Source: an uncultured Eubacteriales bacterium
Lineage (GTDB): Bacteria > Bacillota > Clostridia > Christensenellales > Aristaeellaceae
DNA: 64,000 bases
Direction: 5' to 3'
NCBI GenBank assembly: GCA_902767565.1
Contig: CACXHY010000008.1
Span: 35,752-99,751, forward strand
The notes beneath the pieces are model-generated. The model made no database searches, had not been told where the DNA came from, and saw nothing but the letters and a program-made list of their open reading frames with translations. A program made the translations under genes and the position numbers. Below, piece after piece: positions 1 to 64,000 of this stretch (the first letter of the stretch is position 1; every line of letters starts with the position of its first letter).

Positions 1-1
1 C

Positions 2-535
2 GCCCTGCAGTACACGGAGATCACCGCCCCCATGGTGCAGAGCGGTTCCACGGGGCTTCTGCTCCCGGACAGCCGCGCCTTCGCCGTCAGCGGGGACACG
101 GACAACTATGTGGTGACGGATGCGGTGCTCTCCTCCGGCAGCGGCTCCTACCTGGTGCCCTATGCCCGGGCCAGCGGAGACGGCACGGCGCGGGCGGACA
201 CGGACGAGGGCGGTCCCTTTGCCCTGGCCCTTCTCAGCAAGCGCGTCACGGAGGACGGCTATGCCTCCATCTCCCGGGCCTTCATCATCGGCTCCTCTCC
301 CGCTCTGACCGACGCATCGGTCTACGCCCGCACCGACACGCAGGAATTCATCCTCCGGATCACCGACACGCTCTTCGGACATCCTTCGACCGATGTGGGC
401 ATCATGGCCAAGGACGCGGTGCGCCCTCAGCTCTCCGCCCGATCCCACGGAGCGGGGACTCTGGCGGTCTTCATGCTGCCCGCGGCCGTGGCCGCTGCCG
501 CCGTGGTGGTGCTGAGCGCGAGGAAGCGGAAGTGA
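2..535 (+). CDS. C-terminal part of a membrane-anchored protein, GldG-like (5' end outside window)
   Basis: The reading frame is open from the first bases of the window, so the ATG at 32 is probably internal and the gene is truncated by the window edge. About 177 residues are visible: a soluble domain, one hydrophobic segment rich in Ala and Val near the C-terminus, and a positively charged ARKRK tail. This topology, with a C-terminal anchor and short basic cytoplasmic end, resembles the GldG-like auxiliary component of ABC-2 export systems (DUF4350/Gldg families). The rest of the gene and any ABC partners lie upstream. The family assignment is tentative; the truncation is directly visible. 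Confidence 0.55.
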   Translation, partial: ALQYTEITAPMVQSGSTGLLLPDSRAFAVSGDTDNYVVTDAVLSSGSGSYLVPYARASGDGTARADTDEGGPFALALLSKRVTEDGYASISRAFIIGSSPALTDASVYARTDTQEFILRITDTLFGHPSTDVGIMAKDAVRPQLSARSHGAGTLAVFMLPAAVAAAAVVVLSARKRK

Positions 536-615
536 CCCGCCGGACCGCCGCGGTTCCGTCAATCCGTGCGTAACGTTCCGCTATTCTGCGGATAGTGCGG
601 AAGGGCGAAAGATGC

Positions 616-621
616 TATACT
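616..621 (+). promoter_or_regulatory. Possible -10 box upstream of the MsmX-type gene
   Basis: TATACT lies 64 bases before the ATG at 680. No good -35 hexamer is visible 16-18 bases upstream, so this is a weak call. Confidence 0.3.
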
Positions 622-679
622 CGCCACAATGGGAAAAAGGGCAAAAGCCCCCCTCATCAACGATCAGGAGGAATGCACC

Positions 680-1813
680 ATGGCAAGCGTATCCCTGCAG
701 CACATTTACAAGGTATACCAGGGCGGCGTCACCGCCGTTTCCGACTTCTGCCTCGACATCGAAGACAAGGAATTCATCGTGCTGGTCGGCCCCTCCGGCT
801 GCGGCAAGTCCACCACCCTGCGCATGGTCGCCGGTCTGGAAGAGATCTCCGACGGCGAGCTCTATATCGGCGACAAACTGGTCAACGACGTGGCCCCCAA
901 GGACCGCGACATCGCCATGGTGTTCCAGAACTACGCCCTGTATCCCCACATGACCGTGTATGACAACATGGCGTTCGGTCTGAAGCTGCGCAAGACCCCC
1001 AAGGACGAGATCAAGCGCCGCGTGGAGGAAGCCGCCCGTATCCTGGACATCTCCCACCTGCTCAACCGCAAGCCCAAGGCTCTTTCCGGCGGTCAGCGCC
1101 AGCGCGTCGCTCTGGGCCGCGCCATCGTCCGTGAGCCCCTGGTGTTCCTCTTCGACGAGCCGCTGTCCAACCTGGACGCCAAGCTGCGCGTTGCCATGAG
1201 AACCGAGATCACCAAGCTGCACAACCGCCTGGAGACCACCTTCATCTACGTGACCCACGACCAGACCGAGGCCATGACCATGGCCAGCCGCATCGTGGTC
1301 ATGAAGGACGGCGTCGTGCAGCAGGTGGACACGCCCCAGAACCTCTACGACTATCCGATCAACGAGTTCGTGGCCGGCTTCATCGGCAGCCCCCAGATGA
1401 ACTTCTTCAACGTGACCCTCAAGCGCGAGGGCCAGGACATCGTGGCCGTCTTCGGCGATGACCAGGAAGAGAACAAGATCGTCATCCCCGGCTACAAGGT
1501 CGCCAAGTTTGTGGACGAGTCCGTCGTGGGCAAGGACGTGGTCATGGGCATCCGTCCCGAGGATATCGACGACAGCCCCGAGGCGCTGGAGAAGTTCCCG
1601 GACGCCACCATCAAGGTGAACGTTGAAGTCACCGAGCAGATGGGCTCCGAGACCTACCTGTACCTGACCACCGCCGGCAAGAGCGGCAACATCATCGCGC
1701 GCGTGGATCCCCGTACGCCCAGCCGCCGCGGCGACCAGATCCGCGTGGCCTTCGACGTGGAGCATCTCCACTTCTTCGACAAGGACACCGAAGTCACCCT
1801 GCTCAACCGCTGA
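680..1813 (+). CDS. msmX: Sugar ABC transporter ATP-binding protein, MsmX/UgpC type
   Basis: A 377-residue ATPase that energises carbohydrate ABC importers at the inner face of the membrane. Walker [10 protein letters not shown] is at residues 37-45, the signature LSGGQ at 135-139, Walker B ending FDEP at 158-161, and a THDQ H-loop follows. The C-terminal third has the TOBE/MalK regulatory fold typical of the family, and total length is normal. The start at 680 is chosen because AGGAGGA sits at 667-672; the longer frame from 629 would place that site inside the gene. No permease or binding-protein genes are adjacent, which fits the known role of MsmX as a shared ATPase serving several sugar importers encoded elsewhere. 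Confidence 0.93.
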
Positions 1814-1823
1814 TCCGATCCAT

Positions 1824-1856
1824 GCAGGAGACCGTATGACGTGTCTCCTGCTTTTT
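1824..1856 (+). terminator. Intrinsic terminator after the MsmX-type gene
   Basis: A perfect 9-bp stem (GCAGGAGAC at 1824-1832 with GTCTCCTGC at 1843-1851) is followed by TTTTT at 1852-1856. Confidence 0.85.
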
Positions 1857-1888
1857 GTTCACATGACCCTTTAAGGAGGTAACGCATC

Positions 1889-2410
1889 ATGAAGAAGCTT
1901 GTCTGCATCCTGTCCGTCCTCGCTCTGGTCCTGTCCGTCGGCGCCGCGTGGGCCGATCAGGCGACCCCGGAGCCTCAGTTCGAGGCCACCCGCAGGTTCA
2001 TCAGCCTGGTGGAAAAGAACGGAATGTACTACACCTATCAGGGCGTCACCGAGTCCGGCGCCGATCTGGTCACCATGAGTTACACCGGGTTCGTGGTCCG
2101 GATCTATTTCCGGTCGGACGGTCATTACGCCGAAGTCCTGGTCTTTGACCTGATCGTTTATAACGACGCCGACCTGCCGGCGGTGCTGAGCGCCTGCAAC
2201 GAGCTCAACAGCACCTACCGCTTCTGCAGTTTCTACGCCAACGCGCAGTACCACGGCGTCGATGCCCGCTGCGACCTGATCTTCGGCGAGGCCGGCACAC
2301 CGGAGCAGGCGGCCTATATCACGCTTGAGGCAGTCCAGCGCGTGGCCAACATCGTGCGTGAGGGCCTGCCGAGCCTGACCCCCTACAACACCGCCGAGTC
2401 GGCTCAGTAA
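1889..2410 (+). CDS. Small secreted protein of unknown function
   Basis: 173 residues. The first 22 form a clear signal peptide: basic MKK, a Leu/Val-rich core, then a likely cleavage near AWA-D. There is no lipobox cysteine, so release to the exterior or wall is expected. The mature part is acidic and aromatic with no motif I recognise. An excellent AAGGAGGT site lies 9 bases before the ATG. It follows the terminator at 1824-1856, so it probably has its own promoter, but none is obvious in the short gap. It is followed directly by an inverted-repeat element. Confidence 0.75.
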   Translation: MKKLVCILSVLALVLSVGAAWADQATPEPQFEATRRFISLVEKNGMYYTYQGVTESGADLVTMSYTGFVVRIYFRSDGHYAEVLVFDLIVYNDADLPAVLSACNELNSTYRFCSFYANAQYHGVDARCDLIFGEAGTPEQAAYITLEAVQRVANIVREGLPSLTPYNTAESAQ

Positions 2411-2419
2411 AGCTCCGTT

Positions 2420-2574
2420 GTGACTGTTCACCCCACCGGGAGGGGGAGGAGAGATCGCGCTGGCCGGGGGACGCTCCCGCGGAGGGCAGGCATGGGAAGC
2501 GACCCGGTCTCTCCTGGAATGGCGTCTTCGGGTGCGCCTCTCGCCGCCCAACCGCACGAAGGGTGAATAGTAAC
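2420..2574. repeat. MITE-like inverted-repeat element, copy 1
   Basis: A 155-bp GC-rich non-coding block bounded by imperfect terminal inverted repeats: GTGACTGTTCACCC at 2420-2433 and GGGTGAATAGTAAC at 2561-2574 (12 of 14 positions complementary). The interior can fold: GGAGGAGAGA near 2446 is complementary to TCTCTCCT near 2510. It shares its ends and a GGGGGAGGAGAGA...GCATGG core with the element at 50536-50748. No transposase is encoded, so any mobility would depend on an enzyme in trans. Confidence 0.55.
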
Positions 2575-2613
2575 GCTCCGTTTCCCCGTTCCCGCACAAA
2601 TTTGCATTTTCCC

Positions 2614-2642
2614 TTGCAAAGCCCGGGCAAAAGGCGTATAAT
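2614..2642 (+). promoter_or_regulatory. Sigma-A promoter of xpt
   Basis: TTGCAA at 2614-2619, a 17-bp spacer, and TATAAT at 2637-2642. The expected transcript starts about 40 bases before the xpt ATG, which leaves no room for a purine riboswitch. Confidence 0.85.
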
Positions 2643-2689
2643 AATAGCTGTAACCTGCCGAATGTTCGGGTTTTTGAACGGAGGATCCG

Positions 2690-3268
2690 ATGAAGGAACT
2701 CAAAGAGGCCATTCTGAAGTACGGTGTCGGGATCGGCGACAGCATCGTGAAGGTGGACAGTTTTCTGAACCACCGCATCGATGTGGAGCTCTCCACCCTG
2801 ATGGGCAGGGACATCGCGGCTCATTTTACCGGAAAGCAGATCGACATCGTGCTGACGGTGGAATCCAGCGGCATCGCCGTGGCCATGACCACCGCCCAGG
2901 CGCTCGGGAACATCCCCGTGGTATTCGCCCGCAAGAGCACTTCGCTCAATGTGGGCCCGGACGTATATACGGCACAGGTCTACTCCTTCACCCGGCAGGT
3001 GCTGAACACCATCCGCGTCAGCAAGGCCTACCTCCCGGCGGGGAGCCGGGTGCTGGTGGTGGACGACTTCCTGGCCAACGGCGCTGCCATCGAGGGCATG
3101 CGCGACATCCTGACCCAGGCCGGCTGTGAGCTGGCCGGCGCCGCCGTATGTGTGGAGAAGGGCTTCCAGGCGGGCGGCAGCAGACTGCGTGCCTCAGGCA
3201 TCGACCTCTATTCCCTGGCCATCGTGGATGGCATCGACAACGGAAAGATCCTCCTGCGCGAGGACTGA
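2690..3268 (+). CDS. xpt: Xanthine phosphoribosyltransferase
   Basis: A cytosolic purine-salvage enzyme converting xanthine plus PRPP to XMP. The 192-residue length is normal. The type I PRTase PRPP loop is at residues 121-133 (VLVVDDFLANGAA), with the acidic pair DD and the small-residue turn intact. The N-terminal part and the glycine-rich segment around VESSGIAVA match the Xpt subfamily rather than Hpt or Apt. A GGAGG site is 7 bases before the ATG. The gene is monocistronic between a strong promoter at 2614 and the secA promoter at 3457. No pbuX permease gene follows, although the two are often paired in Firmicutes. Confidence 0.93.
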   Translation: MKELKEAILKYGVGIGDSIVKVDSFLNHRIDVELSTLMGRDIAAHFTGKQIDIVLTVESSGIAVAMTTAQALGNIPVVFARKSTSLNVGPDVYTAQVYSFTRQVLNTIRVSKAYLPAGSRVLVVDDFLANGAAIEGMRDILTQAGCELAGAAVCVEKGFQAGGSRLRASGIDLYSLAIVDGIDNGKILLRED

Positions 3269-3360
3269 ACCGTTTCACCCGGGATCGGGACGGGCCGCGC
3301 CTTCGGGCCGCGGGACCCAACCGGGTGTGGACCCGAAAACGTGGACTGCGGTGACCTTGT

Positions 3361-3388
3361 CTGATCGGCTGCCCGCACAGCCGGTCAG
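3361..3388. other. Hairpin in the xpt-secA gap
   Basis: CTGATCGGCTG at 3361-3371 pairs with CAGCCGGTCAG at 3378-3388 (one wobble). It lies 3' of xpt and upstream of the secA promoter, so it is not in secA mRNA. No T-run follows; it may stabilise or end the xpt transcript. Nothing else is visible between 3269 and 3456. Confidence 0.4.
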
Positions 3389-3456
3389 GTGACCGGAGCT
3401 GCAATCCATGTTTTTTTGCGCCCTGCCCTCATCCGGAAAGGCCCGTTTGCCGATTG

Positions 3457-3485
3457 TTGCAATCTTACCTCCGCTATGGTATAAT
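3457..3485 (+). promoter_or_regulatory. Sigma-A promoter of the secA operon
   Basis: TTGCAA at 3457-3462, a 17-bp spacer, and TATAAT at 3480-3485. The arrangement is the same as at xpt. Confidence 0.87.
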
Positions 3486-3541
3486 GTAGGTTGTGCTGGT
3501 ATGCGCACCGGCGCACTGAATGACAAGGAGAGAATCATCCC

Positions 3542-6337
3542 ATGCTTGATTTCATCAAGAAACTCCTGGGCGGATCCAATGATGCACAGCTGAAAAAGCT
3601 GGACAAAACCGTCAACGCGATCCTGGCGCTGGAGGACGAATACAAAGCCATGACCGACGAGGAGCTCCGGGCCAAGACCGCGGAGTTCCGGGAGCGTCTC
3701 CGGAACGGCGAGACCGAGGACGACATCCTGCCCGAGGCTTTTGCCGCCATCCGCGAGGCCGACGACCGGATCCTGGGTCTGCGGCCCTATAAGGTGCAGC
3801 TGATCGGCGGCATCGTCCTGCATCAGGGGCGCATCGCCGAGATGAAGACCGGCGAGGGCAAGACCCTGGTCGCCACCCTTCCCTCCTACCTGAACGCCCT
3901 TTCGGGCAAGGGCGTGCACGTAGTCACCGTCAACGACTACCTGGCCCGCCGCGACAGCGAGTGGATGGGCAAGGTCCACCGCTTCATGGGGCTCACCGTG
4001 GGCCTGATCGTCCACGATCTGGACGCCGACGAGCGCCGTGCCGCCTACGCCTGCGACATCACCTACGGCACCAACAACGAGCTTGGTTTCGACTACCTGC
4101 GGGACAACATGGTCATCCGCAAAAAGAACCTGGTGCAGCGGGGCCATCACTTCGCCATCGTGGACGAGGTGGACTCCATCCTGGTGGACGAGGCCAGGAC
4201 GCCGCTGATCATTTCCGGCCAGGGCGAGAAGTCTACGGACCTGTATCAGCGGGTGGACGCCGTGGTCTGCGGCCTTCGCGCCGAGACCGACTACACGGTG
4301 GACGAGAAGAAGAAGACCGTGGCGCTCACCGACGAAGGCGCCCAGAAGGTGGAACGCGCCTTCCGGATCGACAACATCAACGACGCGGACAACGCCGAGC
4401 TGAACCACCACGTCCACTGCGCCCTGCGGGCCCATTCCCTGATGAAGCGGGACGTGGACTATGTGGTCAAGGACGGCCAAGTCATCATCGTGGATGAGTT
4501 CACCGGCCGCCTGATGATCGGCCGCCGTTACTCCGAGGGCCTCCACCAGGCGATCGAGGCCAAGGAGCATGTGAAGGTGGAGCGGGAGAGCAAGACGCTG
4601 GCCACCATCACGTTCCAGAACTATTTCCGCATGTACGAGAACCTCTGCGGCATGACCGGCACCGCCAAAACCGAGGAAGACGAGTTCCGCGCCATCTACA
4701 ACCTCGACGTGGTGCAGATCCCCACCAACCGCCCCAACATCCGCAAGGATCTGGACGATGTGGTGTTCAAGAACAAGCAGGCCAAGTTCAACGCGGTCGT
4801 GGAGGAGATCGTCCGCCGCCACGCCACCGGCCAGCCCCTGCTGGTAGGCACCATCACGGTGGAAACCAGCGAGATGCTCTCCGGCATGCTGAAGCGCCGG
4901 GGCGTCGAACACGAAGTCCTCAACGCCAAGAACCACGCCCGGGAGGCTGAGATCGTGGCCCAGGCAGGCCACTGGGGCGCGGTCACCATCGCCACCAACA
5001 TGGCGGGCCGCGGCACCGACATCCTGCTGGGCGGCAACCCCGAATACCTGGCCAGGCGCGCCATGCGGCAGGAAGGCTACGAGGACGAGGTGATCGAGGC
5101 AGCCGTCGGTCACAACGAGAACGTGGCCCAGGAGATCCTCGACGCCCGGGCCCATTACAACGAACTGTACAACGATTTCAAGAAGGAGACCGACGCCGAG
5201 CATGAGCGGGTGCTGCAGACGGGCGGCCTGCACATCATCGGCACCGAGCGGCACGAGTCCCGCCGTATCGACAATCAGCTGCGCGGCCGTGCCGGCCGTC
5301 AGGGCGACCCGGGCTCCACGCAGTTCATCATCTCCCTGGAGGACGATCTACTGCGGCTCTTCGGCTCCGAACGCATCTCCGGCATGGTGGACCGTCTCGG
5401 CATGAAGGACGACGAGCCGCTTCAGGCGGGCATCCTCACACGGCAGATCGAGTCCGCCCAGAAGCGGGTGGAGGGCCGCAACTTCGAGACCCGCAAGAAC
5501 GTGCTGGAATACGACAACGTCATGAACCGCCAGCGCGAGGTCATCTACGGGCAGCGCCGCCGGGTGCTGCTGGGCGAGGACGTGCGGGAGAACGTGCTGG
5601 GCATGGCGGACAAACTCATCGACGCCGCCATCGACCGCGAATGCGCCTCCGACGAGAGCGCCGAGTGGGCTTTGCATCAGTTCAACCCCTATGTGGAGAA
5701 CCTCTGCATCCACCACGGCTTTATGGACAGTCACCGCTACCTCGTCGACAACGAGGACAAGGCAGCCCTGGCGGAAGCGCTGAAGGAGGACGCGCGCACG
5801 CTCTACGCCGAGCGGGAGCAGGTCCTGACCGAGCTGGGCATCGACATGCGCGAGTTTGAGCGCGTGATGCTCCTGCGCTCCGTGGACCGCCGCTGGATGG
5901 ATCACATCGACGCCATGCAGGTGCTGCGGGACGGCATCGGCTACCGGGCCTATTCCGGCGCGAACCCCGTCACCGAGTACCAGATCGAGGCCGGACACAT
6001 GTTTGAGGAACTGAACTTCCTCATCCGGGAGGACACCGTCCGGGCCATCTATCAGGCCAAGGTGGAGCGCACCCCCGAACCCGTGCAGCAGGCAAAGGCC
6101 ACCGCCGAGAACAATCCCGGCGAGCAGTCCCAGCGCCGGGTCGGGCCGGCACTCCTCAACCGCAAAGTCATGCAGAACCTGAACCGCCCCGTGGCCACCG
6201 CCAGCCCCACCGGCCCGCAGGGGCCCCGCAGGGTCAGCGCCATGGCCAAGGTCGGGCGCAACGATCCCTGCCCCTGCGGCAGCGGCAAGAAATTCAAGAA
6301 CTGCCACGGCAGAGCGGACGCCGAGTCCGAGAACTGA
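3542..6337 (+). CDS. secA: Preprotein translocase ATPase SecA
   Basis: The 931-residue motor that drives unfolded preproteins through SecYEG. The nucleotide-binding motif MKTGEGKT is at residues 101-108, and the DEAD-type motif runs into the [15 protein letters not shown] region near residue 210. The second helicase domain carries [10 protein letters not shown] and the [11 protein letters not shown] motif. The C-terminal SEC-C zinc-binding tail (CPCGSG...KNCH) is complete, which suggests SecB-like or ribosome/lipid contact. AAGGAGAG lies 9 bases before the ATG. It heads a cluster with a secreted DUF6273 protein and prfB with gaps of 22 and 48 bases, so they are probably co-transcribed. The region between residues 830 and 905 is a variable linker. 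Confidence 0.98.
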
Positions 6338-6359
6338 TCCCGCGAGGAGGAAAGCGCCG

Positions 6360-7952
6360 ATGAAACGCAAGCTGTGCACCCTGCTGGCCTTGATCGCCCT
6401 GCTCAACTGCTTTGCCCTGACCGCACCGGCCGAAGAGGGCATCACGGTGATGCCTCTTGCGGAAGGCTGCGTTCCCGTGGAGGTGCTCGCCGCCGTCGCC
6501 ACCTATGCGATCATGGAGGGCCAGGCGCTGGACCAGAGTTCCGTCGCCATGACCGACTCCGCCCTGACGGCGGACTGCGGGATCTTCACCATCCGCGTGG
6601 ACTACAGCGGCAGCTACGCCAGCGGGATCACCATCTCCTCCGCCTATCTTGACGCGGAATACGCCCGGACCATGGGCGTGATCTTCGGAAAGGTCTGCGC
6701 GGGGTACGGCGGCTTTGACGATGCGGATCAGCTGCTGGTGGGCCTGGACTTCAACGCCTTTAACTCCCTGACCATGTCCTCCCAGACGCTGGTGCAGGGG
6801 GATTACAAGATCGTGCTGCGGGTGGCGCCGGATGATCCCAGACCCTACCAGCTGACGCTCGCGCTGCTGAAGCCCCTGTCGGAGCCGGCGGTGCTTCTTG
6901 ATGCCTCCGGCATCCTCAAGGCCATGGATCCCGATCTGTCCGCGTCCTTTGCATTCACCGCCGGGAACGATCCCAACGGCCGCCTGGGCAGGGAGGGCGA
7001 GTATACCTCCAAAGTGAACTTCGGCCTGACCTCCGTGGATCCCAAGGCCGTGTCCGACGTTTCCCTTCTTGTGTCCAGCGGCGGCTCCATCGAGGTTTTC
7101 GGCAGCACCGGGGACGCCATCAGCCGGGCCTCCTATGTCAGCGGCGTACAGCTTCAGGTCAACGGCAAGCAGGAGATCGTCATCGCCTACGGCTGCGCGG
7201 TCCTGCGCCTCTCCCCCGATCTGGACGCGGAGGAAGCCGGGCTGCTGATCGGCCGGTTCATTGCCGCCGTCCGCGGCGGCGCGGCCCCGCAGCAGGCGGC
7301 AGCCCCTGCGGCAACCCCCGCACCGACGCCCGGACCCACGGCCACACCGGCGCCGGCGATATCCCTGAAGGCGGGCGATATCGTCACCTTCGGCCGCTAC
7401 GAGCAGGACAATGTCCCGGCCAACGGCCGCGAGCCCATCGAATGGATCGTCCTGAAGACCGAGGATGACCGGGTGATGCTGGTATCCCGCTACGTGCTGG
7501 ATGTGTACAACACCTACTGGGGCTCGCCCACCTGGGACAAGTCCACCCTGCGCACCTGGATGAACGGCACCTTCCTCAATACCGCCTTCAGCGAGCAGGA
7601 GCAGAAAGCCCTGGTCACCGTGACCGTGACGGCGGACAAGAACCCCAACTACTCCTCCGACCCGGGCGCGGACACGCAGGACAAGGTCTACTGCCTGTCC
7701 TATGTGGAAGCGAACACCCTGCTGACCAACAGCCAGCGCCGGACCGCCCCCACCGACTATGCCCGGGTGACCGGCAAAGTCTATGTGGAGAGCAACGGCT
7801 GCTGCTACTGGTGGCTGCGCTCCCCCGGCCGGCCCAAGTGCGGCGCGGCCATCGTGTGCGCCGACGGCAGCTATGACTACGACGCTTCCTACGACGGCTT
7901 CTGCTACGGCGTCCGCCCGGTGATCTGGGTGGATCTGACCCAGTTCAACTGA
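6360..7952 (+). CDS. Secreted protein with C-terminal DUF6273 domain
   Basis: 530 residues. A signal peptide occupies roughly residues 1-23 with cleavage near TAPA. Residues about 24-310 form a domain I do not recognise. A Pro/Thr/Ala linker (about 312-335, PAPTPGPTATPAP-like) separates it from a C-terminal DUF6273 domain, recognised by GRYEQ..., PIEWIVL, WDKSTLRTWMNGTFLNTAF, WWLRSPG and a final GVRPVIWVDL. DUF6273 is widespread in secreted proteins of gut Clostridia and resembles sulfatase-modifying-factor/C-type-lectin folds; its ligand is unknown. An AGGAGGAAA site precedes the ATG. It sits 22 bases after secA. Confidence 0.8.
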   Translation: MKRKLCTLLALIALLNCFALTAPAEEGITVMPLAEGCVPVEVLAAVATYAIMEGQALDQSSVAMTDSALTADCGIFTIRVDYSGSYASGITISSAYLDAEYARTMGVIFGKVCAGYGGFDDADQLLVGLDFNAFNSLTMSSQTLVQGDYKIVLRVAPDDPRPYQLTLALLKPLSEPAVLLDASGILKAMDPDLSASFAFTAGNDPNGRLGREGEYTSKVNFGLTSVDPKAVSDVSLLVSSGGSIEVFGSTGDAISRASYVSGVQLQVNGKQEIVIAYGCAVLRLSPDLDAEEAGLLIGRFIAAVRGGAAPQQAAAPAATPAPTPGPTATPAPAISLKAGDIVTFGRYEQDNVPANGREPIEWIVLKTEDDRVMLVSRYVLDVYNTYWGSPTWDKSTLRTWMNGTFLNTAFSEQEQKALVTVTVTADKNPNYSSDPGADTQDKVYCLSYVEANTLLTNSQRRTAPTDYARVTGKVYVESNGCCYWWLRSPGRPKCGAAIVCADGSYDYDASYDGFCYGVRPVIWVDLTQFN

Positions 7953-8000
7953 GGACCCGGGCAAACCTCCTCTGTGATCCGAAAGCGAAGGTGAAACCTC

Positions 8001-9107
8001 ATGATCGCATTTGACCAATACCGCAACGATCTCGCCGCGATCCGCAAAAGCGTGGAGTCCGCAGGCGAAGCCCTGCATGTCGACCACATGCGGGAACAGA
8101 TCGACGAGCTGACCGAAGAGATGAACCAGCCGGAATTCTGGAACGACGCCGAGCGGGCGAACCATATCAACCAGAAGCTGGGCCGCCTGAAGAACCGCCT
8201 CGCCCACTATGAAAAGCTGCTCGCCAGCGCTGATGACATCGAGGTGATGATGGAGCTGGCCCAGGACGAGGGCGACGAGGAAATGGGCGAAGAGGTCGGC
8301 ACCGAGCTGGCCGCCCTGAAGGAGAAGGCCGACGAGCTGGAGCTGGAGACCCTGATGCGGGGCACCTACGACGGCTGCAACGCCATCCTCTCCCTCCACG
8401 CCGGCGCCGGCGGGACCGAAGCCCAGGACTGGTGCCAGATGCTCTACCGCATGTATACCCGCTACTGCGAGCAGATGGGCTTCTCCGTGAAGGTGCTGGA
8501 CATCCTCGAAGGCGACGAGGCCGGCCTCAAGTCCGCCACCTTTGAGGTGGACGGCGACAACGCCTACGGTTTCCTGCGCGGCGAGAAGGGCGTGCACCGC
8601 CTGGTGCGCATCTCCCCCTTCGACGCCAATGCCCGGCGGCATACCTCCTTTGCCTCTCTGGACGTCTCTCCCATGCTGGAGGAGGACGACGGGGATATCG
8701 AGATCGACATGAAGTATGTCCGCGTGGACACCTATCACTCCTCCGGCGCCGGCGGACAGAACGTCAACAAGACCTCCTCCGCCGTCCGCATGACCTATGT
8801 CAAGGATGACGTGACCATCGTCGTGGCCTGCCAGACGGAGCGCGACCAGGTGCAGAACCGCGCCACCTGTTTAAAGATGCTGAAATCCCGCCTGCTGGAG
8901 CTCCGCGAGCGCGAGAAGGAGCAGCAGATGGCCGACATCAAGGGTGAGATGAAGAAGATCGAGTGGGGCAGCCAGATCCGCTCCTACGTCTTCCAGCCCT
9001 ACACCATGGTGAAGGATCACCGCACCGGCTACGAGGTCGGCAATATCGACGACGTGATGAACGGCAAGCTGGAGGGCTTTGTCACGGCCTATCTGAAGAT
9101 GCAGTAA
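8001..9107 (+). CDS. prfB: Peptide chain release factor 2
   Basis: Recognises UGA and UAA stop codons in the ribosomal A site and triggers peptide release. 368 residues, the normal length. The RF2-specific SPF tripeptide is at 205-207 and the catalytic GGQ loop at 251-253, in the context SSGAGGQNVNKTSSAVR. The whole protein is encoded in one frame: the slippery CUU-UGA site near codon 25 that controls RF2 synthesis in many bacteria is absent, and sense codons for A-L-H-V-D lie there. The ribosome site (GAAGGTG) is weak. It is the last gene of the secA cluster and is 16 bases from the next gene. Confidence 0.96.
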   Translation: MIAFDQYRNDLAAIRKSVESAGEALHVDHMREQIDELTEEMNQPEFWNDAERANHINQKLGRLKNRLAHYEKLLASADDIEVMMELAQDEGDEEMGEEVGTELAALKEKADELELETLMRGTYDGCNAILSLHAGAGGTEAQDWCQMLYRMYTRYCEQMGFSVKVLDILEGDEAGLKSATFEVDGDNAYGFLRGEKGVHRLVRISPFDANARRHTSFASLDVSPMLEEDDGDIEIDMKYVRVDTYHSSGAGGQNVNKTSSAVRMTYVKDDVTIVVACQTERDQVQNRATCLKMLKSRLLELREREKEQQMADIKGEMKKIEWGSQIRSYVFQPYTMVKDHRTGYEVGNIDDVMNGKLEGFVTAYLKMQ

Positions 9108-9123
9108 GCCGGGGAGGACCGAC

Positions 9124-9792
9124 ATGACCCGTCATTCCGGACTCAGCGTGTTTCTGGGCGTCCTGCTGGCCTTGTCGCTCGGCATCGGCGTTCTCGCGGG
9201 CACCCTCTGGTTCTTCGGCACCGACGCCGGCCTGCTGGAGCGATGGCTGCAGTGGGACGCGGCACCCGCCTCGGCCGGCCTGACGGAGGCCGATCACGCC
9301 CCTGTCGCCCGCCTGATCGCCGATACCATGGCAGGGCGGCAGACGGTCTTTCAGTACAGGGACCTGTTCAGTGAGCAGGCTTGGGTCCACATGCTGGACT
9401 GCGCGCCGCTGTTTGCGCTGGCCCGCACCGTGGGGCTGACCGGCTTCGGCCTCTTCTTCGCCGCGCTGATCGGCAGCTGCTTCCTGCGTTCCCCGCGCGG
9501 GACCGCCGTGGGGATGCTCGTCGGCGTGGGCGTGCTGCTGGCGGCGGCGCTGATCCTGGGAGTGTGGGGACTGATCGATTTTGACGGGCTCTTCACGGCC
9601 TTCCACCGGGTGGCCTTCCGGAACGATCTGTGGCTCTTCCCCGCGAGCGACCTGCTGATCCGGCTCATGCCCCTGCCCTTCTTCGTGCGGTACGCTGCGG
9701 CGGGCGGCGGGCTGTGGCTGGCCTGCCTGCTGGCGACGGCCGCCGTGGCGGGCCTGCTGCTGAAATACAACGGAAAGAAGATCAGATCATGA
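9124..9792 (+). CDS. TIGR01906/DUF1461 family integral membrane protein
   Basis: 222 residues with four predicted membrane segments (about 8-30, 97-117, 125-147 and 190-212). The family hallmark is the FHRVAFRN-x-LW segment followed by DLLIRLMPLPFF, just before the last membrane helix. The family is common in Firmicutes; one branch (Lit) has been linked to lipoprotein acyl transfer, but this sequence is not close enough for me to assert that. GGGGAGGACC precedes the ATG. Its stop overlaps the tsaD start in ATGA at 9789-9792, so the two are translationally coupled. Confidence 0.8.
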   Translation: MTRHSGLSVFLGVLLALSLGIGVLAGTLWFFGTDAGLLERWLQWDAAPASAGLTEADHAPVARLIADTMAGRQTVFQYRDLFSEQAWVHMLDCAPLFALARTVGLTGFGLFFAALIGSCFLRSPRGTAVGMLVGVGVLLAAALILGVWGLIDFDGLFTAFHRVAFRNDLWLFPASDLLIRLMPLPFFVRYAAAGGGLWLACLLATAAVAGLLLKYNGKKIRS

Positions 9793-10820
9793 CCATCAGT
9801 ACCGGCAAACCGGTTCGCATCCTGGCCCTGGAGTCCTCCTGCGACGAGACCGCAGCCGCCATCGTGGAGGACGGGCGAAGGGTCCTCTCGGATGTGGTAT
9901 TCAGCCAGATCGACCTGCACGCGCTGTACGGCGGCGTGGTGCCGGAGATCGCCAGCCGCGCCCATGTGGAGGCCTGCGACCGGGTCATCGACCAGGCTCT
10001 GCGGGAGGCCGGGCTGACCTTCGGGGACATCGATGCCCTGGCAGTGACGTACGGCCCCGGACTGGTCGGTGCGCTGCTCACCGGGGTCAGCTGCATGAAG
10101 GGGCTCAGCTATGCCCTCGGCAAGCCGCTGATCCCGGTCAACCATATCGAAGGGCACATCGCCGCCAACTTCCTCACCCATCCGGAGCTGGAGCCGCCCT
10201 TCCTGTGTCTTGTGGTATCCGGCGGACACTCCCATCTGGTCAACGTCCCGGATCACACCGTCTATGAGCTGATCGGCCAGACCTTTGACGACGCGGCGGG
10301 CGAAGCCTTCGACAAGGCTGCCCGGGTGCTGGGTCTCCCCTACCCCGGCGGGCCCCGTATCGACGCGCTGGCCGAGGAGGGCGACCCCGGGTATCTGAAG
10401 CTGCCGGAGCCCCACACCGAGGGCCGCTTCGACTACTCCTTCTCCGGGGTGAAAACCGCCTTCCTGAACGCCGTGAACAAGCTGGAGATGCAGGGACAGC
10501 CCCTTCCGAAGGCCGATCTGGCCGCCTCCTTCCGCCGCGCGGTGGTGGATCAGCTGGTCAGCCGGGCCATCCCCGCGGCCATGGAGAGCGGTGCCGCGAA
10601 GATAGCTCTGGCCGGCGGCGTCTCCGCCAACCGCGAGCTTCGCAGGCGGATGACGGAGGCGTGCGCGAAGGCGGGCCTTCCCCTGTACATGCCCGAACTC
10701 CGCTACTGCGGCGACAACGGCGCCATGATCGCCTCGGCCGCCTACTGGCGGTACCTGAAGGGTGAGACCGCGCCGCTGACGCTGAACGCCGTCCCCGGCC
10801 TCCGGCTGGTGGGCAGTTGA
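9789..10820 (+). CDS. tsaD: tRNA N6-adenosine threonylcarbamoyltransferase TsaD
   Basis: Transfers the threonylcarbamoyl group to A37 of ANN-decoding tRNAs, working with TsaB, TsaE and TsaC, which are not in this window. 343 residues with the ASKHA fold. LALESSCDETAAAI is near the N-terminus, metal-binding His119 and His123 lie in VNHIEGHIAAN, SGGHSHLV follows, and LAGGVSANRELR is near the C-terminus. The start at 9789 is chosen over the longer frame from 9630 because family homology begins there and it overlaps the upstream stop codon. Confidence 0.96.
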   Translation: MTISTGKPVRILALESSCDETAAAIVEDGRRVLSDVVFSQIDLHALYGGVVPEIASRAHVEACDRVIDQALREAGLTFGDIDALAVTYGPGLVGALLTGVSCMKGLSYALGKPLIPVNHIEGHIAANFLTHPELEPPFLCLVVSGGHSHLVNVPDHTVYELIGQTFDDAAGEAFDKAARVLGLPYPGGPRIDALAEEGDPGYLKLPEPHTEGRFDYSFSGVKTAFLNAVNKLEMQGQPLPKADLAASFRRAVVDQLVSRAIPAAMESGAAKIALAGGVSANRELRRRMTEACAKAGLPLYMPELRYCGDNGAMIASAAYWRYLKGETAPLTLNAVPGLRLVGS

Positions 10821-10885
10821 CAGCGAACAATGAACGGCTATTTGCAGGGCAGAAAGCATACGTTTTAAGGAAGAGGTCGAGTCGG

Positions 10886-11365
10886 ATGAGCGAACCTTCG
10901 AGAAAGCCGTTGATCAAAGAGACAGACAAGAACCGTGAGTGGCTGCGGACGATCAAGTTCACGCTGTTTTCGATTTCGGCGGGCATTCTGCAGGCGCTGA
11001 CCTTCACCTTCCTGCAGGAAGTCGTGCACCTGGAGAGCGTGCTGCCCAACATGTCCGGCTACGAAGACTTTGGCGCCAGCAACCTGATCGCCCTTCTGGT
11101 CAGCGTGATCTGGAATTTCACGATCAACCGGAAGTACACCTTCCGCTCCGACGCGCCCCTGAAGCGCAGCATGCTGCTGACCCTGCTCTTCTACCTGTTC
11201 TTCACGCCCCTGTCCGTGATCGGCGGCACCGAGCTGGTCCAACAGTTCGGGTGGAACAAGTACATCGTTCAGGGCATCACGATGCTGGCCAACTTCGTCC
11301 TGGAGTTCCTCTGGCAGCGGTTCGTCGTCTACCGCGACCGGGTGGACACCGCGAAAAAGTCATGA
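10886..11365 (+). CDS. GtrA-like membrane protein
   Basis: 159 residues with four membrane helices. The GtrA/DPMS family signature is visible: NLIALLVSVIWNFTINRKYTF in the second helix region, and a final helix ending WQRFVVYRD. Family members are thought to flip or handle lipid-linked sugars during surface polysaccharide or teichoic acid decoration. The start at 10886 (MSEPSRK) is favoured by AAGGAAGAGG 9 bases upstream; the frame extends back to 10817. The long soluble N-terminus, about 20 residues, is ordinary. Confidence 0.88.
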   Translation: MSEPSRKPLIKETDKNREWLRTIKFTLFSISAGILQALTFTFLQEVVHLESVLPNMSGYEDFGASNLIALLVSVIWNFTINRKYTFRSDAPLKRSMLLTLLFYLFFTPLSVIGGTELVQQFGWNKYIVQGITMLANFVLEFLWQRFVVYRDRVDTAKKS

Positions 11366-11437
11366 ACCGGACCGGGCTTCTCTCGCCCTTTGGCGCGGAT
11401 GCCCGGTCTTCTCCGTTCCGATCACAGGAGGTCCGAA

Positions 11438-12760
11438 ATGCTGCGCCGCGTCCTTGCGTGTGCCCTGATCCTGGCGCTGGCCTGCGCCGGTCTGCCCTTC
11501 TCCGGAGGTGCCGATATGCCTGATCCCGCCCTGCTGACCGAAACCGACGGCATCCCAGACCTGATGACTTTCGCCGACGGCACCCCCGTCGCCTCCGCGA
11601 AGGACTGGCCCCGCCGCCGGGAGGAGCTCCTCGCCCTGTACTCCCATTATGTCTACGGCTATATGCCGGATCCGGGCGGCGAGACGCTGGCCTGGTCCGT
11701 GGCCGATGCGCCGGAGCTGGGCGGCAAGCTGCTGATCGTCACCGTCACCGTGGGGGAAAACACGGGCGAGCTTTCCTATCTCGTCACCCTGCCTGAGGGA
11801 GAAGCGCCGGAGGGCGGCTGGCCGTACTTTGTGGAATACATGCCCTGGAGCTATTCCTGGGGCGGGCAGACCTACAGCGGTCCCTCCCAGAACTGCCTCT
11901 ACGCGGCTTCCCGGGGATACGCGGGCGTGAACTACGATCCCTCCCAGGCCGCCGCGGACAACGGCATGCACTTCGGGGCCTTCTACAAGCTGTACCGCTA
12001 TGACGCGGTGCGGCGGGACGACCAGCGGGGCGTTCTGCTGGCGTGGGCCTGGGGCGTCAGCAAGCTGATCGATGCCCTGGAGGCCGGCGCCGGCGCGGAG
12101 CTGGGGATCGACCCCTCCCTGTCGCTGGTGGGCGGCGTCTCCCGCTGGGGCAAGAGCGCGGCGGTGGCGGGCGCCTATGATCCGCGCATCGCGGTGACCA
12201 TCCCCGCCTGTTCGGGGCTGGGCGGCATCGCCATGTTCCGCACGGACAACGAGGGCAAGACCTACGACCTTACAAGCCTTGGCGGTCCCGCCGCCTGGGT
12301 CAACACCTCCCGGAACGAGCCCTTCTCCAACCTGCGGGACGGCGAGGGCTACTGGTTCTGCGGAAACTTCACCCGCATGCGCGGCGCGGACTGGCTGCCG
12401 GTGGATCAGCACATGCTCTGCGCCCTGATCGCCGGGGAGGGCCGCCATCTGATCGTGGTCACGGGCATCACCTCCGAGGGCTGGAACAACACCGAGGGCC
12501 AGTGTCTGGCCTGGCTGGCCGGCAAGCAAACCTGGGATCTGCTGGGCATCGGCGATCAGACACACATCCTCATCCATCTGGACGGGCACGCCATCCTCCC
12601 CTCCGACATGGAGCTGATCCTGGACTACTGCGACGTGAACCTGCTGGGCAGGGATCCGTCTGCCGTGACCGGCGATCTCTCCTCCATGGAGGGACAGCTC
12701 TTTCTGGAGGAGAACCGGGACGTCCTGGACGATGCCTTCGCGCCGTATCTGGGCGATTGA
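11438..12760 (+). CDS. Secreted CE15-like esterase (glucuronoyl-esterase family)
   Basis: 440 residues with a signal peptide (residues 1-24, leader core ALILALACAGLPF). The alpha/beta-hydrolase nucleophile elbow GVSRWGK at 233-239 matches the G-x-SR-x-GK pattern of carbohydrate esterase family 15. The catalytic-His motif VDQHMLCALIA (His325) and the WAWGVSKLIDAL helix also match that family. CE15 enzymes cut ester bonds between glucuronoxylan and lignin; the substrate here is inferred only. CACAGGAGGT lies 6 bases before the ATG. The start at 11438 is preferred over 11390. The stop codon overlaps the -35 box of the next promoter. Confidence 0.8.
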   Translation: MLRRVLACALILALACAGLPFSGGADMPDPALLTETDGIPDLMTFADGTPVASAKDWPRRREELLALYSHYVYGYMPDPGGETLAWSVADAPELGGKLLIVTVTVGENTGELSYLVTLPEGEAPEGGWPYFVEYMPWSYSWGGQTYSGPSQNCLYAASRGYAGVNYDPSQAAADNGMHFGAFYKLYRYDAVRRDDQRGVLLAWAWGVSKLIDALEAGAGAELGIDPSLSLVGGVSRWGKSAAVAGAYDPRIAVTIPACSGLGGIAMFRTDNEGKTYDLTSLGGPAAWVNTSRNEPFSNLRDGEGYWFCGNFTRMRGADWLPVDQHMLCALIAGEGRHLIVVTGITSEGWNNTEGQCLAWLAGKQTWDLLGIGDQTHILIHLDGHAILPSDMELILDYCDVNLLGRDPSAVTGDLSSMEGQLFLEENRDVLDDAFAPYLGD

Positions 12761-12785
12761 CAAGCCGCCCCTTTTCTGCTATACT
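12757..12785 (+). promoter_or_regulatory. Sigma-A promoter of the ABC-F gene
   Basis: Consensus TTGACA at 12757-12762, a 17-bp spacer, and TATACT at 12780-12785. The -35 box overlaps the stop codon of the esterase. Transcription would begin near 12792, giving a leader of about 205 bases before the ABC-F ATG. Confidence 0.9.
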
Positions 12786-12820
12786 CACGCCATCCGAAGA
12801 AAGGACGGTATTTCCGACTG

Positions 12821-12838
12821 ATGAAGATCCGCAGCTGA
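12821..12838 (+). CDS. Possible leader peptide MKIRS in the ABC-F leader
   Basis: ATG AAG ATC CGC AGC TGA encodes five residues inside the leader. An AAAGGACGG site lies upstream, but with a long 15-base gap. Such mini-ORFs are known in antibiotic-sensing leaders; coding is unproven. Confidence 0.3.
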   Translation: MKIRS

Positions 12839-12847
12839 CATCCGGCC

Positions 12848-12988
12848 AAAACATGAGCCTCTTCCCATGGGAAGAGATGTTTTGCCGCCGCGTGGAGGCT
12901 GCGTTTTTCAATGCATTCGGGCCGACAGGTCCAGGCGCTGTTCACGCGCCGCGCAATGCATACGCTCCCCCGCGGCGGCGCGAGGGAG
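12848..12988 (+). promoter_or_regulatory. Structured leader with SD-sequestering hairpin (candidate attenuator)
   Basis: Three structures are visible. First, AAAACAT at 12848-12854 plus CTCTTCC at 12859-12865 pair with GGAAGAG plus ATGTTTT at 12870-12883. Second, AGCCTC at 12856-12861 can instead pair with GAGGCT at 12895-12900, just before GCG and a T5 run. Third, CTCCC at 12965-12969 pairs with GGGAG at 12984-12988, extended by CGCG/CGCG with a GCGG loop. This last hairpin buries the ribosome site GAGGGAG of the ABC-F gene. The layout suggests drug- or stall-dependent control of translation or termination. Confidence 0.6.
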
Positions 12989-12997
12989 TGATTTTTC

Positions 12998-14668
12998 ATG
13001 GCAAAGCGATATCTGGAAGCCGACCGCATCATCCTCTCCTACGGGGAGCGGCAGGTGTTGGATCTGGCGCATTTGGAGATCAACGAGGGCGACCGCATCG
13101 CCCTGATCGGTGAAAACGGGGCGGGCAAGTCCACCCTGCTGGCCATTCTGGCCGGGGAACTGGAGCCCGACAGCGGCAGCGTGCGCCGCTTCTGCACGCC
13201 GGCCTTCATCCGCCAGTCCGGGGAAGCGCGGCTCGACGGCAGCGCGCGGCTGGTCTCCGAGTTCCGGGCGCCGTCGCTGCGGGAGGGGCTCTCCGGCGGC
13301 GAGCAGACCCGCAGACGCATCACCGAAGCCCTCTCCGCCGACGCCCGGCTCCTGCTGGCGGACGAACCCACCACCGACCTGGACGCCGACGGCATCGCCC
13401 GCCTTCGCAGACAGCTGCAGGCCTATCCGGGCGCGCTGGTGCTGGTCTCCCACGACCGGTCCCTGCTGAACGCCCTGTGCGATCGGGTCTGGCATCTGGA
13501 GGACGGGCAGATCACCGTGTTCCCCGGCACTTATGACGAATACCAGGCGGAACTCCGCCGCCGCAGGGAATTCCAGCAGTTCGAGTATGATCAGTACCGC
13601 GCCGAGAAGGCCCGCCTGAAAGCCATGGCCCAGCAGAAGGCGGAGTGGGCCTCCTCCGTGCGCAAGGCCCCGAGCCGCATGGGGAACAGCGAGGCCCGGC
13701 TCCACACCCGCGAATACACCAACGCGGTGCTGAAGCAGAGCGCGGCAAAGCGCACCGTCGAAAACCGGCTGGAACGGCTGGAGAAGAAGGAGCGCCCGAA
13801 GGATCTCCCGGACATCCGCATGACGCTGGGCGTGGCCCACCCCATCGAGGCACGGACCGCGCTGTCCGTGCGCTGCGACAGTCTCCGGGCGGGCGGCGCC
13901 GTTCTCCTCTCCGGTGCGGGATTCACGCTGCCCACGGGCTCCCGGACCGCCCTGATGGGGCTGAACGGCAGCGGAAAGACCACCCTGCTGCGGGCGCTCC
14001 GGGGAGAGCCTTCCGACGGCACGGCTTTCGACGGGCAGGTCCGGATCAATCCCGCGGCCCGGGTGGGCTGGTTCGATCAGGACCACGGGCGCACGCTGGA
14101 CCCGGACGCCACAGCCCTTGACAACGCGCTGCGGGACTCGCCCTTCCCGGGATCCCTGGCCCGCACGGTCCTGGCACGGCTGAACCTTCCGGGGGACGAT
14201 GTATTCAAGCCCGTGCGGGTGCTCTCCGGCGGGGAGCGCACCAAGGTCGCCCTGGCAAAGCTGCTGCTTTCCGACGCCAATCTGCTGCTTCTGGACGAGC
14301 CGACCAACCATCTGGATGTCTTTGCCCTGGAAGCGCTGGAGGGACTGCTGAAGGAATACGGCGGCACGCTGATGTTCGTCAGCCATGACCGGACCTTCGT
14401 CTCCGGGGTGGCCACCCGCATCCTGACGCTGGAAAGCGGGCGTCTGACAGCGTTTGAAGGCACGCTGCCGCAACTGGAAGCGGAATCCGGCCGGGACCGG
14501 GCGGCGGAGAGCGGCGCACTGGAGATCACCGCGCTGGAGATGCGGCTGGCCGAGCTTTCCGCAAGGCTTGCCGCACCCCGCAAAGGCGATGACCCCGAAG
14601 CCCTGAACGCAGCCTGGCGGGAGCTGGCGGGAGAGATCCGCAGACGCAGGGCCATGGAGCGATCCTGA
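12998..14668 (+). CDS. ABC-F subfamily ATPase (ribosome-protection/antibiotic-resistance type)
   Basis: 556 residues with two fused ATP-binding domains and no membrane segments, the ABC-F layout. The first Walker A is GENGAGKST near residue 42, the second GLNGSGKTT near 326; both signature motifs (LSGGE) and both SHDR H-loops are present. The interdomain linker, about residues 185-285, is charged and helical, as expected for the arm that reaches the ribosomal P-site tRNA and peptidyl-transferase centre. The short C-terminal extension ends in a basic RRRRAMERS. Length and linker resemble Lsa/Msr/Vga-like resistance factors more than Uup/EttA housekeeping types, and the regulated leader supports this. 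Drug specificity cannot be read from the sequence. Confidence 0.85.
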   Translation: MAKRYLEADRIILSYGERQVLDLAHLEINEGDRIALIGENGAGKSTLLAILAGELEPDSGSVRRFCTPAFIRQSGEARLDGSARLVSEFRAPSLREGLSGGEQTRRRITEALSADARLLLADEPTTDLDADGIARLRRQLQAYPGALVLVSHDRSLLNALCDRVWHLEDGQITVFPGTYDEYQAELRRRREFQQFEYDQYRAEKARLKAMAQQKAEWASSVRKAPSRMGNSEARLHTREYTNAVLKQSAAKRTVENRLERLEKKERPKDLPDIRMTLGVAHPIEARTALSVRCDSLRAGGAVLLSGAGFTLPTGSRTALMGLNGSGKTTLLRALRGEPSDGTAFDGQVRINPAARVGWFDQDHGRTLDPDATALDNALRDSPFPGSLARTVLARLNLPGDDVFKPVRVLSGGERTKVALAKLLLSDANLLLLDEPTNHLDVFALEALEGLLKEYGGTLMFVSHDRTFVSGVATRILTLESGRLTAFEGTLPQLEAESGRDRAAESGALEITALEMRLAELSARLAAPRKGDDPEALNAAWRELAGEIRRRRAMERS

Positions 14669-14700
14669 CGCCCGATCCGTGCGGGATTTCCCTCCGGTGC

Positions 14701-14729
14701 TTGCCAAACGCGCCAAAACGGGGTATAAT
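14701..14729 (+). promoter_or_regulatory. Sigma-A promoter of the orotate-PRTase-like gene
   Basis: TTGCCA at 14701-14706, a 17-bp spacer, and TATAAT at 14724-14729. Confidence 0.87.
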
Positions 14730-14774
14730 GACCCTACATTGACACCGCATCCACATCGACAGGAGGGATATCCC

Positions 14775-15419
14775 ATGGCGATCCAGCTCTTTGAGTTTCC
14801 CAACCGGCATGGCAGCCTGCCCCTGAGGGTGGCCCACGGTCACTTTGCCACCAGCCACAGCCACATCAACTACTATGTGGACCTGACCATGACCAAACAC
14901 CGCCTGTCGGAGGCCCGGGCCGCGGCGCTGGAACTGTGCAGCAAGTTCTACACCTCCACCGTGATCGACACGATCCTCTGTCTGGACGGCACGGAGGTCA
15001 TCGGTGCGTGCATGGCCAGCGAGCTGACCCGCACCGGCCACGTGAACATGAATGCACACCGGACCATCTACGTCTGCACCCCCGAGCACACCTCCGGCTC
15101 CCAGCTGCTCTTCCGGGAGAACATCGCTCCCATGATCGTGGGCAAGCATGTGCTGATCCTGGCCGCTTCCGTCACCACGGGCTACACCGCTCAGGCGGCG
15201 CTGGAAGCCATCCGCTACTACTGCGGCATACCGGTGGGCCTGTGCGCCATCTTCTCCTGCGTGGAGGAGTGCGAGGGCTTTCCGGTCATGAGCATCTACA
15301 ACACCAGGAACGACCTCAGCGACTATGTGAGCACCCCCTCCCGGGACTGCCCGCTGTGCAAAGCCGGGGTCAAGCTGGACGCCATGGTCAACAGCCACGG
15401 CATCTCCAGCTTCAGTTGA
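14775..15419 (+). CDS. Orotate phosphoribosyltransferase-like protein
   Basis: 214 residues with a type I phosphoribosyltransferase fold. The segment where the PRPP loop should lie reads LILAASVTTGYTAQAAL: the TTG-x-T turn is present, but the usual acidic pair before it is replaced by AA. Near the C-terminus, DCPLCKAG resembles half of a zinc-binding site. Similar proteins in Clostridia are annotated as PyrE-like. With no acidic pair it may bind PRPP differently or serve as a regulator. AGGAGGGA lies 6 bases before the ATG at 14775; the frame extends upstream to 14679 but crosses the promoter. It is monocistronic, with no other pyr genes nearby. Confidence 0.7.
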   Translation: MAIQLFEFPNRHGSLPLRVAHGHFATSHSHINYYVDLTMTKHRLSEARAAALELCSKFYTSTVIDTILCLDGTEVIGACMASELTRTGHVNMNAHRTIYVCTPEHTSGSQLLFRENIAPMIVGKHVLILAASVTTGYTAQAALEAIRYYCGIPVGLCAIFSCVEECEGFPVMSIYNTRNDLSDYVSTPSRDCPLCKAGVKLDAMVNSHGISSFS

Positions 15420-15562
15420 TACCGATCCCCGTTCGGATCCTGTCCGTCATGCGGGGGATCTCCGACTGACAGGCCCGCAAGGGTGTCTGATCACCGCCGC
15501 CCCCTTCGCTTCCGGCCCTGCCCGATGGGTCCGGTCCGGACGGGGTGCGGCATGGACCACGG

Positions 15563-15594
15563 AAAAACGAACCGGTCGCGTGCCGGTTCGTTTT
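15563..15594. terminator. Bidirectional terminator between the PRTase-like gene and aroC
   Basis: AAAACGAACCGG at 15564-15575 pairs perfectly with CCGGTTCGTTTT at 15583-15594. It gives T-runs in both directions, serving the two converging genes. Confidence 0.85.
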
Positions 15595-15605
15595 CGGTTG
15601 TGCGT

Positions 15606-16703
15606 TTACTTTTTCGACCCGTCCAGCCGCTCGGCGCGCTCCAGCCAGAGCTCCGTGAGCCCGATGGCGGCCATGGCCTCGATCACCGGACAGACCCGCG
15701 GCAGAATGCACGGATCATGCCGCCCCCGAACGGACAGCACGGTCTCTTCCATCCGCTGCAGGGATACGGTCCGCTGCTCCTTCGCGATGGAGGGCGTGGG
15801 CCTCACGGCGCAGGTGAACAGCAGGGGCATGCCGTTGGTGACGCCGCCGTTGATGCCGCCGGAATGGTTGGTCACGGTCCCGATCCCGCCGTCCCGCAGG
15901 CAGAAGGCGTCGTTCATGCCGCTGCCCCGTCCGGACGCAAAGGCAAAGCCGTCGCCGAACGCGACCCCCTTGACGCCCGGGATCGAGAACAGCAGCCGGC
16001 TCAGGACCGACTCCGCGCTGTCGAAAAAAGGAGCGCCGAGACCGGCGGGAAGGCCGTCCACCCGACAGGTGACCGCGCCGCCCAGCGAATCTCCCGCCTC
16101 GGCCGCTTCCCGGATGGCCGTCTCCATCTCTTCGGCCAGTCCGCCGCGCAGGACGGGCAGGGGCATGTCTTCCAGAAAGGACAGGCCGCCCTCCGCCCCG
16201 CCGATGGGATCGTCGGTCAGATCGCCCAGCCGGCTGATGTGGCTGCGGACCGCCACGCCCCGCGATGCCAGGAACTGACGGCACAGCGCCCCGGCAAAGA
16301 CCAGGGGAGCCGTCAGTCTGCCGGAAAAGCTGCCGCCTCCGCGGGCATCCTCAAATCCGTGATAACGCACATGGCCCGTGTAGTCCGCGTGTCCCGGCCG
16401 CAGCAGGTCCACGGCATCGCCGTAATCCCCCGGGCGGGCATCCTCGTTGCGGATCAGCACGCACAGGGGCTGTCCGGTGGTGACGCCGTTCAGCACACCC
16501 GAGACGATCTCAGGCCGATCCTCCTCGCGGCGGGCGGTGCTCAGTGCGCTGCGTCCCGGCGCACGGCGGCGCAGCTGCTTTTCGACGGCATCCATGTCGA
16601 TGGCCATGCCAGCCGGGAATCCGTCCAGCACCGCGCCGACGGCCTCCCCGTGGCTTTGGCCGAAAACCGTCAGCCGCAGGTGCTCCCCGAAGACGGCGCT
16701 CAT
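15606..16703 (-). CDS. aroC: Chorismate synthase
   Basis: Last step of the shikimate pathway: converts 5-enolpyruvylshikimate-3-phosphate to chorismate using reduced FMN. 365 residues. The family signatures GESHG-like FGQSHGEAVGAVLDGFPAG near the N-terminus, RPGHADYTG in the middle, and GIGTVTNHSGGINGG later are all visible, with both catalytic His residues. The start at 16703 overlaps the aroA stop by four bases (ATGA on the minus strand), so the pair is translationally coupled. The longer frame to 16907 lies inside aroA and is rejected. Confidence 0.96.
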   Translation of the reverse strand: MSAVFGEHLRLTVFGQSHGEAVGAVLDGFPAGMAIDMDAVEKQLRRRAPGRSALSTARREEDRPEIVSGVLNGVTTGQPLCVLIRNEDARPGDYGDAVDLLRPGHADYTGHVRYHGFEDARGGGSFSGRLTAPLVFAGALCRQFLASRGVAVRSHISRLGDLTDDPIGGAEGGLSFLEDMPLPVLRGGLAEEMETAIREAAEAGDSLGGAVTCRVDGLPAGLGAPFFDSAESVLSRLLFSIPGVKGVAFGDGFAFASGRGSGMNDAFCLRDGGIGTVTNHSGGINGGVTNGMPLLFTCAVRPTPSIAKEQRTVSLQRMEETVLSVRGRHDPCILPRVCPVIEAMAAIGLTELWLERAERLDGSKK

Positions 16704-17971
16704 TCCGCCTGTCCCCCCAGGGCGCGATAGGTATCCAGATAGTCCGGCCAGGACTTGGCCAGGGCATCGGTGTCCGCCACGGTCACCGGGCCGTCCGCGG
16801 CCAGCGCCGCAATGGAGGCCAGCATCACCATGCGGTGATCGTGCCGGGCATCCACGGTCAGGTTCCCGCGCAGCTGCCGGCCGCCGCGGACGCGCAGGGT
16901 GTCCCACTCCGCGCGGACGCCGGCTCCCATGGTGCGGAGCATGGCGCCGGTCGTCTCCAAGCGGTCGCTTTCCTTCAGCCGCAGACGCCTGCAGCCCGTC
17001 AGCCGGCTCTCACCCTCCGCCACGGCGCAGGCCAGCGCCACCATGGGCGCGATGTCCGGGCAGTTGCGCATATCCAGTTCAGCCCCGTGCAGCTCGCTCT
17101 TCCTGCAGCGCACCCATCCGTCGCCGGTCTCGATGTCGGCGCCCAGCTTCCGCAGGCAGTCGATGATGGCCCGGTCTCCCTGTCCGTCGTCGTCGCTCAT
17201 GCCGGTGACGGTGACATCGCCGCTGATGGCACCTGCCGTCAGCAGGACCGCCGCCTGGCTCCAGTCGCCGTGGAGAGCCACCTTCCTCGTCTGGTAGCGC
17301 TGGCGCCCGGGGATGCGCCATTTGCCCTCCCCCATTTCCTCCACCCTGACATCGCTCAGCCGGATGGCTCGCAGGGTCATGTCGATATAGGCAGTCGACT
17401 CCACCGGCGGCGTCACCGTCAGGGTGGACTCCATCTCCTGCAGGGGGAGCACAAAAAGCAGGCCGGAGACGAACTGGCTGGACACATTGCCCGGCAGGGT
17501 GTAGTGGCCGGGCGTCATTCCGCCGGAGACCCGCAGCTCGGCCGTGCCGTCCGCACCTTCACGCATGGACCAGGCCACGCCCTTGGGCACCAAGAGGTCG
17601 CGGTACACGTCCATGGGCCGCTGCCCCAGTCTTCCGCGCATGCGGAAGATGCCGCCGTGGGTCATGGTGAGGGCAATGGGCACAAAGAAGCGCAGAGTGG
17701 AGCCGCTTTCGCCGCAGTCGAACAGCGGCATCAGGGCGGGCTTTTCGGCAAAGCCGGTGACCCGCGCCGTGCTCCCCTCCACTTCGACCCTCGCGCCGAG
17801 CGCGCCGAGGCAGCGCATGGTGGCTTCGATGTCCTCCGATGCGGTAAAGCCGGCGATCTCGCTGGTGCCGTCCGCCATGCCCGCACAGATCAGGCGGCGA
17901 TGGGCCTCGGACTTGGAAGCGGGGGCGGCGGTGGTGCCGGAAAGGGCGGCAGGCGCGAAGACAGTATTCAT
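16700..17971 (-). CDS. aroA: 3-phosphoshikimate 1-carboxyvinyltransferase (EPSP synthase)
   Basis: Adds the enolpyruvyl group from PEP to shikimate-3-phosphate, the step before aroC. 423 residues, normal length. The PASKSEAHR motif near residue 17 binds phosphate, and DCGESGSTLRF near residue 85 matches the second signature. GDWSQAA and KESDRL follow in the second domain, and NLTVDARHDHRMVM near residue 380 carries the catalytic acidic residue. The domain closure residues look intact. It heads a two-gene operon from the promoter at 18002-18030. No other shikimate genes are in the window. Confidence 0.96.
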   Translation of the reverse strand: MNTVFAPAALSGTTAAPASKSEAHRRLICAGMADGTSEIAGFTASEDIEATMRCLGALGARVEVEGSTARVTGFAEKPALMPLFDCGESGSTLRFFVPIALTMTHGGIFRMRGRLGQRPMDVYRDLLVPKGVAWSMREGADGTAELRVSGGMTPGHYTLPGNVSSQFVSGLLFVLPLQEMESTLTVTPPVESTAYIDMTLRAIRLSDVRVEEMGEGKWRIPGRQRYQTRKVALHGDWSQAAVLLTAGAISGDVTVTGMSDDDGQGDRAIIDCLRKLGADIETGDGWVRCRKSELHGAELDMRNCPDIAPMVALACAVAEGESRLTGCRRLRLKESDRLETTGAMLRTMGAGVRAEWDTLRVRGGRQLRGNLTVDARHDHRMVMLASIAALAADGPVTVADTDALAKSWPDYLDTYRALGGQAE

Positions 17972-18001
17972 GGCAAAGACCTTCTTTCCTGTTCTCGTAT
18001 C

Positions 18002-18030
18002 ATCATAGCACAGTCCCCCGGCTGTGTCAC
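18002..18030 (-). promoter_or_regulatory. Sigma-A promoter of aroA-aroC
   Basis: On the minus strand, GTGACA (18030-18025), a 17-bp spacer, and TATGAT (18007-18002). It is about 30 bases from the aroA ATG. Confidence 0.8.
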
Positions 18031-18106
18031 GTTCTCCTTCTGTTCTTTTTCCGCCCGGGGGACGCGGCGCGCTCCCTCATCCACCCGCCGGAGGGCAGGA
18101 TCATCC

Positions 18107-18145
18107 CCCGGCGCCCCCGCGGGGGCGCCGGGCCCGCTTTTCGGG
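18107..18145. other. Very GC-rich double hairpin between aroA and abrB
   Basis: An 11-bp all-GC stem (18107-18117 with 18122-18132, loop CGCG) is followed at once by CCCG-CTTTT-CGGG at 18133-18145. It lies between the divergent promoters of aroA and abrB and is outside both transcripts as predicted. I cannot assign a role. The rest of 18031-18267 shows no gene. Confidence 0.45.
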
Positions 18146-18267
18146 AGCGGTTTTCCCCGGATCCGTCATCCGGTCTCCGGGCATGTTTGCCGGAAGAAGC
18201 CGGACCGGGCGGGCGCTTCCCGCCGCCGCTCCTCCCCGCGATTTGTAACATTTGAGAAGAAGAGGTC

Positions 18268-18296
18268 TTGACAGTCATGGTTGAAGGCGATAAAAT
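18268..18296 (+). promoter_or_regulatory. Sigma-A promoter of abrB
   Basis: TTGACA at 18268-18273, a 17-bp spacer, and TAAAAT at 18291-18296. An apparent start codon at 18268 is in fact part of the -35 box. Confidence 0.88.
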
Positions 18297-18369
18297 AATA
18301 ACGATTTCATCGCACCTGCCGGACGTCGCCCGGCCTGCGGTGTATTGGGAATTAAGGAGGCCCTTCGCT

Positions 18370-18615
18370 ATGAAATCGACAGGCGTGGTCCGCCAGCTGG
18401 ACAATCTTGGCCGCGTGGTGCTCCCCATCGAACTCCGGCGCACCATGGATATCTCCGTCAAGGATCCTCTGGAGGTCTATGTGGACGGAGATGCCATTGT
18501 TCTGCGCAAGTACCAGGCCAGCTGCATCTTCTGCGGCGGGACGGACGATCTCATCCCCTTCCGCGAGAAGCTGCTCTGCAAGGTCTGCGCCGAGGCCATC
18601 CGTACGCTGATCTGA
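18370..18615 (+). CDS. AbrB/SpoVT-family transition-state regulator
   Basis: 81 residues. The N-terminal swapped-hairpin DNA-binding domain is textbook AbrB: MKSTGVVRQLDNLGRVVLPIELRR is the family signature region. Unlike Bacillus AbrB, the C-terminal half carries two Cys pairs (CIFC at about residue 57 and CKVC at about 73), a likely zinc ribbon usual in clostridial members. It binds DNA as a dimer or tetramer and typically controls transition-phase genes. AAGGAGG lies 8 bases before the ATG at 18370. It has its own promoter and terminator. Confidence 0.93.
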   Translation: MKSTGVVRQLDNLGRVVLPIELRRTMDISVKDPLEVYVDGDAIVLRKYQASCIFCGGTDDLIPFREKLLCKVCAEAIRTLI

Positions 18616-18624
18616 TTCCTCATG

Positions 18625-18646
18625 CGCCCGCACCCCGGGCGTTTTT
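18625..18646 (+). terminator. Intrinsic terminator after abrB
   Basis: CGCCCG at 18625-18630 pairs with CGGGCG at 18636-18641, followed by TTTTT at 18642-18646. Confidence 0.8.
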
Positions 18647-18648
18647 GC

Positions 18649-18677
18649 TTGCCTTCCCTTCCGTGAAGTGATACAAT
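18649..18677 (+). promoter_or_regulatory. Sigma-A promoter of the thioesterase-CotH pair
   Basis: TTGCCT at 18649-18654, a 17-bp spacer, and TACAAT at 18672-18677, just downstream of the abrB terminator. Confidence 0.75.
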
Positions 18678-18705
18678 GGGCACGACCAATCAAGGAGGCC
18701 TCCCC

Positions 18706-19437
18706 ATGAAAACCTATACCATGACCTTTCCCCTTCTCACCCGGGACTGTGACCAGCAGTCTGCCTGGCGGCCCGGCAGCATCCTGCAGGCCATGCAGGA
18801 AGCGGGCGCAGCCCATTCCAACGTGATCGGCGCCGGCCGCACCGACCTGGCGCTTCGCAACATCGCCTGGGTGCTCACCCGGATCGAGGTGGAAATGGAC
18901 CGGTATCCGAAGATCGGCGAGACCGTGTCCGTCGAGACCTTCCCCGCCCCCGTTCGACGCTGGTTCTTCCCCCGGTATTTCATGATCCGTGACAGCCGCG
19001 ATGCGGAGATCGGCCGCGCCGCCAGCCTGTGGGTGCTGCTGGATCTCACCAGCCGCCATATGGTGAAGCCGGACGAGATCGCAGCCCTGATGCCGGACAA
19101 CAGCGACCTGCCGGCGCCGCTGGGGCTTCCCCGGAGCGTCAGCGAGGTCTCCGGCACCCTGCAGGCCGAATCCTTCAAGGCCCGCTATACCGATCTGGAC
19201 GCCAACCGCCACGTGAACAACACCCGCTACGTTGACTGGGCCTGCGATGCCCTGGGCATCCCGGCGATGGATGAGTACGAGCTGGCCCGCTTCACCGTGA
19301 ATTACGAGATGGAGATCCGGCCGGGCGACACCGTCCGCACGGAGCTGCGCCGCCTGGACCGCGATTTCTCCTACTCCGGTTTTGTGGGCGACGCGCGCCA
19401 TTTCGATATCGGAGGCGTGCTGCGGCCCCGGGCGTGA
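18706..19437 (+). CDS. Acyl-ACP thioesterase
   Basis: Releases fatty acids from acyl carrier protein in the cytosol. 243 residues made of two hot-dog domains, as in the PF01643 family. The catalytic N-x-H-x-x-N pattern is visible in DANRHVNNTRYVDWACDA near residue 165, and the N-terminal domain contains FPLLTRDCDQ, typical of bacterial FatA-like enzymes. AAGGAGG lies 9 bases before the ATG at 18706. It is followed after 17 bases by a CotH-like gene under the same promoter. Chain-length preference cannot be read. Confidence 0.92.
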   Translation: MKTYTMTFPLLTRDCDQQSAWRPGSILQAMQEAGAAHSNVIGAGRTDLALRNIAWVLTRIEVEMDRYPKIGETVSVETFPAPVRRWFFPRYFMIRDSRDAEIGRAASLWVLLDLTSRHMVKPDEIAALMPDNSDLPAPLGLPRSVSEVSGTLQAESFKARYTDLDANRHVNNTRYVDWACDALGIPAMDEYELARFTVNYEMEIRPGDTVRTELRRLDRDFSYSGFVGDARHFDIGGVLRPRA

Positions 19438-19454
19438 CGAAAGGAGGATCCGCC

Positions 19455-20855
19455 GTGAAAGCGATCCGCGTGCTCTCTCTTCTGCTGGCGCTGCTTCTCC
19501 TGCCGCTGCCTGTCCGGGCGGAAGATGCCGGGGACAGCCCGCTGATGACATGGTACGCCGCCGGAGAGGAAGCGCGGGAAGCCGAAATGGAGGCCATCAG
19601 CCGCGCGAAGACCCACCCGTGCGTATATATCACCACCCTGGACGGCCGGGCGATCCTCTCCCGGGACGAGTACGTGCCGTCGGTCATCGACGTATTCAAC
19701 TGCCCGGAAGAATTCCGGCTCACCGCCACCGGCGGCGTGAAGGTCCGGGGCAATTCCACGGCGACCCAGTCGGAGGAAAAGCCCTATCGCATCAAGTTCG
19801 ACAAGAAGCAGGGCATGCTGGGCCTGCACGACGGCGAGAAGTACAAAAGCTGGGTGCTGCTGCGGTCCTACTGGAACCTGGCGCCGGACTTCATGGCCTT
19901 CACCCTGGCCCGGGCCATGTTCGGGACGGAGCGCTATGTCTCCGACTGCACCTACGTCAACGTGTACATCAACGGGCAGTCCATGGGCGTCTATCTCCTC
20001 TGCGAGCAGAATCAGGCCGCCGACGGCCGGGTCAGCGTTCACGAACCGAAGAAAGGGGAAACCGGGCGGGAGATCGGCTATCTGCTGGAACTGGACAACT
20101 ACCCCTCGGATGAGCATCCCTATATCTGGATCGGGGAATTTCCGGAGGTGGAGGACATCGCCGGGGAAAAGCGCGCCATCCGGGGGCGGTGCTATTCCAT
20201 CAAGAGCGATATCACCGCTCCCCGACAGAAACAGTGGATCCAGCGCTGGATGAACGGCACCTTCACCATCCTGTACGAAGCTGCGGTCAACGAGCGCCCC
20301 ATGCGCCACGGGCTGAACGGCCAGGCCGTCTATGCGGAGGGCATGCACCTCACGCCCTATGAGGCGGTGAACCGGGTCATCGACGTGGCTTCCCTGGTGG
20401 ATATGGTGATCCTGGAGGAGCTGGTCCACAATTACGACGTGGGCGAGGGCAGCTTCTACATGGCCATCGATTTCTCGGAGGGAAGCGCCTATCCCCGCCT
20501 GACCTTCCTGGCGCCGTGGGACTTCAACTGGGCCTATGACGGAGCCGCGGACGGCGGGTACTATGCCGTCACTTTCCAGCCGGAGGCAGCCGATTCCGAC
20601 CGCTCCAACGGCTGGATGATCCTCGCCATGAAGGCGCCCTGGTTCCGGGATCTGGTGCGGAAGCGCTGGCGGGAGCTGCGGGAAAGCGGCGTGCTGGAGC
20701 GGGCCGTCAGCGAAGTGGTGGATGAGTGCGGATCCCTGGCCAACGATCTCGGGCCCGACCAGAACTGGCGCATCTATTGCGCGATGGACATCGCGGCCTT
20801 TGTCCGGGGCCGAATGGAGTGGCTGGACAGCCAATGGCTCACGGATGACGAATGA
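19455..20855 (+). CDS. Secreted CotH-kinase-family protein
   Basis: 466 residues from a GTG start. AAAGGAGG sits 8 bases upstream; a GTG at 19434 is in frame but lies upstream of that site. A signal peptide occupies residues 1-22 (LLLALLLLPLPVRAE). The CotH fold is shown by GGVKVRGNSTATQSEEKPYR, LHDGEKYKSWVLLRS and YVNVYINGQSMGVYLLCEQ, with LAPWDFNWAYDG later. CotH proteins are atypical kinases that phosphorylate spore-coat proteins; in gut Clostridia, secreted relatives are usually cell-surface or cellulosome-like. Here secretion points to surface proteins, not spores. Confidence 0.88.
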   Translation: MKAIRVLSLLLALLLLPLPVRAEDAGDSPLMTWYAAGEEAREAEMEAISRAKTHPCVYITTLDGRAILSRDEYVPSVIDVFNCPEEFRLTATGGVKVRGNSTATQSEEKPYRIKFDKKQGMLGLHDGEKYKSWVLLRSYWNLAPDFMAFTLARAMFGTERYVSDCTYVNVYINGQSMGVYLLCEQNQAADGRVSVHEPKKGETGREIGYLLELDNYPSDEHPYIWIGEFPEVEDIAGEKRAIRGRCYSIKSDITAPRQKQWIQRWMNGTFTILYEAAVNERPMRHGLNGQAVYAEGMHLTPYEAVNRVIDVASLVDMVILEELVHNYDVGEGSFYMAIDFSEGSAYPRLTFLAPWDFNWAYDGAADGGYYAVTFQPEAADSDRSNGWMILAMKAPWFRDLVRKRWRELRESGVLERAVSEVVDECGSLANDLGPDQNWRIYCAMDIAAFVRGRMEWLDSQWLTDDE

Positions 20856-20962
20856 AGCGCCTCCGGGTGGACCGGAACAGGACCGGCTTCCTGTTTCCGG
20901 TCATCCTTTCCGTTGCGCCGGGACGCATCGGCCGGTTTTCGACCACATTCCACATGAAGGGC

Positions 20963-20988
20963 GAAATTTCGGGGAATTCCGAAATTTC
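20963..20988. terminator. Perfect 10-bp inverted repeat before the PRPP synthetase promoter
   Basis: GAAATTTCGG at 20963-20972 and CCGAAATTTC at 20979-20988 are exact complements, loop GGAATT, followed by a pyrimidine tract containing TTTTT. It could end the CotH transcript or be an operator, as it sits next to the -35 region. An earlier hairpin around 20870-20910 has no T-run. Confidence 0.6.
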
Positions 20989-21014
20989 CCCTTCTTTTTC
21001 GGTGCCGTTTCGAT

Positions 21015-21020
21015 TATAAT
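21015..21020 (+). promoter_or_regulatory. -10 box for the PRPP synthetase gene
   Basis: Perfect TATAAT, 42 bases before the ATG. The -35 position 17 bases upstream reads TTCTTT, a poor match. Confidence 0.6.
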
Positions 21021-21061
21021 ATCCCCGGAGACCAAAGTTTCGGCGGAACGAGGTTGAGTCC

Positions 21062-22282
21062 ATGTCTGATTTCACGCACACCTGGAACAGCGACACCTTC
21101 CTGACCTACCCGGTGGGTCCCCTGGGGCTCATCAGCATGCGGGGCACCGAGGAGCTGGGCGACAAGGTGAACCGCTGGCTGACCAAATGGCGCGACAACA
21201 CCGAAGAGACCCTGGAAGAGGGCGACATGCATACCACCCCCGGCATCCTGCGCCAGGACTTTCTGGTCCGCACGACCTGCCCGCGCTTCGGCAACGGCGA
21301 AGGCAAGGGCATGATCAAGGATTCCGTGCGCGGATACGACATGTACATTCTCGTGGATGTGGGCGCGTACAACTGCACCTATGAAATGTACGGCCGTGAG
21401 ATCCCCATGTCCCCCGACGATCATTTCATGGATCTGAAGCGGATCCTGGCGGCCATGGGCGGCAAAGCCAAGCGGGTCAACGTCATCATGCCCATGCTGT
21501 ATGAAGGCCGGCAGCACCGGCGCGCTTCCCGGGAATCCCTGGACTGCGCCATGATGCTGCAGGAGCTCGTGCGGATGGGTGTGGACAACATCATCACCTT
21601 CGACGCCCACGATCCCCGGGTGGTCAACGCCATTCCGGAATCCGGCTTCGAGTCCGTGATGCCCTCCTACCAGATCTTCAAGGCCCTGCTCCGGAAGGAC
21701 AAGACCCTGCAGATCGACAAGGACCACCTGATGATCGTGTCCCCCGACGAGGGCGCCCTGGACCGCAACATCTTCTACGCCTCCGTGCTGGGGCTGGAGA
21801 TGGGCCTGTTCTACAAGCGCCGGGACTACACCCACATCGTCAACGGCCGGAATCCCATCGTCGCCCACGAATACCTGGGCAACAGCGTGGAGGGCAAGGA
21901 CGTCTTCGTGGCCGACGACATCATCTCTTCCGGCGAATCCGTGATCGATCTGGCCCGGGAGCTCAAAAAGCGCAAGGCCAACCGCATCTTCGCCGCCGCC
22001 ACCTTCGCCCTTTTCACCAACGGCATCGAGGCCTACAACAAGGCCTACGAGGAGGGCGTCATCGACCGGGTCATCTCCACCAACCTGACCTACCGCCGCC
22101 CGGAACTGAAGACGGCTCCCTGGTTCATCGAGGCCGACATGAGCAAGTATATCGCCTACATCATCGCCACCCTGAACCACAACCGCTCGCTCTCCAAGCT
22201 TCTCAACCCCTACAACCGCATCCACCGTCTGATGGACAAATACACACAGGAGCAGGCCGAGGCCGGGCTTCGGCTGGTGTAA
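21062..22282 (+). CDS. prs: Ribose-phosphate pyrophosphokinase, long divergent form
   Basis: Makes PRPP from ribose-5-phosphate and ATP, feeding the two phosphoribosyltransferases in this window among others. At 406 residues it is about 90 longer than the classical enzyme. The flexible-loop region RQHRRASRESLDC and the PRPP-binding loop VFVADDIISSGES identify the family. The extra length is an N-terminal extension of about 70 residues and a C-terminal helical tail that ends in KYTQEQAEAGLRL. Loss of the usual N-terminal regulatory motifs may change allosteric control. It lies 4 bases before the GNAT gene, which is co-transcribed. Confidence 0.85.
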   Translation: MSDFTHTWNSDTFLTYPVGPLGLISMRGTEELGDKVNRWLTKWRDNTEETLEEGDMHTTPGILRQDFLVRTTCPRFGNGEGKGMIKDSVRGYDMYILVDVGAYNCTYEMYGREIPMSPDDHFMDLKRILAAMGGKAKRVNVIMPMLYEGRQHRRASRESLDCAMMLQELVRMGVDNIITFDAHDPRVVNAIPESGFESVMPSYQIFKALLRKDKTLQIDKDHLMIVSPDEGALDRNIFYASVLGLEMGLFYKRRDYTHIVNGRNPIVAHEYLGNSVEGKDVFVADDIISSGESVIDLARELKKRKANRIFAAATFALFTNGIEAYNKAYEEGVIDRVISTNLTYRRPELKTAPWFIEADMSKYIAYIIATLNHNRSLSKLLNPYNRIHRLMDKYTQEQAEAGLRLV

Positions 22283-22286
22283 CGCC

Positions 22287-22781
22287 ATGAGAAACGTCAG
22301 GATACGCCACGCCGCCGAGGCAGATCTGCCCGCCCTGGCGGAAATGAAAGCCGCCTACATGCGCACCGTCTACGACGGGTTCTGTGCTGCGGATCACCTC
22401 AGCCGGCTGGGCCCGGAGACGTTCACGAAGGAGCTGGCCGGCTGGCTGGCCTGCTCCCGCCACCACCTGGACCTGCTGGAGGCGGACGGAGCCATCGAGA
22501 GCTACGTGGTCTTCCAGCAGACGGACAGCGGGGTGGGCGAGATCGTCGAGGCCCGGACCACCAAGCCGGACGAAGCCATGGATCACCGCGAGCTGCTGGA
22601 CTGGACTCTGACAGAGATGCGCCGGCTCGGCTGCACGGCCGCGGAGATCTGGCTCCTGCGCAGCAATTACCGCAAGCGCTTCCTCTGCGAGAGCTACGGC
22701 TTTCGTGATACGGGCGCCCGCAAGCAGGAAGAGATCCTGGGTGACAGCGTACAGCTGGTGCAGTACCGGTACACCCTGTGA
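22287..22781 (+). CDS. GNAT-family N-acetyltransferase
   Basis: 164 residues with an N-terminal RIRHAAEADLPALAEM strand-helix typical of the GCN5-related fold. The acetyl-CoA-binding region is less canonical, and the C-terminal LLRSNYRKRFLCESYGFRDTG gives the usual xx-YGF strand of the family. The substrate is unknown. It starts 4 bases after the PRPP synthetase stop codon and shares its transcript. Confidence 0.82.
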   Translation: MRNVRIRHAAEADLPALAEMKAAYMRTVYDGFCAADHLSRLGPETFTKELAGWLACSRHHLDLLEADGAIESYVVFQQTDSGVGEIVEARTTKPDEAMDHRELLDWTLTEMRRLGCTAAEIWLLRSNYRKRFLCESYGFRDTGARKQEEILGDSVQLVQYRYTL

Positions 22782-22786
22782 GTTTG

Positions 22787-22829
22787 AAAAGCTGTCCCCG
22801 CCGAGCGGATCGGGCGGACAGCTTTTTTT
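22787..22829. terminator. Bidirectional terminator between GNAT gene and AraC regulator
   Basis: AAAAGCTGTCC at 22787-22797 pairs with GGACAGCTTTT at 22816-22826 and is followed by a T7 run. It serves both converging genes. Confidence 0.88.
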
Positions 22830-22871
22830 CGTGCCTATCAGTTGTCATTGTCCGGGCGCCGGGGCAGGCCT

Positions 22872-23705
22872 TTATGCCTCCGTTCCCATCTTCCGGTAGT
22901 CCCGGGGAGACAGACCGGTGGCTTTCCGGAAGGCGTCCCCGAAGTAGTTCGGATCGCTGAAGCCGCTCAGGTCCGCGATCCGGGTCACCGTGTGATCCGT
23001 GGTCAGCAGCAGGTCGCAGGCTTTCCGGATGCGGAGGTTGATGAGGTACTCCCGGATCCCGAAGCCCGTGGCCTTCCGGAAGGTGCGGGACAGGTGGGAG
23101 GGGCTCAGCGCGAAGCGCGCCGACAGATGCTCCAGGGTCATGTCCTCTGCCGCGTGCCGCGCGATGTAGTCCGCGATCTCCTGGATCCGTCCGGTCTGCG
23201 CCTCCACGGCGCCGGTGGTCTCCTCCTCGTGCCGCCGGTAGCGCAGGATGGAGATCAGCAGCTGGGCCAGGCAAGCCAGGCAGACGCTCCCCGCGTGGGG
23301 CGGCTGCTGCTCGGACTCGTACAGCATGCGGTTCATCAGCATCGCCGCCGCTTCCCGGCGCTGGGCAGGAGCGGTCACCCGGCCGGCCCGCAGGCAGGCG
23401 GCGGTCAGCGGCTCCCCGAAAAAGGCGTCGATGCGCCCGGCGGTCTCCCGCGAAAACGACACCACGAACTTCACGCTGTGTCCCACCGCCCGGAAGTCCG
23501 TCTTGTGCAGCGTGCCCGCGGGGATCACCGCGAAGTCCCCCTGGGACAGGTGATAGGTCCGCTGCCCGATGAACACCGAGCAGGTGCCCTCCGTCACGTA
23601 GAACAGTTCATGGAAGAAATGAAAGCCCTCCACCTCCGGGCGTTCTTCCCCGGTATAGGTCTTCTTCAGGATCCGGAAGGATGGCGCGGATCCGGACGTG
23701 CTCAT
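22872..23705 (-). CDS. AraC-family transcriptional regulator with cupin domain
   Basis: 277 residues. An N-terminal cupin-like sensing domain (about 20-100, with FHELFYVTEGTCSVFIG and DFAVIPAGTLHKTDF) binds an effector, probably a sugar or sugar ester. The C-terminal double helix-turn-helix is classical: MTLEHLSARFALSPSHLSRTF and the signature IADLSGFSDPNYFGDAFRKATGLSPRDYR. AAAGGAGAAG precedes the ATG. It is divergent from a 56-codon gene at 23909, which is a plausible target. Confidence 0.93.
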   Translation of the reverse strand: MSTSGSAPSFRILKKTYTGEERPEVEGFHFFHELFYVTEGTCSVFIGQRTYHLSQGDFAVIPAGTLHKTDFRAVGHSVKFVVSFSRETAGRIDAFFGEPLTAACLRAGRVTAPAQRREAAAMLMNRMLYESEQQPPHAGSVCLACLAQLLISILRYRRHEEETTGAVEAQTGRIQEIADYIARHAAEDMTLEHLSARFALSPSHLSRTFRKATGFGIREYLINLRIRKACDLLLTTDHTVTRIADLSGFSDPNYFGDAFRKATGLSPRDYRKMGTEA

Positions 23706-23753
23706 GGCAGTCTTCTCCTTTCCGGCGTGCCGGTCTGCGCGGCAGCCATGCCG

Positions 23754-23782
23754 ATGTTACCACGCATTCTGTCCCGTGACAA
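23754..23782 (-). promoter_or_regulatory. Promoter of the AraC regulator
   Basis: Minus strand: TTGTCA (23782-23777), a 17-bp spacer, and TAACAT (23759-23754). Confidence 0.65.
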
Positions 23783-23908
23783 CAAATTTTCTGTACTTTT
23801 TCTGATATTTGGCGGATTATCGGTATTATTGTCCGGACATTTGCGCTATCATGCGGCCGTGCTCAGGGGAGACCCGGAGCCCCAAAGACCTGAACGGAGG
23901 AACGCATC

Positions 23909-24079
23909 ATGAAGAATAACAATAAGCTCAATATAAAGAAAGCCGCCCCACACGTCTTTTTTCGCCTGAAGGAACGGGAAGCCCGCCGCGAACCCGCTTC
24001 CGCCCTGGACTTCTTCACCCACGACGCCTTGAGCACCCTCGTGGCCATGCAGGAGAGTTTCCGGCAGGAGCAGCGCTGA
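23909..24079 (+). CDS. Small 56-residue protein divergent from the AraC regulator
   Basis: An ORF of 56 codons with a GGAGG ribosome site 8 bases before its ATG. The protein begins MKNNNKLNIKK and ends FRQEQR. It is rich in Lys, Arg and Glu with no membrane segment, and a mildly amphipathic middle (LDFFTHDALSTLVAMQES). Unusually for this window, the first codons are AT-rich (AAT, AAA, ATA). A possible -10 (TATCAT, 23847-23852) lacks a -35, as expected for an activator-dependent promoter controlled by the neighbouring AraC protein. I do not recognise a family. Confidence 0.6.
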   Translation: MKNNNKLNIKKAAPHVFFRLKEREARREPASALDFFTHDALSTLVAMQESFRQEQR

Positions 24080-24129
24080 GCGCGGCAGCCGTTTTCCGTG
24101 GACCGTATGAGTTTTGCGCGACAAACCCC

Positions 24130-24158
24130 TTGCCTTTTCCCGGCGGGAATGATATACT
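24130..24158 (+). promoter_or_regulatory. Sigma-A promoter of the T-box esterase-leuS operon
   Basis: TTGCCT at 24130-24135, a 17-bp spacer, and TATACT at 24153-24158. Confidence 0.85.
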
Positions 24159-24164
24159 CCTCCC

Positions 24165-24402
24165 TGCACGGTGAAAGGGAACGTCCCTCCAGCCCGCGTG
24201 AAGAGAGCCGCCGGTCGGTGCGAGGCGGACGCGGAGGAGCGGACCGCTCGCCCCGGAGTGCCCGGAGAGAGACCGGCGGGACACGCCCGTTACAGCGAGG
24301 TTGAGCGCTCCCCCTGGGGAGAAGCAGAGTGGTACCGCGGAATGCGCGATGTGATTTGCGCCGTTTCGTCTTTGCGAAAGCAGCAGAGACGGAACGGTTT
24401 TT
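24165..24402 (+). promoter_or_regulatory. T-box riboswitch, leucine specifier, with terminator
   Basis: Senses uncharged tRNA-Leu. Visible parts in order: the stem I AGAGAGC motif at 24202-24208, a specifier triplet CTC (Leu) at 24247-24249 in the usual context before a purine, the CCGTTA stem III motif at 24287-24292, and the T-box proper AGAGTGGTACCGCGG at 24326-24340. The TGGT bases can pair with an ACCA tRNA end, consistent with the A73 of tRNA-Leu. A terminator follows: CCGTTTCGTCT at 24361-24371 pairs with AGACGGAACGG at 24387-24397, then TTTTT at 24398-24402. Uncharged tRNA would favour the antiterminator and read-through. Confidence 0.9.
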
Positions 24403-24424
24403 CTGTGATAAGGAGGAAAGCGTC

Positions 24425-25204
24425 GTGGCCTATTACCGCATCGAATACTTCTCCAATTGCCTCCACCGCACGACCGCCTTCGAGATGCTCATCCCCAACG
24501 ACTACCGGACGGATCTCGGGCAGAAGGCGCCGGAAACGCCCATGCGGACACTCTTCCTTCTGCACGGGTATACGGGCAAGGCCGGAAACTGGGTGCCAGA
24601 GGAGCTGTGCGTCAAGCACAATTTCGCCGTTGTGATGCCGACGGCGGAGAACTCCTTCTACCTGAACGGCGCGGCCACCGGAAGCGCCTACCAGTCCATG
24701 GTCGGGGAGGAACTGGTGGACTACGTCCGCAGGACCTTCGGCCTGGCGCAAAGCGCCGAAGACACCTTCATCGCGGGCCTGTCCATGGGCGGCTTCGGCG
24801 CCCTGCACACGGCGCTGGCTTACCCCGACCGCTTCGGCAAAGCCGGCTGCCTGTCTTCGGCCTTCATCGTGCACGGCATCGCCGGGATGAAGCCGGGCGA
24901 GGACAACGGCATGGCGAACTACGACTACTATCGGAACTGCTTCGGCGACCTGGAGAAGGTGCTGGAGAGCGACGCGAACCCCGAAGTCCTCGTCCGGAAG
25001 CTGAAGGCCGCCGGGACCGGGCTTCCGGAACTCTACCTTTGCTGCGGCACGGAGGACTTCCTGATCGAGGCCAACCGGGACATGCACCGCTTCCTTGAGG
25101 AGCAGGGAGTCCCGCACGAGTACCGCGAAGGCCCCGGCCAGCACGACATGGTCTTCTGGTCTGCGTGGATCGTAAAGGTCGTGAAATGGATGTTTGAGAA
25201 ATGA
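24425..25204 (+). CDS. Alpha/beta-hydrolase esterase (esterase D/feruloyl-esterase-like)
   Basis: 259 residues from a GTG start; AAGGAGG lies 8 bases upstream, while an ATG at 24329 is inside the T-box. The Ser nucleophile elbow is GLSMGG, with the acid in CGTEDFL and the His in GQHDMVF, a complete triad. The fold matches the tributyrin esterase/Est1E group of rumen and gut Firmicutes. No signal peptide is present, so it is cytosolic. It is the first gene after the leucine T-box and 71 bases before leuS. Confidence 0.87.
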   Translation: MAYYRIEYFSNCLHRTTAFEMLIPNDYRTDLGQKAPETPMRTLFLLHGYTGKAGNWVPEELCVKHNFAVVMPTAENSFYLNGAATGSAYQSMVGEELVDYVRRTFGLAQSAEDTFIAGLSMGGFGALHTALAYPDRFGKAGCLSSAFIVHGIAGMKPGEDNGMANYDYYRNCFGDLEKVLESDANPEVLVRKLKAAGTGLPELYLCCGTEDFLIEANRDMHRFLEEQGVPHEYREGPGQHDMVFWSAWIVKVVKWMFEK

Positions 25205-25275
25205 GGGCCTGCCGCCGGCAAAGCCCGTAACGACACCGGACAGAACCAATGTGAGATAAAGGAGGAACCCGTCCC

Positions 25276-27690
25276 ATGCCCGTTCAGCCCTACAGTCCCA
25301 AATCCATCGAGCCCAAGTGGCAGAAGATCTGGCAGGAGACCCACGCCTTCGAGGCGGAGGCGAACCACGACAAGCCCAAGTTCTACGGCCTGATCGAATT
25401 CCCGTACCCCTCCGGCGCGGGCCTGCACGTAGGCCATCCCCGCTCCAACACCGCCATGGACATCATCAGCCGCAAGCGGAGGATGCAGGGGTACAACGTC
25501 CTCTTCCCCATCGGCTGGGATGCCTTCGGTCTGCCGACGGAGAACTACGCCATCAAGAACCACGTCCACCCGGCCCACGTGACCAAGGGCAACATCGACC
25601 ACTTCCGCAAGCAGCTGCAGATGCTGGGCTTCTCCTTCGACTACAGCCGCGAGGTGGACACCACCGACCCGGACTACTTCAAGTGGACCCAGTGGATCTT
25701 CCTGAAGATGTTCGAGCACGGCCTGGTCTTCCGGGACAAAACGCTCGTCAACTACTGCCCCTTCTGCAAGGTCGTCCTCTCCAACGAGGACAGCCAGGGC
25801 GGCAAATGCGACGTGTGCCACAACGACGTGGTGCAGCTGCCGAAGGACGTGTGGTACCTGCGGATCACGAAGTACGCCGACCGCCTGCTCGAGGGCCTCA
25901 AGACCGTCGACTACCCCGAGAACATCGCCCAGCAGCAGGTGAACTGGATCGGCAAGTCCACCGGCGCCTTCGTGCGCTTCCCCTTTGAGGGACTGGACGA
26001 GACCATCGAGATCTACACCACCCGCCCGGACACCCTCTTCGGCGTGACCTTCATGGTCATGGCCCCGGAGCATCCGCTCATCGACAAGTACGCCGCCCGC
26101 ATCGCCAACATGGACGCGGTGAAGGCCTACCGGGAGGAGTGCGCCAAGAAGACCGAGTTCGAGCGCACCCAGCTGGTGAAGGACAAGACCGGCCTGAAGC
26201 TGGAAGGCCTGGCCGCCGTGAACCCGCTGACGGGCAAGGTAGTCCCGATCTACCTCTCCGACTACGTCATGATGGGCTACGGCACCGGCGCGATCATGGC
26301 CGTGCCCGCCCACGACCAGCGCGACTGGGAGTTCGCCCGCAAGTTCGGCATCGACATCATCGAGGTCATCAAGGGCGGCGACATCTCGAAGGAGGCCTAC
26401 ACCGGCGACGGCGAGATGGTCAACTCGGACTTCCTGAACGGCTATACCAACAAGAAGGACTCCATCGCCCGCGCGGTGGAGGAGGTGGAGAAGCGCGGCT
26501 ATGGCAAGGCCGGCGTCCAGTACAAGATGAAGGACTGGGCCTTCAACCGCCAGCGCTACTGGGGCGAGCCCATCCCGCTGATCCACTGCCCGAAGTGCGG
26601 CGTCGTGGCCGTGCCCTATGAGGAGCTGCCCCTGCGCCTGCCCGAGGTGGAGAACTTCGAGCCCGGCACCGACGGCAAGAGCCCCCTGGCGAAGGTGCCG
26701 GAGTTCGTGAACTGCGCCTGCCCCAAGTGCGGCGGCCCCGCCCAGCGCGAGACCGACACCATGCCCCAGTGGGCCGGCTCCAGCTGGTACTTCCTCCGCT
26801 ACTGCGACCCGCACAACGACAAGGCCTTCGCCGCGAAGGAAGAGCTGGACTACTGGATGCCCGTCGACTGGTACAACGGCGGCATGGAGCACGTCACCCG
26901 CCACCTGCTGTACAGCCGCTTCTGGCATCAGTTCCTCTATGACATCGGCGAGGTCTCCTGCCCCGAGCCCTATGCCAAGCGCACCGCCCAGGGCATGATC
27001 CTGGCCGCGGACGGCGAAAAGATGTCCAAGAGCCGCGGCAACGTCATCAACCCGGACGACGTGGTGGACGAGATCGGCGCGGACGCCTTCCGCTGCTACG
27101 AGATGTTCATGGGCGCTTTCGACCAGGCGATCCCGTGGTCCACCAACGGCGCCAAGGGCTGCCGCAAGTTCCTGGACCGCGTCTGGCGGCTGCAGGACAG
27201 CGTGGTGCCGGGGAACGGCTTTTCCCCGAAGCTGAACGCCATCCTCAACGAGACCATCAAGAAGGTCTCCGAGGACATTGAGAAGATGAAGTTCAACACG
27301 GCCATCGCGGCCATGATGACCCTCGTCAACGAGATGAGCGCCCAGCCCTCCGTCACGCAGGCGGATCTGGAAGCCCTGCTGCTGATCCTCTCTCCCTTCA
27401 CTCCCCACATCTGCGAGGAGATCTGGCAGAACCTGGGGCATGCGGAGCCCATCCATCACCGGCCATGGCCGACCTGGGACGAAAAGGCCCTGGTGAAGAC
27501 CGAGGTCGAGATCGCCGTGCAGGTCAATGGCAAGGTGCGCGGCAAGCTGATGGTGCCCGCCGATCTGTCGAAGGCCGACGCGGAGCGGGACCTGCCCGAC
27601 GATCCGGACGTGCGGCGCCTCACCGCCGGCAAGACCATCGTGAAGGTGGTCTTCGTCCCCGGGCGGCTGCTGAATATTGTAGCCAAGTGA
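25276..27690 (+). CDS. leuS: Leucyl-tRNA synthetase
   Basis: Charges tRNA-Leu. 804 residues, class I. The HIGH-type motif HVGH is at residues 51-54 and KMSKS at 582-586. The long insert between them contains the CP1 editing domain and two CxxC zinc-like pairs (CPFC...CDVC and CPKC...CPKC), as in bacterial LeuRS. The C-terminal anticodon-binding region ends in KVVFVPGRLLNIVAK, the usual family tail. AAAGGAGGAA is 9 bases before the ATG. Codon usage is strongly biased to C- and G-ending codons, as for a highly expressed gene. Control passes from the T-box through the esterase gene. Confidence 0.98.
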   Translation: MPVQPYSPKSIEPKWQKIWQETHAFEAEANHDKPKFYGLIEFPYPSGAGLHVGHPRSNTAMDIISRKRRMQGYNVLFPIGWDAFGLPTENYAIKNHVHPAHVTKGNIDHFRKQLQMLGFSFDYSREVDTTDPDYFKWTQWIFLKMFEHGLVFRDKTLVNYCPFCKVVLSNEDSQGGKCDVCHNDVVQLPKDVWYLRITKYADRLLEGLKTVDYPENIAQQQVNWIGKSTGAFVRFPFEGLDETIEIYTTRPDTLFGVTFMVMAPEHPLIDKYAARIANMDAVKAYREECAKKTEFERTQLVKDKTGLKLEGLAAVNPLTGKVVPIYLSDYVMMGYGTGAIMAVPAHDQRDWEFARKFGIDIIEVIKGGDISKEAYTGDGEMVNSDFLNGYTNKKDSIARAVEEVEKRGYGKAGVQYKMKDWAFNRQRYWGEPIPLIHCPKCGVVAVPYEELPLRLPEVENFEPGTDGKSPLAKVPEFVNCACPKCGGPAQRETDTMPQWAGSSWYFLRYCDPHNDKAFAAKEELDYWMPVDWYNGGMEHVTRHLLYSRFWHQFLYDIGEVSCPEPYAKRTAQGMILAADGEKMSKSRGNVINPDDVVDEIGADAFRCYEMFMGAFDQAIPWSTNGAKGCRKFLDRVWRLQDSVVPGNGFSPKLNAILNETIKKVSEDIEKMKFNTAIAAMMTLVNEMSAQPSVTQADLEALLLILSPFTPHICEEIWQNLGHAEPIHHRPWPTWDEKALVKTEVEIAVQVNGKVRGKLMVPADLSKADAERDLPDDPDVRRLTAGKTIVKVVFVPGRLLNIVAK

Positions 27691-27700
27691 TCAAATTTTG

Positions 27701-27738
27701 CGACAGCGCTGTCCGTCACGGGCCGCGCTGTTGTTTTT
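27701..27738 (+). terminator. Intrinsic terminator after leuS
   Basis: ACAGCGC at 27703-27709 pairs with GCGCTGT at 27725-27731; a TTTTT run ends at 27738. Confidence 0.8.
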
Positions 27739-27759
27739 CACTCCAAATCGTGCTATCCT
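27731..27759 (+). promoter_or_regulatory. Promoter of the NlpC/P60-like gene
   Basis: TTGTTT at 27731-27736, a 17-bp spacer, and TATCCT at 27754-27759. It overlaps the leuS terminator. Confidence 0.65.
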
Positions 27760-27826
27760 GATGACAGACGCAAGCGGACGGACGTTTCGGAGGCCGGGAT
27801 CGGTGCATGTCGGCGGAGGTGATCGG

Positions 27827-28942
27827 ATGCGCAGACGGCTGGCTTTTCTTCTCCTCCTGCTGACGCTGTCCGCGTCCGCGGCCGGCGCGGAAGACTTCCG
27901 CATGCCGGGAGCGGCGGTCATTCCGGAAGCCGAGCGGCTTCGGATCACCGCGGAGGGAACGGTGGCGCGCGATCCCTGGCTGGACGCCGCATTCGCGCTG
28001 CTGGAGGACGGCAACCCCTTCACGGCCCGCTACGATCTCATCACAGGCGCGAATGTGACTGCCCGGATGCCCTTCGGGATCCCATATCTCTTCGGAGGAC
28101 GGGCCGCCAATCATGTCTTCTGCAAGGAGCCGGACTACGTGGTCGAGCCCGCCTGGCAGAACAGCCCGGCCTATTATGTCAAGGGCACCCTGTACCTCTA
28201 CGGCTTCGACTGCGTGGGCTTTGTCCGATGGGTCTGGGAACAGCGCACCGCCTCGGAATGGCCGGGCTGCGACGCGCTTCTGGCCGACCGGGGCCGCCAT
28301 GTGGCCGATGCCGATGACGCGGTGACCGACTGGAAGGCGCTGGCGGTCGTGCTTCAGCCGGGCGACATCCTGATCCTGCGTCACCCGGGCAACCATGTTG
28401 CCCTGTACATCGGCACGCTCAGGGATTACGGCTACACGGAGGAAGAGGTGCCGGCCCTGGCGCCCTGGCTGGATCATCCGCTGGTGATCCATTCCGCGAC
28501 AAACGCATCCGTCGCGGGGCGCTTTGACTGGCTGATCCATAACGGTCTTCCCAAATACCGCTGCGCCACGGTCACTGACGGCGGCGTCTGCGTGTCCATC
28601 CTCGGCGTGCCGGCGGATGAGATCCCGCACGAAGTGTTTGCCCAGAACCAGCGCACGCGGTACTTCATCCTCCCCGACGGCACATGGCTGACGGTGCTGC
28701 TGTGGGAGGGTGTGGAGGACTATGCCTGGTGGCGCGGCACGGAGGAGATCTCGCAGACCGGCTTCCCCGACGGCAGCGCATTCGATCCGCAGGCCGAACA
28801 GGGTACCGCGTGCCCGCCATGCGCGCAGGTCATCCGCTTCGCAGTCGCGCAGATCCGTCAGCAGCCTATCATCGACAGGAGGGATCCTCATGAACAACCC
28901 CGAACGCCGGGACCGCGGCCTGGCCTACACGGCGGACCGTGA
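27827..28942 (+). CDS. Secreted NlpC/P60-like cysteine peptidase or amidase
   Basis: 371 residues from ATG at 27827, chosen for GGAGGTGAT 6 bases upstream. A signal peptide is at residues 1-21. The catalytic Cys lies in YGFDCVGFVRWVW, and the His candidate is in HPGNHVALYIG, matching the NlpC/P60 order of a Cys at the start of a helix and a His on the following strand. Such enzymes cut peptides in peptidoglycan. The region around residues 150-230 is longer than in minimal domains. The gene overlaps the next one by 53 bases, so the last residues are probably not conserved. Confidence 0.75.
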   Translation: MRRRLAFLLLLLTLSASAAGAEDFRMPGAAVIPEAERLRITAEGTVARDPWLDAAFALLEDGNPFTARYDLITGANVTARMPFGIPYLFGGRAANHVFCKEPDYVVEPAWQNSPAYYVKGTLYLYGFDCVGFVRWVWEQRTASEWPGCDALLADRGRHVADADDAVTDWKALAVVLQPGDILILRHPGNHVALYIGTLRDYGYTEEEVPALAPWLDHPLVIHSATNASVAGRFDWLIHNGLPKYRCATVTDGGVCVSILGVPADEIPHEVFAQNQRTRYFILPDGTWLTVLLWEGVEDYAWWRGTEEISQTGFPDGSAFDPQAEQGTACPPCAQVIRFAVAQIRQQPIIDRRDPHEQPRTPGPRPGLHGGP

Positions 28943-29510
28943 AGTCATCGAGGAGATCCGGGCCTGCCAGCGGAAGCTGAAGGCCTTCAACGACGCGGAC
29001 CGCTGGGATCCGGCGGGCACGGGCGAGCTGCTGAAGGCCGTGATCCCCGATTCCCGGACCGCCGTCATCATCCCGCCCTTCTACTGTGAGTACGGCACCC
29101 ACATCCATCTGGGAGACAACTTCTTCGCCAACTACGACTGCGTGCTGATCGACGTGGCCTCCATCACGATCGGGAAAAACTGCCAGATGGCGCCCCGGGT
29201 GGCGCTGTACACGGCGGGGCATCCGGTCCATCCGGAGACCCGGGCCTCCGGGTATGAGTACGGCAAGCCCATCGTCATCGGCGACGACGTGTGGCTGGGC
29301 GGCAGCTCCGTCGTGCTGCCCGGCGTCACCATCGGCTACGGCGCGGTGATCGGCGCGGGCAGCGTGGTGACGAAAGACATCCCGCCCATGACGGTGGCCG
29401 CCGGCAACCCCTGCCGGGTCATCCGGGAGATCACCGAAGCCGACCGGCGCAAGCTGTTCAGGCGGGAAGACATCGACGACGAGATCTGGCAGATCATCAC
29501 AGGAGAATAA
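28890..29510 (+). CDS. Sugar O-acetyltransferase (maltose/galactoside acetyltransferase type)
   Basis: 206 residues. The hexapeptide left-handed beta-helix is clear, with repeats such as ITIGKN, VLPGVTIGYGAVIGAGSVV. The catalytic His is in TAGHPVHPETR and acceptor-site residues in NYDCVLIDV match LacA/Maa. It acetylates sugars with acetyl-CoA, in line with the esterase genes on either side. AGGAGGGAT precedes the ATG. It overlaps the upstream gene by 53 bases and is 21 bases from the next. Confidence 0.92.
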   Translation: MNNPERRDRGLAYTADREVIEEIRACQRKLKAFNDADRWDPAGTGELLKAVIPDSRTAVIIPPFYCEYGTHIHLGDNFFANYDCVLIDVASITIGKNCQMAPRVALYTAGHPVHPETRASGYEYGKPIVIGDDVWLGGSSVVLPGVTIGYGAVIGAGSVVTKDIPPMTVAAGNPCRVIREITEADRRKLFRREDIDDEIWQIITGE

Positions 29511-30608
<1,098 letters not shown>

Positions 30609-30634
30609 AGGGATCGGCTTCTCACAACCGCAAA

Positions 30635-30678
30635 AAACGGCACGGACCGGCAATTCAGATGCCCGGTCCGTGCTGTTT
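30635..30678. terminator. Bidirectional terminator between esterase and peptidoglycan-binding gene
   Basis: GCACGGACCGG at 30640-30650 pairs with CCGGTCCGTGC at 30663-30673, extended outward by AT pairs. The minus strand has a T6 run. Confidence 0.85.
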
Positions 30679-30716
30679 GTATCCGTTCCGCGCGCGGTCC
30701 TCATCGACCGCCCGCG

Positions 30717-33419
30717 TTATTTCATGCTCTGCGTCACCTTCCAGCCCGCGTCGATGGCGGCCTGGTGGCTGGTGGCGTAAGGGCCGATGGCGGTGACCTG
30801 CGCCTGGGTGCGGGGGAAGTGGATGCACAGGTGGCCCGCGAAATTGTTGTTGGTGATGTGCTGCACTTCATGCGGCATGGAGTGGGTGGAGGCCATCAGC
30901 ACGGTGCCGTCCCCCAGCACGACCCAGACTGCCTTGGGGTTCCAGGTGTTCCCGCCGAAGGCCTGCACCATCTTTGCGGTATCGGAGGCGGTCAGCGGCT
31001 CCGCGTCGGCGTGGGCGCCGAAGGAGAACATATGCACCTGCCAGCTGATGCCGGTGGAGAAGTCGTACACCGTGGCGTACTGGAACTTCTTTACCTTGCT
31101 CTTGACGCTGGTGTACCAGTTGGCGTACTGCACCTGGGAAGCGGAGGGCCGCACGTTGGCCGAGGGCCGCGGCACCGGCGTGGGGGTCGGCGTGGCCGCC
31201 ACGGTGCCGTTGGCGGTGATGGCCGTGGAGGACTCCATGGCCTGGATCGTGCGGGTCCCGGCGATGCCGTCCACCGTCAGCCGGTTGCTGCGCTGGAAGG
31301 CCTTCACGGCCTCATAGGTCTTGGTGCCGAAAACGCCGTCCGCCTTGCCGGTAAGGTAGCCCAGTTCGATGAGCCGCTGCTGCAGGTTCTTCACGGCGGC
31401 GGACTTGTCGCCCTTGCGCAGGACGCCGGATGCCGAAGCCGTGGCGGCCGCCGGGGCCGCCGCCTGGGTCGGCGCCGGGGTCGGCGTGGCCGAAACCGCC
31501 TTCACCGCAGCCGCGGAGTAGATCTTCTGCAGGGTCTGGGGACCCGCGACGCCGTCTTTCTTCAGGCCGTTGTTGCGCTGGAAGGCAATGACCGCGTTGG
31601 CGGTGTCGCTGCCGTAGACCCCGTCGGCGGTCCCCTTGAGGTAGCCCAGGGCGATCAGCCGCTCCTGCAGCTGGCGCACCTCGCTGCCGGTCATGCCCAG
31701 GCGCAGGGTCGTGACCTCGCCCACATTGCCGGCCGCCACGGAGCCGTTATAGAGGATCGCGCTCTCGGAATAGAGCTTCACCTGGGTATCATAGCCGGCC
31801 ACGCCGTCCACCTTCAGGCCGTTGGCCCGCTGGAAGGCCCGGATGGCCGCCACGTCGTCCGCCTTGCAGGTCCCGTCCACGGTGGCGGAATAGTAGCCCA
31901 GGGCCGTCAGCCGCTGCTGAAGCCGGGTCACAGCGTCGCCCGTCACGCCCAGCCGGATGGTGACCACGTTGTCGCGGGTGATCTCGGCGGACGCGGCAGG
32001 CGCCGGGGTGGGAGCGACGGTCTCCGCCGGTGGGAAGGTGGCCAGCACGACGGGGGTGGCGGTCACGTTGACGGGCAAGGCCTGATTGCTGAAAAGCACG
32101 GCATAGGTGGCCTGGCCGGCTTTGCCGTCGTCGGTCAGGCCGTGGCGGCGCTGGAATGCCTTCAGGGCCGCCACGGATGCGGAGCCGAACTTGCCGTCCA
32201 CGGTGCCGCGGTAATACCCCAGCTCCTTCAGCCGCTGCTGCACCAGCCGGGCGTCCTCGCCGGAGGAGCCGCGCTCCACGGTGCCGGAGGGGATCCGGAA
32301 GGTGGGGGCGGGCGTGGCGGTCGGCGCGGGGGTGGGCACGGGAGTCGTGCCATTGGCGATCGCATTGGCAGAGAAGAGCACAGCCTGGGTCTGGGGTCCC
32401 GCCACACCGTCCGCGGTGAGGCCGTTGGCCCGCTGGAACTGTTTCAGGGCGCTGACGGTGGCCGCGTCATGGACCATGGTGTTGCTGCCGCTGTAGTAAC
32501 CCAGCTCCCGCAGACGGCTCTGCATGGTGCCCACCAGCCGGCCCTTGCTGCCCGCATAGATGGTCACGCCGTCAATGGGCGCCAGGGTCTTGACCCGGGT
32601 CTTCGCACCGCTGCTGCTCAGCGGCGCGCCGCTGTACAGGAAGGCCTGCAGGTTCGCGTCGGCGATGCCGGTCTCGGGATAGCCGTTCTTCCGCTGGAAA
32701 GCCTTCACCGCGTTGGCCGTTGCCGCGCCGAACTGGCCGTCGATCTGGCCCTCGTTCATGTAGCCCAGCTCCGCCAGGGCGCTCTGCAGCGCGATCACCG
32801 CGTCGCCCGCGCTTCCCTGTGAAAGCGTGACATAGCTCTGGTAGCTGGCCGCCGGAGCCGGAGTGATGGTGGGAGCAGGGGTCGGGGTGGCCTTCGCCAC
32901 CGTTTTCATGTTGACGTATTCCTTGCGGGCATAGCCCTCCGTCCCTTTGTAGACGAGATGGGCATACTTGCCCGTCTCCCCGATCACGGTGACGGTGGCG
33001 CCGGCCGGGATGCTCATGAGCTTTTCGCTCACCTGGGAGTTGGACTTGCGCAGGTTCACGCTGTCATTGGTGGTGGTCTCATACGGGTAGCCCGAGACCA
33101 CCTCCGGGGTGGCCTGGGCCGCCGCCGTCTGCTCGTAGGGAACCAGATACTCGGCCAGGATGTAGCCCGTGTATCTCCCGTAGGTCACCCGGTAATAGCT
33201 GCCGCTCTTGCCGGTCACGGTCACCTCGGCGCCTTTCTCCACCCGCACCAGCACCACCGCGCTGCTGGACGCGCTGCGGCGGAGATTCACCTTGTCGGTG
33301 GTGGTGGTGGTATACGGATAGCGCTCTGCCGCCAGCGCGGCCGTGAGCATCACGGTCATCACCAGCACGCAAAGCAGGCACACGGCGCCGCGCAGCAGGC
33401 TTTTCGTTCCCTTTCGCAT
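30717..33419 (-). CDS. Large secreted protein: two SH3b and six peptidoglycan-binding repeats plus a novel C-terminal domain
   Basis: 900 residues from the ATG at 33419, preceded by GAGGAGG; the frame extends to 33509 but upstream of the promoter-proximal site. A signal peptide is followed by two bacterial SH3 domains (about 25-90 and 95-160). Six PG_binding_1 repeats follow, each with a KAFQRxNGLxxDGVAG core, separated by Pro/Thr linkers (PTPAPT). The last 130 residues form a separate domain with an H-x-H-A-D-A-E-P motif, STHSMPHEVQHITNN and GHLCIHFPRT. That C-terminal region may be catalytic, with conserved His and one Cys, but I do not recognise the family. It probably acts in the cell wall. 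Confidence 0.85.
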   Translation of the reverse strand: MRKGTKSLLRGAVCLLCVLVMTVMLTAALAAERYPYTTTTTDKVNLRRSASSSAVVLVRVEKGAEVTVTGKSGSYYRVTYGRYTGYILAEYLVPYEQTAAAQATPEVVSGYPYETTTNDSVNLRKSNSQVSEKLMSIPAGATVTVIGETGKYAHLVYKGTEGYARKEYVNMKTVAKATPTPAPTITPAPAASYQSYVTLSQGSAGDAVIALQSALAELGYMNEGQIDGQFGAATANAVKAFQRKNGYPETGIADANLQAFLYSGAPLSSSGAKTRVKTLAPIDGVTIYAGSKGRLVGTMQSRLRELGYYSGSNTMVHDAATVSALKQFQRANGLTADGVAGPQTQAVLFSANAIANGTTPVPTPAPTATPAPTFRIPSGTVERGSSGEDARLVQQRLKELGYYRGTVDGKFGSASVAALKAFQRRHGLTDDGKAGQATYAVLFSNQALPVNVTATPVVLATFPPAETVAPTPAPAASAEITRDNVVTIRLGVTGDAVTRLQQRLTALGYYSATVDGTCKADDVAAIRAFQRANGLKVDGVAGYDTQVKLYSESAILYNGSVAAGNVGEVTTLRLGMTGSEVRQLQERLIALGYLKGTADGVYGSDTANAVIAFQRNNGLKKDGVAGPQTLQKIYSAAAVKAVSATPTPAPTQAAAPAAATASASGVLRKGDKSAAVKNLQQRLIELGYLTGKADGVFGTKTYEAVKAFQRSNRLTVDGIAGTRTIQAMESSTAITANGTVAATPTPTPVPRPSANVRPSASQVQYANWYTSVKSKVKKFQYATVYDFSTGISWQVHMFSFGAHADAEPLTASDTAKMVQAFGGNTWNPKAVWVVLGDGTVLMASTHSMPHEVQHITNNNFAGHLCIHFPRTQAQVTAIGPYATSHQAAIDAGWKVTQSMK

Positions 33420-33477
33420 ATACAGGCCTCCTCGTCGGTATCGGAAAAACGGGGTATCCCGATGGATGTCCATCGTC

Positions 33478-33506
33478 ATTGTAAGCCAATCTTCGAGAAG
33501 TGTCAA
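33478..33506 (-). promoter_or_regulatory. Sigma-A promoter of the peptidoglycan-binding gene
   Basis: Minus strand: consensus TTGACA (33506-33501), a 17-bp spacer, and TACAAT (33483-33478). Confidence 0.85.
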
Positions 33507-33535
33507 CAAGAAAGTAAAACTATCGCAATATGATT

Positions 33536-33785
33536 GTTACGATTGTTCATAATCGGATCTCTTCCCCCCGGCTCGCGCACTCTCCGCGTCTGTTCCGCGC
33601 CCGGCCCGGCGGGGATGAACCTCCCCGGGAACTGCGTCTCCCTGCCGGGTGTCCTCCATCCATGGACGGCAGATGCCGCCGATCCGCCACACCTCCTCCC
33701 GCGGCACCGCCCGGTCGAAGGGAGAAGCCCGCTGTCGCCGCGGGCCGGATCGCTTTACAATCATTACGCCCGGGTGAATTTTCGG
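33536..33785. repeat. Possible decayed third copy of the inverted-repeat element
   Basis: This 250-bp GC-rich, gene-free stretch begins GTTACGATTGTTCA and ends near CGGGTGAATTTTCGG. The ends resemble the TGTTCA/TGAA ends of the elements at 2420 and 50536. The inner CATGG...GGACACCCG resembles their CATGG...GACAACCG when read on the minus strand. The match is weak. Confidence 0.25.
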
Positions 33786-33817
33786 CGGGGGTGGTTTTCA
33801 CGCGGGCATTCTTGTGC

Positions 33818-33823
33818 TATAAT
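33818..33823 (+). promoter_or_regulatory. Extended -10 promoter of the maf-mreBCD-rodA operon
   Basis: TGC-TATAAT with TATAAT at 33818-33823; the -35 position (33795-33800) reads TTTTCA. Confidence 0.7.
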
Positions 33824-33860
33824 GCACAATGGTGTTGTATCGGAGGGAGGTGCCGGCACC

Positions 33861-34418
33861 GTGACCCTGATTCTCGCGTCCGGTTCGCCCCGCAGGCAGG
33901 AACTGCTGCGTCTGCTGGGTCTTCCCTTCATCGTGGACGCCCCCGAGGTGGACGAACACACGCCGCTCGGCGCACGGGAAGCCGTGCAGCTCCTGGCCCG
34001 CCGCAAGGCGCTGGCCGGCGCGGAGGCGCACCCGGGATGCGTCATTCTCGCCGCTGACACGCTGGTGGCCCTGGACGACGTACCGCTGGGCAAGCCCGAG
34101 GACGAGGCGGACGCCTTCCGCATGCTCCGCCGGCTCTCGGGGAATACCCATCATGTCTATACGGGCGTGTGCTGCGTGGCGGCGGACGGCACCGTACGCA
34201 GCGGACTGGACGCCTCCCTGGTCACTTTCGGGAACATGACCGATGAGGAGATCCGCGCCTACATCGCCACCGGCGAGCCCATGGACAAGGCCGGCGCCTA
34301 CGCCATGCAGGGCGGCGCCGCCCTCTGGATCGAAGAGGTCCGGGGCACGCCATCCGGCGTCATCGGTCTCCCCCTGCCCCTTACCCGGCGGCTGCTGGCC
34401 GCGTGCGGCGCGCTGTGA
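33861..34418 (+). CDS. maf: Maf-like nucleoside triphosphate pyrophosphatase
   Basis: 185 residues from a GTG start, with GGAGGGAGGTG 8 bases upstream. The N-terminal TLILASGSPRRQELL is the Maf signature. The AADTLVALDD motif and YAMQGGAALWIE near the C-terminus are also characteristic. Maf proteins hydrolyse non-canonical or pyrimidine nucleotides and, in Firmicutes, are linked to septum inhibition. It heads the elongation operon, a common arrangement. The upstream in-frame extension to 33534 runs through the promoter and is rejected. Confidence 0.93.
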   Translation: MTLILASGSPRRQELLRLLGLPFIVDAPEVDEHTPLGAREAVQLLARRKALAGAEAHPGCVILAADTLVALDDVPLGKPEDEADAFRMLRRLSGNTHHVYTGVCCVAADGTVRSGLDASLVTFGNMTDEEIRAYIATGEPMDKAGAYAMQGGAALWIEEVRGTPSGVIGLPLPLTRRLLAACGAL

Positions 34419-34474
34419 ATCCCCCGTCCGTCTGATCCCGCTTTCCCATTTCCGATTCGAAGGATGCGATTTGT

Positions 34475-35503
34475 TTGCCGTTCAAAGCGCCTGACGTCGC
34501 CATTGACCTTGGCACCACCAATACCATGCTGTACGTCCACCGCAAGGGCATCGTCGTCAACGAGCCGACCCTTGTGGTAGTGGAGACCCGCGACCATCAT
34601 CTGGTGAGGGCCGTGGGCGATGAGGCCCTCTATCTCATGGGCCGCACCAAAGACACCATGACCGCCGTGAAGCCCATCAAGGACGGCACCATCGCGGACT
34701 TTGACGCAGCGGAGGTCATGATCCGCTATTTCCTGCGCAAAGCCATCGGCTCAAGCCACCTGGTCAAGCCCCGCATCCTGGTCAGTGTGCCCACCTCCAT
34801 GGACAGCGTTTCCCGCAAGGCGGTCCGCGAGGCGGTCTCGGTGGCCGGAGCCAAAGAAGTCCTGCTGGTGGAAAAGCCGCTGGCGGCCGCCATCGGCTCG
34901 GGCCTGCCCGTCTATGACCCCACCGGCTCGATGGTGGTGGACATCGGCGGCGGCACCAGCGACGCCGCGGTGATCGCCCTGGGCGGCATCGTGGTGGCCC
35001 AGTCCGTCAAGGTGGGCGGAGAACGCATGGATCAGGCCATCATCGACTACCTGAAGAAGAATTCCAGCGTGGTCATCGGCGGTCCCACGGCCGAGGATCT
35101 GAAGAAGGACCTGGCCTGCGCCACCGCCGTCACCGGCGAAAACACCGTGACCCACGTGCGCGGTTTCGATCTGCTGGCGGCGCGCGTCATGGACGTGGAG
35201 TTCACCGCCGCCCAGGCCCACGACGCCATCACCGAACCATGCATGGCCATCGTTGCCTGCATCCGCTGGGTCCTGGAGCGCACGCCTCCGGAACTGGCCG
35301 CGGACGTGATGCGGGCCGGCATCCACCTGACCGGCGGCGCGTCCCAGCTGCTGGGGCTGGACAAGCTCATCGCCGCCCAACTGGGCATTCCCGTTCTGCA
35401 GGCCCGTGAGCCGGGCGACGCCACCATCACGGGCATGGGCTACCTGATCGAGAACCCCGATCTGCTGGCCTCGGTGGCCCATTCCGCCATCAACGCGAAC
35501 TGA
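34475..35503 (+). CDS. mreB: Rod-shape-determining actin homologue MreB
   Basis: 342 residues from a TTG start, with GAAGGATG about 8 bases upstream. The actin fold is complete: phosphate-1 motif AIDLGTTNTMLY at the N-terminus, phosphate-2 VVDIGGGTSDAAVI near residue 155, and HLTGGASQLLGL near 285. MreB filaments at the membrane organise the wall-elongation machinery. It is co-transcribed with mreC, mreD, mrdA and rodA. Confidence 0.97.
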   Translation: MPFKAPDVAIDLGTTNTMLYVHRKGIVVNEPTLVVVETRDHHLVRAVGDEALYLMGRTKDTMTAVKPIKDGTIADFDAAEVMIRYFLRKAIGSSHLVKPRILVSVPTSMDSVSRKAVREAVSVAGAKEVLLVEKPLAAAIGSGLPVYDPTGSMVVDIGGGTSDAAVIALGGIVVAQSVKVGGERMDQAIIDYLKKNSSVVIGGPTAEDLKKDLACATAVTGENTVTHVRGFDLLAARVMDVEFTAAQAHDAITEPCMAIVACIRWVLERTPPELAADVMRAGIHLTGGASQLLGLDKLIAAQLGIPVLQAREPGDATITGMGYLIENPDLLASVAHSAINAN

Positions 35504-35562
35504 TCCCGCGATCGCAGAGACCGATCGCGCCGCCATCTGCCGGGAAAGGAGGTGATCACCGC

Positions 35563-37059
35563 GTGTTCAGAAAAAAAGAACGATTCCCCGTTCCCGCGTC
35601 GACGGATCTGCCGCCGGAGGCGGATATCCCGGAGGAAAGCCTTGAGGATGTGCTGAAGGACCTGCCCGGGAAAGAGGGGGAAGCCGCCGGATCCGGCACG
35701 CCGGATCGGGATCTGGATGAGTTCCTGGCCTCCGGGGAGGGAGAAGATATCCCTGATCCGGATGTCAATCCCGGCCATCGCAAGCGCAAACGCAGGCCCG
35801 CACGCGAGAGCGCACCCTCCGGCGATACCATGGGAGACGAGCCCGTCGGGCGCCGCACCTTCAAGGAGGCCCATCCCCGCCTGCGCCGGTTCATCAACAC
35901 TGTGATCACCATGATCCTGCTGCTGGTGGTCCTGCTGATGATCCTGTCGCGGGTCTTTGCCAGCCGGTACCTTGAGATCCCCGGAGAGGCCGTCTCTCAG
36001 GCGGTGACGCCCATCCAGAGCTTCTTTGCCTACATCACCAACGCGGTGACCGGGTATTTCCGCGACCTGAAGCTCAAGAGCAACATCATGACGGAATACA
36101 ACGTGCTGCGGGCCCGGAACGAGGAGCTCGAGTACGAGGCGATGCGGGCCAGGGAGCTGGAACGCCAGCTCAGCACCTTCGAGGACCTGGCGGAGGAGGT
36201 CTCCCTCAACAGCCAGGGACACCCCCTGGCCTGCACGGTGATCGGCCGGGACGAGGGCAACTATTTCTCCACCTTCACCATCAACAAGGGCACCAACGAC
36301 GGTGTCCAGCCTTACATGGCAGTGGTGCTGGGCGGCGCGCTGATCGGCTATACCGAGAAGGTGACGCCCACCACCGCCACCGTCCGCACCATCATCGACA
36401 GCGAGGCCTCCATCGCCGGCATCATCGAGTCCAGCCGTGACCAGGGGACCGTCCGCGGCACCCTGGGCGTGGGCGTGGATGGCCAGCCCATGTGCCGCAT
36501 GTACTATCTGCCGGACAACCACCTGCCCCGGCCGGGCGATACGGTGGTGACCTCCGGCGTGGGCATGTCCTTCCCCAAGGGCATCCCCATCGGGACCGTG
36601 CGGGAATCCACCCGCAGCATGGAGGGCAGCAAACAGTACATCGTGGTGGAGCCCAAGGCGGACTTCCAGCATCTGGAATACGTGATCGTGCTGCGGATCC
36701 AGCCGGATCCCGAGCCGGTCACCAGCCGCGAGAACAGCAGCATCGAGCTGGTGCCGCTGTCCACGATCCGCCCGGTCCCCACCTTCCGGGACGGCGCCTC
36801 CAACTACTTTATCAGTCCGTCTCCCGATCCGAACAGCACCGCCGCGGCGGAGACCCCGACGCCCACGCCGTCCCCGTCTCCGTCCCCCACGCCGTCCCCC
36901 CGGCCGTCGCCGGGCGCGACCACGCCGCGGCCCACGCGCACCAACGAGACCTACATCTACGTGGTGCCCAATTCTCCTTCCCCCACGCCGTCCGCGACAC
37001 CGCTGCCGACGCCCACCCCCGAGATCCTCCTCGAGGATGACGACCTGACCTACGATTGA
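35563..37059 (+). CDS. mreC: MreC with long N-terminal and C-terminal extensions
   Basis: Links MreB to the wall synthases outside the membrane. 498 residues against about 280 in a typical MreC. A charged cytoplasmic region of about 105 residues precedes the single membrane segment (about 110-130). A coiled coil and the beta-barrel core follow (about 175-385, with GDTVVTSGVGMSFPKGIPIG). A tail of about 80 residues rich in Pro, Ser and Thr (PTPSPSPSPTPSP-like) extends to the C-terminus and ends in an acidic LEDDDLTYD. GTG start; AAAGGAGGTGATC lies 7 bases upstream. Confidence 0.93.
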   Translation: MFRKKERFPVPASTDLPPEADIPEESLEDVLKDLPGKEGEAAGSGTPDRDLDEFLASGEGEDIPDPDVNPGHRKRKRRPARESAPSGDTMGDEPVGRRTFKEAHPRLRRFINTVITMILLLVVLLMILSRVFASRYLEIPGEAVSQAVTPIQSFFAYITNAVTGYFRDLKLKSNIMTEYNVLRARNEELEYEAMRARELERQLSTFEDLAEEVSLNSQGHPLACTVIGRDEGNYFSTFTINKGTNDGVQPYMAVVLGGALIGYTEKVTPTTATVRTIIDSEASIAGIIESSRDQGTVRGTLGVGVDGQPMCRMYYLPDNHLPRPGDTVVTSGVGMSFPKGIPIGTVRESTRSMEGSKQYIVVEPKADFQHLEYVIVLRIQPDPEPVTSRENSSIELVPLSTIRPVPTFRDGASNYFISPSPDPNSTAAAETPTPTPSPSPSPTPSPRPSPGATTPRPTRTNETYIYVVPNSPSPTPSATPLPTPTPEILLEDDDLTYD

Positions 37060-37071
37060 GGGGGCAGCGTT

Positions 37072-37686
37072 ATGAAAGCAAAGCGCCGTCCGCCCGCCGT
37101 GGATGCCCTGGTCAACGCCCTGAAGTTTTTCGGCATGGTGCTGCTGACCTACCTGTTCCATGTCTGCGTCATTCCCGATATCCGGATCCTGAACGTGACG
37201 CCTAACCTGATCCTGGCCGTTCTGGGCGTGGTATGCGTGTGCTTCGAGCAGATCAAGACCGCCTGGTACGGGCTGATCATGGGCATCCTGCTGGAAGTGA
37301 TGCAGCCCTCCACCCCGCTGATGAGCCTGCTGCTGTACCCCATCACCGCATCCCTGTGCATGCTCATCTTTGCGGACAAGAGCATGCGGCAGCTGGAGTA
37401 TGAGCGCGGTCTCGGCAAGCCCGGGCGCAACCGTTCCCCCTGGCTCCGGACGCCCCTCTGCGCCGCGTTCGCCTCATTCATCTATGAAGTGGTGAACATC
37501 ACTTACGTCTATCTGCGCGGCGCGGATCTCGAGTTTGCCCACATTCTGCGGGGCCTGAGCGAGATCCTGCTGACCACCGGGCTGGCGGTCCTCCTGATGC
37601 TCCCTCTGCGGCGCTTCTTCGGCATCCGCATGGCGCCGGATCCGAATAAGCTGCTGCGGCCCGCCCCCTACAGAAAACCCGAATGA
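37072..37686 (+). CDS. mreD: Rod-shape-determining protein MreD
   Basis: 204 residues with five to six membrane helices. A charged YERGLGKPGRNRSP loop separates two helix groups. Family hallmarks are the helix beginning VTPNLILAVLGVVCV and the conserved final helix region. It works with MreC at the membrane. It starts 12 bases after the mreC stop, with GAGGGGGC as ribosome site. Confidence 0.88.
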   Translation: MKAKRRPPAVDALVNALKFFGMVLLTYLFHVCVIPDIRILNVTPNLILAVLGVVCVCFEQIKTAWYGLIMGILLEVMQPSTPLMSLLLYPITASLCMLIFADKSMRQLEYERGLGKPGRNRSPWLRTPLCAAFASFIYEVVNITYVYLRGADLEFAHILRGLSEILLTTGLAVLLMLPLRRFFGIRMAPDPNKLLRPAPYRKPE

Positions 37687-37721
37687 CCCTCCCCGATCCC
37701 ACAGGAAAGGAGGATGCCTGA

Positions 37722-40220
37722 ATGAACGACCGCGACAGCAGGCTGAAAATGCGATACGTCTTCATGATCGCGGTGATCCTGCTGATCTTTGCCTATCTGG
37801 TTTCCGGCCTGGTGCGTCTCCAGCTCGACGACACCGAGGAATACGTCGAGCAGGCGGAAGATCAGAAGACCCTGACCATCAAGCTCCGCGGCCGGCGCGG
37901 AAACATCATCGACGCGGACTCCGTCATCCTGGCCGAGGACGAATGGGTCTACAATGTCACCTTCTACAAGGATGCCACCCAGACCGGCAAATCGGCCTAT
38001 GAGAGCTACACCCGCTCCATCATCGACACCATCCGGATCGTCGAGTCGAACGGCGGCCAGATGGCCATCAAGGGCAACCTGCAGCGAAACGCGGAGACCG
38101 GCGAGTGGGAGTTCAACTTCGGCTCGGGCGTGTCGGACGCGGTGCTGGCCACCCGCCAGCGGCAGTGGCGGAGCAACAACTATCTCAGCGAAAGCAAGTA
38201 TCCCACCGCGGCCGACTGCTATGAGGAACTGTACAAGCGCTACCGTTTCGCGGAGGTGGCGCCGGACCTGGATGAAGAAACCGTCCTGAAGGTGATGGCC
38301 ATCTTCTGCGAAATGCAGATGAACATCTTCAACTCACAGCCCATCGTCATCGCCAAGGACGTGAGCTATGAGACCGTCATCGAGGTGGAGACCCGCTCCA
38401 TGACCCTCCCCGGCATGGAGATCGACATGGGCACCAAACGCGTGTATCCGCGATCCACCCTCGCGGCACAGGTCATCGGCTACACCGGCGCCATCCCCTC
38501 CCAGTCCACCTGGCAGACCCTGCGGGCCAAAGGCTACTCCTACAACGACACCATCGGCAGGGACGGCATCGAGTCCTCCATGGAGGACTGGCTGACCCCC
38601 AACTCCAGTCAGCGGCAGGGCTACCGGGTGGTGATCCGGGACCAGCGCTCCACCGTCGTGCGGGAGATCGACCATCAGGATCCCACGGACGGCTGCACCG
38701 TCAAGCTGACCCTGCACGCCTCCCTGCAGGAGATCGCGGAAGAAGCCATCGAGATGAACGTCAACGACACCCGCGACCGCGAGGAATCCAGGCTGGGCAG
38801 CGGCAAGTGGCAGGAGGCGAACCGCAACGACATCGCCACCCGCAACTGGACCAAGTACCCCCTGGAGTTGGCCACCCATGGCTGCATGGTGGTGCTGGAC
38901 ATGCAGGACCGGGTGCTGGCCCTGGCCAACTACCCCACCTATGACCTGAACGCTCTGGTGGCCGGCGGCGAGAGCGCGGTAGCCATCCTGGCGGATGAGC
39001 GCAACCTGCTGCTGAACTACGGCATCCACGCCAGGGGGACACCCGGGTCCATCTTCAAGATGGTGACGGGCTACGGCGCGCTGAACGAAGGCGTGCTGCA
39101 GCCCGACGAGTACATCACCGACATGGGCTACTACACCCGCTACAACGCCGACCTCTCCACCGCGCCGAAGTGCTGGGTGGCGGACAACTACCGCTACGAG
39201 CACGCCTACCAGACCATCGTGGAGGGCCTGTCCCACTCCTGCAACTACTTCTTTTATGAGTGCGGGCATCGGCTGGGCGAGGAGCGGCTCTACTACTACG
39301 CGGCCCAGTTCGGCCTGACCTCCCGCACGGGCATCGACCTGCCCGGCGAGGTGCGCTCGGTGGTGGGGTGCCAGAACACCCTGTACGACCCTACCAAGCC
39401 CATGAACGAGGCCAACCAGGACACCTCCCTTCCCATCATCGTCTTCAATGCCATCAAGACCCACCTGCGGAACTGCGGGGCTTCCCGGGGCATCGAGTAC
39501 GACGATGAACGCCTCTCCGTCTGCGCTAAGCGCCTGATGGACATGGCGGTCAACTACAACGAATCGGACTGGCTGGACAATATGCGCACCATCCTGATGG
39601 AGGAGCTGTCCATGACCAAGTCCATGGTCTACTCCCAGCAGATCATCGGCGACACCTACAACTACATGAACACCATCAAGTGGGGCGGCGGCCAGACCAT
39701 ATTGACGGCCATCGGGCAATCCGTCACCACCCTGACGCCGGTGGCGGTCGCCCGCTATGTGTGCGCCGTCGCCAACGACGGATACGTGTACAACGTATCG
39801 CTGGTGGACTCCATCATCTCTCCCGACGGCCAGGTGCTCAGCCAGCGGGAGCCGCAGCTCATCAACCAGCTGGAGAACGGTCCGCAGTATCTCGGCCTTC
39901 TCCGGAAAGGGATGGAGGGCGTGGTGGACGACCAGGGTACGGCGTCAAGCTACTTCAAGGGCTGGAAGTACATCGACGATATCTGCGCAAAAACGGGAAC
40001 CGCCCAGGTCACGAGCATCGACCTGGAAAACAACGCATGGTTCGTCTGTTTTGCGCCCCGTGAGAATCCCGAGATCGCCATCGCGGTCTTCATCCCCCAC
40101 GGGGCTTCCGGCGGCTACGCCTCCCTGGCGGCCAAGAGTTTCATCGAACAGTATCTAGACCGTGAGAACTTGCGCACCGTGGACTACGATCTGCCCTACG
40201 GCAACTCGTTGGCCCCCTGA
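37722..40220 (+). CDS. mrdA: Penicillin-binding protein 2 (elongation transpeptidase)
   Basis: Cross-links new peptidoglycan during elongation, working with RodA. 832 residues. A single N-terminal membrane anchor (about 12-32) is followed by a pedestal domain. The transpeptidase motifs are all present: SxxK as SIFK with Ser443, SxN as SCN at 506-508, and KTG at 757-759. The protein is about 150 residues longer than typical PBP2, mainly between the pedestal and the catalytic domain and within residues 560-680. AAAGGAGG is about 10 bases before the ATG. Confidence 0.96.
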   Translation: MNDRDSRLKMRYVFMIAVILLIFAYLVSGLVRLQLDDTEEYVEQAEDQKTLTIKLRGRRGNIIDADSVILAEDEWVYNVTFYKDATQTGKSAYESYTRSIIDTIRIVESNGGQMAIKGNLQRNAETGEWEFNFGSGVSDAVLATRQRQWRSNNYLSESKYPTAADCYEELYKRYRFAEVAPDLDEETVLKVMAIFCEMQMNIFNSQPIVIAKDVSYETVIEVETRSMTLPGMEIDMGTKRVYPRSTLAAQVIGYTGAIPSQSTWQTLRAKGYSYNDTIGRDGIESSMEDWLTPNSSQRQGYRVVIRDQRSTVVREIDHQDPTDGCTVKLTLHASLQEIAEEAIEMNVNDTRDREESRLGSGKWQEANRNDIATRNWTKYPLELATHGCMVVLDMQDRVLALANYPTYDLNALVAGGESAVAILADERNLLLNYGIHARGTPGSIFKMVTGYGALNEGVLQPDEYITDMGYYTRYNADLSTAPKCWVADNYRYEHAYQTIVEGLSHSCNYFFYECGHRLGEERLYYYAAQFGLTSRTGIDLPGEVRSVVGCQNTLYDPTKPMNEANQDTSLPIIVFNAIKTHLRNCGASRGIEYDDERLSVCAKRLMDMAVNYNESDWLDNMRTILMEELSMTKSMVYSQQIIGDTYNYMNTIKWGGGQTILTAIGQSVTTLTPVAVARYVCAVANDGYVYNVSLVDSIISPDGQVLSQREPQLINQLENGPQYLGLLRKGMEGVVDDQGTASSYFKGWKYIDDICAKTGTAQVTSIDLENNAWFVCFAPRENPEIAIAVFIPHGASGGYASLAAKSFIEQYLDRENLRTVDYDLPYGNSLAP

Positions 40221-40265
40221 GGCAAGCGTTCCCGCGACCCCCTACAGAAAGGAAGCCTGCCAGTC

Positions 40266-41066
40266 ATGGGCACTGTCCTCCTGATCGCCTCCGGAAAGGG
40301 CGGCGTCGGAAAATCCACCATATCCTCCGCTCTGGCCATCGCCCTGAGCCGCCGGGACGCCAGCGTCTGCATCGTGGACGCGGATATCGGCCTGCGCAGC
40401 CAGGACGCCATCCTGGGCGTCGCCGACAGTGTGGTGTATGACCTGATGGACGTGGCCCGCAAGGGCTGCAACATCCGCCAGGCTCTGATCCACCTGCCCG
40501 GCGAGGAGGATGTGTGCCTGATGGCCTCTTCCCAGTTCGCCCGGGCCAAGGATCTGGACGCCAAGGATTTCACCAAGATCGTGCAGGAGCTGCGCCAGAC
40601 CTTCGGCTATGTGCTGATCGACTGTCCGGCGGGGCTGGAGCGGAACATGCGCATCCTCACCCAGTGCGAACCCGACGAGGCTATCGCCGTGGCCACCCCA
40701 GACGACGTGTCCGTACGGGATGTGCGGCGGCTGTGCATGGTGCTGCGGGAGCGGAGGGTCAACACGCCGAAGCTGATCGTCAACCGGCTGGATCCCCTGC
40801 TGATCAGCGCCGGGGAGATGCGCTCCGCCCAGGAGATCTCGGACGAGCTGAAGCTTCCCCTGCTGGGAGAGATCCCCGAGGACGTGCATGTCTACCGCGC
40901 CCTCCTGACCGGGCGCCGCTTCATGGATCTGGAGTGTGAGGCAGCCAACGCCATCACCCGCATCGCCGCGCGGATCCGGGGGAACGAGGTCCTCCTGCCG
41001 GAGTACGGCAGCCGCCGTCTCTCCTGGCGGGAGCGGAGAAAACTGAGGAAGCTCACGGAGGTATGA
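40266..41066 (+). CDS. minD: Septum-site-determining ATPase MinD
   Basis: 266 residues. The deviant Walker A SGKGGVGKST near residue 9 and the DADIGLRSQD switch-I region are diagnostic of MinD. DCPAGLERNMR is the Walker B/switch-II segment. The C-terminal helix (SWRERRKLRKLTEV) is basic and amphipathic and likely attaches to the membrane. In related Clostridia, minC and minE flank minD; neither is present here. AAAGGAAG lies about 10 bases upstream. Confidence 0.95.
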   Translation: MGTVLLIASGKGGVGKSTISSALAIALSRRDASVCIVDADIGLRSQDAILGVADSVVYDLMDVARKGCNIRQALIHLPGEEDVCLMASSQFARAKDLDAKDFTKIVQELRQTFGYVLIDCPAGLERNMRILTQCEPDEAIAVATPDDVSVRDVRRLCMVLRERRVNTPKLIVNRLDPLLISAGEMRSAQEISDELKLPLLGEIPEDVHVYRALLTGRRFMDLECEAANAITRIAARIRGNEVLLPEYGSRRLSWRERRKLRKLTEV

Positions 41067-41069
41067 CCT

Positions 41070-42275
41070 TTGATCGCCGAAAACAGACGGGCCCGCGCCC
41101 ATCTCGACATCCCGCTGATCGCGATCGTCTACGCGCTCAGCCTTTTCGGCGTCCTCGCGGTGGCGGTCGCAACCTATTCCACCTCCTCCACTCCGGATCT
41201 CCCCCTGCTCAACCACATCGTGGAATCCACCTCCGCCCGCAGACAGGCGATCTATGTGGCCCTGTCCCCCGTCGTGCTGGCGGTCATGATCGCCATTCCC
41301 CTGCGGTTTTACCGCCAGCGGGCCGGCCTGCTCTTCTGGGCCGCCACCGGCTTCATCACCGTGGTGTGGATCTTCAACCGCGCCGCCGGCGTGAAGCAGT
41401 GGCTGGACCTGTTCCTGGACTTCACGGTCCAGCCGACGGAATTTGCCAAGCTGGCCATCATCCTGATGCTGGCCAAGCTGATGTCCGCAAAAGAAAAGCC
41501 CATGGCGACGAGGAAGGATGCGTTCCGGATGCTGCTGATCCTCGGCATCCCGTCGGTGGTCATCGTGCTCTCCGGCGAAACGGGATCCTTCTTCGTGATC
41601 GCCTTCCTGTTCGTGTTCATGCTGTGGTTCGCCAAGGTGGACTTCCGGGTGCTGGCCCTCATGTTCGGCATCGTGGCGGCGCTGGTGCTGGCCATCTATG
41701 CCTACGCCACGGCCACAGGTTCCAATGACTACAGGCTGGTCCGCATCCTCTCCTTCATCGATCCCCAAACCTACTCCACCGGCGCCTACCAGCAGACCCA
41801 CTCGAAGATCGCCATCGGTTCCGGCGGGCTCACGGGCGTGGGCCGGTTCCGGGACGACAGCTGGTATCAGCTGAACTTCGTGCCCGCCGACTGGACGGAC
41901 TTCATCTTTGCCACCATCGGCGAGGCCTGGGGCTTCGTGGGCTGCGCCGGCGTGCTGCTGCTGTACCTGCTCATGATCCTGCGCATGCTGTACCTGGCCC
42001 GCTACACCCGCGACCGCTTCGGCATGCTGGTGATCATCGGCGTCACGGGGATGTTCACCTTCCACATCATCGAGAACATCGGCATGACCACAGGCCTGCT
42101 GCCGATCACGGGCATCCCGCTGCCCTTCCTCTCCTACGGCGGCTCCAACATGATCACCAACATGGCCGGCATCGGCCTGGTGCTGAATGTCACCAAAAAC
42201 CGCAGCCTCTCCGGCAGCTATCAGACCCCGCAGACGGATGTGGGCATATCGAGGTATACGGCCAGCTACCAGTGA
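41070..42275 (+). CDS. rodA: SEDS-family peptidoglycan glycosyltransferase RodA
   Basis: Polymerises lipid II during cell elongation together with PBP2. 401 residues with ten predicted membrane helices. The SEDS hallmarks are PTEFAK, the large extracellular loop, NFVPADWTDFIFATIGEAWG and the GMTTGLLPITGIPLPFLSYGG motif. TTG start 3 bases after the minD stop, with GGAGGT 7 bases upstream. It ends the elongation operon, followed by a terminator. Confidence 0.94.
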   Translation: MIAENRRARAHLDIPLIAIVYALSLFGVLAVAVATYSTSSTPDLPLLNHIVESTSARRQAIYVALSPVVLAVMIAIPLRFYRQRAGLLFWAATGFITVVWIFNRAAGVKQWLDLFLDFTVQPTEFAKLAIILMLAKLMSAKEKPMATRKDAFRMLLILGIPSVVIVLSGETGSFFVIAFLFVFMLWFAKVDFRVLALMFGIVAALVLAIYAYATATGSNDYRLVRILSFIDPQTYSTGAYQQTHSKIAIGSGGLTGVGRFRDDSWYQLNFVPADWTDFIFATIGEAWGFVGCAGVLLLYLLMILRMLYLARYTRDRFGMLVIIGVTGMFTFHIIENIGMTTGLLPITGIPLPFLSYGGSNMITNMAGIGLVLNVTKNRSLSGSYQTPQTDVGISRYTASYQ

Positions 42276-42300
42276 TCTCGCGGAAGGTTTTACAGTCATG

Positions 42301-42331
42301 ACGGCGCTTCGCGGCTGCGGAGCGCCGTTTT
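42301..42331 (+). terminator. Intrinsic terminator after rodA
   Basis: CGGCGCT at 42302-42308 pairs with AGCGCCG at 42321-42327, followed by TTTT. Flanking CATGA/TCATG adds outer pairing. Confidence 0.78.
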
Positions 42332-42380
42332 CATGACCGCGGGCGGGCTTTTCGCGGCAAAGGGCCGGAAAGCGCATTTG

Positions 42381-42409
42381 TTGACTTGCTCCCCCCTTCG
42401 TGGTATCAT
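42381..42409 (+). promoter_or_regulatory. Sigma-A promoter of the surface-sugar and tubulin/actin-like operon
   Basis: TTGACT at 42381-42386, a 17-bp spacer, TGG-TATCAT at 42401-42409 (extended -10). Confidence 0.85.
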
Positions 42410-42440
42410 GCAGGCGAGGAATCCGAAAGGTGGGAAAACC

Positions 42441-43838
42441 GTGCGCACGCTGCTGTCTAGGCTGAACCGGCACCGCTCCGAGATCCTGGTGAGCGGTCTG
42501 CGTGTGCTGACCTATCTGGGGCTGGCGGCCCTGTTTTTCGGGCTGATGGGGATCCGGAACTGGCAGCTCCGACACCTGAGCCGCACCCTCGCCACCACCC
42601 TGCTGACCTGGATCGCCATGTCCGTGGCCATGGTGGCCGTCTACGGCGGATACGACGTGGGCCGGAAAAAGAGCCGTCCCATCACCTCCTCCATGTCGCT
42701 GGGCAACCTGATCACCTGCCTGGTCACCTATCTGCAGCTGGAGATCATGAACGTCAATCCCGCCAACAACCAGCATCTGACGCTCTTCGGGCGGGATATC
42801 CTGTGGCTGCTGCTCTGCGTCATCCTCCAGACCGCCTTCATCTACGGAATGGTACGGGCCGGGAACTGGCTTTACTTCCGCCTGCATCTGCCGAGGGCCT
42901 GCCTGCTGATCCATGATGAAGCCACCCGGGTGGAAACGGTTGAGGAGAAGATCGGCCGCTACCGTCTGCAGTGGCATCTCGCGGAGACCGCCCTGTGGAC
43001 CGAGCCCGACCTGGAACGCCGCATCGAGCAGGCGGACGTGGTGTTCATCGCCGGCGTTCCGGACTCCGCGCGGCTGCGCCTGCTGAAGATCTGCTACGAC
43101 CAGCGGCGGGACGTGGTCTGTCAGGCCGAGCTGCAGGACATCATGCTGTCCGCGGCCCAGCCCCTGATCGTCGACGACGCGCTCTTCCTGGAGATGGATT
43201 ATCACAAGATGACGCTGTTCCAGCGCATCGTCAAGCGGGTGACGGACATCGCGGTAAGCGCGCTGGTGCTGCTGCTTCTGTGGCCGCTGATGGGGCTGAT
43301 CGCTCTGAGCATCCTGCTGGACGACGGCGCCCCGGTGATCTTCCGCCAGGAGCGCATGACGGGCGGCGGTCACACCTTCAAGATCCGCAAGTTCCGCACC
43401 ATGAGGCGCGGCAGCGGCGATGTCTCCTGCGAGGAGGACGACACACGCGTGACCCGGGTGGGCCGTATCCTGCGCCGCGCCCGGCTGGATGAGCTTCCCC
43501 AGTTCTGGAACATCCTGATCGGCGACATGACCCTCGTCGGTCCCAGGCCCGAGATGCTGGCCAACGTGGAGAAGTACAAGAGCGCCCTGCCTTCCTTCGT
43601 ATACCGTGAAAAGATGAAGGCGGGCCTCACCGGCTATGCCCAGATCGAAGGCCGCTACAACACATCCCCGGAGGACAAGCTGATGCTGGACCTGATGTAC
43701 ATCGAGCGGTTCTCCCTCTGGAACGACATCCGGCTTCTGTTCCGCACCCTCACCGTGTTCTTCAAGAAGGACTCCGCCGCTCCCTTCGCGAAGGCGGAGG
43801 AAGCCCCGAGCGGCCGGGAGGATGAGGCGGGTGGCTGA
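42441..43838 (+). CDS. Undecaprenyl-phosphate sugar phosphotransferase
   Basis: 465 residues from GTG at 42441, with AAAGGTGGG upstream. The N-terminal part (about 15-145) has four membrane helices, followed by a soluble CoA/nucleotide-binding-like region. A fifth helix near residue 285 leads into the bacterial sugar transferase domain: RQERMTGGGHTFKIRKFRTMR, RLDELPQFWNILIGDMTLVGPRPE and KAGLTGYAQIEGRYNT. These enzymes transfer a sugar-1-phosphate to undecaprenyl phosphate to begin exopolysaccharide or glycan assembly. It is co-transcribed with galE, 54 bases away. Confidence 0.93.
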   Translation: MRTLLSRLNRHRSEILVSGLRVLTYLGLAALFFGLMGIRNWQLRHLSRTLATTLLTWIAMSVAMVAVYGGYDVGRKKSRPITSSMSLGNLITCLVTYLQLEIMNVNPANNQHLTLFGRDILWLLLCVILQTAFIYGMVRAGNWLYFRLHLPRACLLIHDEATRVETVEEKIGRYRLQWHLAETALWTEPDLERRIEQADVVFIAGVPDSARLRLLKICYDQRRDVVCQAELQDIMLSAAQPLIVDDALFLEMDYHKMTLFQRIVKRVTDIAVSALVLLLLWPLMGLIALSILLDDGAPVIFRQERMTGGGHTFKIRKFRTMRRGSGDVSCEEDDTRVTRVGRILRRARLDELPQFWNILIGDMTLVGPRPEMLANVEKYKSALPSFVYREKMKAGLTGYAQIEGRYNTSPEDKLMLDLMYIERFSLWNDIRLLFRTLTVFFKKDSAAPFAKAEEAPSGREDEAGG

Positions 43839-43892
43839 ATGCCTTCCGTAGCGCTTCCCGACCCGGGATCTCACATCAAGGAGGTTTGTACC

Positions 43893-44909
43893 ATGAACAT
43901 TCTCCTCACCGGCGGCGCCGGCTACATCGCGACCCACACCTGTCTGGAGCTCCTGAAAGCGGGACACCGCGCGGTCATCGTGGACAATTATGTCAATAGC
44001 CAGCCTGAAGCTGTCAGCCGCCTGGAAGAGCTGGCCGGACAGCCCGTGCCGCACTATGTGGCCGACGTCGCCGACCGGGAGGCCATGGACCGGATCTTCT
44101 CGGAGAACGCCTTTGACGCGGTGATCCATTTCGCGGGCCTCAAGGCCGTGGGCGAGAGCGTCCACCAGCCCCTGCGCTACTACCGCAACAATCTGGACAC
44201 CACCCTGACCCTCTGCGAGACCATGCAGGCCCATGGGGTCAGGCGGCTGGTCTTCTCCTCCTCCGCCACGGTGTACGGCGTGCCGGACGAGGTGCCGCTG
44301 CGGGAGGACATGTTCTGCAAGGGCTGCACCAACCCCTACGGCTGGACCAAGTACATGATCGAGAAGATCCTCGGGGGCGTATGCGACGCGGACCCGGAGT
44401 GGAGCGTGGTCCTGCTGCGCTATTTCAATCCCATCGGCGCCCATGAAAGCGGCCGCATCGGCGAGGATCCCCAGGGCATCCCCAACAACCTGATGCCCTT
44501 CATCACGCAGGTGGCCGCGGGCCGTCTGGACCACCTTTCGGTCTTCGGCAATGACTACGACACCCCCGACGGCACCGGCGTGCGCGACTACATCCATGTG
44601 GTGGACCTGGCCCGGGGCCATGTGGCTGCCTGCGATTACGCCGCAGGCCACGCCGGCTGCGAGATCATCAACCTCGGCACCGGCGTCGGCTACAGCGTGC
44701 TGGACATCGTCAACGCCTTCGAGCGCGTCAACGGCGTGAAGATCCCTTATGTCATCGGGCCCCGCCGCCCCGGCGACGTGGACGCATGCTACGCGGATCC
44801 TGCCAAAGCCAGGGCTCTCCTGCACTGGGAGGCCGAGAAGACCCTGGACGACATGTGCCGCGACGCCTGGCGCTGGCAGTCCGCCAATCCCCGCGGCTAT
44901 CGCGGCTGA
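43893..44909 (+). CDS. galE: UDP-glucose 4-epimerase
   Basis: Interconverts UDP-glucose and UDP-galactose with bound NAD. 338 residues. The Rossmann motif TGGAGYIATHT is at residues 6-16. The catalytic SSSATVY...YGWTKYMIEK gives Ser and the Y-x-x-x-K pair. AAGGAGGT is 7 bases before the ATG at 43893; the frame extends to 43839 without a ribosome site. It supplies sugar for the transferase upstream and lies 22 bases before the tubulin-like gene. Confidence 0.96.
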   Translation: MNILLTGGAGYIATHTCLELLKAGHRAVIVDNYVNSQPEAVSRLEELAGQPVPHYVADVADREAMDRIFSENAFDAVIHFAGLKAVGESVHQPLRYYRNNLDTTLTLCETMQAHGVRRLVFSSSATVYGVPDEVPLREDMFCKGCTNPYGWTKYMIEKILGGVCDADPEWSVVLLRYFNPIGAHESGRIGEDPQGIPNNLMPFITQVAAGRLDHLSVFGNDYDTPDGTGVRDYIHVVDLARGHVAACDYAAGHAGCEIINLGTGVGYSVLDIVNAFERVNGVKIPYVIGPRRPGDVDACYADPAKARALLHWEAEKTLDDMCRDAWRWQSANPRGYRG

Positions 44910-44931
44910 ACCCTGAGGAGGCTGTTCCCGG

Positions 44932-46743
44932 ATGAAACTGTCCCTCGTCTGTATCGGGAGCACCGGTGCGCAGGTTGCGGAGATCCTTCTGCACTGCGCC
45001 TTTTGCGGTGCCCTCCCCCGGGAGGATGTGATCCGGGTCAGCCTGCTTGCCGCTCCCGATGAATCGGCAGCCCGCCTCAAGAGCCTCTATGCAGCCTACG
45101 GAGAACTGCGCAGCGGATGGGGACTGAACCGGCACACCGCCCTGGCGCCCATCCTCAGCCTGCGGATCGATCCCCTCTCCGGCAGTCTGGCAGATCTGGC
45201 TTCCTCCGGGGATACGTCCCTGCTCCGCTGCATGTTCTCCTCCCAGGAGATGCACCAGCCGGCGGTCCACGCGTCGCCCCGGGCAGCCTCGGTCTACTGG
45301 GCCTGCCTTTTGGACCGGCCCGAAGGCGTGCCGGCAGAGATCCTCGCCGACGCGAAGGAACTGCCCACCGTCGTCTGCGCTTCCCTGGCCGATCCCTGCG
45401 GCACAGCCGCGCTGGAGCATCTGGCCCCGCTCCTGAACGCGCAGCCCTTTGCCGCGCTGATGATGTCCACCCTGCACGGGGAAGATCCCGCCCCCGTACG
45501 CCGTTTTTTGGACGAGACCCGGATCCGCCCCGACATGACGGCCCTGGTGGGACTGCCGGACGACTGCGCTTCCCGGGAGGAAGGTCCGCACCTGGCCCAT
45601 CTGCTGCTGGTGCGGGCCTTGGACGCCTTCCTCACAGGCGCCCGGGGCGAGTTCGGCTTCCGCGCGCCAACCGCGCTGGACTGGAGCGTGCTGGATCCCG
45701 GCGGCGCCCGATGGGGGGCGGCCTTCGACTGCCTGCTGCGCTTTGACGCCCTGTGGCACGGGATCTTTCTTCCGGACAGCCGACGCGCGCTCCGGGACGG
45801 CACAGCGCCACGGGGGCGCCGCAGCCCCTGGCTGACCCCCTATCTGGGCGTATGCTTCGGCAGAGCGGACCTCTCCGCGGCAACGGAACGCCAGCTGCTC
45901 CGGGCCGGTGACCTGGCTCACCGCGGCGCGTGCTGGCTGCGGTCCATGCAGCGCAGTCTGCCCTTCGTTCTGCGCACCTCCGTGCTGCTGAACGAGGCCC
46001 GGGACCAGGCCGCTGCCCACTATGAGCAGCTGCTGCGCCGTGCCGGTCAGCTGGCGCTGCTGGAACACGACATCCGCCTGACCGGCATGACGCCTCACAC
46101 CACCATCCATCGCCATGATATGGAGGACACCGAGGACGAGACCGCCCTGATCCAGCGGGAGGCGCTGCGGGAAGCCCTTCAGATGGACATTGCCGCCCAG
46201 CGGGACTACGACCTGAAGGAGGGCGGACGCGTCCGTCTGAACACCCTGCGGGAGATCGCGGCCCGCGAACGCGAGGAAGCCGACACTCTGCGCCGTCAGG
46301 CAGCGGAAGCCCACGGGATCATCGACAGGGCGGCTGCGAACGCTTCGCCGGAGAACCTGGCCAAGATCGATCAGGCGCGTGCACGTCTGCGGCGGATGGA
46401 GCGGCGCCTGGCAAGCCTGGAGGGCCGGGCCCGGCAGGCCGAAAGAGACGCCCGCAGCGCCGGGGAGCAGGATGCCCGCACGAGACCGCCTGTCCTGGAC
46501 GCACCGCTGGACGCCCCTTCGGAGGTCTTCTGGCCTGCCGCCTGGCTGGACATGCTCTGCGGCCTGCCCCGCATCACGGAGGCCCGCGCCAGGACCCGTC
46601 AGACCCAGACGGTCCTCGGCTACTGGCCCTGGAGCTCGATGCCCGCAAAGGGCCTGGCGGAGCGGGTCCCCGGATTGGCGGCTCCCGATGCCGCACCGGC
46701 TCTGCGGCTGATCGATGTTGTGCTTCACGTCTGCGGTGCCTGA
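44932..46743 (+). CDS. Tubulin-like (Tubulin_2 type) protein with coiled-coil tail
   Basis: 603 residues. I read it as a divergent tubulin/FtsZ-fold protein. The N-terminus LVCIGSTGAQVAEILL matches the first glycine loop, and VVCASLADPCGTAALEHLAPLL at about 147-168 aligns with the tubulin signature loop GGGTGTG, but with PCGT in place of GGTG. A region near 215-235 (HLAHLLLVRALDAFL) fits the conserved helix after the N-loop. Two coiled coils follow (about 345-395 and 430-515). GTP binding is doubtful because two loop glycines are missing. AGGAGG lies 8-9 bases before the ATG. It is 19 bases from its actin-like partner. Confidence 0.55.
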   Translation: MKLSLVCIGSTGAQVAEILLHCAFCGALPREDVIRVSLLAAPDESAARLKSLYAAYGELRSGWGLNRHTALAPILSLRIDPLSGSLADLASSGDTSLLRCMFSSQEMHQPAVHASPRAASVYWACLLDRPEGVPAEILADAKELPTVVCASLADPCGTAALEHLAPLLNAQPFAALMMSTLHGEDPAPVRRFLDETRIRPDMTALVGLPDDCASREEGPHLAHLLLVRALDAFLTGARGEFGFRAPTALDWSVLDPGGARWGAAFDCLLRFDALWHGIFLPDSRRALRDGTAPRGRRSPWLTPYLGVCFGRADLSAATERQLLRAGDLAHRGACWLRSMQRSLPFVLRTSVLLNEARDQAAAHYEQLLRRAGQLALLEHDIRLTGMTPHTTIHRHDMEDTEDETALIQREALREALQMDIAAQRDYDLKEGGRVRLNTLREIAAREREEADTLRRQAAEAHGIIDRAAANASPENLAKIDQARARLRRMERRLASLEGRARQAERDARSAGEQDARTRPPVLDAPLDAPSEVFWPAAWLDMLCGLPRITEARARTRQTQTVLGYWPWSSMPAKGLAERVPGLAAPDAAPALRLIDVVLHVCGA

Positions 46744-46762
46744 CAGAGGAAAGGAACACCCC

Positions 46763-49700
46763 ATGCCCGATCCCACTTTTGTGATGCTGCCCGATGAGGT
46801 CGACACGGTCCCGCTGGCTGAAGGCGCCGGCCTTAGCGCGGCGCATCAGAGTCTGCTGCGGATGGCCGCGGAAGCCATGAAGCCGGCACCGCCGGAAGCG
46901 GGCCGCGCCCCCACCCGGCTGTCCTCCTGGCGGGGGCTTTTGGCGTTTGCGCTGCTGTCGGATCAATTCCCGGAGGGCACGCTCACGGTGGAAACGGTCG
47001 CCGCGGACGCCGGCCCCATCGCCCGGGCGCTGCTCGCCGGAACAGCTGAAAGACAGGCGCTGATCTGTGTCTGGCAGACAGAAGGGGAACGCGCCGTCCT
47101 GGGAACGGCCGACCGGAGCTGGGGCATTCTCCCGGCCGCGCAGGCGCCGGCCCTGCTGGGGCTTGTGCCCGAGGCGGTCCGGTGGCTGGACGGCAACGCG
47201 GGATTCGCGGATCCCGTCAACCGCCTCACAAGCCGGCAGCGCACCCTGCTGCAGGCCCGCCTGGACGCCTTTGACGCGCCGGAGGTGAAAGCCTTCGCCG
47301 AGGACCTGGAACGCCGGGACGCGGAGCTGACCGCCCGCTGCCTGTCCCTTGAGGAAGGCGGCGACTGGCAGACGGCCGCGGCAGCCTGTGCCTGTCTTAC
47401 GGCTGAACCCGCCTTTTCGGCCCTCACGTCTGAGAGTCACAGCCCGAAGCCGCGGGTCAACCCGCTGCTATCTGCCCTGGGGCTGGCCGATCCCCTGCCC
47501 GGACTTCCGCCCGAAACCGAGTGGCGCTGGCAGGGCAAGCCTTTTGCCCGCAGCAGCACGCGGACCGGTGTGGAACTCGACCGAAGCGATCCCGACGAGA
47601 CCGGCGCCATTCTGGCGTCCTTCGACGACGAACTGGCCCTGCTCGGGCGCTGGTCCCCGCGCTTCATGCGGGAGGCGTCGGAGCGTCTGGACAGCTGGGT
47701 GAACGCGCACGCGGAATGGCTGGTCCCGGAGGCGCAGAACGCCCTCCGGCAGGTATGCTCCGGTTTCGCGCAGCTGGCGGCCCAGCCCCGCGAGGAACCC
47801 GCCTTCACCCTTCCCCTGGACCCCTCTTCCCCCGCTTTGCGCCTGATCCTTCGCGACGCGCTGGGAGAACAGGCCGAAGCGCTGGCCCTGCACGTCTTCT
47901 CCGACCGCCTGGCCAGAGTGCCCGACGGAATCCTGGGGGACGTGGTCCTGGAGGACTGCTGCCTGACGGGCAGCGGCACCCAGGAGATGATGAGCCTGCC
48001 GCCCTTCTCGGAGAGGGTCGCGGAGCAGGCCGCCCGCAATGGCTGGGCCGCCTCGCCGGTGGACCCGTCGTCCCTGGCGATGTGCCGGCACGAGGATGGC
48101 AGCATCGAGGCTACCGTGCGCCTCCGGGGCGCCGGCACCCTGACGTTGACCCGGCGGTATGCGCCGGAAGAGCAGGTGATCCTGGAAAGGCCCCCCTGTG
48201 TCTCCCTGTGGCCTTCGGTGCCCATGCCTTCCCCTGCCTGGAAGCACTATCGAGTATCCGTGCTCGGCGCGTGTACCCTGCGGCTGCTGGAGAAGGACAC
48301 TTGGCATACCGTGGAATGCGGCGGCGATGCGCCTCATATGGAGCTCACAGACACCTATCCCGCGGCAATGAGCCTTCTGCAGGACGGGCTGTCCCTGGGA
48401 ACGCTGATCAGCCTGGATGAAGCGCCCCCGGTCACAGCGCCGCAGGAGATCTCCTCCGCGGTGGACTTCGGCGCGTCCGGCCTGCGCATGGCGCTGACAA
48501 TCGACGGGCGCACGGAGGCCTTCTCCCTGCCCTCCCTCTGGCGTATCCTCCTGCGCCGCGGCACGGATCCCGGTGCGGACATTCTGCCCCAGGACGGCTT
48601 TGGGGAGTTCCTGTCTCCCTGCGTACGCCTCCGCGGCGACGCGCAGGACCCGCAGCCCTTCACAGACGGCAGCATCAGCGATGCCCCGGATGACGCGGCC
48701 GCCATCGGGGACCTGATCTGGCAGAACAGCGGCCGCGGCGCAAAAGCCCGGCGCCTGATGATCCGCGAGGCGCTGCTCCTGCTCTCCGCACGCGTGGCCA
48801 TGACCGGATCGGATGTCTTCCGCTGCCGGGCCGTGCTGCCGGACAGGATGACGGACATTCAGCAGCAGAACCTCAGCGGCGAGTTCGCGGCTTTGGCCGC
48901 GGAGATCGGCCGCGCGACCGGCATCCGCGTCGAAGCCTCGGATCCGGCCGTCACAGCCGCGGCGGCACTGTATGCTTTCCAGCGGATCAGCACGCCGGAC
49001 CGCCCCTTCGCCGCCCTGGACCTGGGTGCCGGCGCCGCGGGGCTGGCGCTGTGGCTGAGAGGGCAGGACCGCCCTGTCATGGCTCTGAGCGTGGGCAGCG
49101 GCATCACCGGTTTTCTGGCCGCCGTCTTTGCCAGACGCCCCGACTGGCTGCGAAACGAGCTCTATGTGGCGCCGGGCCGTGAGCCGGACGCTATGGGAAA
49201 GCGCTTTCTCCGGGCCGCGGACGCGGCGGAGCATACGGCGGACACCGTCGGGGCCGGCGAGGTCCTGCGGCGCACCCTGGACAGCCTGCTGGGGCCGCAT
49301 TTTGCCGAGACCTCCGCAGCCATCGCCGCCTCATGCGCCAGACGGGGCCAGCTCTCCCGGATCCACGCGCTGCTGCTTTTCGCTTTCGCCTGCGATCTGA
49401 CCACGGCCGGTCTCGCCCTGGAGAAGATCCGCTGGGATGGGGCGCTCTCCCTGCGCCTGCCTCCCGAGCTGCCCCTGGTCCTCTGCGGCCGGGCCTCCTC
49501 GCTGATCATGGCGTTCGACAGCGCCCAGCAGTGGCAGCTCAGCGGCTTCGCGCGCCTGTGCATGACCGACGGACACCCTGTCCGCAGCCTGCCCATCGTC
49601 TTCAGCGAGCGGCCCGGCATGGAAGCGGTCTTCGGCGCGGCCCCCATCGTCAGTTTGCCGGACCCGCCGTCATTGGCCCATCTGAACGGCGTCCTCCCCC

Positions 49701-49915
49701 CGATGCGGATCGCGGCAGGTTTCCTCCTCGCCTTCCGGCAGGCTTTTCCTCAGGCGGCCGAGCTTCTCTTTCCGGGATTGTTCTCCGTCGACGGCTCCCT
49801 CTCCCCCGCCGCGGACCCGCTCCTGACATCCCTTTCCCAGCGCGCGGGCGGCAGCGAAAGCGCTGCCTTCATCGAACTCCTGGAAGACCTGGTGTTCGAG
49901 TTCGCCCGCAAATGA
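46763..49915 (+). CDS. Giant actin/Hsp70-like protein
   Basis: 1050 residues. The N-terminal 560 residues are unrecognised, apart from SLWPSVPMPSPAWKHYRV near 490, which recurs in large bacterial SrfB-like Hsp70 proteins. The rest has the actin/Hsp70 ATPase motifs in order: phosphate-1 AVDFGASGLRMAL at about 566-578, connect-1 DPAVTAAAALYA near 727, phosphate-2 ALDLGAGAAGLALW near 751, and adenosine motif VLCGRASSLI near 907. Key acidic residues of both phosphate loops are kept. ATG at 46763 with GAGGAAAGGAA; the frame to 46715 lacks a site. It probably forms a complex with the tubulin-like protein. Confidence 0.6.
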   Translation: MPDPTFVMLPDEVDTVPLAEGAGLSAAHQSLLRMAAEAMKPAPPEAGRAPTRLSSWRGLLAFALLSDQFPEGTLTVETVAADAGPIARALLAGTAERQALICVWQTEGERAVLGTADRSWGILPAAQAPALLGLVPEAVRWLDGNAGFADPVNRLTSRQRTLLQARLDAFDAPEVKAFAEDLERRDAELTARCLSLEEGGDWQTAAAACACLTAEPAFSALTSESHSPKPRVNPLLSALGLADPLPGLPPETEWRWQGKPFARSSTRTGVELDRSDPDETGAILASFDDELALLGRWSPRFMREASERLDSWVNAHAEWLVPEAQNALRQVCSGFAQLAAQPREEPAFTLPLDPSSPALRLILRDALGEQAEALALHVFSDRLARVPDGILGDVVLEDCCLTGSGTQEMMSLPPFSERVAEQAARNGWAASPVDPSSLAMCRHEDGSIEATVRLRGAGTLTLTRRYAPEEQVILERPPCVSLWPSVPMPSPAWKHYRVSVLGACTLRLLEKDTWHTVECGGDAPHMELTDTYPAAMSLLQDGLSLGTLISLDEAPPVTAPQEISSAVDFGASGLRMALTIDGRTEAFSLPSLWRILLRRGTDPGADILPQDGFGEFLSPCVRLRGDAQDPQPFTDGSISDAPDDAAAIGDLIWQNSGRGAKARRLMIREALLLLSARVAMTGSDVFRCRAVLPDRMTDIQQQNLSGEFAALAAEIGRATGIRVEASDPAVTAAAALYAFQRISTPDRPFAALDLGAGAAGLALWLRGQDRPVMALSVGSGITGFLAAVFARRPDWLRNELYVAPGREPDAMGKRFLRAADAAEHTADTVGAGEVLRRTLDSLLGPHFAETSAAIAASCARRGQLSRIHALLLFAFACDLTTAGLALEKIRWDGALSLRLPPELPLVLCGRASSLIMAFDSAQQWQLSGFARLCMTDGHPVRSLPIVFSERPGMEAVFGAAPIVSLPDPPSLAHLNGVLPPMRIAAGFLLAFRQAFPQAAELLFPGLFSVDGSLSPAADPLLTSLSQRAGGSESAAFIELLEDLVFEFARK

Positions 49916-49949
49916 TCCCCCAGGACCCATCCGACAAGGAGGAATGCCC

Positions 49950-50459
49950 ATGTTCAAGCGCCTCGCTGCCATTCTGACGGTCCTCGTCCTGCTGCCTCTG
50001 TGGGCGGTCGCGGATACCGCCGTCATGCTGCCCGACTTCACCATGCACGACCAGTACGGCCGTGAGTGGACCCTGGCCGATCTCGAGGGCAAAACGGTCT
50101 TCCTGAACTTCTGGACCACCTGGTGCCCGTACTGCGTGCAGGAGATGCCCGATATCGAGCAGCTTTACCATGATACCGGCGAGAACCGGGGAGACATCCT
50201 GATCCTCGGCATCGACACGCCCTCCATCGTGGATAACGTGGATGAAGCCGGCATCATCGGCTTTCTGGAGGAAAACGGGTATACCTACCCGACCCTGATC
50301 GACGCGGACGCGAGCCTGCTGTTCTTCTTCGGGGTCTCCGCCCTTCCCACCACCTACATCATCAACGGTGACGGCGTGGTGCTCTTCAACACCGTGGGCA
50401 TGATGGACCCGGACACCATGCGTGAGATCATCGGCATGGGCGTCGAAGGACAGGAGTGA
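49950..50459 (+). CDS. TlpA/ResA-like secreted thioredoxin
   Basis: 169 residues. A signal sequence at residues 1-20 anchors or exports it. The redox motif WCPYC lies in NFWTTWCPYCVQEMP, with the cis-Pro in SALPTTYI. Such proteins reduce disulfides outside the membrane. The ATG at 49950 is favoured because AAGGAGG ends 7 bases before it; the ATG at 49944 would be too close. It closes the operon that contains the tubulin/actin-like pair. Confidence 0.92.
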   Translation: MFKRLAAILTVLVLLPLWAVADTAVMLPDFTMHDQYGREWTLADLEGKTVFLNFWTTWCPYCVQEMPDIEQLYHDTGENRGDILILGIDTPSIVDNVDEAGIIGFLEENGYTYPTLIDADASLLFFFGVSALPTTYIINGDGVVLFNTVGMMDPDTMREIIGMGVEGQE

Positions 50460-50472
50460 CCCGATCCGGCGC

Positions 50473-50518
50473 AAAACACCCCGAGGCTGTGAAACCGCTC
50501 ACTGCCCCGGGGTGTTTT
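50473..50518 (+). terminator. Intrinsic terminator after the thioredoxin gene
   Basis: AAAACACCCCG at 50473-50483 is an exact complement of CGGGGTGTTTT at 50508-50518. Confidence 0.85.
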
Positions 50519-50535
50519 CTGTATGATCGTTTTTC

Positions 50536-50748
50536 GTAACTGTTCAGTCCGCCCTGTGTATTATGTCGGTAAACGATTTCCAAACCGCTGCGCCCCATCC
50601 CCCCCTGCCCCCTTCCCAAGGGAAGGGGGAGAGGAGAGAGCGGGCCTGCGGCCTGCACCCGCCATGTACGTCTCGCATGGAAGACAACCGCTTCGTGTGT
50701 CCCCCGTCCATCGATCCACAGGAGTATCCGGACGGACTGAACAGTCAC
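50536..50748. repeat. MITE-like inverted-repeat element, copy 2
   Basis: 213 bp bounded by GTAACTGTTCAGTCCG (50536-50551) and CGGACTGAACAGTCAC (50733-50748). Thirteen bases pair perfectly and 15 of 16 overall. The interior holds a 9-bp hairpin (CCCCCTTCC with GGAAGGGGG, 50608-50629) and a GC-rich palindrome near 50640-50662, and shares GGGGGAGAGGAGAGA...GCATGG with the copy at 2420. No coding sequence is present. Confidence 0.65.
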
Positions 50749-50754
50749 CGTTTT

Positions 50755-51459
50755 TCAGGGTTCCATGCCGAGGGACGGTGCCGGATCCCACGGCTCCAGC
50801 GGGCTGTCCGCCCGCAGATACAGGGGGTGATGCGGGTGGCCCCGTTTGGAAACGGGACCGCAGCGCACCCAGTCCGCCCCGCGGGCCGCGGCCGCCCGCA
50901 CCAGGTCCGCCGCGCACGCTTTCAGGTACGGACGCGTGTCGATGATGTTCCCCCAGGCCGCCCAGACCACAGGCCGTTCCGACAGGGAAAGGAGCCAGTC
51001 GAAGGCCTTCACGTTTTCCCGGTGCAGGGCGGCGTTGCACTCCGGCTCCATATCCCCAGGGGAGGTGGCCCGCTGGGCATACACATTGAACATCAGGAAC
51101 GAGTCGAAGCCGTTGTTCAGCGCAATGCGCTGCACGCTCTGCAGTGTGGGATCCAGGGCGTCCGGTCTCGCGGTGGATGGATTGATGCCCACGCAGATCA
51201 GCGGGTGCCGCCCTCTTGTACCGAGGATGTACCGCCAGTCGCAGTAGGTGTTCGGCACAAAGAGCCAGCGGGTCACATCGTAATCCCCGCAGGGAAGCAG
51301 CGCCTGCTTCAGGGCTTCATCAAAGCCGATGCCCCGCAGACCGGCCGTGCCGCCTGCGGGCACATGGCGGGTCGGGCGTTCCGCTTGCCGTGCCATGCTC
51401 CTGTCACCCCGTTCACCTGCCCCGGCCGCCGAACGCGGCATCCCGGGCTTTTCACTCAC
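50755..51459 (-). CDS. DUF1643 domain protein
   Basis: Up to 234 residues. Family motifs are VGINPSTARPDALDPTL, FNVYAQRATSP and VWAAWGN, with a final HPLYL. DUF1643 is widespread but of unknown biochemical function. The start is uncertain: the GTG at 51459 overlaps the stop of the peptidase gene (GTGAGTGA), implying coupling; the ATG at 51396 has AGGAG only 1 base upstream. Conserved residues begin about 45 codons after the GTG. Confidence 0.8.
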   Translation of the reverse strand: MSEKPGMPRSAAGAGERGDRSMARQAERPTRHVPAGGTAGLRGIGFDEALKQALLPCGDYDVTRWLFVPNTYCDWRYILGTRGRHPLICVGINPSTARPDALDPTLQSVQRIALNNGFDSFLMFNVYAQRATSPGDMEPECNAALHRENVKAFDWLLSLSERPVVWAAWGNIIDTRPYLKACAADLVRAAAARGADWVRCGPVSKRGHPHHPLYLRADSPLEPWDPAPSLGMEP

Positions 51460-54400
51460 TGTACGGCATAATGGGCGTGGAGAAGCCCGTGCCGTCCTGG
51501 AAAACGACCGTCATGAATATGACATAATCCGTATCGGGATCCGGCGCCGTCAGGCAGAGCTGCATCGGCTTGCCGTCCAGCGTCGTCTCATCCATACAGA
51601 TATTGTCCGACACCGGCATGTTTCCGAGATACGGCAGCGGATCGGAAGCCGGGATCGTTCGCACCGGATACATGAACATGGCGGACATGTAGTCGTTCTG
51701 ATCGCCGAAGGGCTCCGCATCCTCATACAGGATCTCCGTGACCGACGCGGTCATGTTTTCGGGATCATAGGTCACATAGACAGTGGGGCTGCTGAATGCG
51801 GTGTCCGAGAACCGGATAAACGATACGCTGCTGAAGTCGTAGGTGTAAACGCCGTTGCTCTCCCCACAGTATGTCATCACGTCGTGAAGACCTTCACCCG
51901 GGGCGTACACACCCAGCACGACGCCCGGATACCGGGCCTCCACCCGACCGTCGTCAGTCAGCACGGCATCCTGCAGATGCGTCACCACCAGATCGTCGCC
52001 AAAGCGCACGCCGACCACAAGGAACGCCCAATCGTAATTCGCCGCCTGTTCCTCGGTCAGCTGCACGCTGAGCGTGCGCGGCGCAAAGCTTCCCTCCTCG
52101 GGGAGCAGGACTTCCGCCCGCACGGGCGTGGGCTCCGCATCCTCCTGCTCGGTCTCCTCCTGCCGCGCGGTGATGCCCTCCGTGACGGTCCCGCCCTGCT
52201 GCAGCGGTTCGGTGAGTTCCAGGGTGAGCCGCGGCAGATAGACATTGTTCCCGCCCTCGGTGAACATCAGCGGCAAGAGGATGCTCGAGAGCGGGAAAAC
52301 GCCCTCCTCCGCGGTCGTCATCAGGGAAAGCGTCATGCGGACGGTCTCGCCCGGACGGACGATGCCGCTGCGGACGCCGGTTTGGCTCTGGTAGCCGGTG
52401 ATATCCCCGTTGAGCCAGGTCGTGCGGGAATCCCACTGGCTGTATGTCAGAACGCGGTCGGATCTGTTCGTGCAGCGCAGAACGATCAGGATCCCATCCT
52501 CCGGATCATCCCGCACAGACTCCACAGCCACGTCCATCTCATCGCTCTGAAGCGCGGGCGTCGCGGCAATGGCGCTGCCGGGATCAGCCTCTCCGCGGAA
52601 ACCGACGTAATCCAGCGGCTCATCGAAGGTCGCGCGGACGATCCTGCCATCCAGGTCAAGCGTGACAGACTCGATCTCGCGGATGCCGAATACGGCGAAA
52701 GCGTCCTCCCGGTCCGCGGGATCCAGGGCATTCGGATCACTTGGCGCAATGCGCAGATCTCCGCGCCACACCGTGCCGTCTGCGATCCACACACCTCTGA
52801 CGTTCGGCAGTTCAAGGGACGCGCGGCTGGTGAAGGCGAAACCGTTGATGGCGCCATGGATCTCGTCGCTCAAGTGCTGATAGGGTTCCAGAGCCTGGCC
52901 GCTCGTGTTGTGGATGGCGACGCTCATCACCAGACTGCCGTCCGCCTCCACCCGGGCGTCCTCCACCTCCAGCGCCAGTTCATCGGTCGAGCCCGCCGCG
53001 ATCACGTGCCGCTCCGGAGGCTCGACGATATCGCTGATATCCAGATCCACCTGCGCCACGGCGGAGATCACGGCATCGTCATCGATGACGAACTCGAATT
53101 CGACCGTTTCCACGCGGGTGATCCCGTTGCGCTCCAGAGTCGCCCTGCTGACCGAGAAGGCGCCGTCCCTGTAATCGCCTTCGGAGACTTCTCCGTTGTC
53201 GTCCGATCCGCCCATGGAGATCCCGTTGATGACCAGATGCCGGACGACGATGCTCTGGTCCGTGTGCCCGAGGTTGGCCATGCGGTAGCAGAACGTGAGG
53301 CCGCACTGCCACGGAGACCTGTTGATCTCCACACGCGTCAGCGCCGCCTTGAAGGTGTCGGTCTTCCCCAGCAGGATGTCCATCGGCAGGACTTCGATCG
53401 ATTCATTGCGGACCGGCATCAGCTCGCTGCAATAGACATTGCCCTGCGTGTCGGTGATCTGGAAGAACGCATAGTACGTGTAACCGCTCTCCCCCGCGGG
53501 CTTGAAGCTGAATCCGGCCAGATCCCCCACGTAAGCTCCCGTGCCTGTATAGATGCCGGTCGACAGCCAGTCGGAGAAGGGCAGCGGCATGCCGTCGTCG
53601 CCGCGCGCGATCATGCGGCTGAGATCCCAGAACTCGATATAGTCATAGTCCCGCCAGTCGATCTCGACAAAGACCATGCTGTCGTTGCTTTCGTACGCGT
53701 CCACGACCTCCCACAGGCCCGTATCCGGGTTTTCGCGAAGCCGCAGGTTCGCGCTCCTGTAGGCGTCCTCCAGATCGAATTCATCCAGCCGCTGGGAATC
53801 GATCAGCCGCACCAGCAGGACGGGCACCGTGATGAAGCCGTCCGAGGTGTAATGCAGCAGCGGCTGCGTCAGCTGCCGGCCGTCCGCGCCTACCCCGAAC
53901 AGGCCCTGCACATGGCTGTCCGCAAGCAAATAGCCGCCGCTTGTCAGGGTGACATCCGGGTCCGTGTTGATGAAGCTGTAGGTGTCGCGGTGAGAATCAT
54001 AGCGAAGCGTCACCAGCCTGGCCGAGGCAAAGCTCTGCTGCTGGTCGGGCGTCAGGTAGCAGATGAAATGGTCGGGATCGTCCTCCTCCTGTTCGACGAC
54101 CGCGAGGGTCCAGTCGGTCAGGGACTCGCCGGTCAGGATGACGCCGAAGGCGGACACAAGACCGGCATAGGAGTCCGGCGCAGCCATGCCGCCGTAGATC
54201 CCCCTCCAGCTGCTCTGATACCAGGTTTTGTTGTACAGCGGGAAATAGACGGTCAATCCGTGCAGACGCTCGTCGGTGGAGCGGCTGTATACGACCGCCT
54301 CGTCCAGCGCCGCGATCGACGGCGCGGAGTCAATGCCTTCCGACGCGCACAGTCTCAGCACGAAATCCCGCAGGTCGATCAGATCGTACTCCGATCCCGT

Positions 54401-55309
54401 GGATCGTGCGACGGAGGCGCTGTTCTGCCGGTTGATGGAATACTTCGAGAAGGATTCTTCCGTGAGGCCCTCATGCAGCACGGCGAAAACCGGTTCCAGG
54501 GTTTCCGTCAGCGTGCCGATCCGCGACAGGTCCACGCAGGCCAGCGTCACGGGCACGCCCCGGCCGATGGCCGACGCCTGTTCATCGAAATAGCTGTCGA
54601 TGATCCATGTTCCCACCCGGGCCCCGTCCAGACCCGGCCCGAGCTGCTTCAGAAAGCCGTAATTCCAGCCGCTGCCGGGTTCCAGCTCCGATGACGCCAC
54701 CATGTAGTCCGCGTAAGGCGCGCAGGTCACCGCCACCTCCAGGGATCCCATCAGGCAGGCATCAAAGCCGATGAGCATCAGCTTTTTCTCCGACGCGATG
54801 CCGCTGTCGTTCAGCGCCTGATCCATCTCGGCCAGGGTCAGCAGGTCGCCGTCGAACAGGCGGTCCACGCACAGGCCCATCAGCGGGCCCATGCCGTGAT
54901 TCCAGAAGATCAGGATATAATCGTCGGCGGGGTAGCGTTCCTTGCACGTCCGCAGGAACAGGGTCAGGGTCTCCGGGTCACCCATGTTCATCAGCGGAAA
55001 GCGGCAGACCTCCGTGGGGGCGCTGCTCTTGTCGAGGGCGTAGATCACCGTGGCGTCCGCCGGGAACCCGGCCTTCCACCGGGCCGTGCCGCCGGTCATC
55101 AGCACCACATTCACCTGCTCCCGTTCAAACCCCGAGCGCAGCATCTGGGTCACGTCATCGGACGCCTCCGGCCGCTTGCCGTCCGTCTCCAGGTCGCTGC
55201 CGATCAGGTAGATCATGACCGTGACCGCTTTCGGCTCCTCCGCCCGGACCAGGGCCGCGACCAGAACCAGCAGAAGGATCAGTGCCAGGGCCGCAATAAG
55301 TTTTCGCAT
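51452..55309 (-). CDS. Very large secreted clostripain-family (C11) peptidase
   Basis: 1285 residues from ATG at 55309 (GGGAGGA 8 bases upstream; the frame extends to 55369). A signal peptide at 1-23 is followed directly by the C11 catalytic domain, about residues 30-400. The catalytic His is in FWNHGMG (His138) and the Cys in IGFDACLMGS (Cys185), both in the canonical context. Clostripains cut after Arg. About 880 residues after the catalytic domain are beta-rich and mostly unassigned; several segments read as immunoglobulin-like modules. A homologous protein lies immediately upstream at 55408. Confidence 0.88.
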   Translation of the reverse strand: MRKLIAALALILLLVLVAALVRAEEPKAVTVMIYLIGSDLETDGKRPEASDDVTQMLRSGFEREQVNVVLMTGGTARWKAGFPADATVIYALDKSSAPTEVCRFPLMNMGDPETLTLFLRTCKERYPADDYILIFWNHGMGPLMGLCVDRLFDGDLLTLAEMDQALNDSGIASEKKLMLIGFDACLMGSLEVAVTCAPYADYMVASSELEPGSGWNYGFLKQLGPGLDGARVGTWIIDSYFDEQASAIGRGVPVTLACVDLSRIGTLTETLEPVFAVLHEGLTEESFSKYSINRQNSASVARSTGSEYDLIDLRDFVLRLCASEGIDSAPSIAALDEAVVYSRSTDERLHGLTVYFPLYNKTWYQSSWRGIYGGMAAPDSYAGLVSAFGVILTGESLTDWTLAVVEQEEDDPDHFICYLTPDQQQSFASARLVTLRYDSHRDTYSFINTDPDVTLTSGGYLLADSHVQGLFGVGADGRQLTQPLLHYTSDGFITVPVLLVRLIDSQRLDEFDLEDAYRSANLRLRENPDTGLWEVVDAYESNDSMVFVEIDWRDYDYIEFWDLSRMIARGDDGMPLPFSDWLSTGIYTGTGAYVGDLAGFSFKPAGESGYTYYAFFQITDTQGNVYCSELMPVRNESIEVLPMDILLGKTDTFKAALTRVEINRSPWQCGLTFCYRMANLGHTDQSIVVRHLVINGISMGGSDDNGEVSEGDYRDGAFSVSRATLERNGITRVETVEFEFVIDDDAVISAVAQVDLDISDIVEPPERHVIAAGSTDELALEVEDARVEADGSLVMSVAIHNTSGQALEPYQHLSDEIHGAINGFAFTSRASLELPNVRGVWIADGTVWRGDLRIAPSDPNALDPADREDAFAVFGIREIESVTLDLDGRIVRATFDEPLDYVGFRGEADPGSAIAATPALQSDEMDVAVESVRDDPEDGILIVLRCTNRSDRVLTYSQWDSRTTWLNGDITGYQSQTGVRSGIVRPGETVRMTLSLMTTAEEGVFPLSSILLPLMFTEGGNNVYLPRLTLELTEPLQQGGTVTEGITARQEETEQEDAEPTPVRAEVLLPEEGSFAPRTLSVQLTEEQAANYDWAFLVVGVRFGDDLVVTHLQDAVLTDDGRVEARYPGVVLGVYAPGEGLHDVMTYCGESNGVYTYDFSSVSFIRFSDTAFSSPTVYVTYDPENMTASVTEILYEDAEPFGDQNDYMSAMFMYPVRTIPASDPLPYLGNMPVSDNICMDETTLDGKPMQLCLTAPDPDTDYVIFMTVVFQDGTGFSTPIMPYSE

Positions 55310-55351
55310 GGAAGACATCCTCCCGATCCATGACCGCGCAAGGCGGGGTCG

Positions 55352-55395
55352 AAAAGCGATGCCGCGCACGCCACGGCAGACGTGTGCGGCATCGC
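55352..55395 (-). terminator. Terminator between the two C11 peptidase genes
   Basis: A 15-bp stem (55356-55370 with 55381-55395, one wobble) is followed on the minus strand by TTTT at 55355-55352. Confidence 0.75.
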
Positions 55396-55407
55396 GTCAG
55401 GCTCTGT

Positions 55408-58386
55408 TCAGGGCAGCGCGACGGTGACCGGAGCCCAAAGCCCGAAACCGGTCTCCACCAGGGAACCGAAGGTCAGCGAGATCTCCGTCCCTGCGGGGAA
55501 GGTCTCCTCCGCAGCGGGCGCGATGATCCGCGTGGTGGCATAAGCGCTCTGTCCGGGCTGCAGGGTGCCCAGCAGTTCGTCCGGCTTGTCCAGGGTCTCC
55601 CCGTTGAGCATGTATTCGCTGCCGGTGAAGACGACCGGCTCCCCGGTGAGGTTGGTCAGCTTCCAGCGCAGGAAGAGGGCGGGCGTTCCGCTGCCGGATA
55701 CGCGCCAGCAGCCCGCGAGCTCGATCCGGCTGCTCTCATCTTCATAGAGCACCGCCGGCTCCACAGCGATCTCCTCCACGGCGCTGTTCTCCAGCGGGAA
55801 CCATGCCTCGACGGCGCTGTCGCCGTAGACGTCCGTGGTGACCAGCATGCCCCAGCGGCCCACCCAGTTCAGGTGATCGTCCACAAAGCCCAGAGACCAC
55901 TCGCGGCCGAGGTTCACGGCATAGCGGTAGCTGTGGATCCCGCCGTCCTGCCACTCGCTCCAGGGCAGGAGCGTGGTCCCGTCTTCCGCGTAAGCGATCT
56001 GCCGCGGCATGCTGACCAGATACAGGGTGTCATAATCCGAGAACTCGACGTTGCTGCCGTTCGGCGCGCGGCTGCCGGTCAGGGGCTCCACGCGGACGAT
56101 CGTCAGTGAGCCGTCGTCCCGGCGCTTGCAGCGGATCCGCACGTTGACCGTGGAATCGGTGTCCTCGTCCAGATCCAGCGCGTTCACGTCCTCCAGATCC
56201 AGCGCACGGTAGCTGAGGTCCACCTCCAGAACGCCCCGGAGGATGATCTCTCCGTCCACCACGCTGTACTCCAGCGCGTCGGTGATGGGCTGTCCGTTCT
56301 CGTCCAGCACGTACAGGGCCTCATTGGAGGTCATGGCGTCGATGGTGCCTTCCTCCCCCACGGGCACATCGATGCGGCCGATCAGGCGGAAGGTCCCGGC
56401 GGTGCCCGTATCCTCCAGGATCAGGAGCTCCGCCGTGTAGACGACTTCTGTGCGCTGCGGATCCATCGAGAGGGTGACGTTCTGGGTCTCGGCCTGCGCC
56501 TCGGTCCGGGCCGGCTCGGAAGCGGGCGCCGTCCCCGCGGAGGCCCTGGTGTTCCGGATCTCGCCGTAGCGGCCCACGTAGCGGCCGTAAGCCTCCGGGA
56601 TCGGCATCCGGCTGTAGACACGCATATCATAAGCGCTGTTGTTGTAATTCGGGTGATATACAGACATGCCCGTCTCCTCCGGCTCGCTGCTGACGCTGTA
56701 CACCACGACCTCATCCATGGCCGCCAGCACCGCCGCGGCCTCCTCCGGGAACAGGGTGCGGTAGCTCTCGATCAGGCTGCGCAGATCCACCAGGTCCCGG
56801 TCGTACCGGCTCACGTCCGACGGATCGACACGCTTGGCGTTCAGCGCCGACTTTGCAAAGACCGGATAGGTTTCGGGCGTCAGTTTCGACTCCATCGCGG
56901 TGAACAGCACCGTCATGGCGTCATTCAGCGCGTCCATCCTGCGCAGATCGAAGACAGCCATGGTGTGGCGGTCTTCCGGCAGCATGTTCATGGCCGTCTC
57001 GTAGAACGTATCCGCGATCTCGATGCCGACGGCCAGCCCGGTCTTTGTCTCCGCTCCCTTCAGGAAGCTGTAGGGCATCGCGCGCCCCAGCGCCGGCTCC
57101 TCGGATGCGATCATCCAGTCGGCATAGGGAGCGCAGACCGACGCATACTCCACCGAGGCGGTCAGGCACGTGACGAAGTAGATGAACTCCAGCCGCGTGT
57201 CTCCGCCGAAGGGGCTGGCTTCAAAGGCCGTCTGCAGTTCGGCCAGATCGATGCTGTCGTCTCCGTAAAGCTCATCAAAGCAGAGACCGTCCACCGGGCC
57301 GCCGCCATGGTCGAAGAAGATCAGGGCGTAGCGTTCCGCGGGATAGGCCGCCACGCAGTAATTCAGGAAGAAGCTCAGCGTCTCCGACTGGCCCATGCTC
57401 ATCAGCTTCTCGGTGCGGTAGACCTCAGTCATCTCATTGTTCTCACCGATGAGCTGGATGGTATTGTGGTCGGAGGGAATGGGCGAATGCCAGCGCCGCG
57501 TACCTCCGGTGAAGACCACCACGTTGATCTTCTCCCGGTCGTACCCGCTGATCTTCATGGCGTTCAGGGAGTTGGAGGCATAGGCGCCGCCCACCAGTCC
57601 CGACTCGAGATCGGTGCCGGTCATATAGACCATGACCGTCAGCTCGCGCTTCGGGGCAGCCACCGCGTTGATCTGCGGGGCGGCCCCGCTCCTGCTGACA
57701 CGCAGCTGGGCCAGGGCGTCCTCCGTGATCGCGGTCTCCTCCTCGCCATGCTTATCGAGATACAGGTTGAGCACGCAGACCGCGGTCCCGTCCACCATGG
57801 TAACGTACATCTGATAGGACATGCCTTCCAGCGTATGCTCGGGCATCACCACGTAGCGGTATGCGCCGATGGTCCGGGTCTCGATGCCTTCGGCGTCCTC
57901 TTCGTAGTATGCGGCCAGTTTGACGTCGGCGTCCTCCTCGTTCATGCCGGCCGGAAGCTCATCGGATTCATCCAGTATCACCATGGACACAACCAGATAG
58001 TATCCGTTGAAGAACGCCAGATGCGCGTCCATTTTTTCCATCATTTCCAGGATGATTTGGCCGGTGCCGTCGGCATGGATCTCAGGCTGGGCCGAGGCGC
58101 TCCGGGTCAGGATGGTCCAGCCCACGGGCTGCCGGGAATGGAGCGTCATATCCCCCGCGGTCACGGTCACGCTGCCGTCCGCCGTGATGCTGACGGTATC
58201 GCCGTTCTCGCTCTGGTTCTCCTCTTTTTCGGCGTCCGGTTTTTCATCCAGCTTGGTCATCAGGACGTCTGACAGACGCGCCGGCAGCCAGGTCGGTGCT
58301 TTCTCCTTCTCCTGCTGGGCAAGGGCCAATGATGCCGTCAGCACAAGGCACAGGCTCAGCAGAGCGCACAGGATGCGTTTGAACAT
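55408..58386 (-). CDS. Second large secreted C11-like peptidase with altered Cys motif
   Basis: 992 residues. After a signal peptide (1-23) comes an acidic, unassigned N-terminal domain (about 25-240). The C11 domain follows, with His360 in FFDHGGGPVDG and Cys407 in YFVTCLTAS. The usual FDAC context is changed to FVTC, so the acidic residue before the Cys is missing. The C-terminal half resembles that of the neighbouring peptidase (LLPWSEWQDGG against PLPFSDWLSTG), indicating an old duplication. Activity is possible but uncertain. GGGAGG precedes the ATG. Confidence 0.85.
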   Translation of the reverse strand: MFKRILCALLSLCLVLTASLALAQQEKEKAPTWLPARLSDVLMTKLDEKPDAEKEENQSENGDTVSITADGSVTVTAGDMTLHSRQPVGWTILTRSASAQPEIHADGTGQIILEMMEKMDAHLAFFNGYYLVVSMVILDESDELPAGMNEEDADVKLAAYYEEDAEGIETRTIGAYRYVVMPEHTLEGMSYQMYVTMVDGTAVCVLNLYLDKHGEEETAITEDALAQLRVSRSGAAPQINAVAAPKRELTVMVYMTGTDLESGLVGGAYASNSLNAMKISGYDREKINVVVFTGGTRRWHSPIPSDHNTIQLIGENNEMTEVYRTEKLMSMGQSETLSFFLNYCVAAYPAERYALIFFDHGGGPVDGLCFDELYGDDSIDLAELQTAFEASPFGGDTRLEFIYFVTCLTASVEYASVCAPYADWMIASEEPALGRAMPYSFLKGAETKTGLAVGIEIADTFYETAMNMLPEDRHTMAVFDLRRMDALNDAMTVLFTAMESKLTPETYPVFAKSALNAKRVDPSDVSRYDRDLVDLRSLIESYRTLFPEEAAAVLAAMDEVVVYSVSSEPEETGMSVYHPNYNNSAYDMRVYSRMPIPEAYGRYVGRYGEIRNTRASAGTAPASEPARTEAQAETQNVTLSMDPQRTEVVYTAELLILEDTGTAGTFRLIGRIDVPVGEEGTIDAMTSNEALYVLDENGQPITDALEYSVVDGEIILRGVLEVDLSYRALDLEDVNALDLDEDTDSTVNVRIRCKRRDDGSLTIVRVEPLTGSRAPNGSNVEFSDYDTLYLVSMPRQIAYAEDGTTLLPWSEWQDGGIHSYRYAVNLGREWSLGFVDDHLNWVGRWGMLVTTDVYGDSAVEAWFPLENSAVEEIAVEPAVLYEDESSRIELAGCWRVSGSGTPALFLRWKLTNLTGEPVVFTGSEYMLNGETLDKPDELLGTLQPGQSAYATTRIIAPAAEETFPAGTEISLTFGSLVETGFGLWAPVTVALP

Positions 58387-58526
58387 GGTAGAAGCCTCCC
58401 ATCACGATACGATTGCGTCAACGGACGCGGACCGGAGCCGAGGCTTGCCCGCGGCAAGGGCGAAAAGCGCTGCATCTCAGCTGCATGACCGTGTTCCGTT
58501 TTCGCTGTCTCTTCTCAACCGTTTCC

Positions 58527-58555
58527 ATTATAGGGGAAGAGCAGGGCAAAGTCAA
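58527..58555 (-). promoter_or_regulatory. Sigma-A promoter of the second C11 peptidase
   Basis: Minus strand: TTGACT (58555-58550), a 17-bp spacer, and TATAAT (58532-58527). The leader is about 135 bases with no recognised riboswitch. Confidence 0.87.
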
Positions 58556-58892
58556 GCAGTTTATGGGTCGGTCCCCGCTCGCGGCAGTTTTCGGAGACGC
58601 GGCCGGTTCGCATCGGCGCGTATGGATGGTGCCGGAACACCCGAACCGAGTGCTTTAGGGCGAGCGTACAGAGATTCGGGCCGCATGATCGCGCTGATGC
58701 TTTCCCTTCTCTCCCCGGGGGACGCGGCAGCGGTGCATGCGGCAGCGGTTCGGGCGCTGTTTGGCAGGCCGACCCATCGGAGCGCGCAGCCGTGTACTTG
58801 AGCACATCCGTTTTGCGCGATTTAAAGCGATTTTATGCGAAATCTTCAAATTGATGCATGATTTCGCCGGAATTACATCCGTCCTTGTATAT
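58556..58892. other. Gene-free stretch between divergent promoters
   Basis: No convincing gene. An inverted repeat GCGAAATC at 58837-58844 and GATTTCGC at 58860-58867 is perfect, with a 15-bp loop. AT content rises sharply after 58805. A 38-codon ORF at 58685 has no ribosome site. Confidence 0.5.
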
Positions 58893-58936
58893 TCTGACCT
58901 ACTTTGACCTACTATGGTGTTTGACTATCTTTGACC
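58893..58936 (+). promoter_or_regulatory. Tandem CtsR-type operators
   Basis: CtsR binds two direct heptads, read on this strand as TTTGACY-N3-TTTGACY. Here TTTGACT-ATC-TTTGACC spans 58920-58936, fully matching, and TCTGACC-TAC-TTTGACC at 58893-58909 matches with two deviations. The first overlaps the -35 and the spacer, so binding would block transcription. Confidence 0.85.
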
Positions 58937-58949
58937 TATTGGCTATAAT
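58921..58949 (+). promoter_or_regulatory. Sigma-A promoter of hsp20
   Basis: TTGACT at 58921-58926 inside the CtsR box, a 17-bp spacer, and TATAAT at 58944-58949. Confidence 0.9.
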
Positions 58950-59032
58950 ACAGTCACAGTCCGGAAAGGACTGGCCGGGCGACCGGATCAGATCAACTCG
59001 CCCCTACGGGCGTTCAGAAAGGAAGCTGCATT

Positions 59033-59506
59033 ATGTATACCATCGTTCCGTTCAACCGCCGTGCCTGCCGTCCCGATCCTATGTTTGACTTTGCCGAATC
59101 CCTCATGCGTCCCTTCTTCGAGATGGGCCGTCCCGCTCCGCAGACCTTCCGCACCGATGTGAAGGAGACCCCTGAGCAGTGGGAGCTGTCCGTGGAACTC
59201 CCCGGCGTCAAGCCCGGGGACATCAGCCTGCAGACCGAGAACGACCGGCTGACCGTATCCGCGGACGTCAACACCGAACGCAACGAGCAGCGCCAGAACT
59301 ATGTCTACACCGAGCGCCGCACCGGCCGTATGAGCCGCTCCTTCCCGCTGGACGGCGTGGATCAGGACGCCATCACCGCCGCCTACGAGAACGGCGTGCT
59401 GAAGGTCACCCTCCCCAAGCTGGCTCCCGCCGCGCCGAAGGAGGCCCGGAAGATCGCCATCACCGGCGTCGAGCCCCAGCCCGCGGAGGACAGCACCGCC
59501 GAGTGA
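59033..59506 (+). CDS. Small heat-shock protein Hsp20
   Basis: 157 residues. The alpha-crystallin domain spans about residues 38-130, with VELPGVKPGDISLQTENDRLTV and the final YENGVLKVTLPK strand. ATP-independent holdase that binds unfolding proteins in the cytosol. The C-terminal tail is longer than usual and includes KIAIT, an I-x-I-like segment used in oligomer contacts. Codons are strongly biased. AGAAAGGAAG precedes the ATG. Heat-regulated by CtsR as predicted from its operators; no ctsR gene is in the window. Confidence 0.95.
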   Translation: MYTIVPFNRRACRPDPMFDFAESLMRPFFEMGRPAPQTFRTDVKETPEQWELSVELPGVKPGDISLQTENDRLTVSADVNTERNEQRQNYVYTERRTGRMSRSFPLDGVDQDAITAAYENGVLKVTLPKLAPAAPKEARKIAITGVEPQPAEDSTAE

Positions 59507-59554
59507 ACCACGCGTAGCGGCCTGCCGGATGCACATGGCATCAACTCTCCGAAT

Positions 59555-59591
59555 GCAAAAATGCACGTCCGTCAGGGGCGTGCATTTTTGC
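59555..59591. terminator. Bidirectional terminator between hsp20 and the ABC half-transporter
   Basis: GCAAAAATGCACG at 59555-59567 is an exact complement of CGTGCATTTTTGC at 59579-59591. Confidence 0.9.
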
Positions 59592-59592
59592 G

Positions 59593-61296
59593 TCAGGAGC
59601 GGCTGAGCAGGTTTCCGAACTTGACCTCGCAGATCTCGCGGAAATAGTCGCAGCGATCCAGCAGTTCCCGGTAGGCGCCATGGTCGATCAGCTGTCCGTC
59701 CTCCAGAATGAGGATCTCATCATATTTGCTCACCAGCTTGCCGGAGAAGTTGTGGGACACGAAGATGACCGTTTTGTCCTCATAGCTCAGCGCCAGCTGC
59801 TCGATCTCGTAGGCCGTCATGATGTCCAGGGTGGAGATCACTTCGTCGAAGATCAGGACCCGGGCGGAAGCCAGCAGACTGCGGGCGATCTCGATCCTGC
59901 GCTGCTCGCCGCTGGAGATGTTGCGGCCCTCGTCCTCAATGGAGCGATCCAGGTTCAGCTCCACCCGGGCATCCGTCAGGGCACCGGCAAATTCCGCCTG
60001 CGAGTACGGGCGGAAAAGCCCGATGTTCTCCTCCACCGTTCCGGTGAAAAGGTTGACCTTTTCGTTCAGGTAGGAGATCATCCGTCCCAGCTGCGCGCTG
60101 CTGAACCGGTTCAGATCCACCGACCCGACGGTGATCCTGCCCTCCACGTTCCGGAACCAGTGCTTCAGCACCTTGAACAGCGAACTCTTTCCGGAGCCGT
60201 TCCGCCCGACGATCAGGTACTTCTTCCCCTCCTCAAAGCGGTAGCTGAAGTCCCGGATGATGCTCTTCTCGCCGATCTTCAGGCTCACATGCTGAAACTC
60301 GATGTCGCAGCTCTCCGGGAGCGGCGCGGCATCCTCCCGCGCCTCTGTCCTGCGGGCCGCGGCAGAGGGCTCGCACAGCTCCTGCATGCGCTTGACCAGC
60401 TGGCGGACAGAGCGGATGTTGTTGATGTTGATGAGCAGATTCTGCAGCGGCGAACCCAGATCGCTGGCGAAACCCTGTGCGGCGACCACCGTGCCGATCA
60501 TGATCTCGCCCTCCGCCACCATCATCAGACCCATGCCGATGCAGAGCACCTGCATGAACCACGCCAGCAGCTGGCTGACGCTGTTGGCCAGGTTCAGCTC
60601 GTAGTCCGCCTCAAAGCGGGCATCCTCGGCGCCGGTGTTGGTCACATCAAAGCGCTGGATGATCTGCTTGCTGATGGCGTAATTCTTGATGGTGGGATAG
60701 GCGACGATGTACTCCTTCAGCCGCTGTGTGAACCGCGAGATGGCGTCGGAATAGCGGACGTTCTGCTGGTTCAGGCGCCGGGCGAACAGCAGGGGGATGA
60801 ACATGGTCACCACGCCGAAGATGAGGATCGCGCCGGCGATCTTCGAATTCAGCAGCATGAAGGAGCCGCCCATGATCACGATGGAGAAGATGGAGGACAT
60901 CAGCCCCACCACCTGGGTCAGGTAGCGCTGCTCCAGCAGATTGATGTCGTTGGTGAACAGGGAGATGTACTCGCCGCTGTCGGAATACTCCGACAGGCTG
61001 GATATGTCCATCTCGAAGAGGTTCTTGAACAGACCGTGCTTCACGTCACGCTTGGCGTTGCAGATGAAACGGGTCTTCAGTGCGCCGAAGGAGAAGGAGA
61101 TCATCCTTTTCCCGACCCAGATGATGAAGCCGAAGGTCAGGGAGCGGATCAGGACGATCCGGGCCGCTCCCGGCACGGCAGCATTGAAGAGCCCCTTCAG
61201 CCAGAAGTTCAGGTAGGAACCCAGCGCAGGCTCGGCGATCATCAGTCCGAGGAGGAGGACGATATACCACCCGCTCTTCAACAGGATGCGTTTCAA
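59593..61296 (-). CDS. ABC half-transporter (fused membrane and ATPase domains)
   Basis: 567 residues from a TTG start (GAGGGTGAAG upstream; no ATG nearby). Six membrane helices in the first 300 residues are followed by an ATPase with Walker A VGRNGSGKSS near 366, signature ISSGEQ in place of LSGGQ, Walker B LIFDEV and an SHN H-loop. It is exporter-like and would act as a homodimer or with another half. It lies 34 bases after the two-repeat secreted protein in an operon of three. The substrate is unknown. Confidence 0.88.
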   Translation of the reverse strand: MKRILLKSGWYIVLLLGLMIAEPALGSYLNFWLKGLFNAAVPGAARIVLIRSLTFGFIIWVGKRMISFSFGALKTRFICNAKRDVKHGLFKNLFEMDISSLSEYSDSGEYISLFTNDINLLEQRYLTQVVGLMSSIFSIVIMGGSFMLLNSKIAGAILIFGVVTMFIPLLFARRLNQQNVRYSDAISRFTQRLKEYIVAYPTIKNYAISKQIIQRFDVTNTGAEDARFEADYELNLANSVSQLLAWFMQVLCIGMGLMMVAEGEIMIGTVVAAQGFASDLGSPLQNLLININNIRSVRQLVKRMQELCEPSAAARRTEAREDAAPLPESCDIEFQHVSLKIGEKSIIRDFSYRFEEGKKYLIVGRNGSGKSSLFKVLKHWFRNVEGRITVGSVDLNRFSSAQLGRMISYLNEKVNLFTGTVEENIGLFRPYSQAEFAGALTDARVELNLDRSIEDEGRNISSGEQRRIEIARSLLASARVLIFDEVISTLDIMTAYEIEQLALSYEDKTVIFVSHNFSGKLVSKYDEILILEDGQLIDHGAYRELLDRCDYFREICEVKFGNLLSRS

Positions 61297-61330
61297 ATCT
61301 CTTCACCCTCCCGCAGGCGCGCGGAGATCA

Positions 61331-62023
61331 TCAGGGCTCCACGCGCACCAGCTGCCAGATGAAGCCGGTGTCGGTCTCTACCAGATACCACTCGTCCGCC
61401 CCGTTGGGATAGACCGCATAGATCTTCGCCAGGCGCGGGGCCACCAGCTGTCCTTCCTCGTTCCATGACAGATCCACCGTCACGGTCGGCTCCGTGCTGC
61501 CGTTGCGATAGTCCGTCAGGGTGGCGCCGTCGATGACCAGCACCTCGGTGCCGATCTGATCCAGCCCCCGGCGATAGACGATGTTCCACGTGCCGTTGAA
61601 CCGGTCCCTGTCGACCTCGGCGGGAACGGCATCCAGCCCGCTGTACCAGATCAGTTCCGTGTACTCATCCGGGCTGGCATACAGCTGCAGCACATGGTCG
61701 GAGCACCAGTTCATCTCGAAGCTTCTCTTGAGGCCGGGCAGCTGGAGCTTGGTGCCCTCCACGGAATAGTCCGACTCCGCAAACGGGGTCTCGAAGCTGT
61801 CGCGGTAATCGGCCGCCTTCTCCTCGGTGAAGACCATGAACTCAGAGGGGATCAGCGTCACCGTGCCGCCGGAGTAGTACGAGGCCACGCGCCACGCGCC
61901 GATCAGGCTCCTCTCGGGCGCGGGAGCCTCCTCGCCCTCCTGTGCCAGGGCGAACACGCCCAGCGCCGCGTAACAGGCCACCAGCAGCATCGTCACGACC
62001 AGTACCATGTTCTTCTTCTTCAC
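61331..62023 (-). CDS. Secreted protein with two lipocalin-like repeats
   Basis: 230 residues from a GTG start with AAGGAGG upstream. An N-terminal membrane segment (6-27) is a signal or anchor. Two similar units follow: SLIGAWRVASYY...FMVFTEEKAADYRD and RFNGTWNIVYRR...VLVIDGATLTDYRN, each starting with G-x-W, as in lipocalin-like domains. Its fixed position before the ABC half-transporter suggests a substrate-binding or immunity role. I do not recognise an exact family. Confidence 0.7.
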   Translation of the reverse strand: MKKKNMVLVVTMLLVACYAALGVFALAQEGEEAPAPERSLIGAWRVASYYSGGTVTLIPSEFMVFTEEKAADYRDSFETPFAESDYSVEGTKLQLPGLKRSFEMNWCSDHVLQLYASPDEYTELIWYSGLDAVPAEVDRDRFNGTWNIVYRRGLDQIGTEVLVIDGATLTDYRNGSTEPTVTVDLSWNEEGQLVAPRLAKIYAVYPNGADEWYLVETDTGFIWQLVRVEP

Positions 62024-62060
62024 GGGAATGCCTCCTTGTGGATCGGCCGCAGCCGTATTG

Positions 62061-62213
62061 TCAGATCAGCCACATGATGAGCATCAGCAGCCCGTAGGCC
62101 ACCAGCCCGGTCAGCATGATCAGGTCAAACCCGATCAGCAGCTTGCCGAGGATGTACCGCGGCTCGCTGTATCCGGCCTCCGGGTCCTGTTTCTCCGCTG
62201 TCTGCTTCACCAT
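62061..62213 (-). CDS. Small membrane protein upstream of the lipocalin-like gene
   Basis: 50 residues from ATG at 62213, with GGGGAGGAAAT about 8 bases upstream. A short polar N-terminus (MVKQTAEKQD...) is followed by a single hydrophobic helix of about 23 residues (LLIGFDLIMLTGLVAYG...). The frame continues upstream to 62258, without a better site. Possibly a subunit or regulator of the ABC transporter. Confidence 0.6.
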   Translation of the reverse strand: MVKQTAEKQDPEAGYSEPRYILGKLLIGFDLIMLTGLVAYGLLMLIMWLI

Positions 62214-62291
62214 ATGGCATTTCCTCCCCGCACCTTTTCGCGCCCCGATGAGCGGCACCCGAATAGGATGAATTGCCGGACCTCTGGCGGC

Positions 62292-62320
62292 ATTATATCA
62301 GAGAACCGCACATATTTCAA
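62292..62320 (-). promoter_or_regulatory. Sigma-A promoter of the small-membrane-protein/ABC operon
   Basis: Minus strand: TTGAAA (62320-62315), a 17-bp spacer, and TATAAT (62297-62292). Confidence 0.85.
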
Positions 62321-62440
62321 GCTGATCCCATCATTGTTTGCGCGCGGAGCCGCCCCGACGGAAGGTCGGCCTTCGCCATCCCCGGCGGGAGCGATCCCTT
62401 TCGTGCCCGGGATCCGTCCGTGCGCCGTCTCCGGCTCTGT

Positions 62441-63046
62441 TCAGGGGATGAACGCGTCGCGGAACACAGGCAGTCCGCGGTCTTTATCCGACAGGATCAG
62501 CGGCGCACCGTCCACCCTGTAGCCCTCCGGAGACGCGTCCCCCGGATAGGCTCCCGTCATCTCCGGCCAGTCGATGCCGATATCGGGATCGTTCCAGGCC
62601 ACGCCGCCTTCGTCGTCGGCATGATAGAAATCGTCACATTTGTAGCAGAACTCCGCGCGGTCCGAGAGGACCAGAAAGCCGTGGGCGAACCCTTTGGGGA
62701 TCAGGATCTGCTTCCGGTTTTCCTCCGTCAGCAGAATGCCGAAATAGCGGCCGAAGGTGGCCGATCCCTTTCTGAGGTCGACGGCGGCATCATAGACGGC
62801 TCCCCGGATCACGCGGACCAGTTTTGCCTGCGGATACCGCTTCTGAAAATGCAAGCCCCGCAGGACCCCCTTGACGGACGAGGACTGGTTGTCCTGTACA
62901 AAGGTATAGTGCAGGCCCGCTTCCTCCATATCCCGCCGGTTGTAGGTCTCCACGAAGGTTCCCCTGTCGTCCCCGTGGACCGCCGGCGTGATCACGCACA
63001 GGCCTTCAATGCCGCCGGCGTCCCGCTCGATCTGAATCTGAGCCAT
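62441..63046 (-). CDS. rfbC: dTDP-4-dehydrorhamnose 3,5-epimerase
   Basis: Third step of dTDP-L-rhamnose synthesis. 201 residues, cupin fold. The signature FVQDNQSSSVKGVLRGLHFQ holds the catalytic His; GFAHGFLVLSD and VAWNDPDIGIDWP follow. ATG at 63046 is preceded by GGAGGA 10 bases upstream; the frame extends to 63139 without support. rfbA, rfbB and rfbD are not in the window, but surface rhamnose would fit the galE and sugar transferase genes. Confidence 0.92.
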   Translation of the reverse strand: MAQIQIERDAGGIEGLCVITPAVHGDDRGTFVETYNRRDMEEAGLHYTFVQDNQSSSVKGVLRGLHFQKRYPQAKLVRVIRGAVYDAAVDLRKGSATFGRYFGILLTEENRKQILIPKGFAHGFLVLSDRAEFCYKCDDFYHADDEGGVAWNDPDIGIDWPEMTGAYPGDASPEGYRVDGAPLILSDKDRGLPVFRDAFIP

Positions 63047-63204
63047 CTGATCAGCATCCTCCAGTATTCGTCTTGCAAGGGAGAAACACCCGCATGCTCC
63101 CGCATGAAAGCGATTATGTCCGAAGCGCGGCCGCGCCACGAGGGGCCGCGAGGCGGCAGCGCCCTGCGGTCCGTCATGCCTGACGGCACGCGTCCGGGCC
63201 GGTG

Positions 63205-64000
63205 TTACCGCTTTTCACCGTCCAGCCCGTATTTCGTCGTCCTGGTCCTCTTGCCCTTGCTGTTGTATGTGTACACAAGGCAGTGTGCGCCGTCCGTGCG
63301 TTCCACGGGGTTTCCGGCCGTGTCATAGAACCGGTCTTCCGTGACCCGGCCATCCTCCCAGGTGCTGCGGCATTCCGCGTAGCCCTCACTGTTCATCACG
63401 GGCTCGCCGTCCGTTCCCAGACAGCAGCGCGAGATGAGGTGACCGTCCGCGTCATACCGATAGCGCAGCGCGGCGTATCCGCCCTTGCAGAGCGTCGGGC
63501 TTCCGTCGGCGAGGCGGTACTCTTCGCGCTCAGGAAGGCCCTCGGCGTTCCAGGATCTGACGATCATCTCATACCCGTCCGCGCATGGCACAGGCCGGCC
63601 TTCCGCGTCCAGGTACCGTTCCTCGGACAGGTTCCCCGCTTCGTCGTATGCGTATGCCACCTGGCAGTACGTGTCGTCCGCGCTGTAGGGCAGCGCCTCG
63701 CCGTCAACGCCATAGTTGGCGGCCCACAGCAAGTTCTTCTTTTCGTCGTAGGTGCGCATCGCTGCCGCGTACTGGCCCTTGTAGAGCACCGGCTCCCCGG
63801 CCGCGCCGTAGTAGCGCGTCACCGCGGCGTTGCCGTATTCGTCCCGTTCGTACGCGATGCTGGCATATCCGTTCGCCAGCACGATCGCCGCCCCGTCCGG
63901 TCCGTAATAGTCCGTCCGCACCAGCTGACCGCCTTCATAGGTCTTGCGGAAGGACGCGTATCCCGCCTTGCAGTTCATCGGTTCGCCCGACGCGTCATAG
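63205..64000 (-). CDS. YD-like repeat protein, 5' end outside window
   Basis: About 265 residues in tandem units of about 22-26 residues, each of the form YDxxGNxxxxxYYxxDGxPVxxxxGYA. The ATG at 63978 is not the start: upstream codons encode YDASGEP, another repeat unit, so the gene runs off the right edge. The C-terminus ends TKYGLDGEKR. Repeats of this kind resemble RHS/YD or related surface repeat proteins. No signal peptide or toxin domain is visible in this part. Confidence 0.65.
   Translation of the reverse strand, partial: YDASGEPMNCKAGYASFRKTYEGGQLVRTDYYGPDGAAIVLANGYASIAYERDEYGNAAVTRYYGAAGEPVLYKGQYAAAMRTYDEKKNLLWAANYGVDGEALPYSADDTYCQVAYAYDEAGNLSEERYLDAEGRPVPCADGYEMIVRSWNAEGLPEREEYRLADGSPTLCKGGYAALRYRYDADGHLISRCCLGTDGEPVMNSEGYAECRSTWEDGRVTEDRFYDTAGNPVERTDGAHCLVYTYNSKGKRTRTTKYGLDGEKR

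Follow-up and report, generated by a model that had tools for sequence, protein, structure and literature searches.

The tubulin fold and the actin fold are as a rule found in different cytoskeletons, and a locus that encodes one predicted protein of each kind back to back raises the question of what the two might do together. The locus lies in an uncultured Eubacteriales bacterium, within a 64,000-nucleotide stretch of DNA that is here called the window. The initial annotation had placed the two genes, A and B, 19 bases apart in an operon with galE and a TlpA thioredoxin; the listing of open reading frames (ORFs) and Pfam searches confirm this, with galE and a TlpA/AhpC-TSA-like thioredoxin gene on either side of the adjacent pair:

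42333..43838, plus strand: sugar transferase (Bac_transf, PF02397), 501 aa as called; Pfam E 5.5e-58
43839..44909, plus strand: galE, UDP-glucose 4-epimerase-like; Pfam Epimerase E 1.6e-49
44932..46743, plus strand: gene A, predicted tubulin-fold protein, 603 aa
46763..49915, plus strand: gene B, N-terminal region and predicted actin/Hsp70-fold domain, 1050 aa
49944..50459, plus strand: TlpA-like thioredoxin, 171 aa; Pfam AhpC-TSA E 4.5e-23

A purine-rich stretch stands 5' of the start of each of galE, A, B and the TlpA-like gene. Gene B opens at ATG 46763, 19 bases past the A stop and preceded by GAGGAAAGG; the ORF listing also holds an alternative ATG at 46715 that overlaps A. The true start of galE is likely 43893 (MNILLTGG), preceded by AAGGAGGT. 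The sugar transferase has four TM-like stretches and lacks a clear ribosome-binding site at 42333, and its true start may lie further in. In relatives too, this gene stands 5' of galE-A-B, and a TlpA-like gene near B was found elsewhere in G008 and G013, among 87 loci.

Predicted folds of the two proteins

The predicted structures of both proteins and structure searches with them were used alongside profile searches, and the following parts were distinguished:

44956..44967, plus strand: T1-like loop GSTG of A, residues 9-12 (GGTG in most relatives of the type I gene order described below)
45382..45408, plus strand: degraded T4 loop SLADPCGTA of A, residues 151-159 (SIFGGTGAS in G024)
46132..46461, plus strand: long helices of A, residues 401-510, read as coiled coil (DSSP on the model; charged sequence)
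46763..48442, plus strand: N-terminal region of B, residues 1-560 (in P0082 and P0084 its relatives are joined to a domain of tubulin fold)
48443..49660, plus strand: predicted actin/MreB/Hsp70-fold domain of B, residues 561-966
48455..48490, plus strand: phosphate-1 motif of B, degraded by pattern, SAVDFGASGLRM (IGLDFGSISTAV in G024)
49013..49048, plus strand: phosphate-2 motif of B, degraded by pattern, ALDLGAGAAGLA (NLDIGGGTADIS in G024)

For A, the predicted structure and the structure search give the fold of a tubulin GTPase domain, as had been proposed, and the GSTG loop and SLADPCGTA are found at residues 9-12 and 151-159. The VIA alignment spans model residues 1-257; the second domain of FtsZ/tubulin is unmatched, and residues 258-384 of the model, beyond the aligned range, are helical. 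At the site of the T4 signature (GGGTG[ST]G-like) window A has DPCG. It matches its relative in L030 (G035) with E 4.4e-18, which in turn matches Tubulin_2 with 26.6 bits (E 4.4e-6) and Tubulin with E 4.4e-5; the aligned site reads SLCGGTGSAGIPAL in L030 and SLADPCGTAALEHL in window A. Six A relatives score 26.6, 25.0, 24.3, 20.4, 17.2 and 17.1 bits against Tubulin_2, all below the curated cut-off of 27 bits. Tubulin_2 (PF13809), the family named in the initial annotation, is the nearest Pfam model for the relatives, but window A itself falls short of it, with no match at E 1; a search of its own genome for Tubulin_2 found none. A is not the cell-division FtsZ, as one strong Tubulin-family match (E 9.4e-52) lies on another contig. 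Otherwise, Pfam returned for A only a chance match on the coiled coil (Cob_adeno_trans, E 0.54) and the sequence search of PDB three chance matches (E 0.2-0.8), while neither A nor B matched NCBIfam and PHROGs gave nothing useful for either.

The model of B (AF2 pLDDT 87.0, pTM 0.75) and the structure search, which says little about residues 1-560, give an actin-like ATPase fold, again as predicted. Hsp70-family chains rank at the top in Foldseek, and of the 24 sequences that the B profile matches in PDB at E <=1, 23 are Hsp70 (best E 0.013); VIA scores MreB, MamK and DnaK alike. Compared with MreB, MamK, DnaK and actin, B has an extra N-terminal region of 560 residues, its phosphate motifs in the window are degraded, and it belongs to no Pfam family (0 families at E 1, HSP70, MreB and SrfB included); 84 residues follow the matched fold at the C-terminus. 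The phosphate-1, phosphate-2 and adenosine-like motifs first read from B can all be located, but the first two fail the patterns. The SrfB-like Hsp70 family, named in the initial annotation, resembles B in having actin/Hsp70-type motifs within a large protein; neither B nor the four relatives scanned match the Pfam SrfB model at E 1. Ppx-GppA was matched weakly, by two B relatives only.

Relatives preserve both frames, more than chance would explain. By codon position, the differences from G008 amount to 0.28/0.21/0.52 in A and to 0.35/0.27/0.54 in B. The dN/dS ratio (NG86) comes to ~0.3 for A and ~0.4 for B at a dS of about 1.1; the open frames together with the codon-position pattern rule out a pair of pseudogenes.

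Pairing, fusion and distribution

We surveyed 250 genomes of the family, the same set for both profiles, and found A in 83 and B in 88. Every genome with A also carries B (83/83), and none has A only. The five with B and no A match (G200, G318, G470, G502 and G514) all belong to genus g52 and have open frames of 1729-1824 residues. A and B share a contig in 80 of the 83, being split over contigs in the other 3, which bears out the proposed conservation of the pairing; in all 80, A is 5' of B on the same strand, and 2-2144 bases separate the two profile matches. These 80 include 13 g52 fusions and also G392 (L201), where a tubulin-fold part with intact motifs is joined to the N-terminal region of B and the actin part is absent. 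At unfused loci with both frames, a count that leaves out G483, G392 and G359, the B frame opens within 200 bases of the A stop in 65 of 66 (the gap in G344 is 916).

In wider searches, B occurs in 14 of 297 genomes order-wide and in 2 of 392 class-wide, the window's own included. A distant B-like protein (L210, in G591:C87; E 4.5e-24) comes from another family of the same class. Searches of 60 relative genomes agree with the family survey, with B in 16 and A in 14, one of these 14 (G045) being a weak partial match. The 11 named loci are from metagenome-assembled genomes labelled Clostridia, Clostridiales or Christensenellaceae, several of them from ruminant rumen, omasum or rectum, and the taxa in the protein search were Clostridia, Clostridiales, Eubacteriales and Candidatus Limiplasma.

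A and B form a single chain at all 18 g52 loci. P0014-P0016 are likewise whole A-B chains, the N-terminal part of P0015 matching A proteins with E down to 5e-9, whereas in P0082 and P0084 a tubulin-fold part whose motifs are intact is joined to the B N-terminal region, the actin part being absent. That these partners have been fused in two different ways argues strongly, if indirectly, for A-B contact, and the window proteins likely form one complex. Over 14 genomes, the distances of A and those of B have a correlation of 0.92, or of 0.86 with galE removed, at a mean site difference of 71% for A and 70% for B against 21% for galE; with the sugar transferase the correlation is 0.82 for A and 0.85 for B (12 genomes).

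Operon types and the state of the nucleotide motifs

The loci show two main types of gene order. Type I is typified by a predicted lipoprotein X, a membrane protein Y with three or four TM-like stretches, A and B. X is present at the locus in g14 (15/15), g15 (4/5), g147 (1/1), g144 (3/4), g13 (1/1) and g158 (1/2), the matches in g13, g144 and g158 being weak (E 1e-9 to 5e-14), and absent in g156 (0/1) and at all 56 loci of g1, g25, g52 and g159; Y was seen in g14, g15 and g147 only. Genome-wide, 22 of 250 carry X; one of these is a g25 genome, with X and A-B on different contigs. None of 12 g1 genomes carries it. A GT4 glycosyltransferase lies 5' of X at 15 of 15 g14 loci. X has ~700 aa (6852-8930 in L047, 1808-3934 in L048, 4492-6663 in L079), had no hit in a sequence search of PDB, and carries the motif D-x-[ST]-Q-x-M, which reads LWLDASQVMGG in L047. 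The motif presumably resembles a MIDAS, and X is perhaps a vWA relative; its naming as a vWA protein was set aside, this likeness being the one lead and X of L047, L048 and L079 having no Pfam match. At L081 (G194, family f23), the stretch 11448-16601, 3' of a type I-like A-B, encodes two proteins, one of 290 aa that matches nothing in Pfam and one of 1409 aa in which Sel1 repeats and an NPCBM domain were matched.

Type II has the order sugar transferase, nucleotidyltransferase, galE, A and B; the nucleotidyltransferase was not found at the locus in the window or in G008. Of the 56 loci on this side, 46 have galE (g1 11/11, g25 17/18, g159 8/9 and g52 10/18), and it is missing from G483 and G455, but on short contigs. 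Two loci depart from both orders: in G019, A-B follows Wzz, a CpsD-like ATPase, CpsB/CapC, an acyltransferase and MgtC, and the G013 locus consists of A-B-TlpA only. Of the 87 loci, 65 carry one or more genes of glycan type (galE, sugar transferase, nucleotidyltransferase, GT4 or CpsB). PF02397, NTP_transferase and GalE proteins have established roles in making UDP-sugars and in attaching the initial sugar to a lipid carrier; the neighbours TlpA, YitT and SpoU are not known to have a glycan role. This glycan context can show shared transcription at most, and operon context is what would tie A-B to the surface.

We scored the nucleotide motifs with patterns of our own (GG[TSV]G for T4). In the type I genera they are kept at every scored locus, on both proteins: T1 27/27, T4 28/28, P1 28/28 and P2 28/28. 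The galE or fused genera keep T1 in 12/55, T4 in 10/55, P1 in 26/56 and P2 in 13/55, and in the window none of the four passes. Genus g25 is mixed: 8 loci keep T4 as well as P2, 6 have lost the two, and in 3 their states disagree. In g52 the tubulin motifs are lost in 18/18 and phosphate-1 is kept in 16/18, which suggests that the GTP site may go first; ATP binding may survive in this genus. Tubulin and actin motif states are strongly associated when uncorrected (35, 2, 5, 40; Fisher 2.7e-15), modestly so within g25 (8, 2, 1, 6; p 0.015), and a coupled-loss test on independent tree pairs was not significant, at the low power of 3 pairs.

A tree of B was built from 64 rows with the motif columns removed and rooted on f23; G013 was left out because its B is broken. 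The g1, g25, g52 and g159 rows and G019 share one starred branch (97), and T4 changes state 4 times and P2 6 times on the tree; by this tree the decay therefore lies on the g1/g25/g52/g159/G019 side and arose more than once. Decay does not go with the glycan operon in every case: G013 is an exception, where T1 and T4 are degraded and no glycan gene is seen at the locus. The B homologue of this genome (L046, G013:C27, 8442-11627) holds three in-frame TAG codons, with no frameshift and a TGA end. Of 9 other ORFs checked in the same stretch, A included, 0 end in TAG, and of the tRNA genes that were found none has the anticodon CUA, the genome being 79% complete; the TAG codons may reflect decay or recoding.

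Interpretation and comparison with known systems

The initial annotation had read A and B as one complex, perhaps a surface-associated scaffold or an ATP-driven machine in which the tubulin-like part has lost GTP binding. With both predicted folds there and the pairing conserved, the two checks that could have refuted it were passed and this reading is supported. Loss of GTP binding by window A would fit its degraded T1 and T4 motifs. The ATP-driven version is unlikely for the window, because the phosphate motifs of B are degraded too. The simplest account would be an obligate A-B complex, and what goes beyond the conserved pairing we infer. Type I keeps nucleotide motifs in both proteins, and A-B probably served there as an assembly switch driven by nucleotide, with Y coupling it across the membrane to X at the surface; this linkage is likely since both motif sets are kept and the operon also encodes a predicted lipoprotein and a TM protein. 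A-B would then have moved, likely once, to the sugar transferase-nucleotidyltransferase-galE operon, where X and Y are absent and where more than one lineage would have seen its motifs of GTP type and ATP type decay. The window pair would have given up nucleotide cycling, its coiled coil and folded domains likely holding or gating the sugar transferase along with the sugar-nucleotide enzymes. We put the chances about evenly for and against A-B being an obligate cytoplasmic complex that serves as a membrane scaffold for the enzymes starting a cell-surface glycan; a counterpoint is that degraded motifs may still bind and are not proof of lost binding. A more specific version, possible but doubtful, is a co-assembling 1:1 tubulin-actin unit forming a membrane lattice, the first obligate one, whose GTP and ATP sites were dropped after capture by a surface-glycan operon.

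Three other readings draw on the same evidence. That A-B is a mixed cytoskeletal filament or lattice marking a membrane site, irrespective of the neighbouring enzymes, we consider improbable: both predicted folds are typical of filament formers, and the 1:1 fusion and the intact type I motifs would suit it, but the VIA match of A covers model residues 1-257 and leaves the second FtsZ/tubulin domain unmatched, and the degraded motifs speak against dynamic filaments in the window. The Hsp70 matches of B, which lead in Foldseek and make up most of the PDB profile matches, would suit an Hsp70-like chaperone with A as its co-chaperone or client adaptor, folding or assembling the sugar transferase (in type I, lipoprotein X), and long coiled coils such as that of A are common in adaptors. 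Against this rather unlikely reading, VIA gives MreB, MamK and DnaK like scores, the 84 residues past the fold leave no room there for a normally sized Hsp70 substrate-binding domain, and with its phosphate-2 motif degraded the window protein would be unable to cycle as a chaperone.

There is, finally, a small chance that the locus is a biological-conflict (defence) system, in which NTP-dependent assembly of the tubulin and Hsp70 relatives limits phage infection, along the lines that Kaur et al. 2020 proposed for GTPase-centred tubulin or HSP70 systems. The patchy distribution and fast evolution of A-B, and the presumed MIDAS-like LWLDASQVMGG in the type I X of L047, favour it; yet PADLOC gave no match at E 0.1 for A and B or for A, B, X and Y of L048, and the galE-side operon is common to four genera. 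The available part of Kaur et al. 2020 (PMC7159879), the nearest of the papers compared, describes GTPase-centred conflict systems with a TRAFAC GTPase and GAP1 as their core. It reports tubulin domains of firmicutes that end in coiled coils at the C-terminus, vWA proteins of the membrane and a theme built on HSP70; the A-B loci resemble these systems in the firmicute tubulin domain with coiled coil and in the Hsp70 relatives, the membrane vWA proteins being a feature of those systems. The defining GTPase and GAP1, however, are unseen among the Pfam-scanned neighbours in the window, L045, L047, L048, L079 and L081. Moreover, in the section of that paper on GAP1-N2 systems the tubulin and HSP70 themes are non-overlapping, whereas here the tubulin-fold and actin-fold proteins are fixed mutual partners, sometimes in one chain.

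The Tubulin_2/FtsZl1 family is a further comparison for A: both have a divergent tubulin GTPase domain, a C-terminal extension and operons with membrane proteins, and the T4 GGTG motif is common to that family and the type I A members. The partners named for it in the available part of Makarova and Koonin 2010 (PMC2875224) are vWA, protein kinase, GTPase and OmpA, and 'hsp70' occurs 0 times in that text; within open-licence PMC, we found no paper on the A-B pair. In the present family of Clostridia, tubulin-fold and actin-fold proteins are fixed partners, in some cases on a single polypeptide, and their nucleotide sites grade from intact to degraded. If the scaffold reading is true, the role of divergent Tubulin_2-like proteins would become testable, as would the way in which NTP-driven cytoskeletal proteins become scaffolds, with the glycan operon as a concrete phenotype to seek.

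Two observations concern the surroundings of the window operon. Immediately 5' of it, on the same strand (37722-42275), lie genes for a PBP2-like transpeptidase, a MinD-like ATPase and FtsW/RodA, which have no match beside the operon in the relatives compared. On the minus strand, an antisense open frame of 1612 codons (40242-45080) runs opposite the real plus-strand genes and is probably an effect of base composition.
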